Source of the DNA: Thetidibacter halocola
GTDB taxonomy: Bacteria; Pseudomonadota; Alphaproteobacteria; Rhodobacterales; Rhodobacteraceae
Reading direction: 5' to 3'
Length of the DNA stretch: 64,000 bases
Assembly (NCBI RefSeq): GCF_018224955.1
Contig: NZ_JAGTUU010000003.1
Coordinates: 434,001 to 498,000 of the forward strand
Position numbers and translations under genes: made by a program. Of the stretch, positions 1 through 64,000 are shown in pieces; within the stretch, counting starts at the first letter, position 1, and each line of letters opens with the position of its first letter. The notes under the pieces are model-generated. The model made no database searches, had not been told where the DNA came from, and saw only the letters and a program-made list of their open reading frames with translations.

Positions 1-907
1 TCGTGCCGGCGCGGAACCCGTCCAGCGTGCGCGTGCGCTGCGACTGGTCGAGATCCCCGTGGATCGGCTCGGCGTCATAGCCGTATTTCTTCAGCGACTT
101 GGCGACGATATCCACATCGACCTTGCGGTTGCAGAAGATGATGGCGTTGGTGCAGGCCTCGCCCTCGGCATCGATCAGCGCGCGCAGGACGGCGCGCTTT
201 TCACTGGCCTCCTGGTCGCGGCGCGAGGGCTGGACCATGACGGCCGCCTGTTCGATCGTCTCCGAGGCGGTGGCCTGGCGGGCCACCTCGATCCGCGCGG
301 GGGCGGAGAGGAAGGTGTTGGTGATGCGCTCGATCTCGGGCGCCATCGTGGCCGAGAAGAACAGCGTCTGCCGGGTGAAGGGCGTCAGGCTGAAGATCCG
401 CTCGATATCGGGGATGAACCCCATGTCGAGCATGCGGTCCGCCTCGTCCACCACCATGATTTCGATGCCGGTCAGCAGCAGCTTGCCGCGCTCGAAATGG
501 TCCAGCAGGCGGCCCGGGGTGGCGATCAGAACGTCGACGCCCTTGTCGATCAGCAGATCCTGCTCCTTGAAGGACACGCCGCCGATCAGCAGAGCCTTGG
601 TCAGCTTGACGTGCTTGGCGTAGGTGTCGAAGTTTTCCGCCACCTGTGCCGCCAGTTCCCGCGTCGGGCACAGCACCAGGCTGCGCGGCATCCGCGCGCG
701 GGCGCGGCCACGGGCCAGCATGGTGATCATCGGCAGGGTAAAGCTGGCGGTCTTGCCGGTTCCCGTCTGGGCGATGCCCAGAACGTCCTTGCCTTCGAGC
801 GCCGGGGGGATCGCACCCGCCTGGATCGGCGTGGGCGTTTCATATCCCGCCTCTTCGATGGCTTTGAGGACTTTGGGGTTGAGATTCAGGTCCGAGAATT
901 TCGTCAT
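1..907 (-). CDS. DEAD-box ATP-dependent RNA helicase, RhlE-like (3' end outside window)
   Basis: An ATP-dependent RNA helicase that unwinds RNA duplexes, probably in ribosome assembly or mRNA turnover. The reverse-strand frame starts MTKFSDLNLNPKVLKAIEEA and reads through the window edge without a stop, so the C-terminal part is missing. Visible motifs in order are the Q-motif region (YETPTPIQAGAIP), Walker A AQTGTGKT, PTRELA, TPGRLLD, Walker B DEAD in VVDEADRMLDMGF, SAT in FFSATMAPEI, and the start of helicase domain 2 (IIFCNRKVDVD). These place it firmly in the DEAD-box family; the RhlE subgroup is inferred from overall similarity. The only ATG that preserves the Q-motif is at 905-907. A 204-bp gap separates it from the upstream glycosyltransferase, so it probably has its own promoter. 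Confidence 0.93.
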   Translation of the reverse strand, partial: MTKFSDLNLNPKVLKAIEEAGYETPTPIQAGAIPPALEGKDVLGIAQTGTGKTASFTLPMITMLARGRARARMPRSLVLCPTRELAAQVAENFDTYAKHVKLTKALLIGGVSFKEQDLLIDKGVDVLIATPGRLLDHFERGKLLLTGIEIMVVDEADRMLDMGFIPDIERIFSLTPFTRQTLFFSATMAPEIERITNTFLSAPARIEVARQATASETIEQAAVMVQPSRRDQEASEKRAVLRALIDAEGEACTNAIIFCNRKVDVDIVAKSLKKYGYDAEPIHGDLDQSQRTRTLDGFRAGT

Positions 908-1111
908 GTGTATCCGATCAATGCGGACACTGACCGGGCCCGCGCGTCTGTCTTTGGGGCAGGCCCGTATGGCCTTGCATATGTCGCATCAGCGCCCCTG
1001 GGCGTCCCTTATTGAAAACTGCGCCAAACGTCAATCAAAGGCTGTCCGGCGGGCCAGTGGCGGGTTTGTTGCCGTTTCCAGATGCGCGACTCTCTGCCGG
1101 ACTACGGGGGG

Positions 1112-2053
1112 TCATGGCGGGCCGAAGTGTTTGCGCCGCAGCGTGGGCAGGTCCATCCGGTGGCGCCGCAGCAGGCCCGCGGCGGCCAGCCGGTCGCAGA
1201 GCGGGCGCGAGGCGACACAGACCGCGTCGAAGAAGGCGCGCAGCGCCGGTTCGCCACCATCCGCCAGGATCCCGGCCAGCAGGTCGTGATGCGACAGCGC
1301 GCCTGGGCGGCGCACCTGCGGCTTCAGCTCGGCCCGGTAGGAGCCGCGCTGAAGCCGAAAGGTCAGCCGGTCGCGGAAATGGTCCCAGTCGGCGGCGTGG
1401 AAATGGCCCAGTTCGATCCCGGGTAGTTCCATTATGCCGGGGTTTTCGACGCCGTCGAGAAAGACGTTGTGGATGCGGATCTGCAAGCCCTGCGTTCCGG
1501 CGCGAAAGAACACCTTGCCCGCCACGTGGCTCAGGAAGCCGCCCGACAATTCTGCGCCCCAGCGGGGAAAGCAGAGTTCGGCCGCGCGCTGGCGGTCGGG
1601 TGCGTGCAGGTGAAAGGCCTTGAACAGCGTCTCGCCGGGGTCCGCCGCATCGCCCGGCGCCAGCGCCTCGATCGGGCGAACGCGGGCGCAGAGGCAGGCG
1701 GGCGGCAGCGCGGCCAGCTGGTCGGCGATCGGCGTGGCCGGGATCAGGAATTCGTCCACGTCGATATGGGCCAACCAGTCGACACCCTTGGCGCTGTTGT
1801 TGGCGTGACGCGCGTTCAACCCCTGCCGCGCCTGGTGCATCTCTGGCCGGCCCTTGCGCCGCGCCCACCAGTCGGCATCGGTGTGCCGGGCGGTGATGCG
1901 CGGATGGGCGTTCAGCACGGCCAGTGCCGCCGGGTCGTCCTCGTCGAGATAGAGGAACAGGCGTTCCGCTCCCTGTTCCAGGTGCCAGGCGGCGAAATCG
2001 AGGATCTCGGGCAGCGGTGCCCGGATGGTCGAGACGATCCCCCAGTGCGTCAT
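1112..2053 (-). CDS. glycosyltransferase family 2-like protein (Glyco_tranf_2_4 type)
   Basis: A predicted glycosyltransferase of about 313 residues. It begins [20 protein letters not shown] and contains the signatures of the Glyco_tranf_2_4 family: an N-terminal strand, LFLYLDEDDP, and [11 protein letters not shown], whose DVDEF acidic motif is the likely sugar-nucleotide/metal site. No signal peptide or membrane segment is visible, so it is probably cytoplasmic. Its ATG overlaps the stop of the upstream glycosyltransferase as ATGA at 2050-2053, indicating translational coupling. The two proteins share the same domain (WGIV-T, the LYLDD loop, the [11 protein letters not shown] core), so they look like tandem duplicates. 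The same frame stays open upstream to 2932, but that extension lies inside the neighbouring gene and is not used. Acceptor and product are unknown. Confidence 0.8.
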   Translation of the reverse strand: MTHWGIVSTIRAPLPEILDFAAWHLEQGAERLFLYLDEDDPAALAVLNAHPRITARHTDADWWARRKGRPEMHQARQGLNARHANNSAKGVDWLAHIDVDEFLIPATPIADQLAALPPACLCARVRPIEALAPGDAADPGETLFKAFHLHAPDRQRAAELCFPRWGAELSGGFLSHVAGKVFFRAGTQGLQIRIHNVFLDGVENPGIMELPGIELGHFHAADWDHFRDRLTFRLQRGSYRAELKPQVRRPGALSHHDLLAGILADGGEPALRAFFDAVCVASRPLCDRLAAAGLLRRHRMDLPTLRRKHFGPP

Positions 2054-3780
2054 GGCGCGCGCCCGAAGACCCGCGTCACCGCGCCGTCGAGGTCGAAGCG
2101 ATGATGCCGCAGCATGCCGTGGGCCTTGAGACGGTCGCGCAGGGCGGGCGTGTCGGCGCAGACCTCGTCGAAGAACAGCCGCAGCCCGGCCTCCCCCTGC
2201 TCTGCCAGCAGGAAGTCGATCAGGTCGGCGGCGCCCAGTTCGGGCCGCCCCTCCTGCGGGCGGTAGGAGCCCCGGGTGCGGCGGAATTCCAGCCGCTCGG
2301 CGAAATACGCCCAGTCGGGGGCATGGACATGCGCCAGCCACAACCCGTCGAGCGTGGCGGCGGTCTCGACCTCCTCGCCGCGCAGCTTCATCGTGTGGAT
2401 GCCGAAGCGGGTGCCGGGAATGCCGGTGCGGGCAAAGGCCTTGCCCTTGCTGTGCGACAAGAAGCCCGCGCGCAGGTGCAGGCCGAAGGTCGGGTAGATC
2501 TCTTGCAGGGCGCCGGGTGGCGCGCCTGCGTCGCGGTCGGTCAGCTTGAAGTGTTCGGGCCAGCCGTCGTCGCGCGCCAGCGCCTCGAGCGGGGGCAGGC
2601 GGGCGACGGCGGCATCCGGCGGCAGCCCGGCCAGCGCCCGTGTCACCGGTCGGTCTGCGATCAGAAATTCGTCGACATCGATATGGGCTAGCCAGTGCAG
2701 CCCGTCGGCGGCCTTGAGCGCGCGGGTCGCGTTCAGGGCCTGGCGCTGCTGGTGGGCGTCTGGGCGGGTCTTGCCGATCGCCTGATAATAGGCGGCGTCG
2801 CAGGCGGTGACGATGATGCGCGGGTCGCGCGACAGGTAATGCATCGCGCCCGGCTGCGGATCGTCGAGATAGAGGTGGAGGGCCTCGGCGCCGAGGTCGA
2901 GATGATGGGCGGCAAAGCGGGCGATCTGACATAGCGGCGCCTTGACCGTCGCGACGATCCCCCAGCGCAGCGCCTCCACCGCTGGGGCGGCGGGCGGCCG
3001 CGGCGCGGGTTTCGGCTCGGGGTCTTCGGGCGTGTTGGATTTGCGGGCCTTGCGGGCGCGCATGATGCGCAGGCGGCGCATCACGGTGCGGTCGTCCTGG
3101 ATCAGCAGGGTCAGCAGGCGGTGAGCGAGCGGGCGGATCACCGCGCAGCCCTCGGCCTCCTGCCAGAGGCGTCCGATCAGGTTGACGTCGAGCCCGCCCG
3201 ATTGCAGCGCGAACCCGTCCATGTCCATCGGCAGGCTGGCGCGCACCTTACCCGACAGTGGAAAGGCGCGGTCGGGCGTCAGGCCGGAATAGAGCCGTTC
3301 GGATTCATAGAGCTTCATCGTTCCGAAGAGCGCGGTCAGGGCGAGTCCGGTGCTGCGCTGCACGGGCGTGGCGCCGTGGTCGCCGAAGGTGGTGACCGCC
3401 GAGACCAGCCAGCGTGGATCCAGCGCGCCCAGCAGGTGGTCGCCCTGTTCGGCCCAGAGGCGCTGGAAGAGGGCCGGCGCGTGCGCGGGCCACGCCCGCT
3501 TGCGCAGGTGCGAGACCGTGAGGCCATGCAGGACGACCAGTTCCGACTGGCCCGTGAGTTCCTGCCGCAGTTTGAAACGCTTGCGGTGATAGGAGGAGCG
3601 GAAGGGTGGACGCTCCTCGCGGTCGGCTGCCGGGTCGGCGACGGTCTGAGCGGCCAGCGCGGCGAGGTCGGAGTCGAGCGGTGCCAGCCCCTCGCCCGGC
3701 GCATAGGAAAAGGGATCGCGCCGGCCCTCGTATTGCGCCAGCACGGCGTCGATTCCGCCGGGATACGTCTCGCTGCTCAT
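2050..3780 (-). CDS. glycosyltransferase family 2-like protein with extra N-terminal domain
   Basis: About 576 residues. The C-terminal half (from roughly residue 270) is a Glyco_tranf_2_4 glycosyltransferase with [19 protein letters not shown] and [12 protein letters not shown], closely matching the downstream gene. The N-terminal half ([20 protein letters not shown]...) is a separate domain I do not recognise, linked by a basic proline-rich stretch around residues 240-270. I chose the ATG at 3778-3780 (MSSETYPGG); the frame is open further up to 3912, but that extension is low-complexity and has no clear ribosome site. The gene is divergent from tgt across 278 bp. A role in surface polysaccharide synthesis is plausible but not shown by the neighbours. 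Confidence 0.78.
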
Positions 3781-4058
3781 TGCCCTGCTATCTTTGGTCC
3801 CTGCCGGGTCGCGGGGCAAGATGGCAGGGCTTTGCGGCGATATTTCGGCGGGTTGCGTTTTCAGGTGGGGCGCCTGCGGCGCGCCGGATGTCTCGTCCGC
3901 CGCGCTGTGCACGGCGGACTCGGGTGGGCGCGCGTGGCGACGGACGGGATTGTCCGGCTGTTGGTGCGTCTTGCGGTTGCGGGAGCCTCCGGCGGGAGTT
4001 TATTGGGCAAGATGAAGACGGGACGGTTTGCGCCCGGGTTAATGAGCGGGGCAGGGGC

Positions 4059-5183
4059 ATGGCGGCGGGATTCCAGATGGCGGCGCGGGACGGCACGGCG
4101 CGGACGGGGGTGATTTCCACGCCCCGGGGCGAGATCCGCACGCCGGCCTTCATGCCGGTGGGGACGGCGGCGACGGTCAAGGGGATGCTGCCGGAAAGCG
4201 TGGCCGCCACCGGGGCGGACATCCTGCTAGGCAACACCTATCACCTGATGCTGCGGCCCGGGGCCGAGCGGATCGCGCGGCTGGGCGGTTTGCACCGTTT
4301 CATGAACTGGGAGCGGCCGATCCTGACAGATTCGGGCGGCTTCCAGGTGATGAGCCTGGCCGAGCTGCGCAAGCTGACCGAGGAGGGGGTGACCTTCCGT
4401 TCTCATGTCGACGGGTCGAAGCACATGCTGAGCCCGGAGCGGTCGATGGAGATCCAGAAGCTGCTGGGCTCGGACATCGTCATGGCCTTCGACGAATGCC
4501 CCGCGCTGCCGGCGGATCGCGATCGGATCGCCGAGAGCATGCGGCTGTCGATGCGGTGGGCGCAGCGGTCGCGCGACGCATTCGGCGACCGGCCGGACCA
4601 TATGCTGTTCGGCATCCAGCAGGGCGGGCTGGAGGAGGACCTGCGGGGCGAGTCGGCCGAGGCTTTGCGCGCCATCGGGTTCGATGGCTATGCCGTCGGC
4701 GGTCTGGCCGTGGGCGAGGGGCAGGAGGCGATGTTCACCTGTCTGGACTATGCGCCGGGGATGCTGCCAGAGGACAAGCCGCGCTACCTGATGGGCGTGG
4801 GCAAGCCCGACGACATCGTGGGCGCCGTCAAGCGCGGCATCGACATGATGGATTGCGTGCTGCCGTCGCGCTCTGGCCGGACGGGGCAGGCCTGGACCCG
4901 GCGCGGGCAGGTAAACATCAAGAACGCGCGGCATGCGGACGACCCGCGCCCGCTGGACGAGCACTGCTCCTGTCCGGCCTGCCGAGGCTATAGCCGCGCC
5001 TACCTGCATCACGTGTTCCGGGCGGGGGAGATGATCAGCGGCATGCTGCTGACCTGGCATAACCTGCATTACTACCAGGAGATCATGGCGGGGATGCGCG
5101 CGGCCATCGCGGCGGGCACTTTCGCGGCCTGGGAGGCGGAGTTCCACGCCACGCGGGCCGAAGGGGATATCGAGCAGCTCTGA
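4059..5183 (+). CDS. tgt: queuine tRNA-ribosyltransferase
   Basis: Exchanges guanine for the queuosine precursor preQ1 at position 34 of tRNAs with GUN anticodons. The protein has 374 residues, the normal bacterial length. Key residues are visible: the general-base aspartate in DSGGFQVM (about residue 91), the nucleophilic aspartate in [13 protein letters not shown] (about 265), and the zinc site CSCPACR (about 303-309) completed by the histidine in TWHNLHYY. The ATG at 4059 follows a purine-rich GGGGCAGGGG stretch; the frame remains open upstream to 3606, but that part has no family similarity. An internal ATG at 4077 is a less likely start. Two inverted repeats follow the stop (5184-5242). 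No other queuosine genes are in the window. Confidence 0.95.
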
Positions 5184-5242
5184 CGTCTTGCTGGCCTGCC
5201 TTGTCCTTCGACGGCAAGACGCTTGCGCGAGGGCACGCAAGC
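5184..5242 (+). terminator. two consecutive stem-loops after tgt
   Basis: CGTCTTGC (5184-5191) pairs with GCAAGACG (5214-5221), and GCTTGCG (5221-5227) pairs with CGCAAGC (5236-5242). The two potential hairpins share base 5221 and lie directly after the tgt stop. No U-tract follows, so they may act as a Rho-assisted end or a 3'-end stabiliser rather than a classic intrinsic terminator. Confidence 0.4.
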
Positions 5243-5286
5243 AGGCATCACGGTGACCAGTGATTTCCGACCCGAGGACGACACGG

Positions 5287-5460
5287 ATGGCACACGGCAA
5301 GACCGGCGCAGCAAAGGCTGGTGGCAAGGCGCCTCGCCACGACACTGGAAAAGGTGCCCCGAAGGTACCCGAAGGAAAGGCCGCGCGCGGTGGCAAGTCC
5401 AGCCGCGCGGAGCTTCTGGCACGGATGAAGGCTGTGGCCGACGCCCGCAAGGACGCTTGA
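5287..5460 (+). CDS. small basic hypothetical protein (57 aa)
   Basis: A 57-residue lysine/glycine/alanine-rich protein starting MAHGKTGAAKAGGKAPRH. The first 35 residues are low-complexity and strongly basic; the C-terminal 20 (RAELLARMKAVADARKD) look like a short amphipathic helix. The start is supported by GAGGA about 10 bases upstream. It lies between tgt and lon on the same strand, 100 bp from each flank or more. Such composition could suit nucleic-acid binding, but no family is recognised. It could also be a spurious frame; the ribosome site and helix-like tail favour a real gene. Confidence 0.5.
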   Translation: MAHGKTGAAKAGGKAPRHDTGKGAPKVPEGKAARGGKSSRAELLARMKAVADARKDA

Positions 5461-5566
5461 GCACCTGCGGACCCGCTGTCCGATCGGCCCTCATTGCAGG
5501 CTTGCACGCGGGATCGTGCAGGGCCATGCTGCGCCGACCGGGGTGGGGCACCGCTTGAATTTGCTG

Positions 5567-5587
5567 CCGTTAACCCCACCTTAACGG
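5567..5587. promoter_or_regulatory. perfect inverted repeat upstream of lon
   Basis: CCGTTAA (5567-5573) and TTAACGG (5581-5587) form a perfect 7-bp inverted repeat with a 7-base spacer, about 73 bp before the lon start. It could be an operator or part of the lon leader. There is no U-tract, so it does not look like a terminator. Confidence 0.35.
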
Positions 5588-5659
5588 TTCAGGAAAGGAG
5601 ATGGCCCAGGGCTGCCGCCGAGCGGGGCAGGGCGATCTTGCCAGGAACAGGAAACGAGC

Positions 5660-8065
5660 ATGAAAAATCCCCTCAATCCCTCTTATCCGGTGCTTCCGCT
5701 GCGGGATATCGTGGTTTTCCCCCACATGATCGTGCCGCTCTTCGTGGGGCGCGAGAAGTCGGTCCGCGCGCTGGAAGAGGTGATGAACGACGACAAGCAG
5801 ATCCTGCTTGCGTCCCAGATCGACCCCAGCATCGACGACCCCACCCCCGAGGGCATCTACAAGGCCGGTGTGCTGGCCAACGTGCTGCAACTGCTGAAAC
5901 TGCCCGATGGCACGGTCAAGGTGCTGGTCGAGGGGCAGGGCCGCGTGCGCATCACCGAGTATCACGAGAATGACCGCTTCTTCGAGGCGAGCGCCGAATA
6001 CCTGACCGAGATGCCGGGTGACGAGGACGCGATCAAGGCGCTGATCCGCACGGTCGGCGAAGAATTCGAGCGTTACGCCAAGATCAAGAAGAACATCCCC
6101 GAAGAGGCCCTGGCCGCCGTGGGCGAGGCTCAGGATTCCGCCAAGCTGGCCGACCTCGTGGCCGGGCATCTGGGCATCGAGGTGGCGCAGAAGCAGGAAT
6201 TGCTCGAGACCCTGTCCATCTCGGACCGGCTGGAGAAGATCTATGGCCTGATGCAGGGCGAGATGTCGGTCCTGCAGGTCGAGAAGAAGATCAAGACGCG
6301 CGTCAAGTCGCAGATGGAGAAGACCCAGCGCGAGTATTACCTGAATGAGCAGATGAAGGCCATTCAGAAGGAACTCGGCGACGGCGAGGACGGCCAGAAC
6401 GAGGTGGCCGAACTGGAGGAGCGGGTGGCAAGGACCAAGCTCTCCAAGGAAGCCCGTGACAAGGCCGATGCCGAGATCAAGAAGCTCAAGAACATGTCGC
6501 CCATGTCCGCCGAGGCGACGGTCGTGCGCAACTACCTCGACTGGATGCTGTCGATCCCGTGGGGCGTGAAATCGCGCGTCAAGAAGGACCTCGGGAAGGC
6601 TCAGGAAATCCTCGATGCCGATCACTACAGCCTGGAAAAGGTCAAGGAACGCATCGTCGAATATCTCGCCGTGCAGGCGCGCTCGGCCAAGCTGAAGGGG
6701 CCGATCCTGTGCCTTGTCGGTCCTCCGGGCGTGGGCAAGACCTCGCTGGGCAAGTCGATGGCCAGGGCCACCGGGCGTGAGTTCATCCGCATTTCGCTGG
6801 GCGGTGTGCGCGATGAATCCGAAATCCGCGGCCACCGCCGGACCTATATCGGCTCGATGCCGGGCAAGATCATCCAGGCGCTGAAGAAGGCCAAGACGAC
6901 CAACCCGCTGATCCTGCTCGACGAGATCGACAAGATGGGCCAGGACTTCCGTGGCGATCCCGCCAGCGCGATGCTCGAGGTGCTGGACCCGGAACAGAAC
7001 TCGACCTTCATGGACCACTATCTCGAGGTGGAATACGACCTGTCGAACGTGATGTTCGTGACCACGGCCAACAGCTACAACATGCCCCGGCCGCTGCTGG
7101 ACCGGATGGAGATCATCGCGCTGTCGGGTTACACCGAGGACGAGAAGCTCGAGATCGCCAAGCGTCACCTGCTGGACAAGCAGGTCAAGGCGCATGGCCT
7201 GAAGAAGGGCGAATTCGGGATCGAGGACGGCGCGCTGACCGACATCATCCGCTACTACACGCGGGAAGCCGGCGTGCGGAACCTGGAACGCGAGATCGCC
7301 AAGCTGGCGCGCAAGGCCGTGACCAAGATCGTCAAGGGCGAGGGCAAGTCCGTCACCGTGACGTCCGACAACCTCGACGATTTCCTGGGCGTGCGGAAGT
7401 TCCGCTATGGACTGGCCGAGGACGAGAACCAGGTCGGTGTCGTGACAGGGTTGGCCTATACCTCGGTCGGTGGCGACCTGTTGCAGATCGAGGCGCTGCG
7501 CCTGCCCGGCAAGGGCCGGATGAAGACCACCGGCAAGCTGGGCGAGGTGATGAAGGAGTCGATCGACGCGGCCGCGTCCTACACGCGCTCCATCGCGCCG
7601 AAGATCGGGGTGAAGCCGCCGCGCATGGACAAGTGGGACATTCACGTGCACGTGCCCGACGGCGCCACGCCCAAGGACGGTCCCAGCGCGGGTCTGGCCA
7701 TGGTGACGGCCATCGTCTCTGTGCTGACGCAGATCCCGGTGCGCAAGGACATGGCGATGACCGGAGAGGTCACGCTGCGCGGCAACGCCACCGCCATCGG
7801 CGGGCTCAAGGAAAAGCTGCTGGCGGCCCTGCGGGGCGGCATCAAGACCGTGCTGATCCCCGAGGAGAACGAGAAGGACCTGGCCGAGCTGCCCGACAAC
7901 GTGAAGCAGGGGCTCGAGATCATCCCGGTCAAGCACGTCTCCGAGGTCCTGAAACTGGCCCTGGTCGAACAGCCCACGCCGATCGAGTGGGACGAGGCCG
8001 AGGAAGAAGCCGCGGCGGCGCAGATCTCGGGTGACGAGAGCGTGGCCGGCGCGACGGCTCACTGA
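5660..8065 (+). CDS. lon: ATP-dependent protease Lon
   Basis: A cytoplasmic AAA+ serine protease that degrades misfolded and regulatory proteins. The 801-residue length is typical. Domains in order are the N-terminal LON substrate domain (from [19 protein letters not shown]), a coiled-coil section (about 190-270), the AAA+ module with Walker [10 protein letters not shown] (about 354-362) and Walker B ILLDEIDK, and the C-terminal protease domain. The catalytic dyad is Ser676 in KDGPSAG and Lys719 in GGLKEKL. The ATG at 5660 follows GGAAACGAGC, and [15 protein letters not shown] matches the usual N-terminus. A strong GC hairpin at 8072-8101 follows the stop. Two tRNA-Val genes lie downstream. 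Confidence 0.97.
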
Positions 8066-8071
8066 TACCGG

Positions 8072-8101
8072 CGCGCGGCGTTCCCCCGAGGGCGCCGCGC
8101 G
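8072..8101 (+). terminator. GC-rich hairpin after lon
   Basis: CGCGCGGCG (8072-8080) pairs perfectly with CGCCGCGCG (8093-8101) around a 12-base loop, starting 6 bases after the lon stop. It is followed by TTGTATGG rather than a run of T, so it is a weak or factor-assisted terminator candidate. Confidence 0.5.
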
Positions 8102-8222
8102 TTGTATGGCCTTCGTGCGATTCGACCGTCTCGGCAGGTTGGCCCTGCATCGAAAACTCTGGATTGATTGCGGAAAACGCCTCTTGCAGGCCGCAGCGAG
8201 GGGCGCTAATAGACCCCGCACC

Positions 8223-8297
8223 GGGTGATTAGCTCAGTGGTAGAGCGCTTCGTTCACATCGAAGATGTCGGGGGTTCAAATCCCTCATCACCCACCA
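8223..8297 (+). tRNA. tRNA-Val (anticodon CAC)
   Basis: A complete cloverleaf with encoded CCA. The acceptor stem GGGTGAT pairs with ATCACCC, the D-arm is GCTCAGTGGTAGAGC, the anticodon stem CTTCG/CGAAG encloses TTCACAT (anticodon CAC, reading GUG), and the T-arm contains GTTCAAAT. A hairpin with TTTT follows 10 bases later. Confidence 0.93.
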
Positions 8298-8306
8298 GAA
8301 TATCAG

Positions 8307-8336
8307 GGGCGCGGCCGGAAACGGACGCGCCCTTTT
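8307..8336 (+). terminator. intrinsic terminator after the first tRNA-Val
   Basis: GGGCGCG (8307-8313) pairs with CGCGCCC (8326-8332), followed at once by TTTT (8333-8336). It separates the two tRNA genes, so the second tRNA-Val needs its own promoter or read-through. Confidence 0.75.
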
Positions 8337-8407
8337 GATGTCGGTCTGTGGATGCCGGGCGTACTGGGGCTTGATGCCCGGCCGCCACGGGGCTAAACCG
8401 CCCGCAG

Positions 8408-8483
<76 letters not shown>

Positions 8484-8506
8484 TACAACTCCTTGAAATG
8501 AAAAGA

Positions 8507-8529
8507 AACGGCGCCCGTTGGACGCCGTT
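8507..8529 (+). terminator. hairpin after the second tRNA-Val
   Basis: AACGGCG (8507-8513) pairs with CGCCGTT (8523-8529) around a 9-base loop, 24 bases after the tRNA CCA end. It is followed by AAACG rather than T residues, so termination would be weak. Confidence 0.45.
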
Positions 8530-8624
8530 AAACGAAGTGCGCAGTGACTCTTATCTTGCCCTACTGAAGGGCTCCCCTCCTTGGGGTAGTTTGTCCCGTA
8601 TCACGGAGGACTACGACGACGGCA

Positions 8625-8786
8625 GGAGAACGAGAGAAGCCCGAAGACATCATCACGACGCTGCGGCAGGTCGAAGTGCTGCAAGGCCAGGGCGCGAAGA
8701 TTGCGGACGCGGTTCGACAGATCGGCGTGACCCAGCAGACCTTCTACCGCTGGCGGCGTGAGTATGGTGGGATGAGGCGGGACTGA
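8625..8786 (+). pseudogene. remnant of IS3-family transposase OrfA
   Basis: Reading from 8625 gives a fragment containing KPEDIITTLRQVEVLQGQG, ADAVRQIGVTQQTFYRW and RREYGGM. This is the helix-turn-helix N-terminus of an IS3-family OrfA, as used to recognise insertion-sequence ends. It stops with TGA at 8784-8786, right after the YGGM segment where the intact protein would continue into its leucine zipper. There is no ATG in frame nearby, no OrfB, and no clear terminal inverted repeats, so only a scar remains. It sits about 140 bp downstream of the tRNA-Val pair. The 247 bp between it and the next gene show no other recognisable feature. Confidence 0.72.
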
Positions 8787-9033
8787 AGCCTGCGGCGAGC
8801 AGCTCGCCGGTAACCGCAAACCCTTCATAGGCCACCCACCATCCGACCCGGTGACAAGACGCGGAACGGCCGCGTGCTCCCGGCGTCTCCGGACCGGAGG
8901 GTGGCGCTGGTTTCTTTATGGTTCAGGGTGTTGCAGCGGCAACCCGACTTCGACCCGACCAGCCCGCCGAGGGGGCGCCTGTGGTTTCCTCGGGCGCGCG
9001 GATGGGCTTGGTGGCGGAAATGCGGGCGGGCGA

Positions 9034-9759
9034 TCAGCCGACCAGCGCGCAATCCCGCGACACCCCGTGACGTTCCAGGATGTCACCCACGAGGCCGCTG
9101 CGGGCGAAATCCGCCAGCGTTTCGCGCAAGTGGGCCGAGGCCAGGGCACGGCCGCGCGGCATCGCCATGGCCTGCCGGATTTCCATGAAGGGCGGCGTCA
9201 GGATGCGGCTGCCCGGGCGCTTGCGGGATTCGCCTTCCATCGCCTCGCGGATTCCGGCGATGGCCTCGACCTCGCCGGAATCCAGCGCCTCCAGCGCGGC
9301 CAGGATGTCATGATAGGCGACCAGGTTCCCGGCGCCGGGCAGGCGCGACAGGGCCAGCGTGTAGGCGGTTCCCTCGACGGTTCCGACCCGGCATCCCAGG
9401 TCCACGAGTTCCTGCGCATCGGCGGCCAGCGTGCCGGGCGCGGACAGGTAATTGCCCTCGATCCGGATGTAGGGCGCCGTGAAATCGATGGTTTCCATGC
9501 GCTTCGGATCAACCGCAAGGAAACACACATCCCAAAGATCGTCGCCCGCGGAGGAGGAGACATCCACGGCGCGATCGAACTCCACGAAGCGCAGCGGCAG
9601 ACCCAGCAGGTCGGCCAGCGCCGTCGCCAGGTCCACGGCGATGCCGATCGGCTTACCGTCGGCATCACGCCCGACAAGGACGCGGTTGCCGTGGTTCAAG
9701 GCGACGCGCAGGACAGAGGTGGGCGCGTAATCGTCGAGAAGGGCCTGGGGCAGGGACAT
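9034..9759 (-). CDS. periplasmic-binding-protein-fold protein (SBP_bac_3 type), no signal peptide
   Basis: About 241 residues with the fold of amino-acid-type ABC substrate-binding proteins: an N-terminal lobe (LRVALNHGNRVLVGRDADGKPIGIAVDLA), the segment MKET-like RMETIDFTAPYIRIEGNYL, and a second lobe with VGTVEGTAYTLAL. Unlike transported family members it has no signal peptide, and no ABC permease or ATPase is adjacent. I chose the ATG at 9757-9759 because GAAGGA lies 8 bases upstream; the ATG three codons earlier has no well-spaced ribosome site. It is the last gene of a reverse-strand run with the hydrolase and the TPP enzyme. It may be a cytosolic ligand-binding protein or an enzyme on the SBP fold; the ligand is unknown. 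Confidence 0.72.
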   Translation of the reverse strand: MSLPQALLDDYAPTSVLRVALNHGNRVLVGRDADGKPIGIAVDLATALADLLGLPLRFVEFDRAVDVSSSAGDDLWDVCFLAVDPKRMETIDFTAPYIRIEGNYLSAPGTLAADAQELVDLGCRVGTVEGTAYTLALSRLPGAGNLVAYHDILAALEALDSGEVEAIAGIREAMEGESRKRPGSRILTPPFMEIRQAMAMPRGRALASAHLRETLADFARSGLVGDILERHGVSRDCALVG

Positions 9760-9859
9760 TCGGAGCATCCTTCGGTTGGAGCGGGCAACGTGACGGGCCG
9801 CCCCGACGGCGGCCCTGCCGGAAGGTGGTGCGGGGGCGGTGCCGTGCCCCGGCCTGCGG

Positions 9860-10666
9860 TCACAGCCGGGCGACGACCCGACGGATGGTGTCCGCGACCT
9901 TGTCGGGGACCTCGAGTGGCGTGAAATGGCGGGCGCCTGGCAGTTCCGTCAGCCGCGATTGCGGGATGGCCGCCTGCAACGCCTGCGCCATGGCGACCGG
10001 GGTGGCGTAATCCTCTTCGCCGACCATGATCTCGACCGGCGTCGCCAGGGCGCCCAACCCTGCGCGCAGGTCGCAGCGGCCCAGCATGCGGCAGGTCTCG
10101 AGGTAGGCGTCCACGTCGTTGTTCAGGAAGATGCCGACCGGGAGTTCCACCTTGTCCGGATTTTGCTGGCGAAAGGCGTCGCCGAACCAGCGTGTCTTTT
10201 GGAAATCGACCAGCGAGGCGAGGCCCGAGACCTTGGCTTTCTGCCCCCGGTCTTCCCAGGCCGCGTCGGCGCCCTCGCCATACCAGGCGGTCGTGTCGAT
10301 CAGGGCAAGGCCGGCCGTGCGCTCGGGAAACTGCTGGGCAAAGGCCAGCGCCACACATCCGCCCATCGACGCGCCGCCGACGATGGCCCTGTCCCAGCCG
10401 AGCGCGTCCAGGACCGAGGCGAGGTCCTGCGCGAAAAGCCCGGCGGTGTAGGGGCCGGCGGGCTTGTCGGAGGCGCCATGCCCGCGGCAGTCGATGGCCA
10501 GCACGGCGCAGTCCGGCACGAGGTGTGCCGCGGTCTCGGCCCAGAAATCGGCGGTCATGGCCAGCGCATGGACCAGTGCCACGCGCTGCGCCGCCTCCGG
10601 GTCGCCCCAGACCCGGTAGGCGATCCTTGTGCCATCCTGCGCGGTCGCGAATTGCTGTTCAGTCAT
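9860..10666 (-). CDS. alpha/beta-fold hydrolase (3-oxoadipate enol-lactonase-like)
   Basis: A 268-residue alpha/beta hydrolase. The nucleophile elbow is GGASMGGCVA (Ser in G-A-S-M-G), the likely acid is in VGEEDYATP, and the catalytic histidine is in GARHFTPLE. The oxyanion region HALAMTADFW and the DCRGHGASDKP segment match the PcaD/enol-lactonase and carboxylesterase subgroup. The start has AAAGGA at a workable distance. It sits 14 bp after the TPP enzyme on the same strand, so the two are almost certainly co-transcribed. A role in hydrolysing a lactone, ester or C-C bond of the pathway intermediate fits the context, but the exact reaction is not determined by sequence. Confidence 0.85.
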   Translation of the reverse strand: MTEQQFATAQDGTRIAYRVWGDPEAAQRVALVHALAMTADFWAETAAHLVPDCAVLAIDCRGHGASDKPAGPYTAGLFAQDLASVLDALGWDRAIVGGASMGGCVALAFAQQFPERTAGLALIDTTAWYGEGADAAWEDRGQKAKVSGLASLVDFQKTRWFGDAFRQQNPDKVELPVGIFLNNDVDAYLETCRMLGRCDLRAGLGALATPVEIMVGEEDYATPVAMAQALQAAIPQSRLTELPGARHFTPLEVPDKVADTIRRVVARL

Positions 10667-10680
10667 CGCGAAGTGTCCTT

Positions 10681-12438
10681 TCAGTCGAAGTCCTGCATCG
10701 GCGCGCCGATGTATTCTGGCCGCACCTGCACATCGAGCACCACGGCCTTGCCTGCGGCAGCCTTGTCCAGCGCATCGGCCAGCGCGGCGTCCAGGTCTTC
10801 GAGCTGGGTCACGCTGTCCGGGGAATGCAGGCCAAGGCTGCGCGCAAGGCCGGGCAGGTCTGGTTCGGGGTCCTGCATGCGCTGGCCGATCGGCGCGTTC
10901 TCGACCGCGCGGCCACGCTTGCGGGCCACTTTGATCTGGTGGTCCTCGTCGTTGTAGTAGGAGTGGTTGTTCGCCACGAGGAACAGGATCGGCAGGTTCA
11001 GCGTCACCGCGTTCCAGATCGCGGTCAGGCCCATCGTGTAATCGCCGTCGCCGATGATGGCGACCGCCACGCGCGGCGAGCCGATCTCGCGCAGGCCCAG
11101 CGCGACGCCGACCGCGATGGACGTGCCCGCGCCCAGGCCGCCGCCGCCGGTATGGCCGAGGAAGTCATGCGGATGCTCGATCCGGTTGGCGTTGGTGGGC
11201 CAGCCCAGCGGGCGCGAGACGATGGACAGGGCGCGGCCCTCGGACGCGCGTGAAAAGGCGCGGGCGAGGTCCATCAGGCCGATCTCGCCGCTGGTGTTCT
11301 GCGCCTCGTCCGACCACGCGCGCGGCGGCTGCGGCGCCGGGGCGGGGCGCGTGTCGCGCAGCCGGTCGATCAGGGCGCGGACGGTGGTCTCCGGCACGGT
11401 CGGGATGTTCACATCCGCCACGGGCAAGCCGCCGTAATCGGCGTTCCAGCCGCGATGGATGTGGAAATCGTTCGAGACGTTGATGACTGGCGGGCGCGGC
11501 GTTCCCGGCGGGAAGGCCAGCTTCAGCGCGTTGCCCGCGTCCAGCCAGTCCAGCATCAGGATCGCGTCGGCCGCGCGGATTTCCTCCAGCAGCTTGCCTT
11601 TCAGGCGCCAGCCGGTCTCGGCGATCAGGGCGGGGTGGGTGGTCGGGAAACCGGCGGGCAGTTTCATGTGGGTCGTGGTGCGCGCGCCCAGCATCTCGGC
11701 CAGGGTGACGCGGTCGGCAAAACCGTCCTCGCTGCGCGAGGCGCGGCCGCAGAAGATGAAGGGGCGTTTCGCCTTGGCCAGGATGTCCACCGCGCGGTCC
11801 AGCGCCTGCCGGGGCGGCTCGGCGTCCTCGGGTGCGTCATAGGCCGACAGCGGCTCCAGCGCCGGGACCGCGTCAAGCTCCATCTCCTGCACCGAGACGT
11901 CGAGGTTGATGTAGACCGGGCCGCTGGGCCGGGCGTTGGCCAGCATCACGCCGCGCCGGATGGATTCGACCGCCGCCTCTGGCGAGCCGGGCTGGTCGTC
12001 CCACTTGGTATAGTCGCGCACCAGCCCGCCCTGGTCCTGCGTGGTGTGGATCCACTCGATCCAGGGGCGGCGCTTGGCGGCGTCGATCGGCCCCGTGGCG
12101 CCCAGCACCAGCATCGGCGTCCGGTCGCACCAGGCGTTGAAGATGCCCATCGTGGCATGCATCAGCCCGACATTGCTGTGCACCGCCACGGCCAGCGCCT
12201 TGTCCGTGACCTTGGCATAGCCCTGCGCGATGCCGACCGCGTGTTCCTCGTGCATGCAGGTGATGATCTGCGGCGTCTGGTTGCCGAGATAGTTCACCAG
12301 CGAGTCGTGCAACCCGCGATAGCTGGCGCCCGGATTCAGGCAGATATACGGGAACTTCTGCTCGCGCAGCGCATCTGCGATGACATCGCTGCCATAGATC
12401 GTGTCGCCGGCGATGGCGTTGGGTTTCATTTCGGTCAT
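10681..12438 (-). CDS. thiamine-pyrophosphate-dependent enzyme (acetolactate synthase/decarboxylase family)
   Basis: About 585 residues with the three-domain layout of ThDP decarboxylases and carboligases. The PYR domain holds the cofactor-activating glutamate in MHEEHAVGIAQGYA and the HSNVGLMHATMG segment; the central domain lies around residues 200-340; and the PP domain has GDGDYTMG...NN, the ThDP/Mg signature, within about residues 455-490 (VANNHSYYNDEDH). AGGAG with 8-base spacing supports the ATG at 12436-12438 over the ATG two codons earlier. It follows the TTT transporter gene by 49 bp and precedes the hydrolase. It could decarboxylate a 2-keto acid or cleave a C-C bond in an aromatic catabolite. 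It is not a typical IlvB, because no small regulatory subunit is present. Confidence 0.87.
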   Translation of the reverse strand: MTEMKPNAIAGDTIYGSDVIADALREQKFPYICLNPGASYRGLHDSLVNYLGNQTPQIITCMHEEHAVGIAQGYAKVTDKALAVAVHSNVGLMHATMGIFNAWCDRTPMLVLGATGPIDAAKRRPWIEWIHTTQDQGGLVRDYTKWDDQPGSPEAAVESIRRGVMLANARPSGPVYINLDVSVQEMELDAVPALEPLSAYDAPEDAEPPRQALDRAVDILAKAKRPFIFCGRASRSEDGFADRVTLAEMLGARTTTHMKLPAGFPTTHPALIAETGWRLKGKLLEEIRAADAILMLDWLDAGNALKLAFPPGTPRPPVINVSNDFHIHRGWNADYGGLPVADVNIPTVPETTVRALIDRLRDTRPAPAPQPPRAWSDEAQNTSGEIGLMDLARAFSRASEGRALSIVSRPLGWPTNANRIEHPHDFLGHTGGGGLGAGTSIAVGVALGLREIGSPRVAVAIIGDGDYTMGLTAIWNAVTLNLPILFLVANNHSYYNDEDHQIKVARKRGRAVENAPIGQRMQDPEPDLPGLARSLGLHSPDSVTQLEDLDAALADALDKAAAGKAVVLDVQVRPEYIGAPMQDFD

Positions 12439-12487
12439 GGACATGTCTCCTGAACGGGATCGAGAGGGGCGGCGCGCGGTGGCCGCC

Positions 12488-14482
12488 TCAGAGGATGCGG
12501 CCGGTGGCCGAGCGCAACGCCGGGATCAGATCGCCCAGCAGCGATTGCGGCCACGGAACGTGAAGGATCGTCTGGAACAGCAGGAACAACGCCACCACGA
12601 AGGGCACGACGATCAGCACGGCGCGCTTCGGGCGGGTTTCCCCCTCGAACACCATGTAGGCCAGCGCAAAGACCGTGATCGCGGGCAGCATCCCCACCAG
12701 CTTGACCGCTACGACAAGGCTGGTCAGCCACGCGACCTGTACCAGGATCGCGCGCAGCGGTTGCTCGTAATCCGCGGCGGGCAGGGGGATCTTGCCCATC
12801 AGGCGGAACACCGTGTAGGCGCCGGCAAAGAACAGTCCCGCATAGGCGATGCTTTGCGGCAGCATCCGCGCCGACAGCTCCCACCCGGCAGAGGACAGCA
12901 GCACGTAGACGAACAGCGAGACGACCCCGGCCCAGACCGCGATATCGCCGTAGAAGCCGCGATTGCGCGGGTGATAGACCCGGCCCATCGCGGCCTTGCC
13001 GCCCGCCGAGCGCCCGACAAAGCGCGTCACCAGCGGCGTCAGCAGCATCAGCGCCATGATGCACAGCAGCACCAGCGGCACCGGCCGCAGCATCCACTCC
13101 GCTCCGTAGCGCAGGTGTGAGATGAACAGGTAGTTCTCGATCAGCCCGCCCAGCACGAAGGCCAGGATCAGCGGCGGGCGCGGCCAGCCGAGGCGCTTCA
13201 TCACGATGCCGATCACGCCGAACACGAACAGCACGATCAGGTCGGCATAATCCTTGGAGCCCTGGTAGGCGCCGACGATCATGATGCCCAGCACCAGCGG
13301 CACGAGGAACCCGGCCCGGATGGTGGCAAGACGGGCAAAGTAGCCCGCCAGCAGCAGGCAGGTGCCGGCGCCCAGGATGTTGGCCAGCGCCACCGTCCAG
13401 ATCAGGGTAAAGGTCACGTCCAGCTGGCTGCCCAGCATGTTCGGTCCCGGCGCGATGCCGTGGATCAGGAAAGCGCCGAGCAGGATCGCCATCGAGGCGG
13501 AACCGGGCACGCCGAAGACAAGGGTGGGCACCAGCGCGCCGCCTTCCTTGGCGTTGTTTGCGCTTTCAGAGGCGATGACGCCGCGCACGTCGCCCTTGCC
13601 GAAGGTCTCGTGCGAATTCTTGATGCTGCGCGAGGCATAGCCGTAGGCGATCCAGTCGATCACGTTGGCGCCGATGCCGGGCACGGCGCCCAGGAACGTG
13701 CCGATCGAGGCGCAGCGCAGCACCAGCCACCAGTTCCTGACCACGTCCATCGCGCCCTTGATCTGCTGCCAGGGGTCGGCCTTTGCGTCGCTTTGCGAAA
13801 TCGCCTTCTTCGAGGCGCCAAGGTCGATCATCTCGGGGATCGCGAACAGGCCCAGCGCCACCGCGACCAGCGACAGCCCGTCCCACAGGTAGAAGCTGTC
13901 GAAGGTCCAGCGCAGCGTGCCGGTTTGCGATTCGTCGCCGATGGTCGCCAGCAGCAGACCCAGCGAGGCCGCGACGAGGCCCTTGAACAGCGCGCCGTGG
14001 CTGAGGGTCACGATCAGTGTCAGGCCAAGCAGGCAGATGGCCAGCAGTTCGGGCGTGCCCACCGCCAGCACGAAGGGCCGCAGGATCGGAATCGCCAGTG
14101 CCAGTGCCAAGGCGCCAAAGAGCCCGCCGATAACCGAGGCGGTGAAGGCCGCGCCATAGGCCCGGCCGGCCTCGCCCTTCTTGGCCATCGGGTGCCCGTC
14201 GAGCACCGTCGCGGCCGAACCCACTGTCCCCGGAACGCCGAACAGGACCGCCGGAATGGTGTCCGATGTGGTGGTTACCGCCTGCACCCCGACCAGGAAG
14301 GCCAGCGCGGTATACGGGTCCATCGCGAAGGTGAATGGCAAAAGCAGCGATAGGCCGACGAGGCCGCCGATGCCGGGAATCACGCCGATCAGAAGCCCCA
14401 GAAAGGTCCCGATGGCGACGAATAGAAGGCGCGTTGGATCTCCGATGATGACCAAGGCGTCCAGTGCGGCATCCCAAACCAC
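12488..14482 (-). CDS. tripartite tricarboxylate transporter, fused TctA-TctB
   Basis: The membrane component of a TTT (Tct) solute carrier. The first ~500 residues are TctA: many hydrophobic helices with LIGVIPGIGGLVG, TSDTIPAVLFGVPGT and the second half-repeat AVPGIGANVIDWIAYG plus TLVFGVPGSASMA. The last ~150 residues (from about YHPRNRGFYGDIAVW) form four membrane helices like TctB, which is normally a separate gene. The start is GTG at 14480-14482 with GGGAGGAG upstream. The periplasmic binding subunit TctC is divergent at 14683, with the shared operator region between them. TTT systems import di-, tricarboxylates or aromatic acids such as terephthalate. The fusion means all three subunits are accounted for. 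Confidence 0.92.
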   Translation of the reverse strand: MVWDAALDALVIIGDPTRLLFVAIGTFLGLLIGVIPGIGGLVGLSLLLPFTFAMDPYTALAFLVGVQAVTTTSDTIPAVLFGVPGTVGSAATVLDGHPMAKKGEAGRAYGAAFTASVIGGLFGALALALAIPILRPFVLAVGTPELLAICLLGLTLIVTLSHGALFKGLVAASLGLLLATIGDESQTGTLRWTFDSFYLWDGLSLVAVALGLFAIPEMIDLGASKKAISQSDAKADPWQQIKGAMDVVRNWWLVLRCASIGTFLGAVPGIGANVIDWIAYGYASRSIKNSHETFGKGDVRGVIASESANNAKEGGALVPTLVFGVPGSASMAILLGAFLIHGIAPGPNMLGSQLDVTFTLIWTVALANILGAGTCLLLAGYFARLATIRAGFLVPLVLGIMIVGAYQGSKDYADLIVLFVFGVIGIVMKRLGWPRPPLILAFVLGGLIENYLFISHLRYGAEWMLRPVPLVLLCIMALMLLTPLVTRFVGRSAGGKAAMGRVYHPRNRGFYGDIAVWAGVVSLFVYVLLSSAGWELSARMLPQSIAYAGLFFAGAYTVFRLMGKIPLPAADYEQPLRAILVQVAWLTSLVVAVKLVGMLPAITVFALAYMVFEGETRPKRAVLIVVPFVVALFLLFQTILHVPWPQSLLGDLIPALRSATGRIL

Positions 14483-14524
14483 GTCTTTGCTCCTCCCCGA
14501 GTCCTGACGTCCGACTTCTTATAC

Positions 14525-14569
14525 CAATCAAATCTGATTGCATACTGATATATTGTATGACAGTATAAC
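14525..14569. promoter_or_regulatory. operator candidate A in the tctA/tctC divergent region
   Basis: TTGTATGACAGTATAAC (14553-14569) differs at only two of 17 positions from the start of the motif at 28505 (TTGTATAACAGTATGAC). It is preceded by a perfect palindrome CAATCA-AATC-TGATTG (14525-14540), and ATACTG (14543-14548) pairs with CAGTAT (14561-14566). The position between two divergent transporter genes fits a regulator-binding site. Inferred regulator: the GntR protein at 18700. Confidence 0.6.
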
Positions 14570-14682
14570 GCTAATTCGGGAGTGCGTGCCACCTGTCATC
14601 AGACCAGCGGCGCGTTTCTCGGGTCTAGCGGGCGCCGGGCCAGGGCGCGGGGCTGCCCGTCAAATCCAGGGAGGAGGAAGAA

Positions 14683-15741
14683 ATGAACCTTATTCGGTCT
14701 GTCAGGCATGGACTTGCGGTGGCCTCGGTTGCGGCCACCATGTCGCTTGCCGGCGCCGCGGCTCATGCCGACGCCATCGAGGATCTTTATGCCGGCGAAA
14801 CGATGACCATCGTCATCGGCCATCCGCCGGGCGGGTCCTATGACCTTTATGCACAACTGGCGGCGGCTCACCTGGGCAAGTTCATCCCGGGCCAGCCCAA
14901 CGTGATCGTCCAGCACATGCCGGGCGGCGGCGGGCGCAAGGGCGCGGCCTTCTTCATCAACAACACCGATCCCGACGGCAAGACAGTCGCGATCCTGCCC
15001 GACACGCTGGGCCATACCGAGCTGCTGGACCCGTCGCGCGCCGACTGGAAATCGGCCGAATTCCGCTATATCGGCCGCTTCGCCCCGGCAAACGCCGCCT
15101 TTGTCGTGCGCAAGGACGCGCCGGCGACCACCATCGAGGAGATGAAGGAAAAGGAGATCATCGTCGCCTGCACCGGCAAGGGGTCGCGCAGCGGCCAGCA
15201 GCCGACCGCCATCGCCAACATGGCGGGTCTCAAGCTGAAGGTGATCTGTGGCTATCAAGGGTCGGCGCCGGCCAAGCTGGCGACCCTGCGCGGCGAGACG
15301 GACATGACGTCGGAGAACTGGGCCGCGCTGGCGCAGGATACGACTGATCTCGACAACGGTGACCTCAAGGTGGTGTTCCAGGCCGGTCTGGTCCGCGACC
15401 CGGACCTGCCCGACGTTCCGCTGCTCTTTGAACTGACCGACGATCCCGATGCCAAGGCAGTCCTGCGGTTCATCTCGGCCGGTGCTCCGGTCGGGCGGTC
15501 GATCATGGTGCATCCGGGCACGTCCGAGGACATCATCGCCGCGCTGCGCACCGCCTTCCAGGCCATGCTGGCGGATCCCGATTTCATCGCCGACGCCAAG
15601 CAGCGCGGCGCGATCATCGATCCGGAAACCGGTGAATACGTCGAGAGCGTCATGCAGGAGATCATGGCGGCCAGCCCCGACTTGATCGCCGCGGCCATGG
15701 CGGCGATGGACGACTCTGCCGCCACCGAAGTCGCGCAGTAA
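14683..15741 (+). CDS. TTT transporter periplasmic substrate-binding protein (TctC/Bug family)
   Basis: A 352-residue extracytoplasmic solute receptor. Residues 1-30 form a Sec signal peptide (basic RSVRHG, hydrophobic core ASVAATMSLAGAAAHA, cleavage near AHADA). The mature part has the Bug-type features GHPPGGSYDLYAQLAAAHLGKF, VQHMPGGGGRKGA and a C-terminal lobe with PGTSEDIIAALR. It should capture the carboxylate for the TctA-TctB fusion encoded divergently. The ribosome site GGGAGGAGGAAG lies directly upstream of the ATG. A strong hairpin at 15762-15789 separates it from ubiD and probably lowers downstream expression relative to this abundant periplasmic protein. Confidence 0.93.
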   Translation: MNLIRSVRHGLAVASVAATMSLAGAAAHADAIEDLYAGETMTIVIGHPPGGSYDLYAQLAAAHLGKFIPGQPNVIVQHMPGGGGRKGAAFFINNTDPDGKTVAILPDTLGHTELLDPSRADWKSAEFRYIGRFAPANAAFVVRKDAPATTIEEMKEKEIIVACTGKGSRSGQQPTAIANMAGLKLKVICGYQGSAPAKLATLRGETDMTSENWAALAQDTTDLDNGDLKVVFQAGLVRDPDLPDVPLLFELTDDPDAKAVLRFISAGAPVGRSIMVHPGTSEDIIAALRTAFQAMLADPDFIADAKQRGAIIDPETGEYVESVMQEIMAASPDLIAAAMAAMDDSAATEVAQ

Positions 15742-15761
15742 CCCACGCGACATGAGCGATG

Positions 15762-15795
15762 GAAGCCGCGCGAGAGGTTGCGCGGCTTCTTTCTT
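15762..15795 (+). terminator. terminator/attenuator between tctC and the UbiD gene
   Basis: GAAGCCGCGC (15762-15771) pairs perfectly over 10 bp with GCGCGGCTTC (15780-15789) around an 8-base loop, followed by TTTCTT. This is a good intrinsic terminator or mRNA-stabilising hairpin between two co-oriented genes. Confidence 0.75.
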
Positions 15796-15850
15796 GCCGA
15801 CCCCCTGAAAAGCCGCCAGACCTGAACGACCCCATCCGGAGATCCGATCC

Positions 15851-17494
15851 ATGGCCCACAACCGCGACACCAACGCCCCGGGCGACCTGCAGGAGCATCT
15901 TGCCCGACTCGAAGAGCGCGGCCTGCTGACCCGCATCCAGCGCGCCATCGACAAGGACAGCGAATTGCATCCGCTGATGCGCTGGCAGTTCCAGGGCGGC
16001 CTGCCGGAAGAGGATCGCCGCGCCTTCCTGTTCACCGACGTTCACGACGCCAAAGGCCGGGCCTATGACATCCCGGTGACCGTTGGCGCGCTGGCGGCCT
16101 CGCCGGCGATCTACGCGGCGGGCCTGGGCGTCGAGGTCTCCGACATTGGCGATGTCTGGGTGCGGGCAATGGAAAAGCCCATCAAGGCCGAGGAGGTCGC
16201 CTCGGGCGCCTGCCAGGAGATCGTCCTCACGGGTGAGGACCTGACGCGGCCCGGCGGCGGCATGGCGGCGCTGCCGGTGCCGGTCTCGACCCCCGGGTTC
16301 GACGCGGCGCCCTACCTGACCGCGACGCTGGTGGTGACGAAGGACCCGGAAAATGGCGTGCAGAACATGGGCACCTATCGCGGCATGCTCAAGGCACAGG
16401 ACCGTTTGGGCGTGCGCATGGCCAGCCGCCTTGGCGGTGCGGGCGGCTACCTGCACTGGCTGAAATACAAGGAGCGCGGCGAAAAGATGCCGGTGGCCAT
16501 TGTCGTCGGCTGCGCGCCGGCGGTGCTGTTCACCGGCCCGCAGAAACTGGCCATCGACGTCGATGAACTGGACGTGGCTGGCGGGCTGATCGGGCGGCCG
16601 GTGCAAACCGTGCGTTGCAAGACGGTGGACCTGATGGTGCCCGCCGACGCCGAGATCGTGATCGAAGGCGAGATCGCCACCGATTACCTCGAGCCCGAGG
16701 GGCCGTTCGGCGAAAGCCACGGGCACGTCGCGCTGGAAGACTTCAACATGTCGATGAAGGTCACGGCCATCACGATGCGGAAGAAGCCCGTATTCATCTC
16801 GATCGTCAGCCAGGTCACGCCCAGCGAAAGTTCCGTGCTGAAGAAGGTGGCCTACGAGCCGCTGTTCTTCAACCATCTGAAGAAGGTGCTGAACGTGAAG
16901 GGGATCAAGCGGGTTGTCATGCACGAGCCCTTGACGAACATCCGCAAGGTGATCTTCCTGCAATTCGACCGCAGCGCGCCGCAGACCGAGGTCTGGCGCG
17001 GGTTGCAGGGCGCGGCATCCTTGCAGGCGCAATGCGGCAAGGTGGTGATCGCGGTTTCGGACGACATCGACCCGAACAACGCCGACGCGATCTTCTGGTC
17101 AATCGCCTACCGGTCGAACATCACGACCGACGTGCATGTGACGCCCTATCGCTCGGGCGGGCACGGGCCGAAATCGGGGGGCAAGACCGCCGACGGTACG
17201 CTGATGATCGACGCGACGCTGAAGGGGAACATGCCGCCGCTGGCGCTGCCCGCCGAACGCTACATGACCCGGGCGAAGGAGATATGGGAGGAATTGCAGC
17301 TGCCCCGGATCACCCCGCAATCGCCCTGGCACGGCTATGAACTGGGCGACTGGGACGGGCTTTGGACGAGTTTCGCCGACCGCGCGGTCGCCGGCGACTG
17401 GGAAGAGAACGGGCGCCAGACCGAAACGCGCCAGCGCGGCGGGATGAAGCCCGAGACGCCTGCGCGCGACATCGAACGCGAGGGTTCGCGCTAG
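15851..17494 (+). CDS. UbiD-family (de)carboxylase
   Basis: A prenylated-FMN-dependent decarboxylase of 547 residues acting on aromatic, heteroaromatic or alpha,beta-unsaturated acids. The catalytic R-E-E triad is visible as Arg177 (MGTYRGML), Glu283 and Glu288 (EPEGPFGESHGH). Other family segments are DLTRPGGGMAALPVP, the FTGPQKLAIDVDELDVAGGL region and TPSESSVLKK. The cofactor would be made by the UbiX homologue at 19390. The location beside a carboxylate transporter and GntR regulator, and far from ubiquinone genes, argues for a catabolic enzyme rather than ubiquinone synthesis. CGGAG precedes the ATG. The substrate is not predictable with confidence. Confidence 0.93.
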   Translation: MAHNRDTNAPGDLQEHLARLEERGLLTRIQRAIDKDSELHPLMRWQFQGGLPEEDRRAFLFTDVHDAKGRAYDIPVTVGALAASPAIYAAGLGVEVSDIGDVWVRAMEKPIKAEEVASGACQEIVLTGEDLTRPGGGMAALPVPVSTPGFDAAPYLTATLVVTKDPENGVQNMGTYRGMLKAQDRLGVRMASRLGGAGGYLHWLKYKERGEKMPVAIVVGCAPAVLFTGPQKLAIDVDELDVAGGLIGRPVQTVRCKTVDLMVPADAEIVIEGEIATDYLEPEGPFGESHGHVALEDFNMSMKVTAITMRKKPVFISIVSQVTPSESSVLKKVAYEPLFFNHLKKVLNVKGIKRVVMHEPLTNIRKVIFLQFDRSAPQTEVWRGLQGAASLQAQCGKVVIAVSDDIDPNNADAIFWSIAYRSNITTDVHVTPYRSGGHGPKSGGKTADGTLMIDATLKGNMPPLALPAERYMTRAKEIWEELQLPRITPQSPWHGYELGDWDGLWTSFADRAVAGDWEENGRQTETRQRGGMKPETPARDIEREGSR

Positions 17495-17535
17495 ATGCCG
17501 GTCCGGCGGCAGGCGCCGGGCAGAAGGGCCCGGCC

Positions 17536-18621
17536 GTGAGGCCCGGCGGTGGCGGCATCGCGCGGGTGGACTGGCCCGTTCTGCGCCGGGTTCTTCTGGC
17601 GCTGGCTCTGGGCCTGGCGGGTGGGCTGCTGTTCGAATGGCTCAGGGCGCCTCTGCCCTGGATGCTGGGGCCGATGGTCTTCAACACGCTTGCCGCGGTT
17701 CTGCGCCTTCCGGTCCGCGGGCCTGTCCTGTTGCGGCCCTACGTCGTCGTCGTGATCGGGGTGATGCTGGGCGCGGGATTCACGCCCGAGCTTTTCTCGC
17801 AGGTCGGGGCCTGGGCCGTTTCGCTGGCCTTTCTCGCCGTCTACCTGGTCGTCTCGGGCCTGATCGTGGTGCCGTATTATCGCCACGTCGCCGGGTTCGA
17901 CAAGGTGACGGCCTATTTCTCGGGTATGCCGGGCGGATTGAACGAGATGGTTGTGCTCGGCCGCGACGCGGGCGGGGATGACGGCCGGATCGCGCTGGCC
18001 CACGCGGCGCGGATCGTGATCGTGGTCTCGCTGGTCGCGGTCTGGTTCCGGCTGATCGCGGGCTACGACCTGGGCGACCGGTCGCAGTTCGGGAAATCCT
18101 TTGCGGTGATCCCGTGGCTGGACCTGGGGGTGCTGGCGGGCTGCGGCGTCCTCGGCTTCTTCCTGGGGCGGTTGCTGCGCCTGCCGGCGCCGACGCTGAT
18201 CGGCCCGATGATCCTGAGCGCCATCGCCCACCTGACCGGGCTCAGCCAGAACCCGCCGCCGAGCGAGATCGTCACCGTCGCGCAGCTGTTCCTCGGCACC
18301 ATAATCGGCTGCCGCTTTGTCGGGGCGGGCGCGGGCGCGATCGGCCGCGCGCTGCTGGTCAGCCTTGGCGGGACCCTGATCATGCTGACCATCACCGTCC
18401 TGTTCGCGGTTGTCCTGCATGGTGCGTTCGGCCAGCCCACGGAACAGGTCCTGCTGGCCTATTCGCCCGGCGGCCTGGCCGAGATGAGCCTTGTCGCCCT
18501 CGCGATGGATGCCGAGGTCGCCTATGTGGCGATTCACCACGTGATCCGTATCACCTTGGTCGTGCTTTTCGCGCCAGTGGTGTTCAGGATGATGCGCAAC
18601 CGATCCGACGACGCGGAATGA
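17536..18621 (+). CDS. AbrB-family membrane protein (putative transporter/regulator)
   Basis: About 361 residues, nearly all membrane helices, in two homologous halves as expected for the AbrB (PF05145) family, often mislabelled ammonia monooxygenase. Repeated motifs are LPWMLGPM and SGMPGGLNEMV in the first half, and APTLIGPMIL and SPGGLAEMSLVAL in the second. I use GTG at 17536 because AGAAGGG lies upstream; the frame is open across the preceding gene's end. The gap to the UbiD gene is only 41 bp, so co-transcription is likely. The physiological substrate of this family is poorly defined; here it may move the pathway substrate or product. Confidence 0.82.
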   Translation: MRPGGGGIARVDWPVLRRVLLALALGLAGGLLFEWLRAPLPWMLGPMVFNTLAAVLRLPVRGPVLLRPYVVVVIGVMLGAGFTPELFSQVGAWAVSLAFLAVYLVVSGLIVVPYYRHVAGFDKVTAYFSGMPGGLNEMVVLGRDAGGDDGRIALAHAARIVIVVSLVAVWFRLIAGYDLGDRSQFGKSFAVIPWLDLGVLAGCGVLGFFLGRLLRLPAPTLIGPMILSAIAHLTGLSQNPPPSEIVTVAQLFLGTIIGCRFVGAGAGAIGRALLVSLGGTLIMLTITVLFAVVLHGAFGQPTEQVLLAYSPGGLAEMSLVALAMDAEVAYVAIHHVIRITLVVLFAPVVFRMMRNRSDDAE

Positions 18622-18622
18622 C

Positions 18623-18631
18623 GTATGACAA
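18623..18631. promoter_or_regulatory. operator half-site B upstream of gntR
   Basis: GTATGACAA, identical over nine bases to the right half of the motifs at 22338 (reverse strand) and 28505, lies just after the AbrB-family stop and 69 bp before the GntR start. The left half is not conserved, so this may be a weaker autoregulatory half-site. Confidence 0.45.
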
Positions 18632-18699
18632 TACCATGCCGGGCCTTTCTATGGACCTCCTGGGCCGCTATACATATGCCGATATGACGGAGTGATAGT

Positions 18700-19380
18700 A
18701 TGCAGGATTTTAACTCCGGGGGGCTGACCCCGATCCGCCAGGAGGTCGCGCCTCTCAGGACCCGCATCATCGAGTCGATGCGCCGCGCCATCGAACGCGG
18801 CTTTCTGAAACCGGGCGAAAGACTGGTCGAAAAGGATCTGTGCGAGCAACTCGGCGTCAGCCGCACGTCGCTGCGCGAGGCGCTGCGCGAGCTCGAGGCC
18901 GAGGGTGTCATCGCGCAGGCCCCGGCGCGCGGGCTGGTCGTGGCCAAGATCTCGCGGCGGGACGCCGAGAACATCTACCTGATCCGCGGCGACGTCGAGG
19001 CGCTGATCATCGGCCAGTTCATCAATCTGGCCAGCGACGCCCAGATCGCCGAGGCGCTGGAGAACTGCGACACGCTGATCGACGCCTACAAGCAGGGCGA
19101 ATTCGCCGACATCGTCGAGGCCAAGCGCGCCTTCTATGCCCATATCTGCGAGGTGGCGGGGAACGGCGTGGCCATGGATCTGTTGTCGCGCCTGACTTTG
19201 CGGACCGCGCAGTTGCGCAGTCATTCCGTCGTGCGCAAGGAACGCCAGGCCCAGAGCGTGCAGGAAATCCACGCCCTTGCCGAGGCGATCCGCGCGCGCG
19301 ACAGCGACGCGGCGCGCCACGCGGCCAAGACCCATGTCGAGAACGCCGCGCGGTCCGCGCTGGCCTATGCCGAACCCTGA
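18700..19380 (+). CDS. GntR-family transcriptional regulator (FCD/FadR subfamily)
   Basis: A 226-residue regulator. The N-terminal winged helix (about residues 20-85) has RAIERGFLKPGERLVEKDLCEQ, LGVSRTSLREALRELEAEG. The C-terminal alpha-helical FCD ligand domain (about 95-220) keeps metal/ligand-type residues in RGDVEALIIGQF, FYAHICEVAGN and IHALAEAIRARDSDAARHAAKTH. GGAG with 7-base spacing supports the ATG. It sits in the centre of the locus, and the repeated TTGT...ACAA motif in four intergenic regions resembles the TNGTNNNACNA core of FadR-type operators. It is therefore the best candidate regulator, probably derepressed by an acidic pathway intermediate. Confidence 0.92.
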   Translation: MQDFNSGGLTPIRQEVAPLRTRIIESMRRAIERGFLKPGERLVEKDLCEQLGVSRTSLREALRELEAEGVIAQAPARGLVVAKISRRDAENIYLIRGDVEALIIGQFINLASDAQIAEALENCDTLIDAYKQGEFADIVEAKRAFYAHICEVAGNGVAMDLLSRLTLRTAQLRSHSVVRKERQAQSVQEIHALAEAIRARDSDAARHAAKTHVENAARSALAYAEP

Positions 19381-19389
19381 CCGGCCCGC

Positions 19390-19965
19390 TCAGCCGTCGT
19401 CGCCGTCGTCCTTCCAGCGGTGCACATGCGGCAGGTGGATCCCGACCAGGTCCAGCGCCCGGCCGACGGACTGGTTGATGATGTCGTCGATCGTCTTGGG
19501 CTTGCTGTAGAAACCCGGCACCGGCGGCATGATGATCGCGCCGTTCCGCGTAGCCTGGTCCATCAGGGCGATGTGCCCGGCGTGAAACGGCGTCTCGCGC
19601 AACATCAGCACGACGCGGCGGCGTTCTTTCAGGCAGACATCTGCGGCGCGCACGATCAGGTCGGAATCGTAGCAATGGGCGATGCCGCTCAGCGTCTTGA
19701 CCGAGCAGGGCATGACCAGCATCCCCTCTGTGCGGAACGACCCCGAGGCGATGGACGCGCCGATGTCGCGGTGGTTGTGGACGTGGTCGCAAAGGCTGCG
19801 GATTTCGTCCGCGCCCATGTCGACCTCGGTCTGCGCGGTCAGCAGGGCCGAGGGCGAGATGATCGCGTGCGTCTCGACGTCCGGAACGTCGCGCAGCATC
19901 TCCAGCGCGCGGATCCCGTAGATGGTGCCCGACGCTCCTGTCAGGCCGATGATGATCCGGCGCAT
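19390..19965 (-). CDS. ubiX: UbiX-family flavin prenyltransferase
   Basis: Makes prenylated FMN from FMN and dimethylallyl phosphate, the cofactor of UbiD enzymes. The 191 residues show IIIGLTGASGTIYGIRALE (FMN phosphate loop), the ISPSALLTAQTE region, MPCSVKTLSGIAHCYDSDLIVRAADVCLKERRR (prenyl-phosphate and FMN contacts) and the C-terminal VGRALDLVGI. GGAG lies 9 bases before the ATG. It is 41 bp downstream of the molybdenum hydroxylase large-subunit gene on the same strand, so the two form a short operon. Genomic pairing with the UbiD gene 2 kb away supports a dedicated catabolic function. Confidence 0.93.
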   Translation of the reverse strand: MRRIIIGLTGASGTIYGIRALEMLRDVPDVETHAIISPSALLTAQTEVDMGADEIRSLCDHVHNHRDIGASIASGSFRTEGMLVMPCSVKTLSGIAHCYDSDLIVRAADVCLKERRRVVLMLRETPFHAGHIALMDQATRNGAIIMPPVPGFYSKPKTIDDIINQSVGRALDLVGIHLPHVHRWKDDGDDG

Positions 19966-20006
19966 TCCGCTTTCTCCGTTGGGTCCTGCCCTTGTGGTGC
20001 AGGGTG

Positions 20007-22295
20007 TCAGTTTCCTTTGGCGGCCTGCAAGGCCTGCCAGACGCGATCCGGGGTGGCCGGCATGTCGAGGTGCCGGACCCCTTCACAGGCAAGCGCATCG
20101 TTGACCGCGCTCATGCAGGCGGACAGCGCGCCGACCGTTCCCGCCTCTCCGACGCCCTTGACGCCGAGGGGATTGGCCCGGGTCGGGAACGGCAGGCTTT
20201 CGACCGCCAGAAATGGCAGATCCGCGGCCCGGGGCAAGGCATAGTCCATCAGCGTCGCGGTCAGCATCTGGCCCGTCTCGGCGTCATAGGTGATCCGTTC
20301 CATGAACGCCTGGCCCAGTCCCTGCGCCACGCCGCCCGCGATCTGGCCCTTGACCAGCATCGGGTTCAGGACGGTGCCGACATCGTCGACCACGACATAG
20401 GATTGCAGCGCGACGGCGCCGGTCTCGGGGTCGATCTCGACCTCGCAGACATGGCAGCCGTTGGGAAAGGTCGCGCCCTCGGGACCGTCGAACACCTCGG
20501 CGATGACCGGGGTGCCGCGTTCCGTCAGGACGGTGGACAGGGGCAGGGCGCGGTCGGTGCCGTCGACCCGGAAGACCCCGTTGGCAAAGACGACATCCTG
20601 CGCCGCCGCTTCCAGCATCTCGGCCGCTTGCGGGGCAAGCTCTGCGATGGCCTTGTCGACCGAAACGCGGATCGCCGCGCCGGCGCTGCACAGGGTGCGC
20701 GATCCGAAGGTGCCGGTGCCGCGCGCCACGGCGCGGCTGTCGCCCGTCACGATGCTCACCGGGCCGGTCTCCGGCCCCAGGCACTGGGCCAGGATCTGGC
20801 GATAGGCGGTTGCGTGACCCTGGCCGGAATCGGATGACCCGGCGCGCAACTCGACGCCTTCGGGGGACAGCGCGATGCGGGCGTATTCCGGGTGCGGCTT
20901 TCCGGCCGGGCCGCCCGCGATCTCGATGGGAAAGGCGATGCCGAGGCCGCGCAACAGCCCCTTCGCGGCGCTGGCCGATCGCCTTTCGCCGAAGGATCGC
21001 CAGTCTGCAAGGTCCAGCGCGCGGTCCAGCACGGCGGGAAAGTCGCCGCTGTCATAGGCAAAGAGAAAGCCGGTGTCATAGGGCATCGCCCTCGCCGGGA
21101 TCAGGTTGCGGCGGCGCAATTCTGCGCGGTCGATGCCCAGTTCGGCCGCAGCGATGTCGATCATCCTCTCGACGATATAGGTGGCCTCTGGCCGCCCCGC
21201 GCCGCGATAGGGGGCGGTGTATTGGGTGTTGGTGAAATAGCCGTCGACCGAGGCGTGGATCGCGGGAATCCGGTAGACGCCGGACAGGCCGCCCAGGTTG
21301 GCGACCGGCGGATGGGTCGTCGCGGGTCCCAGCCGCGCGCCCAGGGCTGCGGCGATCCGGACGTCGAGCGCAAGGAACCGCCCCTCGGCATCCAGCGCGA
21401 GGGTTGCATCGGCGACGCTTTCGCGGGCCTGCGAATCCGACAGGAAAGATTCCAGCCGCGTCGCCGTCCAGACAACCGTCTTGCCGGGCAGTTGCTGCGC
21501 CGCCCAAAGCGCCAGCGCCTGTTCCTGGTAGCCTGCGTTCTTCATACCGAAGGACCCGCCGCAATCGGGCGAGACCACGTGGATCCGGTCGGCCGTCGCA
21601 CCGATCAGCGGCGCGAGGTCCATGGCGACCCGGTGCGGCGCCTGCGTGCCCGAATCCAGCCGCCACGATTGCAACCCTTCGTCGAACGTGGCGCGCAGGG
21701 CCCGAGGCTCCAGCGCGACGGCGGTCACACGCGAGATGTCCAGCCGCTGCCGCACGACATGCGCCGCGCCCTGTATGGCCTGCGCGACCGCCCCTGCATC
21801 GCCCCGGTCGACGTGAAAGCAGCGATTGTCAGGGAACTGGTCCCAGACACGCCGGTCATTGGCCTCGGCCTGGGCCAGGCCGATCACCGGCGCGACCGGG
21901 TCGATGTCCAGCACGATCGCCTCCAGCGCGTCCTGCGCGGCCTGCGGCGTTTCGGCCAGCACCAGCGCCACCGGATCGCCGACATAGGCCACGCCCTCGC
22001 GCGCCAGAAGCGGAAAGGGCGGCACACGCATCGCGCCGCCATCCGGCCCGGGATGGGAGAGGCGGGGGGTTATTTCTCTTGTGTCTTCAAGGTCATGAGC
22101 GGTCGATACCAGCAGGACGCCCGGCACTGTCCGCGCGGCTGAGACGTCCAGCGCCACGATGCGCCCGGCCGCTTCGGGTGAGCGAAAGAGGGCCATGTGC
22201 ACGGGATCGTCGGCGGCGATGTCATTCGTATAGTGACCCTCACCGCGCAGGAGGGGAGCGTCCTCGGCGCGCGAAACCGGATGTCCGATCGTCAT
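20007..22295 (-). CDS. molybdenum hydroxylase large subunit 1 (xanthine dehydrogenase/CoxL family)
   Basis: About 762 residues of the molybdopterin-cytosine/molybdopterin-binding subunit of a xanthine-oxidase-family hydroxylase, which inserts an oxygen from water into aldehydes or N-heterocycles. Visible are the N-terminal ald_Xan_dh domain (SRAEDAPLLRGEGHYTND), the AFRGAGRPE-type loop PYRGAGRPEATYIVER, SDSGQGHATAYRQIL, and the catalytic glutamate in GVKGVGEAGTVG. The ATG at 22293-22295 has AGAGGT upstream. It is divergent from a second large-subunit gene at 22402. The two paralogues differ in the active-site loop, so they may have different substrates while sharing one FeS and one FAD subunit. 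Confidence 0.92.
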   Translation of the reverse strand: MTIGHPVSRAEDAPLLRGEGHYTNDIAADDPVHMALFRSPEAAGRIVALDVSAARTVPGVLLVSTAHDLEDTREITPRLSHPGPDGGAMRVPPFPLLAREGVAYVGDPVALVLAETPQAAQDALEAIVLDIDPVAPVIGLAQAEANDRRVWDQFPDNRCFHVDRGDAGAVAQAIQGAAHVVRQRLDISRVTAVALEPRALRATFDEGLQSWRLDSGTQAPHRVAMDLAPLIGATADRIHVVSPDCGGSFGMKNAGYQEQALALWAAQQLPGKTVVWTATRLESFLSDSQARESVADATLALDAEGRFLALDVRIAAALGARLGPATTHPPVANLGGLSGVYRIPAIHASVDGYFTNTQYTAPYRGAGRPEATYIVERMIDIAAAELGIDRAELRRRNLIPARAMPYDTGFLFAYDSGDFPAVLDRALDLADWRSFGERRSASAAKGLLRGLGIAFPIEIAGGPAGKPHPEYARIALSPEGVELRAGSSDSGQGHATAYRQILAQCLGPETGPVSIVTGDSRAVARGTGTFGSRTLCSAGAAIRVSVDKAIAELAPQAAEMLEAAAQDVVFANGVFRVDGTDRALPLSTVLTERGTPVIAEVFDGPEGATFPNGCHVCEVEIDPETGAVALQSYVVVDDVGTVLNPMLVKGQIAGGVAQGLGQAFMERITYDAETGQMLTATLMDYALPRAADLPFLAVESLPFPTRANPLGVKGVGEAGTVGALSACMSAVNDALACEGVRHLDMPATPDRVWQALQAAKGN

Positions 22296-22337
22296 GCTGA
22301 CCTCTTGCAGGGCACGGTTTTTTGCTTGTTAGTATTA

Positions 22338-22356
22338 TTGTCATACATTATAACAA
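22338..22356. promoter_or_regulatory. operator candidate C between the two molybdenum-hydroxylase large-subunit genes
   Basis: TTGTCATACATTATAACAA (22338-22356) has the form TTGT-N11-ACAA over 19 bp. On the reverse strand its right half GTATGACAA is identical to the right half of the site at 28505-28523. It is centred between two divergent genes 107 bp apart. I infer binding by the locus GntR regulator. Confidence 0.65.
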
Positions 22357-22401
22357 CACACAAGCGGATGTCGCAGGCAATTATGCGACGCGCAGGAATG
22401 G

Positions 22402-24852
22402 TTGGGGGCACCCGTGACTCGAGCAAAAACCAGCGCAGTGCGGAAGGCGTCCGATTCCGCGCCGGACATCGCCTGGCGGTGGGACGATGCGCCCCCCGAC
22501 ATGGATTACGTCCGCGAGGCGCTGTTCCGGCATATCGGCAAGCCCGTTGCCCGCAAGGAGGACAAGCGGCTGCTGACTGGCAAGGGCCGGTTCACCGATG
22601 ACTTCAACCTGCCGGGGCAGACCTATGCGGCGATGGTGCGCTCGCCGCATCCGCATGCGCGCATCCTGGGCATCGACGCCTCGGCGGCCCTCGCGGCCCC
22701 CGGTGTCCTTGCGGTGCTGACCGGCGTGGACGTGCTGGCCGACGGCCTGGGTCCGATCCCGCACAACCCGTTGCCCAAGACGAATTTCGACATGAAACTG
22801 TCGGCACCCGGTGGCGGCGCGCCCTTCATCGGCCCGCACCTGCTGCTGCCGGCCGACAAGGTGCGTCACGTGGGCGAGGCGGTGGCGGTGGTCGTCGCGG
22901 AAAGCGCCGCGCAGGCAATGGATGCGGCCGAACTGGTCGACGTCGATTACGAGGAACTCGATTTCGTCATCGACGCGCTCGACGCGGCCTCGGGATCGTG
23001 CCCCTCCGTGGTCTGGGACGAGGTGCCCGACAATGTCTTTGTCGAGACGCATTTCGGCGACCGGGAGGCGACCGACGCGGCCTTTGCCCGCGCCGCGCAT
23101 GTGGTCGAGGCCTCGTTTCACATCGACCGCGTCACCGGCGTCCCGATGGAGCCGCGCGCAGCCCTTGCCGCCTTTGACGCCGAGAGCGGGAAATACACGC
23201 TTTACGCCGGCAGCGGTGGCGCGGTGCGGCAAAAGAACGAACTGGCCGAAGTCCTTGGCATCGAACCGAAATCGCTGCGCGTCCTGTCCTTCGACGTGGG
23301 CGGGAATTTCGGTACGCGCAACCGGACCTACGTGGAATTCGGCCTGACCCTCTGGGCGTCGCGCCGGGTCGGCAGGCCGGTGAAATACACCGCCACCCGG
23401 TCCGAGGCCTTCCTGACCGATTACCAGGGCCGCGACCTGCACACGACGGTGGCGCTGGCGATGGATGCCGAGGGGCGCTTCCTGGCGATGCGGGCGGACA
23501 ATCTCAGCAATGTGGGCGCGCGCTGTGTCTCGTTGTCGCCGCTCAGCAAGGGGTCGGGTCTGATCACCGGCTCGTACGACATTCCGGCCGCCACGCTGCG
23601 CTCGCGCGCGGTCTTTACCAACACCATGTGCACCCAGGCCTATCGCAGTTCGGGCCGGCCCGAAGTCACCTATGCCATAGAACGCCTGGTGGAAATTGCC
23701 GCCAAACAGATCGGCATGGACCCGATCGAGCTGCGCCGCCGCAACATGATCGCGCCCGACCGGATGCCCTATCGCAACGCGGTCGGCCAGGTCTACGACA
23801 GCGGCACCTACGAGACGAACATGGACCAGGCGATGGCCCTGTTCGACTGGGACGGTTTTGCCGCCCGCCGCGAAGAGGCGACGGCGCGGGGGATGCTGCT
23901 GGGGCGGGGCCTTGCGAATTACGTCGAAAGCTCCATCGGCTCGCCCAGGGAGAGGGCCGAGATCACGGTGCTGCCAGATGGCCGGATCGAGGTCGTCATC
24001 GGCACCCAGCCCAGCGGTCAGGGGCACGAGACGAGTTTCGCGCAGGTCGTGGCCGACATGCTGGGCGTGCCGGTCGAGACGGTGACGATCATCATCGGCG
24101 ATACGGATGTGGTGTCGGTGGGCGGAGGGTCGCATTCCGGCCGCTCGATGCGGCATGCGGGCACGGTCATGGCGATGGCCTCGTCCGAGTTGCTGGCCGA
24201 GGCGCGCCGGCGCGCGGCCGAGCATTTCGACGTGGCCCTCGACCGGATCGAACGCGACGGCGACCAGTATCGCGTCGCGGGGACGAACCACACGGTCGGC
24301 CTGTTCGAACTGGCCGCGCTGCCGTCCGGGCCGCTGGCGGTTGCCCGCACCAACGAGATGCACACGCCGGTTTTTCCGAACGGCACCGCGATCTGTGAGG
24401 TCGAGATCGACCCGGAACTTTGCCATGTCGAGATCACGCGATACGCCACCATCGATGACGTGGGACGCTGCATCAATCCGATGATCGTCCACGGCCAGAC
24501 CCATGGCGGCATCGCGCAGGGCGTGGGCCAGGCGATGTGGGAACTCTGCGTCACCGATCCGGACTCGGGCCAGCCGCTGGCCGGCTCCTTCATGGATTAC
24601 GGCATGCCGCGCGCGGACAACCTGCCCTCTTTCGACGCTGAAATCGCCGAGGTGATTTCGCCCACCAATCCGCTGGGTATCAAGGCGGGCGGAGAAGGGG
24701 GAACGACTCCGGCACTGGCGACCGTAACGCTCGCCGTTCTGGACGCATTGGCGCCGCTGGGCGTCACCGACATCAAGATGCCACTCACGCCGAACACGAT
24801 CTGGCGCGCCATTGGGGAGGCGCGCCAGCAAGAAAAAGGAGTCATGGAATGA
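22402..24852 (+). CDS. molybdenum hydroxylase large subunit 2 (xanthine dehydrogenase/CoxL family)
   Basis: About 816 residues, the second molybdenum-cofactor-binding subunit at this locus. It shows KPVARKEDKRLLTGKGRFTD, SFDVGGNFGTRNRTY, AYRSSGRPEVTYAIERL in place of the usual YRGAGRPE loop, TQPSGQGHETSFAQV and the catalytic glutamate in KAGGEGGTTPA. The start is uncertain: TTG at 22402 has AGGA upstream, GTG at 22414 follows GGGG, and ATG at 22501 begins just before the conserved region. The stop overlaps the next start as ATGA (24849-24852). It leads the operon of an NMT1-like protein, FeS subunit and FAD subunit, so it is the paralogue most tightly linked to the electron-transfer subunits. 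Confidence 0.9.
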   Translation: MGAPVTRAKTSAVRKASDSAPDIAWRWDDAPPDMDYVREALFRHIGKPVARKEDKRLLTGKGRFTDDFNLPGQTYAAMVRSPHPHARILGIDASAALAAPGVLAVLTGVDVLADGLGPIPHNPLPKTNFDMKLSAPGGGAPFIGPHLLLPADKVRHVGEAVAVVVAESAAQAMDAAELVDVDYEELDFVIDALDAASGSCPSVVWDEVPDNVFVETHFGDREATDAAFARAAHVVEASFHIDRVTGVPMEPRAALAAFDAESGKYTLYAGSGGAVRQKNELAEVLGIEPKSLRVLSFDVGGNFGTRNRTYVEFGLTLWASRRVGRPVKYTATRSEAFLTDYQGRDLHTTVALAMDAEGRFLAMRADNLSNVGARCVSLSPLSKGSGLITGSYDIPAATLRSRAVFTNTMCTQAYRSSGRPEVTYAIERLVEIAAKQIGMDPIELRRRNMIAPDRMPYRNAVGQVYDSGTYETNMDQAMALFDWDGFAARREEATARGMLLGRGLANYVESSIGSPRERAEITVLPDGRIEVVIGTQPSGQGHETSFAQVVADMLGVPVETVTIIIGDTDVVSVGGGSHSGRSMRHAGTVMAMASSELLAEARRRAAEHFDVALDRIERDGDQYRVAGTNHTVGLFELAALPSGPLAVARTNEMHTPVFPNGTAICEVEIDPELCHVEITRYATIDDVGRCINPMIVHGQTHGGIAQGVGQAMWELCVTDPDSGQPLAGSFMDYGMPRADNLPSFDAEIAEVISPTNPLGIKAGGEGGTTPALATVTLAVLDALAPLGVTDIKMPLTPNTIWRAIGEARQQEKGVME

Positions 24853-25781
24853 CAGAACCGGTTCGCGTCATCGCCTTTCCGGGCGCACCGAACTTGCCGA
24901 CCTTCGCCGCCATCGAGCAGGGATTCTTCGCGGCGGAAGGGCTGGATGTCTCTGTCGAGCTGACGCCGAGTTCCGTCTACCAGGCGGAACGGACGGCGGC
25001 GGGCGACTTCGACATCGTCTTTACCGCCTTCGACAATGTCGTGGCCTATGGCGAGGGGCAGGGGGCGGCGGGCGACGGGGTCGATCCCGGCTATGTCGTG
25101 ATCGCAGGCGCGACGCAGCTGGAGCTCAGCCTTGTCGTGGCGGCCGACATAAAGACGCATGCCGATCTCGCGGGCCGCAGCATCGCGCTGGACGCGCTGA
25201 CCACGGGCTTTGCCTTTGTCTTGTTCGACATGCTGGAACAGGCGGGGATCAGCCCGGATGACGTGACTTTCGAGGCCGTGGGCGCCACGCCGCAACGCTG
25301 GCAGGCGGTGAAGGCCGGTGAAAGCGACGGCACGCTGACGATCGAGCCCTTCACCTCGATCGCCGAGCGGCTGGGGTTCACGGTGCTGGACCGCTCGACC
25401 CGGATCTACGACGCCTACCAGGGCGGCGTTGTCGCCACCCGCCGCAGCTTTGCCGAGGCGCGGCCCGAGACGGTCACGGCCTTCCTGCGGGCCTACCTGA
25501 AGGGGTTGAACTGGGTGCTGGACCCAGCCAACCGCGAGGCGGGACAGGCGCTGCTGCTGGAAAAGATGACGGCGATCCAGCCTCAGGCAGCCCCGGCGGT
25601 GATGAAAAGCCTGCTGTCGCCGGCTTCGGGCCTGACGCCCGGCGCCGACATCCTGCCCGACGGCATGAAACAGGTTCTGGCGTTGCGCAGCCGCTACGGA
25701 TCGGGGGGATCGCCGCTCGACGATCACGAGAAGTATCTCGACCTGTCCTTCCTCGACGCCGCGCGCGCCGGTCTCGGCTGA
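24849..25781 (+). CDS. NMT1/SsuA-type binding-protein-fold protein without signal peptide
   Basis: 310 residues with the NMT1/THI5-like fold: VRVIAFPGAPNLPTFAAIEQGFFAAEGLDVSVEL, the domain-1 segment DFDIVFTAFDNVVAYGEG, LAGRSIALDALTTGFAF and the C-terminal helix region VTAFLRAYLKGLNWVLDP. There is no signal peptide, although most family members are exported ABC receptors, and no ABC permease or ATPase is present. Its ATG overlaps the preceding stop (ATGA), and the FeS subunit follows within 14 bp, so it is embedded in the hydroxylase operon. It may be a cytosolic ligand carrier, sensor or enzyme acting on the pathway compound, or it may be exported by an unrecognised route. Confidence 0.82.
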   Translation: MTEPVRVIAFPGAPNLPTFAAIEQGFFAAEGLDVSVELTPSSVYQAERTAAGDFDIVFTAFDNVVAYGEGQGAAGDGVDPGYVVIAGATQLELSLVVAADIKTHADLAGRSIALDALTTGFAFVLFDMLEQAGISPDDVTFEAVGATPQRWQAVKAGESDGTLTIEPFTSIAERLGFTVLDRSTRIYDAYQGGVVATRRSFAEARPETVTAFLRAYLKGLNWVLDPANREAGQALLLEKMTAIQPQAAPAVMKSLLSPASGLTPGADILPDGMKQVLALRSRYGSGGSPLDDHEKYLDLSFLDAARAGLG

Positions 25782-25795
25782 CGGTGGGGATCGCC

Positions 25796-26296
25796 ATGCA
25801 AGACGTCACCCTGACCGTAAACGGCAAGACCGAAACGCGCCGCGTCGAGGGCCGCACCCTGCTGGTGCAGTTCCTGCGAGAGCATCTTGGCCTGACCGGT
25901 ACCCACGTTGGCTGCGACACCAGCCAGTGCGGCGCCTGCACCGTGATCCTGGGCGGCAGGGCGGTGAAATCCTGCACCATCCTCGCCAGCGCCGCCGCGG
26001 CACGTGGCGAGGTGCTGACCATCGAGGGGCTGGGTGACGAAGAGGCGTTGAGCCCGATGCAGGAGGCCTTTCACCGCCACCACGCCCTGCAATGCGGTTT
26101 CTGCACGCCGGGCATGGTCATGGCGGCGCACAACATGGTGCAGCGTCACGAAGGCGAGCTGACCGAGGCCATCGTGCGCCGCGAACTCGAGGGCAACCTG
26201 TGCCGTTGCACCGGCTATCACAACATCGTCAAGGCCGTGCTGGCGGCGGCAGAGGCGCATCGGGCGGTGGCATCCGCGCCCGCGGGACAGGACTGA
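25796..26296 (+). CDS. molybdenum hydroxylase 2Fe-2S subunit (CoxS/XdhA-FeS type)
   Basis: 166 residues carrying both iron-sulfur clusters of the hydroxylase. The plant-type ferredoxin cluster is [16 protein letters not shown] with its fourth cysteine in KSCTIL; the second cluster uses CGFCTPGM and CRCTGYHNI. The ATG at 25796 follows GGTGGGGA with suitable spacing; an in-frame GTG at 25784 is an alternative. It passes electrons from the molybdenum centre to the FAD subunit encoded 4 bp downstream. All cluster ligands are intact. Confidence 0.95.
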
Positions 26297-26300
26297 GCCG

Positions 26301-27113
26301 ATGTATGCGTTCGACTACCACCGCGCCCGCAGCCTCGAAGAGGCACTGAAACTGTTCGCAACCCTGGACGAGGCGACGTTCCTTGCCGGCGGGCACACCC
26401 TGTTGCCCACGATGAAGAACCGCCTGGCTGCGCCGGAAAACCTGATCGACATCAGCGCCTTGCCGGAACTGTCGGGTATCGGGATGCAGGGCGGCGTGTT
26501 GCGGATCGGTGCGGCCATGACGCATCACGCGGTCGCGGCGTCTTCGCTGGTGGCAGAGACCATCCCGGCCCTCGCGGCGCTGGCGGGGTCCATCGGCGAC
26601 GTGCAGGTGCGCCACGTGGGCACGATGGGCGGATCGGTGGCGAACAACGACCCGGCGGCGGATTACCCGGCGGCGGTCTTGTCGCTGGGCGCCGAGATCG
26701 AGACCGACCGGCGCCGCATTCCGGCAGACGACTTCTTTCAGGGACTCTACGCCACCGCGCTGGAGGAAGGCGAACTGATCGTCGCTATACGCTTTCCCGT
26801 GCCTGAAACGGCGGGTTACGGCAAATACCGCAATCCTGCGTCCCGCTATGCGTTGGCGGCATCCTTTGTCAGCATTCGGGACGGGGCGGTTCGCGTCGCT
26901 GTCACCGGGGCTGGAAAGAACGGCGTGTTCCGTTGGGAGGCCGCCGAACAGGCGCTGATGGGTCATTGTTCAGCCTCGCGCATCGCCGACCTGCGGCCGG
27001 AGAGCGACGCGCTCTTGTCCGACATGCATGCCGATGCCGCGTTCCGGGCGAACCTCGTCAACGTGGTCACGCGGCGCGCGGCCGAGCACCTGGGCGGGGC
27101 GTCCATCGTCTGA
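26301..27113 (+). CDS. molybdenum hydroxylase FAD-binding subunit (CoxM type)
   Basis: 270 residues. The FAD pyrophosphate motif appears as [19 protein letters not shown], followed by [19 protein letters not shown] and the second FAD contact [23 protein letters not shown] CoxM-type C-terminal domain follows from about residue 175. The gene starts 4 bp after the FeS subunit and ends the operon, converging on the DAHP synthase gene only 13 bp away. Together with one of the two large subunits it should complete an LMS-type heterotrimer (or its dimer). Confidence 0.94.
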
Positions 27114-27126
27114 CCCCGCCCGGCCG

Positions 27127-28488
27127 TCAGACCGTCCGGGCCTGCCTGCTCTGCATCAGTTCATCAGCAACAAGAAACGCCATTTCCAGCGCCTGGCTGG
27201 CATTCAGCCGTGGGTCGCAGGCTGTGTGATAGCGGTCCGACAGGTCCTCGTCCGCGATCGGACTGACCATGCCACCGGTGCATTCGGTGACGTTCTGGCC
27301 GGTCATTTCCAGGTGGACTCCCCCCGCGATGGTGCCCTCGGCGCGATGGATGGCGAAGAAGTCGCGCACCTCGCTCAGGATCAGGTCGAAGGGCCGAGTC
27401 TTGTAGCCCGACGACGCCTTGAGCGTGTTGCCGTGCATCGGGTCGCATGACCAGACCACCGTCGCGCCAACCTGTTCGACGGCCCGGATCAGGGGTGGCA
27501 GTTTCTCGGCGACCTTGTCGGCGCCGAACCGTGCGATCAGGGTCAGCCGGCCGGGGATGTTGTCCGGGTTGAGCGCCGCAATCAACTGCTTCAACTCGTC
27601 CGGCGTGGTGGTCGGGCCGCATTTCAGCCCGATGGGGTTCTGCACGCCAGAGGCGAAATCCACATGCGCCCCGTCCGGCTGGCGGGTCCGGTCGCCGATC
27701 CAGATCATGTGACCCGACCCGGCCAGCGGCTTGCCCGTGGTGCTGTCGATCCGGCACAGTGCCTCTTCGTATTCCAGCAGAAGGGCCTCGTGGCTGGTGT
27801 AGAAATCGACCGAATGCAGCGCGTGGATGCCACGGCTGTGCAGGCCCGTCGCGGCCATGAAATCCAGCGAATCCGTGATCTTGGCGGCCATTGCCTCGTA
27901 GGCGTCGACCTTGGATCGGTCGGTGAAATCCAGCGTCCAGGCATGCACCTGTGCAAGGTCCGCATAGCCGCCCTGGCTGAACGCGCGCAGCAGGTTCAGC
28001 GAGGCCGCGGCCTGGGTATAGGCCTGAAGGATGCGGTCGGGATCGGGTTGCCGTGCCTCGGGTGTGAAGTCGAAGCCGTTGATGATGTCGCCTTTGTAGC
28101 TGGGCAGCGTCACGCCATCGAGCGTTTCGGTCGGGGCCGAACGGGGCTTGGCGAACTGGCCGGCGATCCGCCCCACCTTCACCACCGGCATCTTGGCGGC
28201 ATAGGTCAGCACCAGCGCGCTTTGCAGCAGCAGCCGGAACGTGTCCCGCAGGTTATTCGCGGAAAACTCGGCGAAACTCTCGGCGCAATCGCCCCCCTGG
28301 AGGAGGAACGCCTCGCCCCGCGCCACCTGCGCCAGCTGGCTTTGCAGGCGCCGTGCCTCGCCGGCGAAGACCAGCGGAGGATACGCTGCAAGCTGGCGCT
28401 CGACGCGGTTCAGGTGGTCGATGTCCGGATAGTCGGGCATCTGGATGCGGGGCTTGTCTCTCCAGCGTGTCTTGGTCCAGGGGGCCAT
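27127..28488 (-). CDS. class II 3-deoxy-7-phosphoheptulonate (DAHP) synthase
   Basis: Condenses phosphoenolpyruvate and erythrose 4-phosphate in the first shikimate-pathway step. About 453 residues of the plant-type (class II) family: [19 protein letters not shown], the active-site [24 protein letters not shown], the DIINGFDF segment, [12 protein letters not shown] and [12 protein letters not shown] use the ATG at 28486-28488 (MAPWTKTRW) because GAGAG precedes it; the frame also has an ATG at 28501-28503 abutting the operator-like motif. Rhodobacteraceae often use a class II enzyme as the housekeeping DAHP synthase, so it may be general aro metabolism. The operator-like site D just upstream suggests co-regulation with the aromatic-acid locus. 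Confidence 0.93.
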
Positions 28489-28504
28489 TGTGCTCTCGCG
28501 CATT

Positions 28505-28523
28505 TTGTATAACAGTATGACAA
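28505..28523. promoter_or_regulatory. operator candidate D upstream of DAHP synthase
   Basis: TTGTATAACAGTATGACAA has TTGT and ACAA ends around 11 bases and an inner AC-A-GT. It matches site A at 15 of 17 positions and shares GTATGACAA with sites B and C. It lies 17 bases upstream of the chosen DAHP synthase start and 70 bases before the divergent TIGR02444 gene. Confidence 0.6.
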
Positions 28524-28592
28524 TGACTGCCTAGCAAACTCCGGCAGGGCCGTCACTAGCGAAACGCACCGGGAAACGATGGGGGCCGCAGG

Positions 28593-29117
28593 ATGGACAG
28601 TTTCGATTTCTGGCGGTTTTCGCTCTGGCTCTATCGCCAGGACGGGGTCGCGCCGGCCTGCCTGCACTTGCAGGAGGGGCATGGCGTCGACGTCAACATC
28701 CTGCTGTTTTCCTTATGGCTGGGGCATTGCGGCAAGACGGCGGATGCCGCGACGCTGGCCGCGCTTTCGACCGAGGCGTCGGATTGGCATGTGGCGGTCG
28801 TCCTGCCGCTGCGCGCCGTGCGCCGGCACCTGAAGACCGTCGATCAACCGGACATCCCGGAGGCATCGACCAGCTACCGCGACCGGATCAAGGCCGACGA
28901 GATCCACGCCGAGCAGATCGAGCAACGCCTGCTGTTCGCGGCGGCGCAGCGGCGGTTCGGGCCGGGCCTTTGCGTGGCGGACGGGGGCGATGGCCACGCG
29001 GATGCGGCGCTGGCCAACGCGCTGGCCTATCTTGATCTTCTGGGCGCACACCCCTCGGCCGAGGAGGCGGCGCTGATCGCGCAACTGGCGGGCAGGGTGC
29101 CGCCGGCAGGGGCTTAG
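28593..29117 (+). CDS. TIGR02444 family protein
   Basis: 174 residues matching the TIGR02444 (DUF2390) family of proteobacterial proteins: FDFWRFSLWLYRQDGVAPACLHLQEGHGVDVNILLFSLWLG is diagnostic (read across residues 4-44). The rest contains a helical segment with YRDRIKADEIHAEQIEQRLL. No catalytic residues are known for the family and the function is undefined. It is divergent from the DAHP synthase, with operator candidate D in the 104-bp gap. No membrane segment is obvious, so it is probably cytosolic. Confidence 0.82.
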   Translation: MDSFDFWRFSLWLYRQDGVAPACLHLQEGHGVDVNILLFSLWLGHCGKTADAATLAALSTEASDWHVAVVLPLRAVRRHLKTVDQPDIPEASTSYRDRIKADEIHAEQIEQRLLFAAAQRRFGPGLCVADGGDGHADAALANALAYLDLLGAHPSAEEAALIAQLAGRVPPAGA

Positions 29118-29306
29118 CGCGCGTACATCGCGCGGGATCCGGGGTTTCGGCAGCGTCCCGGTCCTCGCACAAATTTTGCGCGATTGCCGCCGTTCCTGTT
29201 CGCCCAAGGCGGAAACCGGCCGATTTCGCGACCATGCGGATTGCGCGAATCCCGGAAGCGAACCAATCTGGTTTTTGTTCACCCCGCCGCAGAATGCGAG
29301 TGCCCG

Positions 29307-30062
29307 ATGACCGCCCCGCCAACCGCAATCCTTGTCCGGAGCCATGTTCTTGCCCTGATCCGTTCGGGCCGGCTGGGCCCGGGAAACCGCTTGCCGACAG
29401 AGAGGGTGCTTTGCGAAACCACCGGCGCGCCGCGCCGGGTCGTGCGCCGCGCGCTGGCCTCGCTCGAGGCCGAGGGCCTGATCTGGCGCCACCAGGGCAA
29501 GGGCACATTCGCGGGCCAGCCGGCCGAGCCGATTGGCGTGCTGGCCGCTGAGGTCAACGGGCCTTCGCACCCCATCGAGGTGATGGAGGCCCGGCTGTGC
29601 ATCGAACCGGAACTGGCTGCGCTCTGCGCGCTTCGATGCAGCGCAGAGGACATCCAGCGGATGTGGGCGCTGGCGCGTCACCAGTACGAGGCCGAGGATG
29701 ACGATGTGATCGAGCTCTGGGATTCCGCGCTGCACCGGATGATCGCCAAGAGCGCGCGCAACCGTCCGCTGCAAACCGCCTTTGCCCTGCTGGACGAGAT
29801 CCGCGCGACGGCGGAATGGCAGGATCTGCGCGCGCTTTCACGCTCGACCCGGTCGCTGGGCGAGAGCCGGGCGCAGCATCAGCAGATCATCGCGGCTATC
29901 GCGGCGCGCGACCCCGACGGGGCGCGGGCGGCGATGTGTGCGCACCTGATGGCCCGCCATGCCGCGATGGAGGCGGCGCTGGTTGCGCTGGCGGGGGAGG
30001 CTGCGCAGGCCTTCCGGGCAGAGCAGGGCACAGACGACAACCAGGGAGCGGAGCATGCCTGA
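29307..30062 (+). CDS. GntR-family transcriptional regulator (FCD domain)
   Basis: About 251 residues. The winged helix (about 5-75) contains SHVLALIRSGRLGPGNRLPTE, RVLCETTGAPRRVVRRALASLEAEG and the wing GLIWRHQGKGTFAG. The FCD ligand domain follows with VMEARLCIEPELAALCALR, FD-like ELWDSALHRMIAKSARN and SRAQHQQIIAAIAARDPDGARAAMCAHL. I chose the ATG at 29307 (MTAPPTAILVRS); longer open sequence upstream lacks family similarity. Its stop overlaps the amidase start by 8 bp, so it heads and likely controls the amidase-ABC transporter-acetamidase operon. Confidence 0.88.
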   Translation: MTAPPTAILVRSHVLALIRSGRLGPGNRLPTERVLCETTGAPRRVVRRALASLEAEGLIWRHQGKGTFAGQPAEPIGVLAAEVNGPSHPIEVMEARLCIEPELAALCALRCSAEDIQRMWALARHQYEAEDDDVIELWDSALHRMIAKSARNRPLQTAFALLDEIRATAEWQDLRALSRSTRSLGESRAQHQQIIAAIAARDPDGARAAMCAHLMARHAAMEAALVALAGEAAQAFRAEQGTDDNQGAEHA

Positions 30063-31707
30063 ACCGACGATCACCGAGGCCGATATCGAGGCGGCCGAGC
30101 GCCTGATGGGCATCGCCTATACCGCGCGCGAGCGGGCGCAGATGGTGGGCAACCTGTCGGGCCAGATCGGATCGGCGGTAGAGCGACGCAAGGTGGACCT
30201 GCCCAATTCCGTGCCGATGAGCCTTCGCTTCGATCCGCGACTGCCCGGGTTCGTCATGCCCACGGCAGACGGGGTGACGGGCAGCAAGCCCGACGCGCCC
30301 TTGCCCGACGATGACACGGATATCGCCTTTGCCACGCTGCCGCAGCTTGGCGGTTGGATCGCCTCGGGCGCGCTGACCAGCCGGCGGCTGACGGAAATCT
30401 ACCTTGACCGCATCGCGCGCCTGAACCCGCAGCTTTACTGCTATGCGCAGGTCACGCCCGACCTGGCGCTGGCCGAGGCCGACGCGATGGACCGGCTGAC
30501 CGCCGAGGGCAAGACGCTCGGGCCGTTGCACGGCATTCCCTACGGGCTCAAGGACCTGTTCGACACAAGGGGCATCGTGACCGGCTGGGGAGCGGAGCCC
30601 TATCAGCACCGCGTGCCCGACGGCGACGCGCGCATCGTCACGCTGCTGCGGCAGGCAGGCGCGGTCCTGCTGGGCAAGACCACGGTGGGGGCGCTGGCTT
30701 ATAACGACATCTGGTATGGCGGCGTCACGCGGAACCCGTGGAACACCGAAGAGGGATCGTCGGGCTCCAGCGCCGGGTCGGCCTCGGCCACGGCGGCGGG
30801 GCTGTGCGCCTTTTCCATCGGGACAGAGACGCTTGGTTCGATTACCTCGCCCAGCCAGCGCTGCGGCACCACCGGGCTGCGCCCGACCTTCGGCCGGGTC
30901 AGCCGCGCGGGCGGCATGGCGCTGTGCTGGTCGCTGGACAAGGTGGGGCCGATCTGCCGCGGGGTCGAGGATACCGCGCTGGTCCTCGCGGCACTGAACG
31001 GTGCCGACGTGGACGACCGCTGCACCATCGCGGCGCCTTTCGCCTTTGACGCAGGAAAGGGCATCGAGGGGCTGAAACTTGGCTACCTGCCAGAGGCCTT
31101 CGGCGAAGGTGCGACCGAGGTCGACCACGCCGCGCTGGCCGCCGCCAAGGCCCTGGGGATCGAGGTGGTCGAGGTGTCGCTGCCCGACCTGCCTTACGGC
31201 GCGCTGATGAACACGCTGTACGCCGAGGCGGCGGCCGCCTTCGAGCACCTGACGCTGGGCGATCTCGACGACACGCTGACCTGGCAGGATGACGGTGCTT
31301 GGCCCAACACCTTCCGCAAGGCGCGCTTCCTGTCCGCGGTGGACCACGTCCAGCTGGACCGGCTGCGCTATCTCGTGATGCAGGCGCTGGATGGGCTGTT
31401 CCGCGACATCGACGTGCTGATCGGACCGTTCATGACCGGGCCGATGCTGGTCGCGTCGAACTATACCGGCCATCCATGCCTGCACCTGCGCGCCGGGTTC
31501 CAGCAGCTGGGAACCCGCAGCCCCGCCTCCCTGGGCGAGGGCAAGCTGACCACCGGCGAGGCCGATACGGGCGGCAAGACGCACCGCGTGCCGCAGGGCA
31601 TCTCGCTCTGGGGGCGGCTGTTCGACGAGGGCACGATCCTGTCGCTGGGCCTCGCGCTCGAGGCAAAACTCGGCGTCGCGGCGGAACGCCCGCCGCTGAC
31701 TGCATGA
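30055..31707 (+). CDS. amidase-signature family hydrolase
   Basis: About 550 residues. The amidase-signature Ser-cisSer-Lys triad is visible as the lysine in HGIPYGLKDLFDTRG, the cis-serine in the GSSGSSAGSASATAAGL segment, and the nucleophilic serine in the TETLGSITSPSQRCG stretch. The N-terminal ~110 residues are an added helical region. The ATG follows CAGGGAGCGGAGC and overlaps the regulator gene, so translation is coupled. No signal peptide is present, so hydrolysis of the amide is cytosolic, after import by the adjacent ABC transporter. The specific amide is unknown; GatA is unlikely without gatB/gatC neighbours. Confidence 0.92.
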   Translation: MPEPTITEADIEAAERLMGIAYTARERAQMVGNLSGQIGSAVERRKVDLPNSVPMSLRFDPRLPGFVMPTADGVTGSKPDAPLPDDDTDIAFATLPQLGGWIASGALTSRRLTEIYLDRIARLNPQLYCYAQVTPDLALAEADAMDRLTAEGKTLGPLHGIPYGLKDLFDTRGIVTGWGAEPYQHRVPDGDARIVTLLRQAGAVLLGKTTVGALAYNDIWYGGVTRNPWNTEEGSSGSSAGSASATAAGLCAFSIGTETLGSITSPSQRCGTTGLRPTFGRVSRAGGMALCWSLDKVGPICRGVEDTALVLAALNGADVDDRCTIAAPFAFDAGKGIEGLKLGYLPEAFGEGATEVDHAALAAAKALGIEVVEVSLPDLPYGALMNTLYAEAAAAFEHLTLGDLDDTLTWQDDGAWPNTFRKARFLSAVDHVQLDRLRYLVMQALDGLFRDIDVLIGPFMTGPMLVASNYTGHPCLHLRAGFQQLGTRSPASLGEGKLTTGEADTGGKTHRVPQGISLWGRLFDEGTILSLGLALEAKLGVAAERPPLTA

Positions 31708-31718
31708 CCTGACAAGAA

Positions 31719-31736
31719 CCGCCCCGGGAAGGGCGG
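31719..31736 (+). terminator. hairpin between amidase and ABC receptor
   Basis: CCGCCC (31719-31724) pairs with GGGCGG (31731-31736) just after the amidase stop. There is no T run, so it is more likely a processing or stabilising hairpin before the highly expressed receptor gene. Confidence 0.4.
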
Positions 31737-31791
31737 CGCATCACCCAGGCGCGGCCGATCCGGCAGCGCCGTTCAACATGGAGACTGAGAG

Positions 31792-33333
31792 ATGAAGCGC
31801 AGAGATTTCCTCAAGACGACGACCGCCCTGATGGGCGGCACGATCCTCTATGGCGCGCCCGCGATGGCGGCAAGCCATTCGGCACCCGTCACCGGCGGCA
31901 CCCTGATCTGGGGGCATTCCGAGACCACGCAGAACCTCGACATGCACCAGACCGGCACCGCCTCGACAGGCCGGGTACTTCAGAACGTGCATGACAGCAT
32001 CGTCACCGTCGACAAGGACCTCAAGGTGATCCCGAACCTCGCCGAAAGCTTCGAGCAGAGCGAGGATGGCCTCGTCTACACGTTCAAGCTGCGCCCGGGC
32101 GTGATGTTCCACAACGGTAAAACCATGACCTCGGCGGACGTGAAATTCTCGTTCGACCGTTGCCGGAACCCCGATACCGGGGCCGTCAACTTCGAGGTGT
32201 TCAACAACGTCGCCAGCATCGAGACGCCGGACGACCTGACCGTCATCATCACACTGGGCCAGGTCAACGCGCCCTTCCTGTCGCGCCTGGCCGAGAACGG
32301 CGCCGGCGTCATCATGCCCGAGGGCTCGGGCGAGGTGCAGGGCACCACGCCCATCGGCTGCGGCCCGTTCAAGTTCGTGCGCCGCGAATTCGGCAACGAG
32401 GTGGAACTGGAACGCTTCGACGACTACTGGGGCGGCCCGGCCTACCTTGACAAGGTCATCGCGCGCGAGATCACCGAGCCCACCGTGCGCCTGACCGGCC
32501 TGCGCACCGGCGAGTTGCACATGATCAACGACATCCCCGCCGACCGGATTGCCGAGATCGAGGCCGATCCGAACCTTCAGGTCGTGGCGTGGTTCCCGCT
32601 GAACTGGGACTTCGTCAACTTCAATCACGACTACGAGCCGTTCAAGAACCCCAAGGTCCGCGAGGCCTTCGACTACATGATCGACAAGGAAGTGCTGCTG
32701 GAAGGCGCGCTGTGGGGGCAGGGCAAGACCACCGCATCGCCCAGCTATCCGACCTCGGCCTCCTATAACGCGGCGCTGACCCAGCGTCCGCAGGACATCG
32801 AAAAGGCCAAGGCGCTGCTGTCCGAGGCGGGTTACGGGCCCGGCGACCTCAAGGTCGTGTTCAAGGCGACGACGAACTATCCCTACCACATCGAGGCGGC
32901 GCAGATCATGCTGGAATGGTTCCGCATGGCCGGCGTCGATGCATCGATCGAGCAACTGACCTGGGCCGACTGGCTCAGCCAGTGCTGGGTCGACAAGGAT
33001 TTCCAGATCACGATGATGAACTTCTTCACCCTGTGGGAGCCGGATTTCCTGTATTACTCGCTGTGGAACACCGAGGGCGCGTTCAACTACCGCAAGATCT
33101 CGAACCCGATGGTGGACGAGCTGACCGCCAAGGCGCGCGTCACCGTCGATCCGGCCGAGCGGGCCGAGGTCTACAAGCAGGTGCAGCAGGTCGTCCATGA
33201 CGAGACCTTGGACGTGGTCCTGTGGTTCCGCAACGGCACCATCGGCGCGCAGCCCACCGTGATGGGTCTCGACACGATCGTGCATCCGAACGGCTCGAAC
33301 CTGCGCTTTCACAAGGTCTGGCTGGCCGCCTGA
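31792..33333 (+). CDS. ABC transporter substrate-binding protein, family 5 (peptide/nickel type)
   Basis: 513 residues of the DppA/OppA receptor class. A twin-arginine-like signal (MKRRDFLKTTTALMGGTILYG, residues 1-21, ending near AMAAS) predicts folded export to the periplasm. Family segments include LIWGHSETTQNLDMHQTG, YTFKLRPGVMFHNGKTMTSADVKFSFDR (across residues 89-118) and GCGPFKFVRREFGNEVELERF. GGAG precedes the ATG. It should deliver ligand to the DppBC-type permeases downstream. Enzyme neighbours (amidase, acetamidase) suggest an amide or short peptide-like ligand rather than general dipeptides. Confidence 0.93.
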   Translation: MKRRDFLKTTTALMGGTILYGAPAMAASHSAPVTGGTLIWGHSETTQNLDMHQTGTASTGRVLQNVHDSIVTVDKDLKVIPNLAESFEQSEDGLVYTFKLRPGVMFHNGKTMTSADVKFSFDRCRNPDTGAVNFEVFNNVASIETPDDLTVIITLGQVNAPFLSRLAENGAGVIMPEGSGEVQGTTPIGCGPFKFVRREFGNEVELERFDDYWGGPAYLDKVIAREITEPTVRLTGLRTGELHMINDIPADRIAEIEADPNLQVVAWFPLNWDFVNFNHDYEPFKNPKVREAFDYMIDKEVLLEGALWGQGKTTASPSYPTSASYNAALTQRPQDIEKAKALLSEAGYGPGDLKVVFKATTNYPYHIEAAQIMLEWFRMAGVDASIEQLTWADWLSQCWVDKDFQITMMNFFTLWEPDFLYYSLWNTEGAFNYRKISNPMVDELTAKARVTVDPAERAEVYKQVQQVVHDETLDVVLWFRNGTIGAQPTVMGLDTIVHPNGSNLRFHKVWLAA

Positions 33334-33347
33334 TCCTTTGAAACCTG

Positions 33348-33373
33348 ACGCGGGCGCCTGACGGGGCCCGCGT
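33348..33373 (+). terminator. hairpin between ABC receptor and permease genes
   Basis: ACGCGGGC (33348-33355) pairs with GCCCGCGT (33366-33373). This is the usual place for a stem-loop that stabilises the abundant receptor mRNA and lowers permease expression. Confidence 0.55.
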
Positions 33374-33409
33374 TCCCCGCCTTTGCCCCATGACACGAAA
33401 AGGACCGGC

Positions 33410-34351
33410 ATGAGCTATCTCGTGAACCGCCTGCTGTCGATGATGCTGACCCTGTTCCTGATTTCGGTCATCACCTTCACGGTGACCAACATCCTGCCGG
33501 GCGACGTGGCGATGATGATCATGGGCACGCAGTCCAATCCCGAGGCGCTGGCCGGCCTGCGCCAGTCTCTTGGCCTGAACGACCCGCTGATCGTGCAGTA
33601 TGGCCGCTGGATCGGCGGCATGCTGACCGGCGACTGGGGCAACTCGCTGGTCTTCAAGGAACCGATCGCGCCGCTGCTGCTGCAAAAGATGAAGGCCAGC
33701 GCGCTGATCGTCCTGTTCTCGATGAGCATCGCGCTGGTCTGCGCGGTGCCCCTGGGTGTCTGGGCGGCGGTGCATGCGAACCGCTGGCAGGACACGGCGG
33801 CGAGTTCCGCCTCGCTCGTCGGTGTCAGCCTGCCGGATTTCTTCTGGGGCATCATGCTGATCCTGCTGTTCGCGCGGGGGCTAGGCTGGTTGCCCTCGTC
33901 GGGTTTCATCGACCCGGCCGATGACATCTGGGGTGCGATGCGCCATGCGCTGCTTCCGTCTCTGGCGCTGGGGCTGGGCTTGATGGCGCACCTGACGCGC
34001 ATGACCCGGGCGACGATGACCGGCATCCTTAACCAGGAATTCATCCGCGTCGCCCGCGCCAAGGGGTTGGACGAGGGCACCGTGGTCTGGCGCTATGGCC
34101 TGGCCAACGCAGTCGGGCCGGTGATGACGGTGGCGGGCTTGCAGGTGGGTTACCTGTTCGGTTCGATCATCGTGATCGAGAGCCTGTTCAATTTCACCGG
34201 CATGGGCTGGCTGACCTACCAGGCACTCCTGAACCGCGACATCCCGCTGATCCAGGCCAGTGTCTTCGTCATCGCGGCGGTTGTTATGCTCGCCAACCTG
34301 ATCGTCGACTTGCTGTATGTCGCCGTCGATCCCCGGATCCGGCTGTCATGA
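33410..34351 (+). CDS. ABC transporter permease (DppB type)
   Basis: About 313 residues with six predicted membrane helices and the BPD_transp_1 EAA loop (GILNQEFIRVARAKGLDEGTV). The N-terminus MSYLVNRLLSMMLTLFLISV is typical of DppB. AGGA precedes the ATG at 33410. The stop overlaps the start of the next permease (ATGA at 34348-34351), consistent with a heterodimeric channel made in equal amounts. Confidence 0.94.
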   Translation: MSYLVNRLLSMMLTLFLISVITFTVTNILPGDVAMMIMGTQSNPEALAGLRQSLGLNDPLIVQYGRWIGGMLTGDWGNSLVFKEPIAPLLLQKMKASALIVLFSMSIALVCAVPLGVWAAVHANRWQDTAASSASLVGVSLPDFFWGIMLILLFARGLGWLPSSGFIDPADDIWGAMRHALLPSLALGLGLMAHLTRMTRATMTGILNQEFIRVARAKGLDEGTVVWRYGLANAVGPVMTVAGLQVGYLFGSIIVIESLFNFTGMGWLTYQALLNRDIPLIQASVFVIAAVVMLANLIVDLLYVAVDPRIRLS

Positions 34352-35181
34352 GGATCCCCGCCGCCTTCCGCAGGTCCAAGGGGCTGATCGGCGCCATCCT
34401 GGTGCTGTCCGTGTTCCTCGTCGCGCTGCTGGCGCCGGTCTTCATCCCCGAGGACTGGGCGACGCAGATGGACATGCGCGCGCGCCTGTCGCCGCCCACC
34501 TGGGCGCATCCGCTGGGCACCGACCAGCTGGGGCGCGACCTGATGTATCGCGTGCTGCTGGGGGCGCAGACCTCGATCTACATTGCGTCTGCGGCGGTGC
34601 TGATGTCGATTGTGATCGGCCTGCCGCTGGGCCTGATCTCGGGCTACGTCGGGCGGACCACCGACAACGTCCTGATGCGCCTTGTCGACACACTGCTGAG
34701 CTTTCCGGCGCTGCTGCTGGCGCTGACGATCAGCGCCGTCCTTGGCCCAAATCTGCAGAACACGATCATCGCCATCGGCATCGCCTTTACCCCCTTCCTG
34801 GCGCGGATCATCCGGGGCGAGGCGCTGCGCGTGGCGCAGATGCCCTATGTCGAGGGCGCGCGGACGGCCGGCAATTCCGACTTCCGCATCATCGTGCACC
34901 ACATCCTGCCCAACATCATGCCGGCGGTGATCGTGCAGTCGACGATCAGCCTGGCCTTCGCCATCCTCGCCGAGGCGGGGCTCAGCTTTCTGGGGTTGGG
35001 AACGCAGCCGCCCGACGCGTCCTGGGGCCTGATGATCCAGGCCTCGCGCGACTATCTCGACCGCGCGCCCTGGACGGCGCTGGTGCCGGGGGTCGCGGTG
35101 GCGGTCACCGTGCTTGGCCTCAACATGTTCGGCGATGCGCTGCGCGACGCGCTGGACCCGCGCGCCAAGGGAGGCTCGTGA
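34348..35181 (+). CDS. ABC transporter permease (DppC type)
   Basis: 277 residues with an N-terminal helix (GLIGAILVLSVFLVALLAPVF), a periplasmic stretch with HPLGTDQLGRDLMYRVLLG characteristic of DppC, and the EAA loop YVEGARTAGNSDFRIIVHHILPNI. It partners with the upstream permease. Its TGA at 35179-35181 shares one base with the ATG of the ATPase gene, indicating translational coupling. Confidence 0.94.
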   Translation: MRIPAAFRRSKGLIGAILVLSVFLVALLAPVFIPEDWATQMDMRARLSPPTWAHPLGTDQLGRDLMYRVLLGAQTSIYIASAAVLMSIVIGLPLGLISGYVGRTTDNVLMRLVDTLLSFPALLLALTISAVLGPNLQNTIIAIGIAFTPFLARIIRGEALRVAQMPYVEGARTAGNSDFRIIVHHILPNIMPAVIVQSTISLAFAILAEAGLSFLGLGTQPPDASWGLMIQASRDYLDRAPWTALVPGVAVAVTVLGLNMFGDALRDALDPRAKGGS

Positions 35182-37013
35182 TGCCCGACGGAAACACGCC
35201 CCTTGTCTCGGTCGAAGGCCTGCGCGTCGAATTTGCCAGCGATGGCGGCACCATCGTCGGCGTCGAGAATGTCAGCTTTTCGGTCGCGCCGGGAGAGACG
35301 GTCTGCATCGTCGGCGAAAGCGGTTCGGGCAAGTCCGTCACCTCGCTGTCGCTGATGCGCCTGGTCGAGTTCGGCGGCGGCACCATCGCCGAGGGACGGC
35401 TGCGCTTTGCCGGGCAGGGAGGCGAGATCGACCTCGCGCAGGCCGATCCCGAGACCATGCGCGGCATCCGCGGCAACGAGATCGGCATGATCTTCCAGGA
35501 GCCGATGACCTCGCTCAACCCGGTATTCACCATCGAGCGGCAGATGACCGACGGTCTGCGCGCCCATCGTGGCCTGTCCGGCGCGCAGGCGCGACAACGG
35601 GCGCTGGAACTGCTGCAAGAGGTGCGCATCCCCGAACCCGAAAGGCGGCTGAAGCAATACCCGCACGAGTTGTCCGGCGGGATGCGGCAGCGTGTGGTGA
35701 TTGCCATGGCGATGGCCTGCCGGCCGCGCCTGCTGATCGCGGACGAACCCACGACCGCGCTCGACGTCACGATCCAGGCGGAAATCCTGGCCCTGATCGA
35801 CCGGTTGAAGCGCGAGAACGGCATGGCCGTGCTGTTCATCACCCATGACATGGCCGTGGTGGCGCAGATGGCCGACCGGGTCGTGGTCATGTATCGCGGC
35901 AACCTGGTCGAGGAAGGCCCGGTCGGGCGCATCTTTGCCGCGCCCCAGGAGGAGTATACCCGCGCGCTTCTGGCGGCGGTGCCACGCCTCGGCGACATGC
36001 GCGGCAAACCGGGGCCAGAGCCGCTGCGCCTGGTCGGTGCCGACGCGCCCGACTCCGTGCAGGCCGCCGTTCCGCCCGGCGACCCGGAGCCGCTGTTGCA
36101 GGTTTTGCATCTGACGACGCGCTACCCGGTCAAGGGCGGGCTGTTCCGGCGCACCGTGGCGAATGTTCACGCGGTCGAGGATGTGAGTTTCGACATCGCG
36201 AAGGGGGAAACGCTGGCGCTGGTCGGCGAATCCGGCTGCGGCAAGTCGAGTTGCGGCCGGTCGATCCTGCGCCTGGCCGAGCCGACCTCGGGCCAGGTCC
36301 TGCTCGACCGGACGGACGTGCTGGCGCTGAACGAGCGCGACCTGCGCCGGAAGGTCTGGCGCGACATCCAGATGGTCTTTCAGGACCCGTTCGCCTCGCT
36401 CAACCCTTACATGCGCCTTGCCGCACAAGTGGCTGAACCGCTGTCGAATTTCGGCATCGCCAAGGGGAGCGAGATCGAGGATCGCATCGCCGCGCTGTTC
36501 GACCGGGTGGAATTGCCACGCAGCTTCATGCGGCGCTTTCCGCACGAATTGTCGGGTGGCCAGCGCCAGCGCGTCGCCATCGCGCGGGCGCTTGCGGTCA
36601 GCCCGAAACTGATCGTCGCCGACGAGGCCGTGAGCGCGCTGGATGTCTCGGTGCAGGCGCAGGTCCTGAACCTGATGATGGAGTTGCAGTCCACGCTGGG
36701 GATTTCCTACCTGTTCATCAGCCACGACATGGCGGTGGTGGAGCGCGTCTCGCACCGGGTTGGCGTGATGTATCTGGGCCGGCTGGTCGAGATCGGATCG
36801 CGCGCGCAGATCTTCGAGAACCCGCGCCATCCTTATACCCATTCGCTGCTGAGTGCGGTGCCCATCGCCGATCCCGCGCGGCGGACTGTCCGCGACGACC
36901 TGAAGTTCCGGCCGATCCCGTCGCCGGTGTTCCCGGTTGGGCACGAACCGGCACCCTCCGTCTATGACGAGGTCGAACCCGGCCATCTTGTCCTGCGCCA
37001 GCAGGCATCCTGA
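35181..37013 (+). CDS. fused ABC transporter ATPases (DppD-DppF fusion)
   Basis: 610 residues containing two complete ABC ATPases. The first (about 8-260) has Walker [10 protein letters not shown], signature LSGGMRQRV and Walker [13 protein letters not shown]. The second (about 300-560) has [18 protein letters not shown] and [12 protein letters not shown], where the glutamate is kept and the usual proline is replaced by alanine. Oligopeptide C-terminal segments follow each domain ([20 protein letters not shown]). Separate dppD and dppF genes are commoner, but fusions of this kind are known. It powers the transporter encoded just upstream. Confidence 0.94.
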
Positions 37014-37054
37014 CGGCACAAGCCGCCCCGTTCCCAAGGAGCCCGCAAGACCCC

Positions 37055-37999
37055 ATGACCCACCGCCTGACAGCCAGCCCCAAAACCTGCGCCTGGGGCT
37101 ATTTCGACGCCACCCTGCCGCCCGCAATCGAGATCGAGAGCGGCGAGACCATCGTGATCGAGACAGTCTCTGGCAGTCCAGACCACCTGCCGCCGGCGGG
37201 CCAGGGCTTTCACGTTCCGCCGGAACTGCTGGAGATCCACGCGAAATCGCCGCGCCAGTTGCCGGGTCATATCCTGACCGGCCCGGTGGCGGTCAGGGGC
37301 GCGATGCCGGGCGACGTGCTCGAGGTGCGCATCCTCGACATCGCGCTGCGCCAGAACTGGGGCTGGAACATCATCCGCCCGCTGGCCGGCACCCTGCCGG
37401 AGGATTTCCAGACCGGCCGCATGGTGACGATCCCGCTGTTCCCGGACGAGGGCCGGGCGCGCCTGTCCTGGGGGCTGGACCTGCCGCTGAAGCCTTTCTT
37501 CGGGGTGATGGGCGTGGCGCCGCCACCGAACTGGGGCCGCATCTCGACCATTCAGCCGCGTGCCCATGGCGGCAATATCGACAACAAGGAACTGGTTGCG
37601 GGCACCACGCTGTTCCTGCCGGTCCTTGCCGAGGGCGCGCTGTTTTCCTGCGGTGACGGGCATGGCGCGCAGGGCGATGGCGAGGTCTGCGTGACCGCCA
37701 TCGAGACCGCGCTGGAAGGCACGTTCCAGATGCTCCTGCACAAGGACATGTCGCTGGCCCGTCCCCGGGCCGAGACGCCGACCCACCTGGTCAGCATGGG
37801 TTTCCACGAGGACCTCGACCGCTGCGCCGAAATCGCCCTGAAGGACATGATCGCCTGGATCTGCGAGCGGACGGGGCTAGGCCGCGAGGATGCCTACATG
37901 CTGTGCTCACTGGCGGGCGATCTGCGGATTACCCAGACGGTCAACGGAAACAAGGGCGTGCACATGATGATGGCTAGGGACCTGCTGAAACCGCGCTAG
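37055..37999 (+). CDS. acetamidase/formamidase family protein
   Basis: 314 residues of the FmdA_AmdA family, metal-dependent hydrolases of formamide, acetamide and related amides. Visible are GDVLEVRILDI, HGGNIDNKELVAGTTLFLPV (the HGGN metal-site region), FSCGDGHGAQGDGEVCVTAIE, which supplies the acidic and histidine ligands, and a C-terminal MMARDLL tail. AAGGAG is upstream of the ATG. It is the last gene of the amidase-ABC operon, 41 bp after the ATPase. Together with the amidase it suggests stepwise release of ammonia from an imported amide. Confidence 0.92.
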   Translation: MTHRLTASPKTCAWGYFDATLPPAIEIESGETIVIETVSGSPDHLPPAGQGFHVPPELLEIHAKSPRQLPGHILTGPVAVRGAMPGDVLEVRILDIALRQNWGWNIIRPLAGTLPEDFQTGRMVTIPLFPDEGRARLSWGLDLPLKPFFGVMGVAPPPNWGRISTIQPRAHGGNIDNKELVAGTTLFLPVLAEGALFSCGDGHGAQGDGEVCVTAIETALEGTFQMLLHKDMSLARPRAETPTHLVSMGFHEDLDRCAEIALKDMIAWICERTGLGREDAYMLCSLAGDLRITQTVNGNKGVHMMMARDLLKPR

Positions 38000-38330
38000 A
38001 ATTGGCTGGAGACCCTTGCTGCATGGCGGTCCTTCAGGTGGAAGACCTGATCGCATCCTTCTGGAATCGTTGAATTGGCCGCACACTGAAAAAGTCCCGG
38101 GGCCGTTGCAGTGGCGGGCCCGCCGCGCCTCTCCCTGCCATGTCGACACCGTTGCGGCAGTGTCGTCGGTCTTGGTTCAGGTGACGTCCGAAGAGGGGTG
38201 TTCGTCATGTCCCATTCGCAGCCGTGCGCAAGATTGCATCCTGCTTTCCATCCTTTCTGCGCCTCGGTGCGTCGGTCTGCATGACGGTGGTGGCCTCGCT
38301 TCCGGCACGTGCCATTGGGCCGGGGCGGAT
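38000..38330. other. non-coding stretch, no recognisable feature
   Basis: I see no convincing gene, RNA or repeat here. All frames are short or lack ribosome sites. It may be the eroded upstream part of the pseudogene that follows. Confidence 0.5.
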
Positions 38331-38340
38331 GGATTGACCT

Positions 38341-38960
38341 GTCGAGCGTGCATCCGACGCTCCCTTCCACCGGGCCTGCGACGCTCGGCTCTCGGTGGTC
38401 GCGCAGGACGCGGCCTCGGGACGCGCCGCGCTGGTTTCCGTTACTTGAGATGGCCTCACGACAGGGCGCCTCGCGCGGCGGTCCGGCCGATTGCTCTCGG
38501 CGGGCGGTGGCCTGCTGGTGCAGTTCGAGACGCCCGGAACCATCCTGTTCTGGACGTCCGAGGGCCCCCGCGCGGTCGAAGCCGACCGCCGGACAGAGTG
38601 CAATGTCGCGGCCGCGCGGCTGGTCGTTGCCGGGCGCGCCCGCTATCCGGACCTAGTCAACGCGGCCGACGCCGGTCCGCTGCTAACCAGCATTTCGGCC
38701 CGGGTCGCTGACGACATCGCCGGTGACACGGTTCTGCTGTCCGTCCATCCCGGACGGCGTCTGGGCGTTGGTCCAACCGTCCTGTTCGGACACGCGGCGC
38801 AGCGCGCTGGAACGCGAGGGGCTGGCCGGGCTGCCTCGACTTTCCACGCCACGCTCGAGCAGCTTTGGCTGCCTTGGGCCCTGCGTCCGAAAGACGTGCC
38901 CGGGGGCACGTTCCCAGGGTCAGCCAAGGCGTGGCTCTGCGGCGAGCGGGGGAATTGACC
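38341..38960 (+). pseudogene. decayed coding fragment, unidentified
   Basis: Protein-like sequence is readable only by changing frame. One frame gives SVVAQDAASGRAALVSVT and ends at a TGA at 38446-38448; the continuation from about 38449 reads GRLLSAGGGLLVQFETPGTI, FWTSEGPRAVEADRR and ISARVADDIAGDTVLLSVHP to about 38760, after which similarity-like order is lost. There is no start codon with a ribosome site. The style resembles the N-terminal repeats of large secreted Rhodobacterales proteins, but I cannot name a family. It may be the 5' part of the same ancestral gene as the next pseudogene. Confidence 0.45.
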
Positions 38961-38997
38961 GCCGCGACCGGTTTTTTGTTGATGAAAGGATTTCAGC

Positions 38998-41120
38998 ATG
39001 GATGCATCGCCCGGCAGGGACGCCGCCAACCTTGCCTGCGGGGATCTCGCGGTTGGCACGACGCTTTCCGCCACCGGAGCGCGACTGAACGGGTTCCGCG
39101 TCCTGAGCGGGGGCGGTCCGGATCCCGGGGGCCTGCGCGCCTATGAACCTGGGCTGGCGGCAGTTCGACAGACTGGTGCTCGGTTCGGTCGATGCACTGG
39201 CCGCGTTAGCCGATCCGGGCCAGATCACCGTGGCGGGTCACGGCCCGGCCAGCGCACTGGCACGATACCTCGTCCATGATCTTGCCATCCATTATCCCGG
39301 CCTGCGCAACATACTGAACCTTGTGAAGATCAACGGCCCCGACGCGGAGGCAGGCAGCGAAGAAAACTTGCCCGGCGGCTCAACCCCCGCCAACATCGCG
39401 GGGGTTGAGCCGCCAACGACTTCAACCGCGAGAACATCGTTGCGCGCATCGGCGGTGGCCACGTGGGCAACACGGTCGCCGTCGGTTCGGTCGACTTCGG
39501 CACGGACGGCGCCCTTGGATCGCATCGCGGCGGTGGCCTTGCCGACGCGCTGATCCTCGGCGCCACGGCGGGCGACCCGGATTGCCACCACGACATTCCG
39601 ATCCAGCGGAACTACGAACTGGCGATCCCCTGTCTCAACGCCTTTGCCGCGGTCCACAACGCGCAGGAGGACGGCCGGATCGACAACCAGGACCTGCGCG
39701 ACCTGTTTGTCACGGTCCAGCAGCAAGCCGAGGTGGGGCTCACGAACCCCGGGTCGCTGACGTCGATGCAGGATATCCTCGGGGGCAGCGCGGTGGATGG
39801 CGTGCGGCCGGGATCGGTTCACCGATTCCGCCGCCGAGGTGAAGCAGCCGATCTGCAGCGCGATCGATGCCGCGCGCGACCTCTGTTCGCCGGTCATGTC
39901 GACGGGCTGATCGCACAGGGCCGCGAGACGCTGAGCGCCAACACCGGACTGGCTGAACCAGAACGTGATCCTCTGGCAGGAGATCACCACCTGCATCGCC
40001 GACCACGCGGTCGCGCCGGGGAAGGACGTGGCCGCCTGTTGGAGCGCGACCCGGCGATCTCGCCGAACGCGAGGTCGCCCGCTGGCTCGAATGGTTCCAA
40101 GGTTATGGCGGCCGGATCGTCGGTTTTGCCGCCGACCAGTGCGGTCGGTGGACCGAGCCTTCGATGCCGCGCTGGAAGGGCCGCGCGAGACGTTCCGGAC
40201 CTCGACCGGCGATTTCGGCCAATCCGCCCCGGACCCGATTCGCAATCTCGCGCTTGTCCGGTTCGCCTATGACGACCTGACCTCGTGTGCCATGGACCTG
40301 TCTGGTTTCGACCTGGAGGCGGCGCTGCTGCCGCAGCGCTGGGGCTATGGCCTGTTGCCCGACATCTTCTCCGTCATCACCATGAACCCGGAACTGCGCG
40401 TCAGGCAGGCGTCGCCGGCGGCCTTGGGGCCGGAGGAATTCCTTGATCCGGCAGAGGACGTTGCGGGCGCGGTGTGCGCACTGCTCTGGCAAGGGGCCGG
40501 GGTGCAGGACATGGACCCGGCTAGCCAGGCGCGACCTGCAGTTCATCAAGGTCCTCGTCGCCCGCGCCGATCCGCAATCGGGGCGTCCGAACGCCGCGCC
40601 CGGCGCCTTGCGCAGGCTGACCAACGCCGTCGAGACGGTGATGAACGCGGCGCTTCGGCGGATCATGGTGCAATTGCCGGTGGAGCAGGCGCAGTTCGGT
40701 GCGATCCCCGGTTTCGACGGGCGCACGGTTTCCTTTGCCGGCACTTTCACGCTGGACATGGACGGGCTTGCCGCGCTGGCGGCGGATTGCCAGGCCGCCG
40801 GGGCCGACGTGGGACAGGTCTGGGCGCAGATCGGTCGCGTTCTGAAAACCGCAATCGACCTCTGGGCGCTGGATGCGCCCTTGCGTGACGACCACGGCGC
40901 TGATCATCGAAACCTCGGGTGCGATCGTGGACATGACCAAGCTTCAGGTCCGGACGGAAGGGGCCACCGGGCAACGAGAGGATCCAGGGTCGACTCCTGC
41001 GGCGACCCGCTGGACAGCCTTTTCGACCGCGACACCGACGGGTTCGAGACGCTGGTCCTTTCGGACGGGACAGATACGACCTGTCTCTGCTCCGGACACG
41101 CGCCGGCGGCCCCGGACCGC
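38998..41120 (+). pseudogene. multiply frameshifted gene, unidentified
   Basis: A good start (GAAAGGA then ATG at 38998, MDASPGRDAANLACGDLAVG) leads into sequence that stays protein-like only through at least nine frame changes. Readable pieces include MNLGWRQFDRLVLGSVDALA with ITVAGHGPASALARYLVHD (about 39143-39300), ENIVARIGGGHVGNTVAVG (39430-39810), QNVILWQEITTCIADHAVAP (39960), REVARWLEWFQGYGG (40070), DDLTSCAMDLSGFDLEAALL (40270-40530), RDLQFIKVLVARADPQSG (40530-40890), TTALIIETSGAIVDMTKLQV (40890) and DPLDSLFDRDTDGFETLVL (41010). The AGHGPASALA stretch vaguely recalls a lipase GHSLGGALA elbow without the serine. Neighbouring genes are intact, so this is real decay rather than general sequencing error. 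Confidence 0.65.
39374..39414. repeat. perfect 17-bp inverted repeat (hairpin) inside the pseudogene
   Basis: The arm 39374-39390 (GGCGGCTCAACCCCCGC) pairs without mismatch with 39398-39414, around the loop CAACATC. No T run follows. It sits exactly where the readable frame changes (about 39416), so it may be an inserted palindromic element. Confidence 0.8.
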
Positions 41121-41145
41121 ACGGTGTTCGGGGGCTCTGTCCCCT

Positions 41146-41180
41146 GTCTCCCGTGCCGGGAGACTCCTCCGGGATATTTT
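41146..41180 (+). terminator. hairpin with ATATTTTTGG tail
   Basis: GTCTCCCG (41146-41153) pairs with CGGGAGAC (41157-41164) around TGC, followed by TCCTCCGGGATATTTTTGG. It lies between the plus-strand pseudogene and the convergent VWA gene. A related CCGG...TATTTGG arrangement follows the P450 gene at 59537. Confidence 0.55.
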
Positions 41181-41201
41181 TGGCGAGAAAAAGCGCCGGG
41201 G

Positions 41202-42386
41202 TCAGCGCGTGAGCAGACGCATGCCCCGGTCGATGCCCTCGAGCGTCATTGGCACCATGCGGTCGGCAAAGATCTCGCGGATCATCTGGATGCTCTGGGT
41301 GTATTGCCAGTGGCGTTCCGGCACCGGGTTGATCCAGAGATGGTCGGGCCATTGTTCGCGCGCGCGGGTCAGCCAGACCTGACCGGCCTCGGGGTTCCAA
41401 TGTTCGCTGGCGCCGCCCGGATAGGCCACTTCGTAGGGCGACATGCTGGCATCGCCAACGAAGATGCACTTGTAGTCGGGCCCGTAGGTGTTGAGCACCT
41501 CCCAGGTCGGGGTCTGGGCGTCCCAGCGGCGGCGATTGTCCTGCCACACGCCCTCGTAGAGGCAGTTGTGGAAATAGTAGTGGCGAAGATGCTTGAACTC
41601 GGATCGCGCGGCCGAGAACAGCTCTTCGAGCACTTTCACGTAGGGGTCCATGCTGCCGCCCACGTCGAGGAACAGCAGCACCTTGACCGCGTTGCGCCGT
41701 TCGGGCCGGGTCTGGACGTCGAGATAGCCGTGCTCGGCGGTGGCGCGGATCGTGCCGTCTAGGTCGAGTTCCTCGTCGGCGCCGTCGCGGGCCCAGCGGC
41801 GCAGGCGTTTCAGTGCGACCTTGATGTTGCGCGTGCCCAGTTCCACGCTGTCGTCGAGATTGCGGAACTCGCGCTTGTCCCAGACCTTGACGGCGCGCTG
41901 GTGGCGGGACTCGGATTGGCCGATACGGATGCCCTCGGGATTGTAGCCATAGGCGCCGAAGGGCGAGGTTCCGGCGGTACCGATCCATTTCGACCCGCCC
42001 TGGTGGCGGCCCTGCTGCTCCTTGAGGCGTTCGCGCAGCGTCTCCATCAGCTTGTCGAAGCCGCCCAGCGCCTCGATCTGGGCCTTTTCCTCGGGCGTCA
42101 GGAATTTCTCGGCCTGCTTGCGCAGCCAGTCCTCGGGCAGGTCGATGGCCTGCATCACCTGTTCGACGCCGATCTGTTCCAGACCCTTGAACGCCTCGGC
42201 AAAGGCGCGGTCGAAGCGGTCGAGATGGCGCTCGTCCTTTACCATCGCCGTGCGGGCGAGATAGTAGAAGGCCTCGACGTCATAGGTGGCCAGGCCCGCG
42301 CGCACCGCCTCGAGGAAGGTCAGGTATTCGCGCAGGGACACCGGCACGCCGGCACGGCGCAGGGTTTCGAAGAATGGGACGAACAT
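41202..42386 (-). CDS. VWA domain-containing protein (CoxE-like)
   Basis: 394 residues of the CoxE-like VWA family, which works with MoxR-type AAA ATPases in metal-centre or complex maturation. The N-terminal half is helical (SLREYLTFLEAVRAG, FLTPEEKAQIEALGG); the VWA domain starts near residue 235 with the MIDAS motif written DVGGSMD instead of the canonical DxSxS. The C-terminus contains YKCIFVGDASMSPYE and WINPVPERHWQYT. The matching MoxR gene is at 46304 on the same strand, about 4 kb upstream; in related genomes the two are usually neighbours. Function beyond chaperone-like maturation is not predictable. Confidence 0.88.
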   Translation of the reverse strand: MFVPFFETLRRAGVPVSLREYLTFLEAVRAGLATYDVEAFYYLARTAMVKDERHLDRFDRAFAEAFKGLEQIGVEQVMQAIDLPEDWLRKQAEKFLTPEEKAQIEALGGFDKLMETLRERLKEQQGRHQGGSKWIGTAGTSPFGAYGYNPEGIRIGQSESRHQRAVKVWDKREFRNLDDSVELGTRNIKVALKRLRRWARDGADEELDLDGTIRATAEHGYLDVQTRPERRNAVKVLLFLDVGGSMDPYVKVLEELFSAARSEFKHLRHYYFHNCLYEGVWQDNRRRWDAQTPTWEVLNTYGPDYKCIFVGDASMSPYEVAYPGGASEHWNPEAGQVWLTRAREQWPDHLWINPVPERHWQYTQSIQMIREIFADRMVPMTLEGIDRGMRLLTR

Positions 42387-42447
42387 GGCGCCTTGGTAGC
42401 GCGAGGCGCGCGCCCGTGCAATCGCCGGGCGCGCCTGCCTATCGCGA

Positions 42448-42615
42448 TCAGGCCAGCGACTTTTCCAAGACGATCGTGGCGATCAGTCCCAGGAGGCCGA
42501 AGAAGATGCCGTATCCCGCCGCGTATTGCAGGATGTCTGCCTTGTTGCCCTTGCGCCGGGCGGCCATCAGGCCGCCGGAAATCGCGCCGAGGATGACACC
42601 GCTGATGACGATCAT
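42448..42615 (-). CDS. small two-helix membrane protein (55 aa)
   Basis: A 55-residue protein, MIVISGVILGAISGGLMAAR then RKGNKADILQYAAGYGIFF and a second hydrophobic helix ending VLEKSLA. Both helices are hydrophobic, with a basic loop between them, so it should sit in the inner membrane. Its ATG (42613-42615) overlaps the TGA of the lipoprotein gene (42612-42614) as ATGA, which strongly supports translation. Similar tiny proteins in Rhodobacteraceae are sometimes mis-annotated as apolipoprotein acyltransferase; no enzyme function is likely at this size. Confidence 0.78.
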   Translation of the reverse strand: MIVISGVILGAISGGLMAARRKGNKADILQYAAGYGIFFGLLGLIATIVLEKSLA

Positions 42616-44000
42616 AGTGCTCCATACCTCCGTTTGGCGGGGTTGAGGGTGGCGATCTCGCGCAGCTTGGCGCGCACCGCCCAGTCGGAACCGAAGCCGT
42701 AGCGCGCCCAGCCAAGGCTGTCCAGACGCACTTCGCGCGCCTCGGTGATGCGACCGGCAAGGTCCAGCGCCTCGGCCCGCAGCAGCATCAGCGTCGCCAG
42801 CAGGGCGGCATTCTCATAGCGGGCTGCGGTGTCGAGATGCGGCGTCAGCAGCGCCAGCGCCTCGTCGGCACGGCCGGCGGTGATCGCGTAGGCGGCAAGC
42901 TGCGAGGCGACGTAGGCGCGGTGCAGCGTGGTATCGGTGCGCTGGCCGAAATAGCGCTGCGCCAGCACGAACTGGTCCAGCGCGGCCTCGGGATCGCTGG
43001 CTTGCAGCAGCCGGCCCATCGCGAAATGAGAGAAGCCGCGACGGTGATCGCTCCAACCCATGGCCGAGGCGACCTTGAGCGCCTCTATGGCGGCGGCGCG
43101 GCGCTGGCCGGGATTGGCGCCTGGCCCCAGCGCGGTCTGGATCGCGTCGATCCAGACCCGCGGCGTGCGCGGCAGGCGCTGCGGCGGCAGACCCTCGCCG
43201 GCCGGGTTCAGCCGGGCAAGGATCGCAGGCAGGCGGTCGGCCACCTCGTTGCGCGACATGCCGTTGCGCAGCGCCGGGTCGTAATAGGCGCGCAGGACCA
43301 GCATGTCGAAGCCGGTCAGCACCGTGTGCACGTTGTCGTCGTTGAAGACGCTGTCGGGCAGGCGGTAGAGGTCGTTGAGCGGGCCGATCGCCTGGGCCAG
43401 TTCCTCGTGCAGGCAGTCGCGGGCTTCCTGGGCGCTGGAATCGGCTGGTATGAAGATCGCCAGCCGGTCCCGCCGGGTGAGCCGCGACCAGCTGACCCGG
43501 CTGCTTCGGCGGCTTGACTGGTATTCGCGCAGCGATCCGACATTCGGCACGACAAAGCAGGCCGCTTGTGGCAGCGCCTGGCGGATTTCGGCGCGGCTCA
43601 CGGCCTGCACGGTGATGTTGGCCGAGCCCGCGTTGGTCAGCGCGATGTCGATGCCCGCCTCGGTCCGCAATCGGTGCAGCAGGCGGTTCAGATCGGCCAC
43701 CATCGAGGCCGGCCCGGCCCCGGTGACGCGCACGGTGATCGGTTCCTCGAACCGGGTCAGCATGCCCAGCGAGCGGCCCGACTCCAGCGTGAAGGCCAGG
43801 TCGAGGAAGTCGCGCGCGATGTCGGCGTTCGATGCCACGGGCGGCGCCGGGCGCGGCACGGCGAAGGTCTTCATCGGGGGCAGGGCGCTTTCGCCTGGCA
43901 TGTCGGCGGCGGCGCGGGTGGGCGTGTCGCGCGAGGCGACGGGCATGCAGGCGCCAAGCAGCAGGACCAGCGGCAGGACAAGTCGACGGGCCGGGCGCAT
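42612..44000 (-). CDS. DUF2927 domain lipoprotein
   Basis: About 462 residues. The N-terminus MRPARRLVLPLVLLLGACMP carries a lipobox (LLGAC), predicting a lipid-anchored envelope protein. The DUF2927 domain spans roughly residues 55-270 (DIARDFLDLAFTLESGRSL, HEELAQAIGPLNDLYRLPDS, the HEEL pair suggesting a metallopeptidase-like site). The remainder is helical with TPR-like repeats (RAYVASQLAAYAITAGRADEA). ATG at 43998-44000 shares one base with the upstream GNAT stop; GTG at 44001-44003 is an alternative start. It is coupled to the small membrane protein downstream. Substrate unknown. Confidence 0.83.
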   Translation of the reverse strand: MRPARRLVLPLVLLLGACMPVASRDTPTRAAADMPGESALPPMKTFAVPRPAPPVASNADIARDFLDLAFTLESGRSLGMLTRFEEPITVRVTGAGPASMVADLNRLLHRLRTEAGIDIALTNAGSANITVQAVSRAEIRQALPQAACFVVPNVGSLREYQSSRRSSRVSWSRLTRRDRLAIFIPADSSAQEARDCLHEELAQAIGPLNDLYRLPDSVFNDDNVHTVLTGFDMLVLRAYYDPALRNGMSRNEVADRLPAILARLNPAGEGLPPQRLPRTPRVWIDAIQTALGPGANPGQRRAAAIEALKVASAMGWSDHRRGFSHFAMGRLLQASDPEAALDQFVLAQRYFGQRTDTTLHRAYVASQLAAYAITAGRADEALALLTPHLDTAARYENAALLATLMLLRAEALDLAGRITEAREVRLDSLGWARYGFGSDWAVRAKLREIATLNPAKRRYGAL

Positions 44001-44455
44001 CACGGCCTCTGATACTTGATGAAGGGCGTCTCGATGCCGATCCGGTCATAGAGCTGCCGGGCGGTGGTGTTGAAGGTCTGCGTCAGCCAGTAGACCGTGG
44101 GGGCGCCCGCGGCATCGGCGCGGGCATAGACCGCCTCGATCAGCGCGCGGCCCACGCCCTGGCCCCGGACCTCGGGGATGGCGTAGAGATCCTGGAGGTA
44201 GCAGACATCCTCGATCCGCCAGCAATGGCGGTGGAACAGGTAATGCGTCAGCCCCACCAGCCGACCGTCCTGTTCTGCGACCAGACCGTTGAAGTCGCGC
44301 GTGTCGTCGCCCAGAAGGCGCCCGAAGGTCGATGCATAGACCGCGTCCGGCACGCTTGTCTCGTAGAAGGCCAGGTAGGCCTTCCAGAGTTCGCGCCATT
44401 GCGGTTCGTCCTCGGCACGCAGTGCGCGCACGGTGAGAGCCGTCGGTTGGGACAT
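44000..44455 (-). CDS. GNAT-family N-acetyltransferase
   Basis: 151 residues of the Gcn5-related acetyltransferase fold. The acetyl-CoA loop is LYAIPEVRGQGVGRALIEAVY (R/Q-x-x-G-x-G/A pattern), preceded by GLVAEQDGRLVGLTHYL and followed by TQTFNTTARQLYDRIG. The ATG at 44453-44455 gives MSQPTALTVRALRAED, the usual family beginning; longer open sequence upstream overlaps non-coding DNA. It heads a reverse-strand operon with the lipoprotein and small membrane protein. The acceptor is unknown. Confidence 0.88.
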   Translation of the reverse strand: MSQPTALTVRALRAEDEPQWRELWKAYLAFYETSVPDAVYASTFGRLLGDDTRDFNGLVAEQDGRLVGLTHYLFHRHCWRIEDVCYLQDLYAIPEVRGQGVGRALIEAVYARADAAGAPTVYWLTQTFNTTARQLYDRIGIETPFIKYQRP

Positions 44456-44642
44456 GGGGTAAGCCTGCCTGCTCTTGTTATCCGGTTGCTCGAGGCTCCG
44501 GGTTTTTTCTGTCCTCTGTGGGGATACTATAGGGCAAAAGCAGGAAATCTGCACAGACCGGGAACGGGGGCGCGCTTTTTTTCGATCAAGCTGCGAAAGG
44601 TAGCCGCAACCAATTGATTAACAATGGGTTAACCTGTGCTTT

Positions 44643-44681
44643 TGTGCAACAATTCGGCCCCCTTGGCGGGATTGTTGCGCA
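44643..44681. repeat. inverted repeat in the GNAT/AEC intergenic region
   Basis: TGTGCAACAAT (44643-44653) pairs with ATTGTTGCGCA (44671-44681) with one G-T pair and a 17-base spacer. A GGTTAACC palindrome lies about 15 bases upstream. The intergenic region 44456-44746 holds no gene; this may be a regulatory RNA structure or operator. Confidence 0.4.
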
Positions 44682-44746
44682 GTTAAAGGGGGCGGAAAAG
44701 CGGCGGTTGGCTGCGGCTTTGTGGCCGGATCGGCAACGATGCGGCG

Positions 44747-45649
44747 TCAGGCCAGCGCCGCCAGCGAGACCAGCGACAACAGGCTGGTCCAGACGATGAC
44801 CGGCGCGATGGCCCGCGTGTCGATCCTGTAAAGCAGCGCCAGCGCAAAGGGCGAGGCACCCGAGGGGCCGGCGGCGGTCAGCAGCAAAAGCGCGCTCCAG
44901 TCGGGCGGGGCATCGACGGCGCCCAGGGCCAGCCAGATCAGCGCCGGAAAGGCGAGCAGTTTCAATCCGGCGATGGTGGCCACCGTCCGATCGGGACGCA
45001 GTGGCGTGGTCGACAGGATCACCCCCAGGGCGAACAGCGCCATCGGCGCCGCGCCACCCCCGGCAAAGCGCATCGCGGTCAGCGCGGGATCGGGGATCTG
45101 CAGGTGCAGCAGGGCAAAGACCAGCCCTGCCAGGATCGCCAGCAGCACGGGGTTCAGCGCGATGCGGCGCGCGGTCCGCCGCAGGCCGGTACCGCCGCGG
45201 GTCGACAGGTCGGTGGTGACGATGAAGAAGCTGAACCAGATCGTCGCGTCCACCGCTACCACGGCCGACACCGGCCCGGCCCCGGCCTCGCCATGGATCA
45301 GCTGCGCGATGGGCAGGATGTAGAGGAAGGAATTGACGAAGATCACCGCCATGCCCAGCAGCCATGCCTCGGCATGGGGGCGGCGCAGCACGATGCGCGC
45401 CAGCACATAGGTGGCGACAAAGGCCACCACCTCGCAGGCGAAGTAGACCGCCATCGTGGCGAAGGGAAAGGTGGCGAAGTCTATCCCGGCGATCATCGGA
45501 AAGATCAGCGGCGGTTGCAGAACGAGGAAGGCCACCCGGTTCACCGCCGCCGCCTCTTGCAGGCTGATCAGCGCAAAGCGTCCCAGCAGGAAACCCAGCG
45601 CCGGCATGGCGAAGATCGGCAGGATGTCGTGGATCAGGATCGTGAGCAT
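44747..45649 (-). CDS. AEC-family transporter (auxin efflux carrier-like permease)
   Basis: 300 residues, about ten membrane helices with the two-half AEC fold. Segments include the N-terminal ILPIFAMPALGFLLGRFALI, LILQPPLIF-like LVLQPPLIFPMIAGIDF, and the second-half LKLLAFPALIWLALG and AAGPSGASPFALALLYRID. The family exports or imports small organic acids such as malonate or malate. It is transcribed alone, divergent from the VOC gene across 181 bp. The substrate cannot be inferred from context. Confidence 0.88.
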   Translation of the reverse strand: MLTILIHDILPIFAMPALGFLLGRFALISLQEAAAVNRVAFLVLQPPLIFPMIAGIDFATFPFATMAVYFACEVVAFVATYVLARIVLRRPHAEAWLLGMAVIFVNSFLYILPIAQLIHGEAGAGPVSAVVAVDATIWFSFFIVTTDLSTRGGTGLRRTARRIALNPVLLAILAGLVFALLHLQIPDPALTAMRFAGGGAAPMALFALGVILSTTPLRPDRTVATIAGLKLLAFPALIWLALGAVDAPPDWSALLLLTAAGPSGASPFALALLYRIDTRAIAPVIVWTSLLSLVSLAALA

Positions 45650-45830
45650 GGCGGGCCCTGGACTGCCCCGTGGTCAGAGCATGACGCGCCGCCGCGTACA
45701 AGGGCGCAGCCTGCCGGACGCCCCGGCTGACGCCCTGCGGGCGCAGCGGCCCGCCCTCCAGGCCGCGCGCCGCTTGCATCGTGCCCCTGCCGGGCGCAGG
45801 CTGGCCCGCAATAGGGCGGAGGATGCGGCG

Positions 45831-46307
45831 ATGCAGACGGCGAAGGTCATCACCTGCCTGTGGTTCGAAACCGAAGGGCTGGAGGCGGCCCGTCTGTATT
45901 GCGGCCTGCTGCCCGGATCGGCAATCCTGAAGGTCGAGCGGTTCGACCATATGCTGACCGGCGAGATCGACGCCGTCCTTGTGATCGACCTCGTGCTGGC
46001 GGGAACGCCGGTCCGGATCCTTCAGGCCGGCCCGCACCAGCAGCACACCGACATGGCCTCGATCTCTGTCACGACCGAAGACCAGGCCGAAACGGACCGC
46101 CTGTGGCAGGCCTTGGGCGCGGGCGGCAAGGAATACCCGTGCGGCTGGCTGGCGGACCGCTGGGGCATCCGCTGGCAGATCGTGCCACGGCGCGTGTCTG
46201 AGATGACCGCGACCGGTGACAAGCGCCGCATCAAGGCGATGATGCAGGCGATGTTGGGCATGACCCGCCTGGATATCGCCACGCTGGAGGCGGCGTTCGA
46301 TGCCTAG
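45831..46307 (+). CDS. VOC/PhnB-type glyoxalase-fold protein
   Basis: 158 residues starting MQTAKVITCLWFETEGLEAA and containing PGSAILKVERF, VLVIDLVLAGTPVRILQAGP and LGAGGKEYPCGWLADRWGIR, WQIVPRRVSEM. This is the PhnB/3-demethylubiquinone-methyltransferase-like branch of the vicinal oxygen chelate superfamily; most members have no assigned reaction. GGAGGA stands 9 bases before the ATG at 45831. Its TAG stop overlaps the convergent MoxR stop by 3-4 bases. Confidence 0.88.
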   Translation: MQTAKVITCLWFETEGLEAARLYCGLLPGSAILKVERFDHMLTGEIDAVLVIDLVLAGTPVRILQAGPHQQHTDMASISVTTEDQAETDRLWQALGAGGKEYPCGWLADRWGIRWQIVPRRVSEMTATGDKRRIKAMMQAMLGMTRLDIATLEAAFDA

Positions 46308-47143
46308 CGCTCGCGCTTGGCCATGAAGGCGAGACGCTCGAACAGGTGCACGTCCTGCTCGTTCTTGAGCAGCGCGCCATGCAGTCGGGGCAGGGCGCTT
46401 TTTGCGTCGCGCCTGAGATCCTCGGCGGTCAGGTCCTCGGCCAGCAGCAGTTTCAGCCAGTCCAGCACCTCTGAGGTCGAGGGCTTTTTCTTGAGGCCGG
46501 GCTGTTCGCGCAGCTCGTAGAATTGCGTCAGCGCCGTGGTCAGCAGCTGTTCCTTGATGCCGGGGTGATGCACCGCCACGATGGCCCGCAGCGTGTCGGG
46601 ATCCGGAAAGCGGATGTAGTGGAAGAAGCAGCGCCGCAGGAAGGCGTCCGGCAGTTCCTTTTCGTTGTTCGAGGTGATGATGACGATGGGGCGGTGGCGC
46701 GCCCGGATCGTCTCGCCGGTCTCGTAGACGTGGAATTCCATCCGGTCGAGTTCCTGGAGCAGGTCGTTCGGGAACTCGATGTCGGCCTTGTCGACCTCGT
46801 CGATCAGCAGCACCACCTTGCCGTCCGCCTCGAAGGCCTGCCAGAGCTTGCCCTTGCGGATGTAGTTGCGCACTTCGTTGACCCGCTCGTCGCCCAGCTG
46901 GCTGTCGCGCAGACGCGACACGGCATCATATTCGTACAGCCCCTGCTGGGCCTTGGTGGTGGACTTGATCGACCATTCGATCATCGGCAGGCCCAGTGCG
47001 GCAGCCACCTGGCGGGCCAGTTCGGTCTTTCCGGTGCCGGGTTCGCCCTTGACCAGAAGGGGCCGTTCCAGGGTGATCGCGGCATTCACCGCCATCGTCA
47101 GATCGTCGGTCGCCACATAGCTGTCCGTGCCGTCGAATCGCAT
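46304..47143 (-). CDS. MoxR-family AAA ATPase
   Basis: 279 residues. Walker A is VKGEPGTGKTELARQ (about 31-45), Walker B VVLLIDEVDKADIEF (about 110), sensor 1 VIITSNNEKELPDAFLRRC, with an arginine-finger pair and a MoxR C-terminal helical lid (TSEVLDWLKLLLAEDL). MoxR ATPases act with VWA proteins in maturing enzyme complexes; the CoxE-like partner is at 41202. AGGAG precedes the ATG. The 3' end overlaps the convergent VOC gene by four bases, so there is no room for a terminator between them. Confidence 0.93.
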   Translation of the reverse strand: MRFDGTDSYVATDDLTMAVNAAITLERPLLVKGEPGTGKTELARQVAAALGLPMIEWSIKSTTKAQQGLYEYDAVSRLRDSQLGDERVNEVRNYIRKGKLWQAFEADGKVVLLIDEVDKADIEFPNDLLQELDRMEFHVYETGETIRARHRPIVIITSNNEKELPDAFLRRCFFHYIRFPDPDTLRAIVAVHHPGIKEQLLTTALTQFYELREQPGLKKKPSTSEVLDWLKLLLAEDLTAEDLRRDAKSALPRLHGALLKNEQDVHLFERLAFMAKRER

Positions 47144-47276
47144 TCGCCGCTCTCCTCACAAACCGTTTCAGACAAGCCCCGAAATCGCCGTTTTCTGCCC
47201 CTATTGTGTAGTGACAATGCGGGGGGCTTGGTTTAGACGCTGCCCGCAGGGGTGCCAGATATCTAAGGAAATTGCC

Positions 47277-47741
47277 ATGCCGGATATTGGCCATGACCAC
47301 AGAGCGGATGGGGAGCAGATGAAAGCGGAATCATTTCTTCCGGACGACTATCGGCCGGCCGAGGACGAGCCCTTCATGAACGAGCGGCAGACGGAGTACT
47401 TCCGGCGCAAGCTGCTGGCATGGAAGGCGGACCTGCTGGCCGACAGCCGTGACACGATCGAGGGGCTTCAGGACTCGACGCGCAACATTCCCGACGTGAC
47501 CGACCGCGCCAGCGAGGAAACCGACCGCGCGATCGAACTGCGCACGCGCGACCGCCAGCGCAAGCTGGTGGCCAAGATCGACTCGGCGCTGCGCCGGATC
47601 GACGAGGGCGAATACGGATATTGCGAAGTGACCGGCGAGCCGATCAGCCTCAAGCGGCTGGACGCGCGCCCGATCGCCACCATGAGCCTCGAGGCACAGG
47701 AACGCCACGAGCGCCGCGAGAAGGTGCATCGCGACGACTGA
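47277..47741 (+). CDS. dksA: RNA polymerase-binding transcription factor DksA
   Basis: Works with ppGpp on RNA polymerase to control stable-RNA and amino-acid promoters. The conserved start FLPDDYRPAEDEPFMNERQ, the coiled-coil with the tip DSTRNIPDVTDRASEETDRA and RQRKLVAKIDSALRRIDEGEYGYC are present. Only one of the four zinc cysteines of canonical DksA remains (YGYCEVTGEPIS), so it should fold without zinc. The ATG at 47277 has AAGGAA at 7-base spacing; the internal ATG at 47319 (MKAESFLPDDY) with GGGGAG gives 140 residues and matches many relatives. A strong terminator follows. Confidence 0.93.
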   Translation: MPDIGHDHRADGEQMKAESFLPDDYRPAEDEPFMNERQTEYFRRKLLAWKADLLADSRDTIEGLQDSTRNIPDVTDRASEETDRAIELRTRDRQRKLVAKIDSALRRIDEGEYGYCEVTGEPISLKRLDARPIATMSLEAQERHERREKVHRDD

Positions 47742-47775
47742 GGTGGCCGCAGCGGCGCCTTGACCGAAGAACCGG

Positions 47776-47802
47776 ACGCCGGGGCTTGCGCCCCGGCGTT
47801 TT
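47776..47802 (+). terminator. intrinsic terminator after dksA
   Basis: ACGCCGGGGC (47776-47785) pairs perfectly with GCCCCGGCGT (47790-47799) around TTGC, with TTTT at 47799-47802. It is a classic Rho-independent terminator 35 bases after the stop. Confidence 0.9.
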
Positions 47803-47820
47803 GCGTTTCAGGTAGGCGCG

Positions 47821-48987
47821 ATGAACAGCGATCACGGCATCATCGTCCTGGGGGGCGGCATCGGCGGGTTGGCGACGGCGCTGGCGCTGGCGCGGCATGG
47901 CGCACGCGTGACCGTGCTGGAACAGGCCGAGGCGATCACCGAGGTCGGCTCCGGCATCCAGGTCTCGCCCAACGGGTTGCGGGTGGTCGAGGCGCTGGGA
48001 CTGGGAGAGGCGTTTCGCGCCGCCTCGGTCGCGGGGCGGGCGGTCAGCCTGCGCGACCACGCCTCCGGGCGCGAGGTGCTGCGCCTGGACCTGGCGGGTC
48101 TGGCCCCGGGGCAGGAATACCGCTTTATCCATCGCGCCGACCTGGTCGACCTGCTGGCCGGGGCCGTGCGTGCGGCGGGGGTGACGATCCGGCTGCTGCA
48201 AAAGGCGGTGACGGTCGAGCCGGGCGCGCCCGCCCGCGTGCATCTGGCCAATGGCGACACGACCGGGGCGGGGCTGGTGATCGGAGCGGACGGGCTGCAC
48301 TCGGTGGCGCGGGCGGCGCTGAACGGCACGATCGCGCCCTTCTTCACCGGGCAGGTGGCCTGGCGCGCGCTGGTGCCCAATGACAGTGCGCATCCGGCCG
48401 AGGCGAGGGTGCATATGGGGCCGGGCCGGCACATGGTGAGCTATCCGTTGCGCGGCGGCGCGCTGGTCAACCTCGTCGCGGTCGAGGAGCGCCGCGACTG
48501 GGTCGAGGAAGGCTGGAGCCGCATGGGCGACCCGGCCGACCTGCGCGCGCGCTTTGCCGGGTTCAAGGCTTTGGCGCCGCTGCTGGATCGGGTCGAGACG
48601 GTGGGTGTCTGGGGCCTGTTCGGGCATCCGGTCGCGGCGCGCTGGTGGGGCGAGGGCGTGGCGCTGCTGGGCGATGCGGCGCATCCGACGTTGCCGTTTC
48701 TGGCCCAGGGCGCGAACATGGCGCTGGAGGATGCCTGGACACTGGCCGCCTGCCTGGCCGAAGCAGAACAGGCGCAGGCGCTGGCGCACTACCAGGCGCT
48801 GCGGCGTGATCGGGTCAGCCGCGTGATCGCCGCCGCCAACGGCAACGCCTGGAAATACCATTTGCGCAACCCGCTGGTGCGGGGCGTGGCGCATCTGGGG
48901 CTGGGTGTGCTGGGGCGGCTGGCACCGGAACGGATGCTGCACCAGTTCGACTGGATCTATGGCCACGACGTGACGCGGTCGGTGTGA
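47821..48987 (+). CDS. FAD-dependent monooxygenase (salicylate/3-hydroxybenzoate hydroxylase-like)
   Basis: 388 residues of the group A flavoprotein aromatic hydroxylases. The Rossmann motif is IIVLGGGIGGLATALALARHG (residues 7-27, GxGxxG as GGGIGG), the DG motif is LVIGADGLHSVAR, and the second FAD motif is VALLGDAAHPTLPFLAQGAN. SGIQVSPNGLRVVEALGL is typical of salicylate 1- and 3-hydroxybenzoate 6-monooxygenases. No signal peptide. It starts 18 bp after the dksA terminator and is followed by a hairpin, so it is a single-gene unit. An aromatic-acid role fits the UbiD locus but is not proven. Confidence 0.88.
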   Translation: MNSDHGIIVLGGGIGGLATALALARHGARVTVLEQAEAITEVGSGIQVSPNGLRVVEALGLGEAFRAASVAGRAVSLRDHASGREVLRLDLAGLAPGQEYRFIHRADLVDLLAGAVRAAGVTIRLLQKAVTVEPGAPARVHLANGDTTGAGLVIGADGLHSVARAALNGTIAPFFTGQVAWRALVPNDSAHPAEARVHMGPGRHMVSYPLRGGALVNLVAVEERRDWVEEGWSRMGDPADLRARFAGFKALAPLLDRVETVGVWGLFGHPVAARWWGEGVALLGDAAHPTLPFLAQGANMALEDAWTLAACLAEAEQAQALAHYQALRRDRVSRVIAAANGNAWKYHLRNPLVRGVAHLGLGVLGRLAPERMLHQFDWIYGHDVTRSV

Positions 48988-49038
48988 TCCAGCGGTGTGC
49001 GCGATGCGCACGCAGTCCCGCCTCGGCCCTCCTCCTGT

Positions 49039-49062
49039 CCTCCTCCCGTGGCCGGGAGGAGG
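49039..49062. terminator. 10-bp hairpin after the monooxygenase gene
   Basis: CCTCCTCCCG (49039-49048) pairs perfectly with CGGGAGGAGG (49053-49062) around TGGC, about 50 bases after the stop. There is no T run; it may terminate with help from Rho. Confidence 0.5.
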
Positions 49063-49226
49063 AACCGCGTGGCGGCCGACCCCGTTCCTCGCGCCTTGCG
49101 CAGGCGTCCACCAAAGCAGCACTTGCCTTCGCCGCCCGCCCGGCGCGATCCTGACGCGGGCTGCAAATCGGCTTGCATCCGTGCGGGCGGGCTGGCTCAT
49201 TGGACGCAGGGCAGAGGGGGAACGCC

Positions 49227-50191
49227 ATGGAAACGGCCGACAGGATACCGGAACAGGCTCTGGCCTGGCATGACGCGGGCATCGGCGCCGCGCTGGCCAC
49301 CGTCACCGAGACCTGGGGCAGCGCGCCGCGCCGCGTGGGCTCGCAGCTGGCGATTTCGGGGCAGGGCGAAATCCAGGGTTCTGTGTCGGGTGGTTGCGTC
49401 GAGGGCGCGGTGATCGTCGAGGCGCTCGAGGCGCTGGAAAAGGGCGAGGTGCGCGAACTGGAATTCGGCGTCTCGGACCAGGATGCCTTTGCCGTGGGCT
49501 TGGCCTGCGGCGGCACGATCCGCGTGCTGGTGGAACCCGTGGGCAGCGTGTTGCCCGAGGCGATCCTGCGCGATCTCTGCGCCGCCCGCGCCGCACGTCA
49601 GCCGGTGGCCTATGTCGCTGACCTTGACAGCAGCGCCCGCCGACTGGACCGCGCGGGGCATGAAACCCGCTTCCGCATGGACCGCTCGGGGTTCGAGGAG
49701 GACAGTCGCACCTTTGTCGCCATCCACAACCCCCCGCTGAGGCTGATCGTGGTGGGCGCGGTGCATATCGCGCAGGCGCTGCTGCCGATGGCGCGGATCA
49801 CGGGCTATGACCCCACGGTGATCGACCCGCGCGAGACCTTTGCCAGCCCCGCACGCTTTCCCGGCACACCGCTGCTGCATGAATGGCCCGACGAGGCGGT
49901 GGATACGCTGGGCCTCGACACCCGCACGGCGCTGGTGCTGCTGACCCACGATCCGAAACTCGACGACCCGGCCATCGAGCGCGCGCTGCGCTCGGGCTGT
50001 TTCTACATCGGCGCGCTGGGATCGACCCGGACCCATGCCAAGCGCGTCGCGCGCCTGGCCGATGCCGGTTTCACCGAGGCCGAGATCGGCCGCATCCACG
50101 GGCCCATCGGTCTGGATATCGGCGCCGCAAGTCCTTCGGAGATCGCGGTTTCCATCTTGGCCGAGATGACGCGCGTCCTGAGGAAGGGCGC

Positions 50192-50195
<4 letters not shown>
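49227..50195 (+). CDS. XdhC/CoxI-family molybdenum hydroxylase maturation factor
   Basis: 322 residues. XdhC-type proteins bind molybdenum cofactor and insert its sulfurated form into xanthine-dehydrogenase-family enzymes. The N-terminal XdhC/CoxI domain has TVTETWGSAPRRVGSQLAIS and GSVSGGCVEGAVI; the C-terminal Rossmann domain has LRLIVVGAVHIAQALLPMA and YIGALGSTRTHAKRVARL and ends with IGLDIGAASPSEIAVSILAE. Its stop overlaps the next start (ATGA at 50192-50195). It probably serves the hydroxylase subunits encoded at 20-27 kb, because no other such enzyme is in view. Confidence 0.92.
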
Positions 50196-51184
<989 letters not shown>

Positions 51185-51204
51185 ACGCACTGAAAAAACG
51201 TCGC

Positions 51205-51234
51205 GAAAACAAAAGGGCGGCTCGATGGCCGCCC
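51205..51234 (-). terminator. intrinsic terminator for infC
   Basis: On the reverse strand GGGCGGC (51234-51228) pairs with GCCGCCC (51221-51215), followed by TTTTGTTTTC. It lies 28 bases beyond the infC stop. On the forward strand the same stem comes after the molybdopterin-protein stop but without a T run. Confidence 0.82.
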
Positions 51235-51261
51235 CGTGTCCGTCTCAGTCAAGGGAGAGGG

Positions 51262-51807
51262 TCATTTCGCCGTCGGGCCGATCATCATGACCATCTGGCG
51301 CCCTTCCATCTTGGGCATGTTCTCGACCTTGCCGATTTCCTTGACATCTTCGGCCACGCGCTCCAGCAGATCGCGGCCCAGGTTCTGGTGCGCCATCTCG
51401 CGTCCACGGAACCGCAGGGTGATTTTCACCTTGTCGCCGCTCTCGAGGAAACGCATCACGTTGCGCATCTTGACCTCGTAGTCGTGAATGTCGGTTCCGG
51501 GGCGGAACTTGACCTCCTTGACCTCGATGATCTTCTGGTTCTTGCGCGCCTCGGCCTCGCGCTTCTGCTGTTCGTACTTGAACTTGCCGTAATCCATGAT
51601 CTTGCAGACCGGCGGCGTCGCGTTGGGCGAGATCTCGACCAGGTCGAGCCCGGCCTGTTCGGCAAGCTCCAGGGCGCGTTCGGGCGTCACGACGCCGACA
51701 TTTTCGCCTTCCGCTCCGATGAGACGGATTTCCGGGGCCCGGATGCGATCGTTGATGCGGGGGCCGGTGTCGCGCGTGGGGGGCGCGTTATGAGGTCTGC
51801 GGGCTAT
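51262..51807 (-). CDS. infC: translation initiation factor IF-3
   Basis: 181 residues of IF-3, which binds the 30S subunit and checks initiator tRNA and start codons. Conserved blocks are [80 protein letters not shown] and [13 protein letters not shown]. No ATG, GTG or TTG fits the N-terminus; the family start [17 protein letters not shown] corresponds to an ATA codon at 51805-51807, with GGAG 7 bases upstream. Rare starts (AUU in E. coli) are known for infC and underlie its autoregulation; here the codon is AUA. A strong terminator follows. No rpmI-rplT are adjacent. Confidence 0.95.
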
Positions 51808-51986
51808 GGTTTCGCTCCGATTTGCTGTTTCGATCAGGTCGGCAAAGTAAACTTGGCGCGGCGGTGATTCAAGCGGCAAATCACCGGGCAAACCGGGCCT
51901 GAATGGGGGAACCCGCTTGCGGTTCCGGCGTTTCATCCCCAGATGAAGCGCGAGTGCCGGGCACAGGCCTGGCAAGAAGGAGTGAC

Positions 51987-53147
51987 ATGATGCGCAACGT
52001 GATCCTCGTCGTCGTCGCGGCGTTTGCGGCGGTCGGCGGATATCTCTGGTATAGCGGCCAGCAGCCCGAGAAGGCCGTGACCGAAACCGGCGAGGCCATC
52101 GACGCGCCGACCGCGCTTGGCAGCGCGGAAAACGCCGTGGGGGCGGCCTCCGAGGCGGCCGAAGAGGCTGCGGCCGAGGTCGAGGAAGCTGCCGAGACGG
52201 CAGCGGATGCGGTGCAGCAGCAGGTCGAGACCGCGCAGGAGGCCGTGGCTGGCGCCACCGAGTCCGTGCAGCAGCAGATAGACTCGGCCGCGCAGGCGGC
52301 TGGCAATGCTACCGGTGATGCCACGGCAGCCGCTGTCGCAGCGGCGGCAGTGGCGGCGGGCGTTGCGCTGGCCCTCGCCGACAAGGCGGAGGATGCCGCC
52401 AAGGAAACGGCGAACGCGACCGCGGGCGCTGCGACCGATGCGGTCGGAGCCGTGACCGAGGCCGTGAAGCAAGCCGCCGAGGGTGCACAGGCTGTTGTTG
52501 AAGGCACAACGGCAGAGGCTGCGCCGGAGGCTACTTCAGAAGCAACGGCAGAGGCCGCGCCGGAAGCCGCCCCCGAGGCGACGGCTGAAGCTGCGCCTGA
52601 GGCGACCGCAGAGGCTGCGCCGGAGGCCACGGCAGACGCAGCGCCGGAGGCTTCCGCAGAAGTGGCGACAGAGGCCGCGCCGGAAGCCGCCCCCGAAGCG
52701 ACGGCTGAAGCCGCCCCCGAAGCGACGGCAGAAGCTGCGCCCGAGGCTACGGCAGAGGCTGTGCCCGAGGCGACGGCAGAGGCTGTGCCCGAGGCGACGG
52801 CAGAGGCTGTGCCCGAGGCGACGGCAGAGGCTGTGCCCGAGGCGACGGCAGAGGCTGCGCCCGAGGCGACGGCAGAGGCTGCGCCCGATGCGACGGCAGA
52901 GGCTGCGCCCGATGCGACGGCTGAAGCTGCCCCCGAGGCGACGGCAGAGGCCGCACCGGAGCCGACCATCGAGGAACTGCTGACGGTCGAGGGTTTCGAC
53001 TTCGACAAGCTGGCCGAGTATATCGACCAATCGGACCTGGACATGGTGGCCAAGGCCGGCGCCAAGGCCCTGCTTGATCAGGTCAAGGACAGTCCCGATG
53101 GGCTCGAGGCCGTTCTCGAGCAGCTGCGCGCCGCGCTGAACCTCTGA
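51987..53147 (+). CDS. membrane-anchored Ala/Glu/Pro repeat protein
   Basis: 386 residues. An N-terminal hydrophobic segment ([20 protein letters not shown]) anchors it in the inner membrane. Residues 35-155 are alanine-rich, probably coiled or apolipoprotein-like helices ([20 protein letters not shown]). Then comes about 150 residues of an eight-residue repeat of the type [17 protein letters not shown] conserved-looking C-terminal domain follows ([20 protein letters not shown], then a helix ending LRAALNL). AAGGAG precedes two adjacent ATGs (51987, 51990); the second has better spacing. The repeat may be a rigid periplasmic spacer. Function unknown. A perfect bidirectional terminator follows. 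Confidence 0.85.
52511..52968 (+). repeat. in-frame 24-bp tandem repeat array
   Basis: About 18 imperfect copies of a 24-bp unit encoding EATAEAAP-like octapeptides. Four copies between about 52752 and 52850 are essentially identical and encode the valine variant EATAEAVP, indicating recent expansion. The array is entirely in frame, so copy-number change would lengthen or shorten the protein without a frameshift. Confidence 0.88.
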
Positions 53148-53166
53148 TCCGGACAACTCGGCATGG

Positions 53167-53196
53167 AAAAGGGCCGCCTGCATGGGCGGCCCTTTT
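53167..53196. terminator. bidirectional intrinsic terminator
   Basis: AAAAGGGCCGCC (53167-53178) pairs perfectly over 12 bp with GGCGGCCCTTTT (53185-53196). Both strands end in TTTT, so it serves the repeat-protein gene and the convergent fpr gene. Confidence 0.92.
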
Positions 53197-53250
53197 CGTC
53201 CGGCCAAAGCGCGGCCAACCATGGGGCTGGGCGTGGCCCCGCCCACGCGC

Positions 53251-54108
53251 TTAGTCCAGGAACGCCTTTTCCACCACGTAATGCTGCGGCTTGGAATTCG
53301 CGCCCTCGACCAGGCCGTATTCCTCGAGCATCGCCTTGAGTTCCAGGTTGAAGGCGAGGTTGCCGCAGATCATCGCCCGGTCGGTTTCCGGGTCGAGCGG
53401 CGGCACGCCGAGATCGCGGAACGCCTCGCCCGAGCGCATCAGGTCGGTGATCCGGCCCATCTTGGCGCTCTCTTCCCGCGTCGTGGTCGGGTAATACTTG
53501 ATCTTCCTCCAGAACCCCTCGCCGATCACCTCGTTGAGCAACTCGTCTTCCTTGAGGCTTTCGATCAACTCGCGACCGTAATCCAGTTCCGCCGCCTCGC
53601 GGCAGGTGTGGGTGATGATGACCTCGTCGTAATCCTGGTAGGTCTGCGGTTCGCGCAGCAACGACGCGAAGGGCGCGAACCCGGTGCCGGTGGCAAAGAA
53701 CCAGATGCGCTTGCCGGGCAGCAGCGCGTCATGCACCAGCGTGCCGACCGGTTTCGGGCGCAGGATGATCTCGTCGCCGGGCTGGATATGCTGCAGCCGC
53801 GAGGTCAGCGGGCCGTCGGGCACCTTGATCGAGTAGAACTCCAGTTCCTCGTCCCAGCTGGGCGAGGCGATGGAATAGGCACGCAGCAGGGGCTTCTCCT
53901 TGCCGGTCTTCTCGTCCGGGGCCATCAGCCCGATCATCACGAATTCGCCCGAGCGAAACCGCAACGAGGCCGGCCGCGTGACGCGGAACGAGAACAGCCG
54001 ATCGGTCCAGTGGCGGACCTGGGTCACGGTCTGGGCGTCGGGAAGGGCGGGGGCTTTTGCGGCGGCCGCGGTCGCGGATGCTTGGGTCACGGGTCTCAAC
54101 TCTGTCAT
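53251..54108 (-). CDS. fpr: ferredoxin--NADP(+) reductase
   Basis: 285 residues of the bacterial FNR (Fpr) family, moving electrons between NADPH and ferredoxin/flavodoxin. The FAD motif is PLLRAYSIASPSWDEELEF (RxYS), the second FAD contact is GPLTSRLQHIQPGDEIIL, and NADP-binding blocks are FFATGTGFAPFASLLRE and ITHTCREAAELDY with ICGNLAFNLELKAMLEEYGL. An extended N-terminus (about 25 residues, Ala-rich) precedes the domain. It lies directly downstream of the sulfate-assimilation operon on the same strand, so it may supply reductant to the sulfite reductase, which has no flavoprotein subunit gene here. Confidence 0.94.
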   Translation of the reverse strand: MTELRPVTQASATAAAAKAPALPDAQTVTQVRHWTDRLFSFRVTRPASLRFRSGEFVMIGLMAPDEKTGKEKPLLRAYSIASPSWDEELEFYSIKVPDGPLTSRLQHIQPGDEIILRPKPVGTLVHDALLPGKRIWFFATGTGFAPFASLLREPQTYQDYDEVIITHTCREAAELDYGRELIESLKEDELLNEVIGEGFWRKIKYYPTTTREESAKMGRITDLMRSGEAFRDLGVPPLDPETDRAMICGNLAFNLELKAMLEEYGLVEGANSKPQHYVVEKAFLD

Positions 54109-54201
54109 GTCTGTCTGCCGGATGAATTAAACCGGCACCTCCGTCATAGCTTTGATCCAGGTCAGGCGGAACCCGGCTTTGGTCCGGGTGCGGCGATCGG
54201 C

Positions 54202-54576
54202 TCAGGCTGTGCCGCGCAGCCGCGCCTGGTAGTCATGCGCGCGCCAGTCGGCGCGGAACAGCCACTGGTCCTCGGGCTGGCGGGCGGCCAGCGCCTCGTC
54301 GATCTCGACCTCGTCGAAGCCGGCACGGCGGGCCATCGCATACTGGTCGGCGATGATGTGGCCCGAGGCGCGCAGCCGCCCCTGATAGCCACGCATGCGG
54401 AGCAGCCGTGCGAGGGTGAAGCCGCGCCCGTCCGAGAAGCTGGGAAAGGCGATGCGGATCAGGTCCGCGTTCTCGCGCCCGGTCAGCGTGGCGGGGTCGG
54501 TGTCGGAGGGCAGGTCGAGGATCTCTCCGGTGAAGTCGTCGTGGGCAAACCCCCGGTCGGTGACGATGGTGCTCAT
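54202..54576 (-). CDS. DUF934 domain-containing protein
   Basis: 124 residues starting MSTIVTDRGFAHDDFTGEIL. The DUF934 signature ENADLIRIAFPSFSDGRGFT, LARLLRMRGYQGRLRASGHI and EIDEALAARQPEDQWLFRAD is clear. This family is almost always encoded next to cysH/cysI and is presumed to help sulfite reductase or its assembly. It follows cysH by 73 bp. No catalytic residues are evident. Confidence 0.92.
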   Translation of the reverse strand: MSTIVTDRGFAHDDFTGEILDLPSDTDPATLTGRENADLIRIAFPSFSDGRGFTLARLLRMRGYQGRLRASGHIIADQYAMARRAGFDEVEIDEALAARQPEDQWLFRADWRAHDYQARLRGTA

Positions 54577-54649
54577 GGCGTGGTCCTTTGATGACAGTGC
54601 GGGCGCGGGAGGTCCGCCCTGCGGGATTGCTGCGGCACGGGGCACGCGA

Positions 54650-55423
54650 TCAGGCCTTTTGTCGGACGGCGCGGCCATTCTCGAAATGGATGCCGCATTC
54701 TTCCTTGGCCTGGCCGCGCCAGCGCCCGGCTCTGGGGTCTTCTCCCTCGGCCACGGGCGTGGTGCAGGGGGCGCAGCCGATGCTGGGAAAGCCGCGCGCC
54801 ACCAGCGGGTGCCGGGGCAGGCGGTTTTCCTCCATGTAGGTGCGCGTGTCTTCGCTGCCCCAGTGGGCCAGCGGGTTGACCTTGATCCGGCCCGTCGCCG
54901 CCTCGAGTTCGAAGAAGTCGAGCGTCGCGCGCGTGCCGGATTGGTAGCGCTTGCGCCCGGTGATCCAGCCGTCGAAGCCTTGCAGCGCATGCTCCAGTGG
55001 CTCGGACTTGCGCAGGGCGCAGCAGGCATCGGGGTCGGAAAAGCGCAGCGCGCCGTAGGGGTCGCGCGTTTCGACGGCACTGTCTGCGGCGCGGATGATG
55101 CGCACATCTGTCAGGCGCAGGCGTTCGGCCACTTCCTGCTGGTAGACCAGGGTTTCGGCGAACAGCAGCGCGGTGTCGATGAACAGCACCGGCGTGTGCC
55201 GGTCGACCATCGCCACGAGATGCAGCAGCGCCACGGATTCCGCCCCGAAGGACGACACCATGGCGATGCGCCCCGCCTCGGGATCGCGCAGCGCGCCCTG
55301 CAACACGGCGGTCGCGCCGTGATGCCGGTAGCGGGTGTTCAGCGCGGCGACCCGCTGCCGGAGCGCCGCGCTGGCGTCACCCGTGCCTTCGGGGAGCGTT
55401 TTCTGGTCAAGATGAAGGGTCAT
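54650..55423 (-). CDS. cysH: phosphoadenylyl-/adenylyl-sulfate reductase
   Basis: Reduces APS or PAPS to sulfite in assimilation. 257 residues with the nucleotide-binding SSFGAESVALLHL, the sulfate-pocket RDPYGALRF and GRKRYQSGTRATLDFFE, and the catalytic region ECGIHFEN. The cysteine pairs DACCALRK and IGCAPCTTP would bind a [4Fe-4S] cluster, which favours APS as substrate. The ATG at 55421-55423 gives MTLHLDQKT. It is 4 bp downstream of cysI, in the same operon. Confidence 0.94.
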   Translation of the reverse strand: MTLHLDQKTLPEGTGDASAALRQRVAALNTRYRHHGATAVLQGALRDPEAGRIAMVSSFGAESVALLHLVAMVDRHTPVLFIDTALLFAETLVYQQEVAERLRLTDVRIIRAADSAVETRDPYGALRFSDPDACCALRKSEPLEHALQGFDGWITGRKRYQSGTRATLDFFELEAATGRIKVNPLAHWGSEDTRTYMEENRLPRHPLVARGFPSIGCAPCTTPVAEGEDPRAGRWRGQAKEECGIHFENGRAVRQKA

Positions 55424-55427
55424 CCGG

Positions 55428-57095
55428 TCACTCTGCCGCCACGCGGCTCTCTTGATCGTAGAGCGCGGCCTTGAACGGTGCCATGCCAAGGCGGCGGTAG
55501 GTTTCGAGGAAGGTTTCCTGCTTGCCGTCGCGATGTTCCAGGTAGGCGCCGACCAGCCGCTCGATGGCGGGCACGATCTCGTCCGCGCCGAATCCCGGCC
55601 CGGTGCGGTCGCCCAATGCGGCAGTCTCGGTGTGGTCGCCGCCCAGCGTGATCTGGTAGGTTTCCACGCCGGCCCGGTCGAGGCCCAGGATGCCGATATG
55701 GCCCACGTGGTGATGGCCGCAGGCGTTGATGCAGCCCGAGATCTTGATCCGCAGCGCGCCGATCTCGTGTTCCAGCTTCAGTTCGTCGAAACGGGTCGCG
55801 ATCTGCTGCGCCACGGGGATCGAGCGGGCGGTGGCCAGCGCGCAGTAATCCATGCCGGGGCAGGCGACGATGTCGCTGACCCGGCCGATATTGGCGGTGG
55901 CGAGGCCATGCGATTTCAGCCGGGCGTGGATCTCGGGCAGGTCGGCCTTGTGCACATGCGGCAGGATCACGTTCTGGTCCTGGCTGATGCGCAGTTCGTC
56001 GTGGCCGAACTGCTCGGCAATGTCGGCCAGCACCCGCATCTGCGCCGAGGTCGCGTCGCCCGGCACCGCGCCATGCGCCTTGAGGCTGACCTGGACGATG
56101 GCATGGCCCTCGGCCCGGTGCTCTGCGAGGTTGGTGTCGGCCCAGGACCGAAAGACCGGATCGGCCTCGTAGGCGCGCTCAAAGGCCGAAACCGGGCGTT
56201 TCGCGAACGAAGGCGGGGTAAAGGCGGCCTTTATCGCCTCGAACAGGGGCACGTCGATTCCCGAGAAGGCGGCCCGGGTCTCGATGAACCGCGCCTCGAC
56301 CAGCGACCGGATCTCGTCCATGCCGTGTTCGTGCAGGGTGATCTTGATCCGCGCCTTGTACTTGTTGTCGCGCCGGCCCAGCAGGTTCCAGACGCCGACC
56401 ACGGCCTCGATATAGGGTAGCAGGTCTGCCTGCGGCACGAAATCGTTGATGACCTGGCCAATCATCGGCGTGCGGCCAAGACCGCCGCCCACCAGAACCG
56501 TGTAGCCGATCGCGCCGTCGCGCTCGACGATGCGCAGGGCAAGGTCGTGCGCGGCGGTCACGGCGCGGTCATTCGGAGAACCGGCCACGGCGATCTTGAA
56601 CTTGCGCGGCAGGAACTGGAATTCCGGGTGGTCGGTAGACCATTGCCGGATCAGCTCTGCCACCGGGCGGGGGTCGGCGATCTCGTCGGCGGCGGCGCCG
56701 GCGAACGGGTCGGCGGTCACGTTGCGGATCGTGTTGCCGCTGGTCTGGATGGCGTGCATCTCGACCTCGGCCAGCGCGTCCAGGATGTCGGGAACGTCCC
56801 GCAGCGCGGGCCAGTTGAACTGGATGTTCTGCCGCGTGGTAAAGTGGCCATAGCCACGGTCCCAGCGCTCGGCGATCTCGGCCAGGCGGCGCATCTGCCG
56901 CCCGTTCAGCGTGCCATAGGGGATCGCGACCCGCAGCATGTAGGCATGCAGTTGCAGGTAGAGACCGTTCATCAGGCGCAGCGGCTTGAACTCGTCCTCG
57001 GTCAGCGCGCCGGCGATGCGGCGCTCGACCTGGGCGCGGAACTGGCGGTTGCGCTCGGCCACGAAAGCCGCGTCGAAGTCGGTATAGTCATACAT
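55428..57095 (-). CDS. cysI: ferredoxin-type nitrite/sulfite reductase (hemoprotein)
   Basis: Reduces sulfite to sulfide with siroheme and [4Fe-4S]. 555 residues with two NIR_SIR ferredoxin-like half domains (LYLQLHAYMLRVAIPYGTLN, GHAIVQVSLKAHGAVPGD) and siroheme/cluster regions. Siroheme contacts are in GHFTTRQNIQFNWP and the cluster ligands in VACPGMDYCALATARSI and ISGCINACGHHHVGHIGILG. The start (ATG 57093-57095) overlaps the DUF2849 gene end by 8 bp. Siroheme would come from cysG two genes upstream. Confidence 0.93.
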   Translation of the reverse strand: MYDYTDFDAAFVAERNRQFRAQVERRIAGALTEDEFKPLRLMNGLYLQLHAYMLRVAIPYGTLNGRQMRRLAEIAERWDRGYGHFTTRQNIQFNWPALRDVPDILDALAEVEMHAIQTSGNTIRNVTADPFAGAAADEIADPRPVAELIRQWSTDHPEFQFLPRKFKIAVAGSPNDRAVTAAHDLALRIVERDGAIGYTVLVGGGLGRTPMIGQVINDFVPQADLLPYIEAVVGVWNLLGRRDNKYKARIKITLHEHGMDEIRSLVEARFIETRAAFSGIDVPLFEAIKAAFTPPSFAKRPVSAFERAYEADPVFRSWADTNLAEHRAEGHAIVQVSLKAHGAVPGDATSAQMRVLADIAEQFGHDELRISQDQNVILPHVHKADLPEIHARLKSHGLATANIGRVSDIVACPGMDYCALATARSIPVAQQIATRFDELKLEHEIGALRIKISGCINACGHHHVGHIGILGLDRAGVETYQITLGGDHTETAALGDRTGPGFGADEIVPAIERLVGAYLEHRDGKQETFLETYRRLGMAPFKAALYDQESRVAAE

Positions 57096-57393
57096 TCTGC
57101 GTCTCCTGCGGAACGCGCGCCGCCTCGGACGGGCCGGAGCGGCGGAATTCCTCGCGGAAATGGGTGGGCTCAGGGCCTTTCGGGCCCGGTTTCACATCGG
57201 CAAGATAGGTGCCCACGATCTCGGAGGCGCGGCGCGCGGCATCCAGCAGCCGCATCTGCGCGTGGGCCTCGTCGGTCAGGATCTCTGCCCGGGACAGGTC
57301 GCGGGTCCAGCCGTCGTCTTCGGTCAGGTAGATCACGTCGCCTTCCAGCAGCGCGTTGCCGGTCACGACCTTGGGGGTGAAGCTGCGGGACAT
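57088..57393 (-). CDS. DUF2849 domain-containing protein
   Basis: 101 residues beginning MSRSFTPKVVTGNALLEGDV and containing IYLTEDDGWTRDLSRAEIL. DUF2849 is a small alphaproteobacterial family consistently found between cysG and cysI, so a role in sulfite reduction is likely though unknown. Its ATG shares one base with the cysG stop (57393), and its end overlaps cysI, giving tight translational coupling. Confidence 0.93.
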   Translation of the reverse strand: MSRSFTPKVVTGNALLEGDVIYLTEDDGWTRDLSRAEILTDEAHAQMRLLDAARRASEIVGTYLADVKPGPKGPEPTHFREEFRRSGPSEAARVPQETQNV

Positions 57394-58793
57394 CAGAGCG
57401 CCTCCTGTTCGCGGGCCTGGATGGGGTGGGTGGCGGCCGCGGCGTGGCGCGGCGCAAGACCGAGAAGGGTCAGGGCAGGGCCGGTCAGCCCGGCCTCGGT
57501 GATGCGCGCGGGCAGGTCGCCCAAGGTCGCGGTCACGATCCGCTGGTCGGGTCGCGAGGCATTCTCGACCACCGTGACGGGCGTCGACGGGTCGGCGCCG
57601 TGCATCAGCAGCCGCCCCTGGATGAAGCGCGCGGCCTTCTTGCCCATGTAGATCGCGGTGACCTCGCCGGCGCGGGCAAGGCCACGCCAGTCGTGATCGG
57701 CAAAGCCCATCATGTCGTGGCCGGTCATCAGGCGCACGTCGTCGTTGCGGCCACGGCGGGTCAGGCTCTGCCCGATGGCGGCGACCGAGGCGCTGGCGGC
57801 GGTGATGCCGGGCACCACGTGCCAGGACAGGCCGGCCGCCTCGACCGCCTCGATCTCCTCGTCGAGGCGGCCGAAGACGGTGGGATCGCCGCCCTTCAGT
57901 CGCACCACTTGCGCGCCCGCGCGGCCATGCGCGACGATCATCGCGTTGATCTCTTCCTGCGTGGTCGACGGGCCGAAGCCTTCCTTCCCGGCGGGGATCA
58001 GCAGTGCCTCGCGACGGGCGAGTTCGAGGATCTCGGCGCCGACCAGCCTGTCGTGGATCACCACGTCGGCCTCGTCCAGCGCGCGCCGCGCCTTCAGTGT
58101 CAGCAACTCGGGGTCGCCGGGCCCCGCGCCAACAAAGGCGATGTGGCCGGGGCGCCCGGCGCGGGCGAGGTGGCGGTCGAGCAGTCCGTCCAGTGCCTCG
58201 CGGGCAGACTCCTCGCCCTCGGCGATGGCGTGCGGACCGTCGCGGAAATACCAGTCCGACCAGAAGTCGCGGCGCGGGCGGCCATGCGGCAGGGCCTCGG
58301 CCATCTTGCGGAACGCCTTGCCGATGCGGGCGAGCAGCCCCAGCGTGATGGGCAACCGCGCCTCGAGATCGGCCTTGATCGCACGGGCCAGCACGGGGGC
58401 CGCGCCCTCGGTGCCGATGGCGATGGTGACCGGGTCGCGGTCGACGATGGCAGGGGTGATGAACTGGCTGTCGGCGAGGTTGTCGACGATGTTGACCAGC
58501 GCCCCGTCGGCCCGGGCCAGTGCGGCGGTGCGGGCATCCTCGGCCTCGTCCTCGTCGGCGCCATAGAACAGCACCGCGCAGGTGGCGTCGCCCGGTTCCA
58601 TCGCGCGGCGGACCAGCCGCAGGCGGCCGGACTCGGCCCAGGCGGCGATCTGCGGGTCGGCCTCGGGGGCGAAGACTGTCAGGTGCGCCTCGGTTTTGAG
58701 CAGCAGGCGCAGCTTGGCCAGCGCCGCCTCGCCGCCGCCGGACAGGACGACGCGGCGGCCAGCGAGGGCGACGAAGATCGGGAAATGCTGCAT
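57393..58793 (-). CDS. cysG: siroheme synthase (multifunctional CysG)
   Basis: Makes siroheme for sulfite reductase. 466 residues: the N-terminal precorrin-2 dehydrogenase/sirohydrochlorin ferrochelatase (PIFVALAGRRVVLSGGGEAA, NIVDNLADSQFITPAIVDR) and the C-terminal uroporphyrinogen-III methyltransferase (GHIAFVGAGPGDPELLTLKA, VVRLKGGDPTVFGRLDEEIE, VVPGITAASASVAA, VTVVENASRPDQRI). It is the first gene of the sulfur operon, divergent from the Lrp-type regulator across 149 bp. That gap holds AT-rich sequence with ATTTT and AAAAT arms (about 58831-58871) that could bind a regulator. Confidence 0.95.
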   Translation of the reverse strand: MQHFPIFVALAGRRVVLSGGGEAALAKLRLLLKTEAHLTVFAPEADPQIAAWAESGRLRLVRRAMEPGDATCAVLFYGADEDEAEDARTAALARADGALVNIVDNLADSQFITPAIVDRDPVTIAIGTEGAAPVLARAIKADLEARLPITLGLLARIGKAFRKMAEALPHGRPRRDFWSDWYFRDGPHAIAEGEESAREALDGLLDRHLARAGRPGHIAFVGAGPGDPELLTLKARRALDEADVVIHDRLVGAEILELARREALLIPAGKEGFGPSTTQEEINAMIVAHGRAGAQVVRLKGGDPTVFGRLDEEIEAVEAAGLSWHVVPGITAASASVAAIGQSLTRRGRNDDVRLMTGHDMMGFADHDWRGLARAGEVTAIYMGKKAARFIQGRLLMHGADPSTPVTVVENASRPDQRIVTATLGDLPARITEAGLTGPALTLLGLAPRHAAAATHPIQAREQEAL

Positions 58794-58942
58794 CGGGGCG
58801 ACTCCGGCTGGTTGTTTCCTGCGCTATAGATAGAATTTTGTCCCCAATAAGCGCCAGTATCCCGAAAATATAAGAACATCGGTTCCATCTGGAGGGGCGA
58901 TGAGTTACGATGTTCCAAATCGCGCGAAACAGGAGAACGCCA

Positions 58943-59404
58943 GTGAAGATTGACGCAACGGATCGGAAAATCCTCACTGCCCTGCAACGCGACGCCAGCC
59001 AGTCACTGGACGAGATCGCCAGGGACGTGGGCTCGTCCAAGACCCCGGTCTGGAACCGGATTCGCAAGATGCGCGAGGCCGGGATCATCAAGGCGCAGAC
59101 CGTGGTGCTGGATGCCGAGGCGCTGGGATTCGAGGCGACCTTCTTTGTCCTGATCCGCACCAGCGAGCATGAGGCCGAATGGCAGCGACGGTTCCTCGAA
59201 ACCCTTCGCAACCGCCCCGAGGTGCAGGAGGCGCACCGGCTGGCTGGCGATATCGACTATATCCTGAAGGTCCGGGTGAAGAACGCGCGCGCCTATGACG
59301 CCTTCTACCAGGCGCTGATTTCCGAGGTGAAGGTGCACAACGTCACCGCGCTTTTGTCGATGGAAGAGATCAAGGCGACGACGGCGCTGCCGCTGGGGCC
59401 TTGA
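58943..59404 (+). CDS. Lrp/AsnC-family transcriptional regulator
   Basis: 153 residues. The N-terminal winged HTH (about 1-55) has KIDATDRKILTALQRDASQS and DVGSSKTPVWNRIRKMREAG; the C-terminal RAM domain has FFVLIRTSEHEAEWQRRFLE and LAGDIDYILKVRVKNARAYD. I use GTG at 58943 because AGGAG stands 7 bases upstream and the family begins KIDATDRK; an in-frame ATG at 58910 is less likely. It is divergent from cysG, and this pairing is common in Rhodobacterales, so it may regulate the sulfur operon in response to a sulfur-containing amino acid. Confidence 0.92.
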   Translation: MKIDATDRKILTALQRDASQSLDEIARDVGSSKTPVWNRIRKMREAGIIKAQTVVLDAEALGFEATFFVLIRTSEHEAEWQRRFLETLRNRPEVQEAHRLAGDIDYILKVRVKNARAYDAFYQALISEVKVHNVTALLSMEEIKATTALPLGP

Positions 59405-59536
59405 GTCCATTTTGCGCTGTCGCGCGCGTCGGTGCGACCAGCAGCAGATGAATTCGCGACTGCCTGTTCTTCACGATCCAGGCCCCGGGACGTGCCCTGT
59501 CCTTCGCGCCAGCGTCTTCATCTTGTTCCAAATACT

Positions 59537-59561
59537 CCGGGGGTCCGGGGCTGGCCCCCGG
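59537..59561 (-). terminator. hairpin abutting the P450 stop codon
   Basis: On the reverse strand CCGGGGG (59561-59555) pairs with CCCCCGG (59543-59537), followed by AGTATTTGG. It begins at the base after the P450 stop and resembles the element at 41146. Confidence 0.55.
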
Positions 59562-60770
59562 TCAGACGGTGGCCATCAGCCGCGACAGTCCGTGGAAATG
59601 GTAGACATCGGCAAAACGCGGCGGCTCCGCCAGGCGCAGCGCCGCGGGGCAGCGGCGGAACAGGATCGGCAGCGCGATCTGCATTTCCAGCCGGGCGAGC
59701 GGCGCGCCGACGCAGAAATGCAGCCCGCCGCCGAAGCTGGTCGACGTGACCGGCGCGCGGTTCGGGTCGAACCTTTCGGGGTCGGGCCAGGTCCGCGGGT
59801 CGCGGTTGGCCGCGCCAAGCAGCAGCGCCACCTTGTCGCCACGGGCGAAGCGGTGGCCGAAAAGGTCCGCGTCTTCATAGGCGTAGCGCGTGAACATGTG
59901 CAGCGGCGGGTCGAAGCGGAGGATTTCCTCGACGACTTGTTCGGCGTTGTCCGGCGTTGGCGTCACGCCATGATCCAGCAGCGCCTTCACCCCGTTGCCC
60001 AGGCTGTGGACCGTCGCCTCGTGGCCGGCGTTCAGCAGCAGGATGCAGGTGGCGATGAGTTCGTCCGTGGTCAGTTTCTCGCCATCCTGTTCGGCGGCGA
60101 TCAGGTGGGTGATGAGGTCGTCCGCGGGGCGGGCGCGGCGCTCGACGACATAGGCGCGCAGGAAGGCTGCGAAATCCGTGGCGGCCTGCGCAGCGGCGTC
60201 CTCGATCGCGCGGTCGCGGCGGGCCTGGTACATCGCCACCATGGCGTTCGACCAGCGCAGAAGCCGCGGCGCCATGTCCTCGGGCACACCCAGCAGCCGA
60301 CAGATCACGATGACCGGGATCGGCTGGCAGAAGGCGGTCAGCAGGTCGAATGGTTCGCCCCGGGGAAAGGCATCGACCAGACCCTCGGCCAGCGCGGCGA
60401 TCTCGGGCGCCAGCGCGGCAATCCGGCGCGAGGTGAAGGCGCGCAGCACCAGGCCGCGCAGGCGGGTGTGGCGGGGCGGTTCGAGTTCCAGCATGGACTG
60501 CCCCTCGATCGCGTAGAAGGGTGCGAGGCGGGCCGGGATCTCGGGCGCGGCCTCGGGCGGGATCTCGCGGCCAAAGCGGCGGTCGCGCAGCAGCGCGTGC
60601 ACCGCGGCGTGCGAGGTGGCGCAGGGCATGCCGTATTCCGGCCAGAAAACCAGATCCCCGGCCGCGCGCATCCGGGCGTAGACAGGGTAGGGGTCCTGGA
60701 CGAAGGCGGGGTCGGTGGGCGATTGCGACAGGCTTTGCATGGCGCGACGGTGGCGCGCGGCGTCTTTCAT
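59562..60770 (-). CDS. cytochrome P450
   Basis: About 402 residues, a soluble bacterial class I P450. The heme-ligand motif is FGGGLHFCVGAPLARLEMQI, the I-helix oxygen motif is LLNAGHEATVHSLG, and the ExxR pair is in VVEEILRFDPPLHMFTR. SMLELEPPRHTRLRGLVLRAF is the conserved C-helix region. No membrane anchor. The ATG at 60768-60770 (MKDAARHRRAMQSL) and one at 60738-60740 are both possible; neither has a good ribosome site. No ferredoxin gene is adjacent; the fpr gene is 5.5 kb away. It is divergent from the DctB-like kinase across 29 bp. Substrate unknown. Confidence 0.93.
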   Translation of the reverse strand: MKDAARHRRAMQSLSQSPTDPAFVQDPYPVYARMRAAGDLVFWPEYGMPCATSHAAVHALLRDRRFGREIPPEAAPEIPARLAPFYAIEGQSMLELEPPRHTRLRGLVLRAFTSRRIAALAPEIAALAEGLVDAFPRGEPFDLLTAFCQPIPVIVICRLLGVPEDMAPRLLRWSNAMVAMYQARRDRAIEDAAAQAATDFAAFLRAYVVERRARPADDLITHLIAAEQDGEKLTTDELIATCILLLNAGHEATVHSLGNGVKALLDHGVTPTPDNAEQVVEEILRFDPPLHMFTRYAYEDADLFGHRFARGDKVALLLGAANRDPRTWPDPERFDPNRAPVTSTSFGGGLHFCVGAPLARLEMQIALPILFRRCPAALRLAEPPRFADVYHFHGLSRLMATV

Positions 60771-60799
60771 GGCAAGGGGTGGCTTGCTATGACTGGGGC

Positions 60800-62542
60800 A
60801 TGTCGCACTTGATCCGTCTGCGCGCGCTTGCGCTTGGCCTGTCGCTGGCCGCGGTCGCCGCCCTGTCCGCGGGCGTCTGGGCCTATTCCTATGCCCAGGC
60901 GCTGGAACCGCTGGCGGCGCGCGGCCGGGCCGACCTGGCGCTGGCCGCCGACCGGCTGGTTTCGCAGCTGGCGCGCTACCGCGAGACCGCCGTCCTGCTG
61001 GCCGATCACCCGGTTCTGACCGCGCTGCATGCGGGCGGCGATCCGGCCGAGGCGAACCGGCTGTTGCAGGAGGTGGCCGACAAGACCTCGGCCCTCGCGG
61101 TGATCTATGCCGGCGCCGACGGGCGCATCCTGGCCGGAACGGGCGACGGCAGCCTCGACCGCCCGATGTCGGAGGCGGCGCATTTCCAGCGGGCCATGCA
61201 GGGGGCGCTCGGCTTTGCCTATGGCGAGGCGGCGGGGCTGGCGGCACGCGCCTTCGTCTATGCGGCGCCGGATTTCGCGCCCGGCGCCGCGCCGCGCGGG
61301 ACGCTGGTCGTCGCGGTGGACATGGAGCGCATGGAACAGGGCTGGGCCGGGGCCTCTCCGCCGGAATTCTTCACCGATCCCGAAGGCCGGATCGTGATGG
61401 CCAACCGGTCCGAACTGGTGGGCTGGCGCGAGACCGCGCAAGGCATGGAGACGGGCCTTGCACTGAGCCCGGTGACGGTGCGCCGCGTCTCGGGCGAGAC
61501 CGTGTGGCGGCACGATTTCTCGCCCTATGTCGCCTCGCCCGCGCTGCACCTGGTGCAGGACCTGCCGGTGGTGGGGCTGCGCGCCGAATCGCTGGTCGAC
61601 GTCGCCCCGGCGCTGCGGCTGGCGGGGTTGCAGGCGGCCTCGGTGGCGGCGCTGTGCCTGTTCTTCGGTTCGCTGCTGTTCGTGGTCACCGGGCGCCGCC
61701 GGGCACTGGCCGAGGCCAACGCGGTGCTGGAGGACCGGGTGCGGGCGCGCACTCAGGCGCTGGAGACGGCGAACACGGCGCTGCGCCACGAGGTGGCCGA
61801 GCGCGAGGAGGCCGAGGCCGCGCTGAAGCGCGCCCAGGCCGACCTGGTGCAGGCGGGCAAGCTGTCGGCGCTGGGGCAGATGTCGGCCGGGATCAGCCAC
61901 GAGCTGAACCAGCCGCTGATGGCGATCCGGCAGTTTTCCGAGAACGGCGCGGCCTTCCTCGACAAGGGCGAGGCGGCGCTGGCGGCGGCGAATTTCGCGC
62001 GCATCACCGACCTTGCGCATCGGGCAGCGCGGATCATCCGCAACCTTCGGGCCTTTGCGCGCAACGAATCTGAGCCCATGGGGCGGGTCGACCTTGTGGC
62101 GGTGCTGACCTCGGCGGTGGAATTGACCGAAGTGCGCCTGCGCGGCGACAGTGTCGCGCTGGACTGGACGCCGCCCGCCGCGCCGCTCTGGGTGCTGGGC
62201 GGCGAGGTGCGGCTGGCGCAGGTCTTTGTCAATCTCATCAACAACGCCGCCGACGCCATGGCAGGGCAGTCCGCCAAGCGCATCGGCATCGCCATCGCCG
62301 AGACGCCGGCCGGGCCACGGGTGACGGTGCGCGACCACGGGCCAGGCATCGCCGATCCCGAGCGGATGTTCGAGCCCTTCTACTCGACCAAGACCGTGGG
62401 CGAGGGCATGGGGCTGGGCCTGTCGATCTCCTACGGGCTGGTGCAGAGTTTCGGCGGCGAGATCCGGGGCCGCAACCTGCCCGGCGGCGGCGCCGAGTTC
62501 ACCGTCGCGCTGGAACCCTGGCGCGCCGAGGCGGCGGCATGA
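60800..62542 (+). CDS. DctB-like sensor histidine kinase
   Basis: 580 residues. Two membrane helices (about 8-28, and near 280-305 with ASVAALCLFFGSLLFVVTG) enclose a periplasmic double-PAS sensor as in DctB C4-dicarboxylate sensors. A coiled coil leads to the HisKA box GQMSAGISHELNQPLMAIRQ (His phospho-acceptor), the N-box QVFVNLINNAADAMAGQSAK and G-boxes RDHGPGIADP and EGMGLGLSISYGL. It is followed 70 bp later by the DctD-like regulator, so the pair forms a two-component system, probably controlling C4-dicarboxylate or similar TRAP uptake. Confidence 0.9.
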   Translation: MSHLIRLRALALGLSLAAVAALSAGVWAYSYAQALEPLAARGRADLALAADRLVSQLARYRETAVLLADHPVLTALHAGGDPAEANRLLQEVADKTSALAVIYAGADGRILAGTGDGSLDRPMSEAAHFQRAMQGALGFAYGEAAGLAARAFVYAAPDFAPGAAPRGTLVVAVDMERMEQGWAGASPPEFFTDPEGRIVMANRSELVGWRETAQGMETGLALSPVTVRRVSGETVWRHDFSPYVASPALHLVQDLPVVGLRAESLVDVAPALRLAGLQAASVAALCLFFGSLLFVVTGRRRALAEANAVLEDRVRARTQALETANTALRHEVAEREEAEAALKRAQADLVQAGKLSALGQMSAGISHELNQPLMAIRQFSENGAAFLDKGEAALAAANFARITDLAHRAARIIRNLRAFARNESEPMGRVDLVAVLTSAVELTEVRLRGDSVALDWTPPAAPLWVLGGEVRLAQVFVNLINNAADAMAGQSAKRIGIAIAETPAGPRVTVRDHGPGIADPERMFEPFYSTKTVGEGMGLGLSISYGLVQSFGGEIRGRNLPGGGAEFTVALEPWRAEAAA

Positions 62543-62612
62543 GGACGCCGTGCGCCGCTCTTCCGCTGCGCGGAATTCGCCCCGCCCGCCGTCCCGCATG
62601 GGGGCGCGCCGG

Positions 62613-63836
62613 ATGATCGGGCGTATCCTGATGGTCGAGGACGACCCCGCCGTGCGCGAGGCGCTGGCGCAGACGCTGGCGCTGGCCGGATTCGAGTCCA
62701 TCGCGGCAGGCTCTTTCGTCGAGGCGAAGGATCGGATCGGGCCGGGTTTCGAGGGCGTCATCCTGTCCGACATCCGCATGCCCGGGCGCGACGGGTTCCA
62801 CCTGCTGGACTATGCCCAGGCGCAGGATGCCGACCTGCCGGTGATCCTGCTGACCGGCGAGGGCGACATCCCGATGGCGGTGCGGGCAATCGGCAAGGGG
62901 GCCTTCGACTTTCTCGAGAAACCCTGTTCGCCCGCCGACCTGACCGCGGTGCTGACCCGTGCCCTGCGCACCCGTGCCCTCGTGCTGGAGAATCGCCGCC
63001 TGAAGGCGCAGCTGGAAACCGGCGATCCGGCCTCGCGCATGCTGTTCGGCCAGTCCGCCCGCGCCGAGGCCTTGCGCGCTGCCGTGCGCGCGGCAGCCCG
63101 CGCCGGAACCGAGGTGCTGGTCTGCGGGCCGCCCGGGTCCGGCATATCGAAGGTGGCCGAGGTCATCCACCTGAGTTCGGACCGTTCCAAGGGGCCCTTC
63201 GACAAGCGCGGCAGTGCCGGGCTGGGGCGCGAGGCGCTGGAGGCGCTGTGGCAGGGTTGCGCCGGCGGCACGCTGTTCCTGGACGAGATCGGCGCCCTGC
63301 CGCATGACACGCAACTGGCGCTGGTCGACGCGCTGGACCGGGGGGGCGCGCGGCTGGTGGCGGGCAGCACACAGGATCTGGCGCGTGCGGTGCGCGAGGG
63401 CACGCTGTCCTCGGAGCTTTTCTACCGGCTCGAGGTGGCGCAGGTCCGCATTCCCAGCCTTGCCGAGCGGCCCGAGGACATTCCCGTGCTGTTCCGCCAC
63501 TACGTCGCGCAGGCGGCCGAACAGGCGGGTGTGCCCGTGCCCGAGGTCACGCCCGACCACGAGGCGGCCCTGCTGGCGCAAGACTGGCCGGGCAATGCCC
63601 GCGCGCTGATGTCGTCGGCGATGCGCTTTGTCCTCGGAATCCCCGAGGAACTGGCGCAGACCCGCGACCTTGGCCTGGCCGAGCAACTGGCGCAGGTCGA
63701 ACGCGCGCTGCTGGCGGCGGCGCTCGCGCGGCACGAGGGGCGCGCGGCTCAGGCGGCCCTCGCCCTGAAGCTGCCGCGCAAGACCTTCTACGACAAGCTG
63801 GCGCGCTACGGGCTGAAACCCGAGGACTACCGCTGA
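62613..63836 (+). CDS. DctD/NtrC-like response regulator with degenerate AAA+ domain
   Basis: About 407 residues. The receiver domain (1-120) is intact: VEDDPAVREAL, phospho-aspartate in VILSDIRMPGRDG, LLTGEGDIPMAVRAI and FLEKPC. The AAA+ domain has Walker B GGTLFLDEIGALP and AG-STQDLA/LFYRLEVAQVRIPSL, but Walker A reads GPPGSGISK without the usual lysine, and the sigma-54 contact loop GAFTGA is missing. A Fis-type HTH ends the protein (RAAQAALALKLPRKTFYDKL). The ATG at 62613 precedes IGRILMVEDD; ATG 62598 is an alternative. It may activate transcription without sigma-54, as NtrC of Rhodobacter capsulatus does. Confidence 0.9.
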   Translation: MIGRILMVEDDPAVREALAQTLALAGFESIAAGSFVEAKDRIGPGFEGVILSDIRMPGRDGFHLLDYAQAQDADLPVILLTGEGDIPMAVRAIGKGAFDFLEKPCSPADLTAVLTRALRTRALVLENRRLKAQLETGDPASRMLFGQSARAEALRAAVRAAARAGTEVLVCGPPGSGISKVAEVIHLSSDRSKGPFDKRGSAGLGREALEALWQGCAGGTLFLDEIGALPHDTQLALVDALDRGGARLVAGSTQDLARAVREGTLSSELFYRLEVAQVRIPSLAERPEDIPVLFRHYVAQAAEQAGVPVPEVTPDHEAALLAQDWPGNARALMSSAMRFVLGIPEELAQTRDLGLAEQLAQVERALLAAALARHEGRAAQAALALKLPRKTFYDKLARYGLKPEDYR

Positions 63837-63852
63837 CGCTGCGGAACCCAAA

Positions 63853-63875
63853 AAGCCTCCTGTTTCCGGGGGCTT
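63853..63875 (+). terminator. hairpin after the DctD-like gene
   Basis: AAGCCTCC (63853-63860) pairs with GGGGGCTT (63868-63875) with one G-T pair and a 7-base loop, 17 bases after the stop. The tail GCTTGATC is weak in T. Confidence 0.55.
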
Positions 63876-63948
63876 GCTTGATCAGTGTCAACATGCGCAG
63901 ACCGAAATCACATTAAGATAACAGCATGTGTTCAACAAGGAGAGAACC

Positions 63949-64000
63949 ATGCATCACATTGAAAAGATCAAGCTGCGGCGGGTGCTGACGGTAATGGCCA
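63949..64000 (+). CDS. start of an unidentified gene (cut by window end)
   Basis: ATG at 63949 follows AAGGAGAG at good spacing and reads MHHIEKIKLRRVLTVMA to the window end. The basic N-terminus followed by a hydrophobic turn looks like the start of a signal peptide. Position after a dctBD-like pair would suit a TRAP-type periplasmic receptor (DctP), but 17 residues cannot establish this. Confidence 0.55.
   Translation, partial: MHHIEKIKLRRVLTVMA

Follow-up and report, generated by a model that had tools for sequence, protein, structure and literature searches.

The catabolic locus of Thetidibacter halocola analysed here carries similar short sequences in its intergenic gaps, raising the question of whether they are operators of one regulator and, if so, which regulator reads them and which genes they serve. 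The window, meaning the whole stretch of 64,000 nucleotides that was analysed (contig NZ_JAGTUU010000003.1, positions 434,001 to 498,000), contains the following genes of the cluster.

9860..10666, minus strand: hydrolase, 3-oxoadipate enol-lactonase-like (TIGR02427, 189.2 bits, below the cut-off of 255.85), recurrent in the cluster
10681..12444, minus strand: ThDP-dependent enzyme (TPP_enzyme domains), recurrent in the cluster
12488..14482, minus strand: TctA-TctB fused transporter (PF01970, PF07331)
14683..15741, plus strand: TctC substrate-binding protein (PF03401)
15851..17494, plus strand: UbiD-family decarboxylase (PF01977, PF20696)
17491..18621, plus strand: AbrB-family membrane protein, start uncertain (PF05145)
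18700..19380, plus strand: GntR-FCD transcription regulator, which probably reads the sites (PF00392, PF07729)
19390..19965, minus strand: UbiX-family flavin prenyltransferase (NF004685, above cut-off)
20007..22295, minus strand: molA, CoxL-type molybdenum-hydroxylase large subunit (PF20256, PF02738, PF01315)
22402..24852, plus strand: molB, second CoxL-type large subunit (PF02738, PF20256, PF01315)
24849..25781, plus strand: NMT1/SsuA-like protein (PF13379)
25784..26296, plus strand: 2Fe-2S subunit (NF041020-like, below cut-off)
26301..27113, plus strand: FAD subunit (NF041019-like, below cut-off)
27127..28488, minus strand: second class II DAHP synthase (TIGR01358, above cut-off)
28593..29117, plus strand: TIGR02444/DUF2390 protein (TIGR02444, above cut-off), probable target of site D

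A preliminary description had placed four related sequences, A to D, in gaps of this cluster, and all four were found at the coordinates given for them. The word GTATGACA has four matches in the window against 0.29 expected, a number equalled by none of 100 shuffles, and its positions are exactly those of the four sites (A at 14555, B at 18623 and D at 28515 on the plus strand, C at 22339 on the minus strand). The repeated motif is real and its sites lie beyond chance. The 19-mer originally described, allowing up to three mismatches, gave eight window matches against 0.35 expected, again equalled by none of 100 shuffles. Genome-wide, the same 19-mer with three mismatches proved an unspecific probe, with 81 matches against 64 for a reversed control, while its exact matches are two only, C and D. 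The word TTGTNATACA was also discarded as a probe, since it has eight occurrences genome-wide and a single one within the window. With a matrix built without the window sites, the top-scoring match of each of the gaps A, C and D was equalled by 0/1000 dinucleotide shuffles of that gap. The sites and one associated promoter-like match are as follows.

14547..14569, plus strand: predicted operator A, divergent gap tctAB/tctC (model match 14537-14573, whole-genome E 0.00116)
18615..18637, plus strand: site B, weak, across the abrB end and 77 bp before gntR (GTATGACA exact)
22332..22354, minus strand: predicted operator C, the strongest, divergent gap molA/molB (model match 22321-22364, whole-genome E 2.1e-6)
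22347..22352, minus strand: promoter-like -10 TATAAT for molA, with TG before it (consensus scan), overlapping operator C
28499..28523, plus strand: predicted operator D, gap separating DAHP synthase from TIGR02444 (model match 28491-28527)

Sites A and C are strong, D is moderate and B is weak. Operator C has a single mismatch to the 23-bp consensus, and operator D, whose model match has E 0.97 in the whole genome and 0.013 in the window, consists of two overlapping cores 8 bp apart (GTATAACA and GTATGACA). Site B keeps the exact word, but it starts within the last abrB codons and its matrix score of 13.9 is only the fourth in the window. The model gives it 7.8 bits (E 0.22 when the search is limited to the window), and the strict abrB-gntR gap by itself scores 1.5, a value equalled by 34/1000 shuffles.

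The conserved spelling differs from the one first proposed. A, C and D had been said to share a TTGT...ACAA layout; the minus-strand reading of site C does agree with D (TTGTTATAATGTATGACAA and TTGTATAACAGTATGACAA, respectively), but site A ends in AACGC, so the layout is not common to all sites. Among 31 non-redundant sites, drawn from 47, TTGT-N11-ACAA and TNGTNNNACNA are each kept in only 3, while GT-N3-AC is kept in 27 and TGTNNNACA in 23. The core of the element is TGTATGACA, whose invariance is partly selection, since words chosen by GTATGACA have an invariant core by construction. The full element spans 23 bp and is roughly symmetric: GTAWTA-N-TGTATGACA-R-TAWTAC.

Conservation was followed in 20 orthologous loci found through gntR, so that co-occurrence of motif and gntR within them is by choice and the family scan alone is free of that. 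The model alignment used 30 of 45 GTATGACA words; left out were four words that fall within genes (two of L088 and one each of L075 and L081), one overlapping word in L074, one in L071, the four window sites, and five words of L084 that are mostly near copies of L080. Model matches occur in 18/20 loci, with 13/43 of the matches lying outside the training set; the flanks, the window and these 13 untrained matches are independent of the choice of GTATGACA, with five matches of L084 resembling trained L080 sites. Control loci L102 and L103, whose GntR proteins have 32-34% identity, gave no model match, and none of the usual GntR cores turned up when their gaps were scanned. The orthologous loci, like the genome scan, speak for the proposed shared operator with the GntR as its likely owner. 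Of 44 GTATGACA words, 40 fall outside mapped genes, which occupy 259,999 of 301,376 bases. The orthologous tctAB/tctC gap contains a site in L068, L069, L070, L072, L077, L088, L089 and L090, and a site before gntR is also present in L079, L080, L081, L084 and L090. When 16 gaps before gntR were scanned (L080 to L084 left out), a score above 4 was obtained in three, the window (13.9), L090 (16.7) and L079 (21.6); model matches before gntR are found in L080, L081 and L084. The L078 site at 19060 has no mapped cluster gene nearby.

Searching the 4.84-Mb genome with the model from 30 orthologous-locus sites, none of them from the window, revealed three matches at E ≤ 1, namely C, A and D, and no further match at that threshold elsewhere in the genome. 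The proposed regulon is confined to a single locus. In a family scan of 394 genomes, five carried model matches at E ≤ 0.005, and four of these are exactly the four with this GntR at E ≤ 1e-50, which speaks for the GntR at 18700 as the likely owner. The fifth genome, G196, is AT-rich (37% GC), and the 18 kb surrounding its match contain no cluster protein. Weak additional matches (E 0.3-0.65) lie outside the cluster in both G774 and G292. The motif is conserved, restricted to the cluster and co-occurs with this gntR.

The regulator has the domain make-up of the FadR subfamily (FCD), with the GntR winged-helix domain PF00392 at 58.1 bits and the FCD domain PF07729 at 74.2 bits, both above cut-off, and its predicted structure has a pLDDT of 89.5. 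Its best NCBIfam match, phnR_burk (TIGR03338), reaches 92.1 bits against a cut-off of 271.5, and the NanR equivalog NF003011 gives 49.5 bits against 260. Escherichia coli McbR/YncC, which controls different genes, was the best match among solved structures in both sequence and fold. That match (PDB 4p9f) has E 4.2e-20 and TM 0.77, with 25% identity in the fold alignment.

Members of the FadR subfamily are described as reading an A/T-rich palindrome in which 3 nt separate GT from AC (PMC4494728), a spacing found here in the 27/31 sites given above. The regulons described in the same source share with this locus a GntR-FCD protein, divergent operons and additional, weaker boxes at a distance of 7-12 nt from the centre, but their consensus has TKGT/ACMA boxes whereas the present core, TGTATGACA, has an asymmetric centre. 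Atu1419 of Agrobacterium fabrum (VanR group) is an FCD repressor of an aromatic-acid degradation region (PMC7797058), a role that the present GntR would share; its palindrome either covers the -10 box or falls between that box and -35, and C likewise overlaps a -10-like box. The GntR model matches the Atu1419 fold with E 3.4e-9 and 24% identity in the fold alignment, and the Atu1419 contacts E34, R45, T46 and R49 (PMC7797058), paired by eye, correspond to E44, R55, T56 and R59 here, putative contact residues in helices 2 and 3 that are invariant in 11/11 aligned orthologs. In contrast, the Atu1419 site is the exact 10-mer ATGTATACAT and its genes degrade hydroxycinnamic acids (PMC7797058). E. 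coli NanR resembles the proposed system as a GntR-FCD repressor with GTAT-containing units at short steps and a small local operon set (PMC8012715), but the GntR misses the NanR equivalog cut-off, and direct repeats are no more than a possible reading of the operator here.

We consider it likely, with a probability of about 85%, that the GntR-FCD regulator at 18700 uses A, C and D, and to a weak degree B, as operators in a local regulon over one gene cluster; binding, repression, inducer and substrate are inferred. The best reading is local FadR/VanR-type GntR control of a UbiD/UbiX, molybdenum-hydroxylase and TctABC cluster. A GntR dimer would grip the TGT-ATG-ACA core, and the weaker flanking boxes might strengthen binding or recruit further dimers. 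Since the operator lies between diverging operons at A and C, and over a -10-like box at C, GntR most likely represses both directions; repression would end when a small acid, either the transported substrate or an intermediate, binds the FCD domain. The putative members are TctABC uptake, UbiD/UbiX decarboxylation, two molybdenum hydroxylases, the ThDP enzyme, the enol-lactonase-like hydrolase and TIGR02444.

How the same GntR would read the site allows another possibility, a rather unlikely one, in which several dimers line up next to one another, in the manner of NanR, on 8-bp repeats arranged in tandem (two or three copies of GTATNANN) instead of one palindrome with helper boxes. The flanks match in direct register at 16 bp (0.46 at zero slide, next best slide 0.37), the right flank matches the core in direct register at 8 bp (0.51), D has two cores 8 bp apart, and NanR recognises GGTATA in three copies spaced by less than half a turn (PMC8012715). 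The dyad register, however, peaks at zero slide as well (0.42, next best 0.33), the outer positions G (-8) and C (+14) agree with a dyad, and the NanR model is far from its cut-off (49.5 against 260); because TAWTA is its own complement, direct and inverted symmetry cannot be separated from the letters. An elaboration, in which side-by-side dimers read the operator cooperatively on 8-bp steps as one switch for both directions of the two divergent gaps, with the second DAHP synthase drawn in through D, is improbable. If the DAHP synthase were under such a switch, it would perhaps sustain aromatic amino acid synthesis while the substrate or intermediates hamper the housekeeping enzyme.

That the motif belongs to a different regulator, such as the LysR of rhizobial clusters or one encoded elsewhere, appears highly improbable: a site does stand before lysR in L079, L080, L081 and L084, and the loci were selected by gntR, but LysR is mapped in those 4/20 loci only, the motif tracks gntR in the family scan, and the core has the GntR-type GT-N3-AC form. 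We give hardly any credence to a promoter element or a composition effect of AT-rich gaps in place of an operator. The sites do lie in promoter gaps, the TTG and CAA triplets at the outside might serve as -35 boxes, G196 is AT-rich, and one promoter-like match stands at C, with 10/12 consensus positions and its first hexamer at 22374; the region has 3 such matches where shuffles give 1.6, which is not above chance, and the evidence is weak. Against this, A, C and D were unmatched by shuffles of their own gaps, and beyond these sites the genome gave nothing at E ≤ 1.

The gene served by D had been taken to be DAHP synthase, an assignment that the loci do not support. No DAHP synthase match was found in the 20 ortholog loci, while TIGR02444 lies 86 bp downstream of D and is present in 14/20 of them. 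The DAHP synthase at 27127 is a second copy here, 71% identical to the copy on contig C1; in four cluster-bearing comparison genomes one match was found, away from the cluster, and relatives at E ≤ 1e-229 occur in 7/325 genomes, its own and six at 74%. The likelier target of D is TIGR02444, a gene that recurs in the cluster, and membership of DAHP synthase in the regulon is doubtful.

The cluster probably breaks down an acid, likely an aromatic one. In open-licence PubMed Central, we found no literature joining UbiD, GntR and these cluster enzymes, no description of this cluster among the matches listed, and only unrelated papers for TIGR02444. Words from the motif's letters occur in 4,364 papers, and the 20 of these that were listed showed no connection with the regulon, a result that is uninformative. 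The regulatory arrangement itself is ordinary; its use is that an uncharacterised regulator gains an exact candidate operator, which would delimit an orphan catabolic pathway made up of UbiD/UbiX, two molybdenum hydroxylases, TctABC, the ThDP enzyme, the enol-lactonase-like hydrolase and TIGR02444 and help to probe its substrate, the main question. The cluster is distributed over scattered Alphaproteobacteria and one betaproteobacterial bin, and its ThDP-dependent enzyme is 70% identical to the L081 gene.

The sites described in this catabolic cluster (UbiD/UbiX, molybdenum hydroxylase, TctABC) are well supported as a real operator of the FadR-type GntR kind, with binding putative, serving a one-cluster regulon; the operator is new, while its kind is already known. 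Site A lies in the gap tctAB/tctC, site B at the end of abrB before gntR, site C in the gap molA/molB and site D between the DAHP synthase and TIGR02444 genes. The gene content around them was assigned by Pfam and NCBIfam as follows:

12488-14482, minus strand: TctA-TctB fusion (tctAB)
from 14683, plus strand: TctC
from 15851, plus strand: UbiD
to 18621, plus strand: AbrB
18700-19380, plus strand: GntR-FCD regulator (gntR)
19390-19965, minus strand: UbiX
20007-22295, minus strand: CoxL-type molybdenum-hydroxylase large subunit (molA)
22402-24852, plus strand: CoxL-type molybdenum-hydroxylase large subunit (molB)
24849-25781, plus strand: NMT1/SsuA-like protein
after the NMT1/SsuA-like protein: 2Fe-2S subunit and FAD subunit
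27127-28488, minus strand: class II DAHP synthase
28593-29117, plus strand: TIGR02444 protein

A ThDP enzyme and an enol-lactonase-like hydrolase are encoded to the left of tctAB, on the same strand. The NMT1/SsuA-like gene lies inside the molybdenum-hydroxylase operon and is recurrent in the ortholog loci; since no signal peptide was evident by eye at its start, the product may not be a transporter component but an enzyme or chaperone.

The four site sequences given in the preliminary description are present as written in the window, and they are the only four copies of GTATGACA in the 64 kb, against 0.29 expected. The 4.84-Mb genome has 52 copies of this word, so that the chance of a copy in a 78-bp gap is about 0.0008 by our arithmetic. 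The 19-mer proposed in that description (≤3 mismatches) had 8 matches in the window versus 0.35 expected, and proved unspecific as a genome-wide probe, with 81 matches versus 64 for the reversed control. Under a scoring matrix that excluded the window sites, A, C and D scored above all 1000 shuffles of their own gaps, and the control gaps tctC/ubiD, ubiX/molA and after TIGR02444 were unremarkable, being reached by 670, 122 and 897 of 1000 shuffles, respectively. Site B has the fourth score in the window (13.9) but starts within abrB, and the strict abrB-gntR gap scores 1.5, reached by 34 of 1000 shuffles. Elsewhere in the window, the top match was 9.2 at 39275.

A total of 20 related loci, cut about 10 kb to each side, were collected: 10 from a GntR protein scan of genome contigs (55-68% identity), seven plasmid regions (50-57%) and three from family genomes. 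Among them, ubiD recurs in 19, molB and ubiX in 16 each, and TIGR02444 in 14. Around 5500-9900, R. jaguaris (L078) and P. zundukense (L083) have ubiD split into separate pieces, and Phyllobacterium sp. (L082) has it cut short; the gntR beside it looks intact in all three, and in the operator-model search L082 retains a strong operator and L083 none. The window and the 20 loci hold 45 GTATGACA words. On the mapped stretches of these 21 sequences, 40 of 44 words (one L074 place being counted twice) lie outside mapped genes, which occupy 259,999 of 301,376 bases. The sites were located in the gaps tctAB/tctC, molA/molB or molB/ubiD, and before gntR in some loci; in rhizobia they precede lysR, hydrolase and tctC genes, and one at 19060 in L078 has no mapped neighbour gene.

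Thirty GTATGACA words, from the loci only, were aligned, and their unselected flanks carry TTG some 15 bp ahead of the core and GTATTAAT immediately adjoining it on that side, with RTA following the core and CAA some 18 bp downstream of the core start. Among 31 non-redundant sites, GT-N3-AC was found in 27, TGTNNNACA in 23 and TNGTNNNACNA in three; the TTGT...ACAA layout first described did not hold, as TTGT-N11-ACAA occurs in only three. Around the core, G -8, T -7, T -4, A -3, T +9, A +10, A +13 and C +14 are each kept in 19-26 of the 31 sites, giving the consensus GTAWTA-N-TGTATGACA-R-TAWTAC. FadR-subfamily sites are described in PMC4494728 as having weaker boxes at 7-12 nt from their centre, and the operator fits this description, outer boxes included. 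The same letters are also readable as 8-bp direct steps, like those of NanR (PMC8012715), and register slides (0.46 vs 0.42) do not separate the direct-step and symmetric readings.

The sequence-only operator model, built from the 30 locus sites and none from the window, was run on 13 genomes or records. At E ≤ 1 the window's own genome gave three matches, each of them within the window (C, 2.1e-6; A, 0.00116; D, 0.97). Of six other genomes or records with this GntR, five gave training sites and G149 gave none; in all six, matches at E ≤ 0.1 are confined to the cluster or the contig that carries it, with additional weak matches (E 0.32-0.65) away from it in G774 and G292. Six genomes lack a close ortholog of GntR: three of them are without a match at E ≤ 1, and across the remaining three the lowest E-value is 0.07. 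With stricter filters, five of 394 family genomes matched at E ≤ 0.005, four of which are exactly the set with this GntR at E ≤ 1e-50; in the fifth, AT-rich G196, no cluster protein is encoded within the 18 kb extracted around its match. Six of these 394 genomes have UbiD at E ≤ 1e-180, namely the four with this GntR together with G072 and G259, and among 385 genomes drawn across the class this GntR was seen only in the window's own genome. The orthologous loci agree, 18 of 20 having at least one match (E ≤ 5), with L073 (a 3.4-kb contig) and L083 having none; across the 20 loci and two controls there were 43 such matches, 13 outside the training set. The controls L102 (G259) and L103 (G072) carry a related cluster with the same gene set and had zero matches (E ≤ 5), and an operator of their own was looked for there and not found. 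Their UbiD is 57-59% identical and their GntR only 32-34%; a changed regulator is thus accompanied by a missing operator.

The two flanking start codons are 51 and 56 bp away from site C, which overlies a -10-like TATAAT for molA at 22352-22347, although promoter-like matches in the region are not above chance in number. A dimer bound at C would block both promoters, and would come off when a ligand binds the FCD domain. The window gntR lies downstream of tctC-ubiD-abrB on one strand; it may be transcribed from the promoter at A, B serving as a minor additional site.

The class II DAHP synthase next to site D, between the FAD subunit and TIGR02444, is a second copy with 71% identity to that on contig C1. 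Eight comparison genomes have one DAHP synthase match each, away from the cluster in the four that bear it. Site D had been listed with this gene, and its core is 19 bp from the DAHP synthase start, the shortest distance listed (next 36; starts taken from matches), and 86 bp from that of TIGR02444. A site is also present between TIGR02444 and tctC in L079, L080, L081 and L084. Because of these distances, and because DAHP synthase was not matched in any of the 20 ortholog loci while TIGR02444 is in 14, TIGR02444 is the most likely target of D, with a possible effect on DAHP synthase as well.

The GntR at 18700-19380, put forward early as the probable owner of the sites, is likely so, because of its co-occurrence with the motif and the core type, with binding putative. 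Its E44, R55, T56 and R59 are shared by all 11 orthologs aligned and, in our own reading of PMC7797058, match the residues given there as contacts in FadR and Atu1419. The predicted structure (mean pLDDT 89.5) is closest to McbR, a Brucella melitensis GntR protein, a Ralstonia protein, Atu1419, AlkR and PmiR. FCD proteins have usual metal-binding histidine positions, two of which look replaced here by eye (Y146, I190), so this regulator may not bind metal; H212 is invariant.
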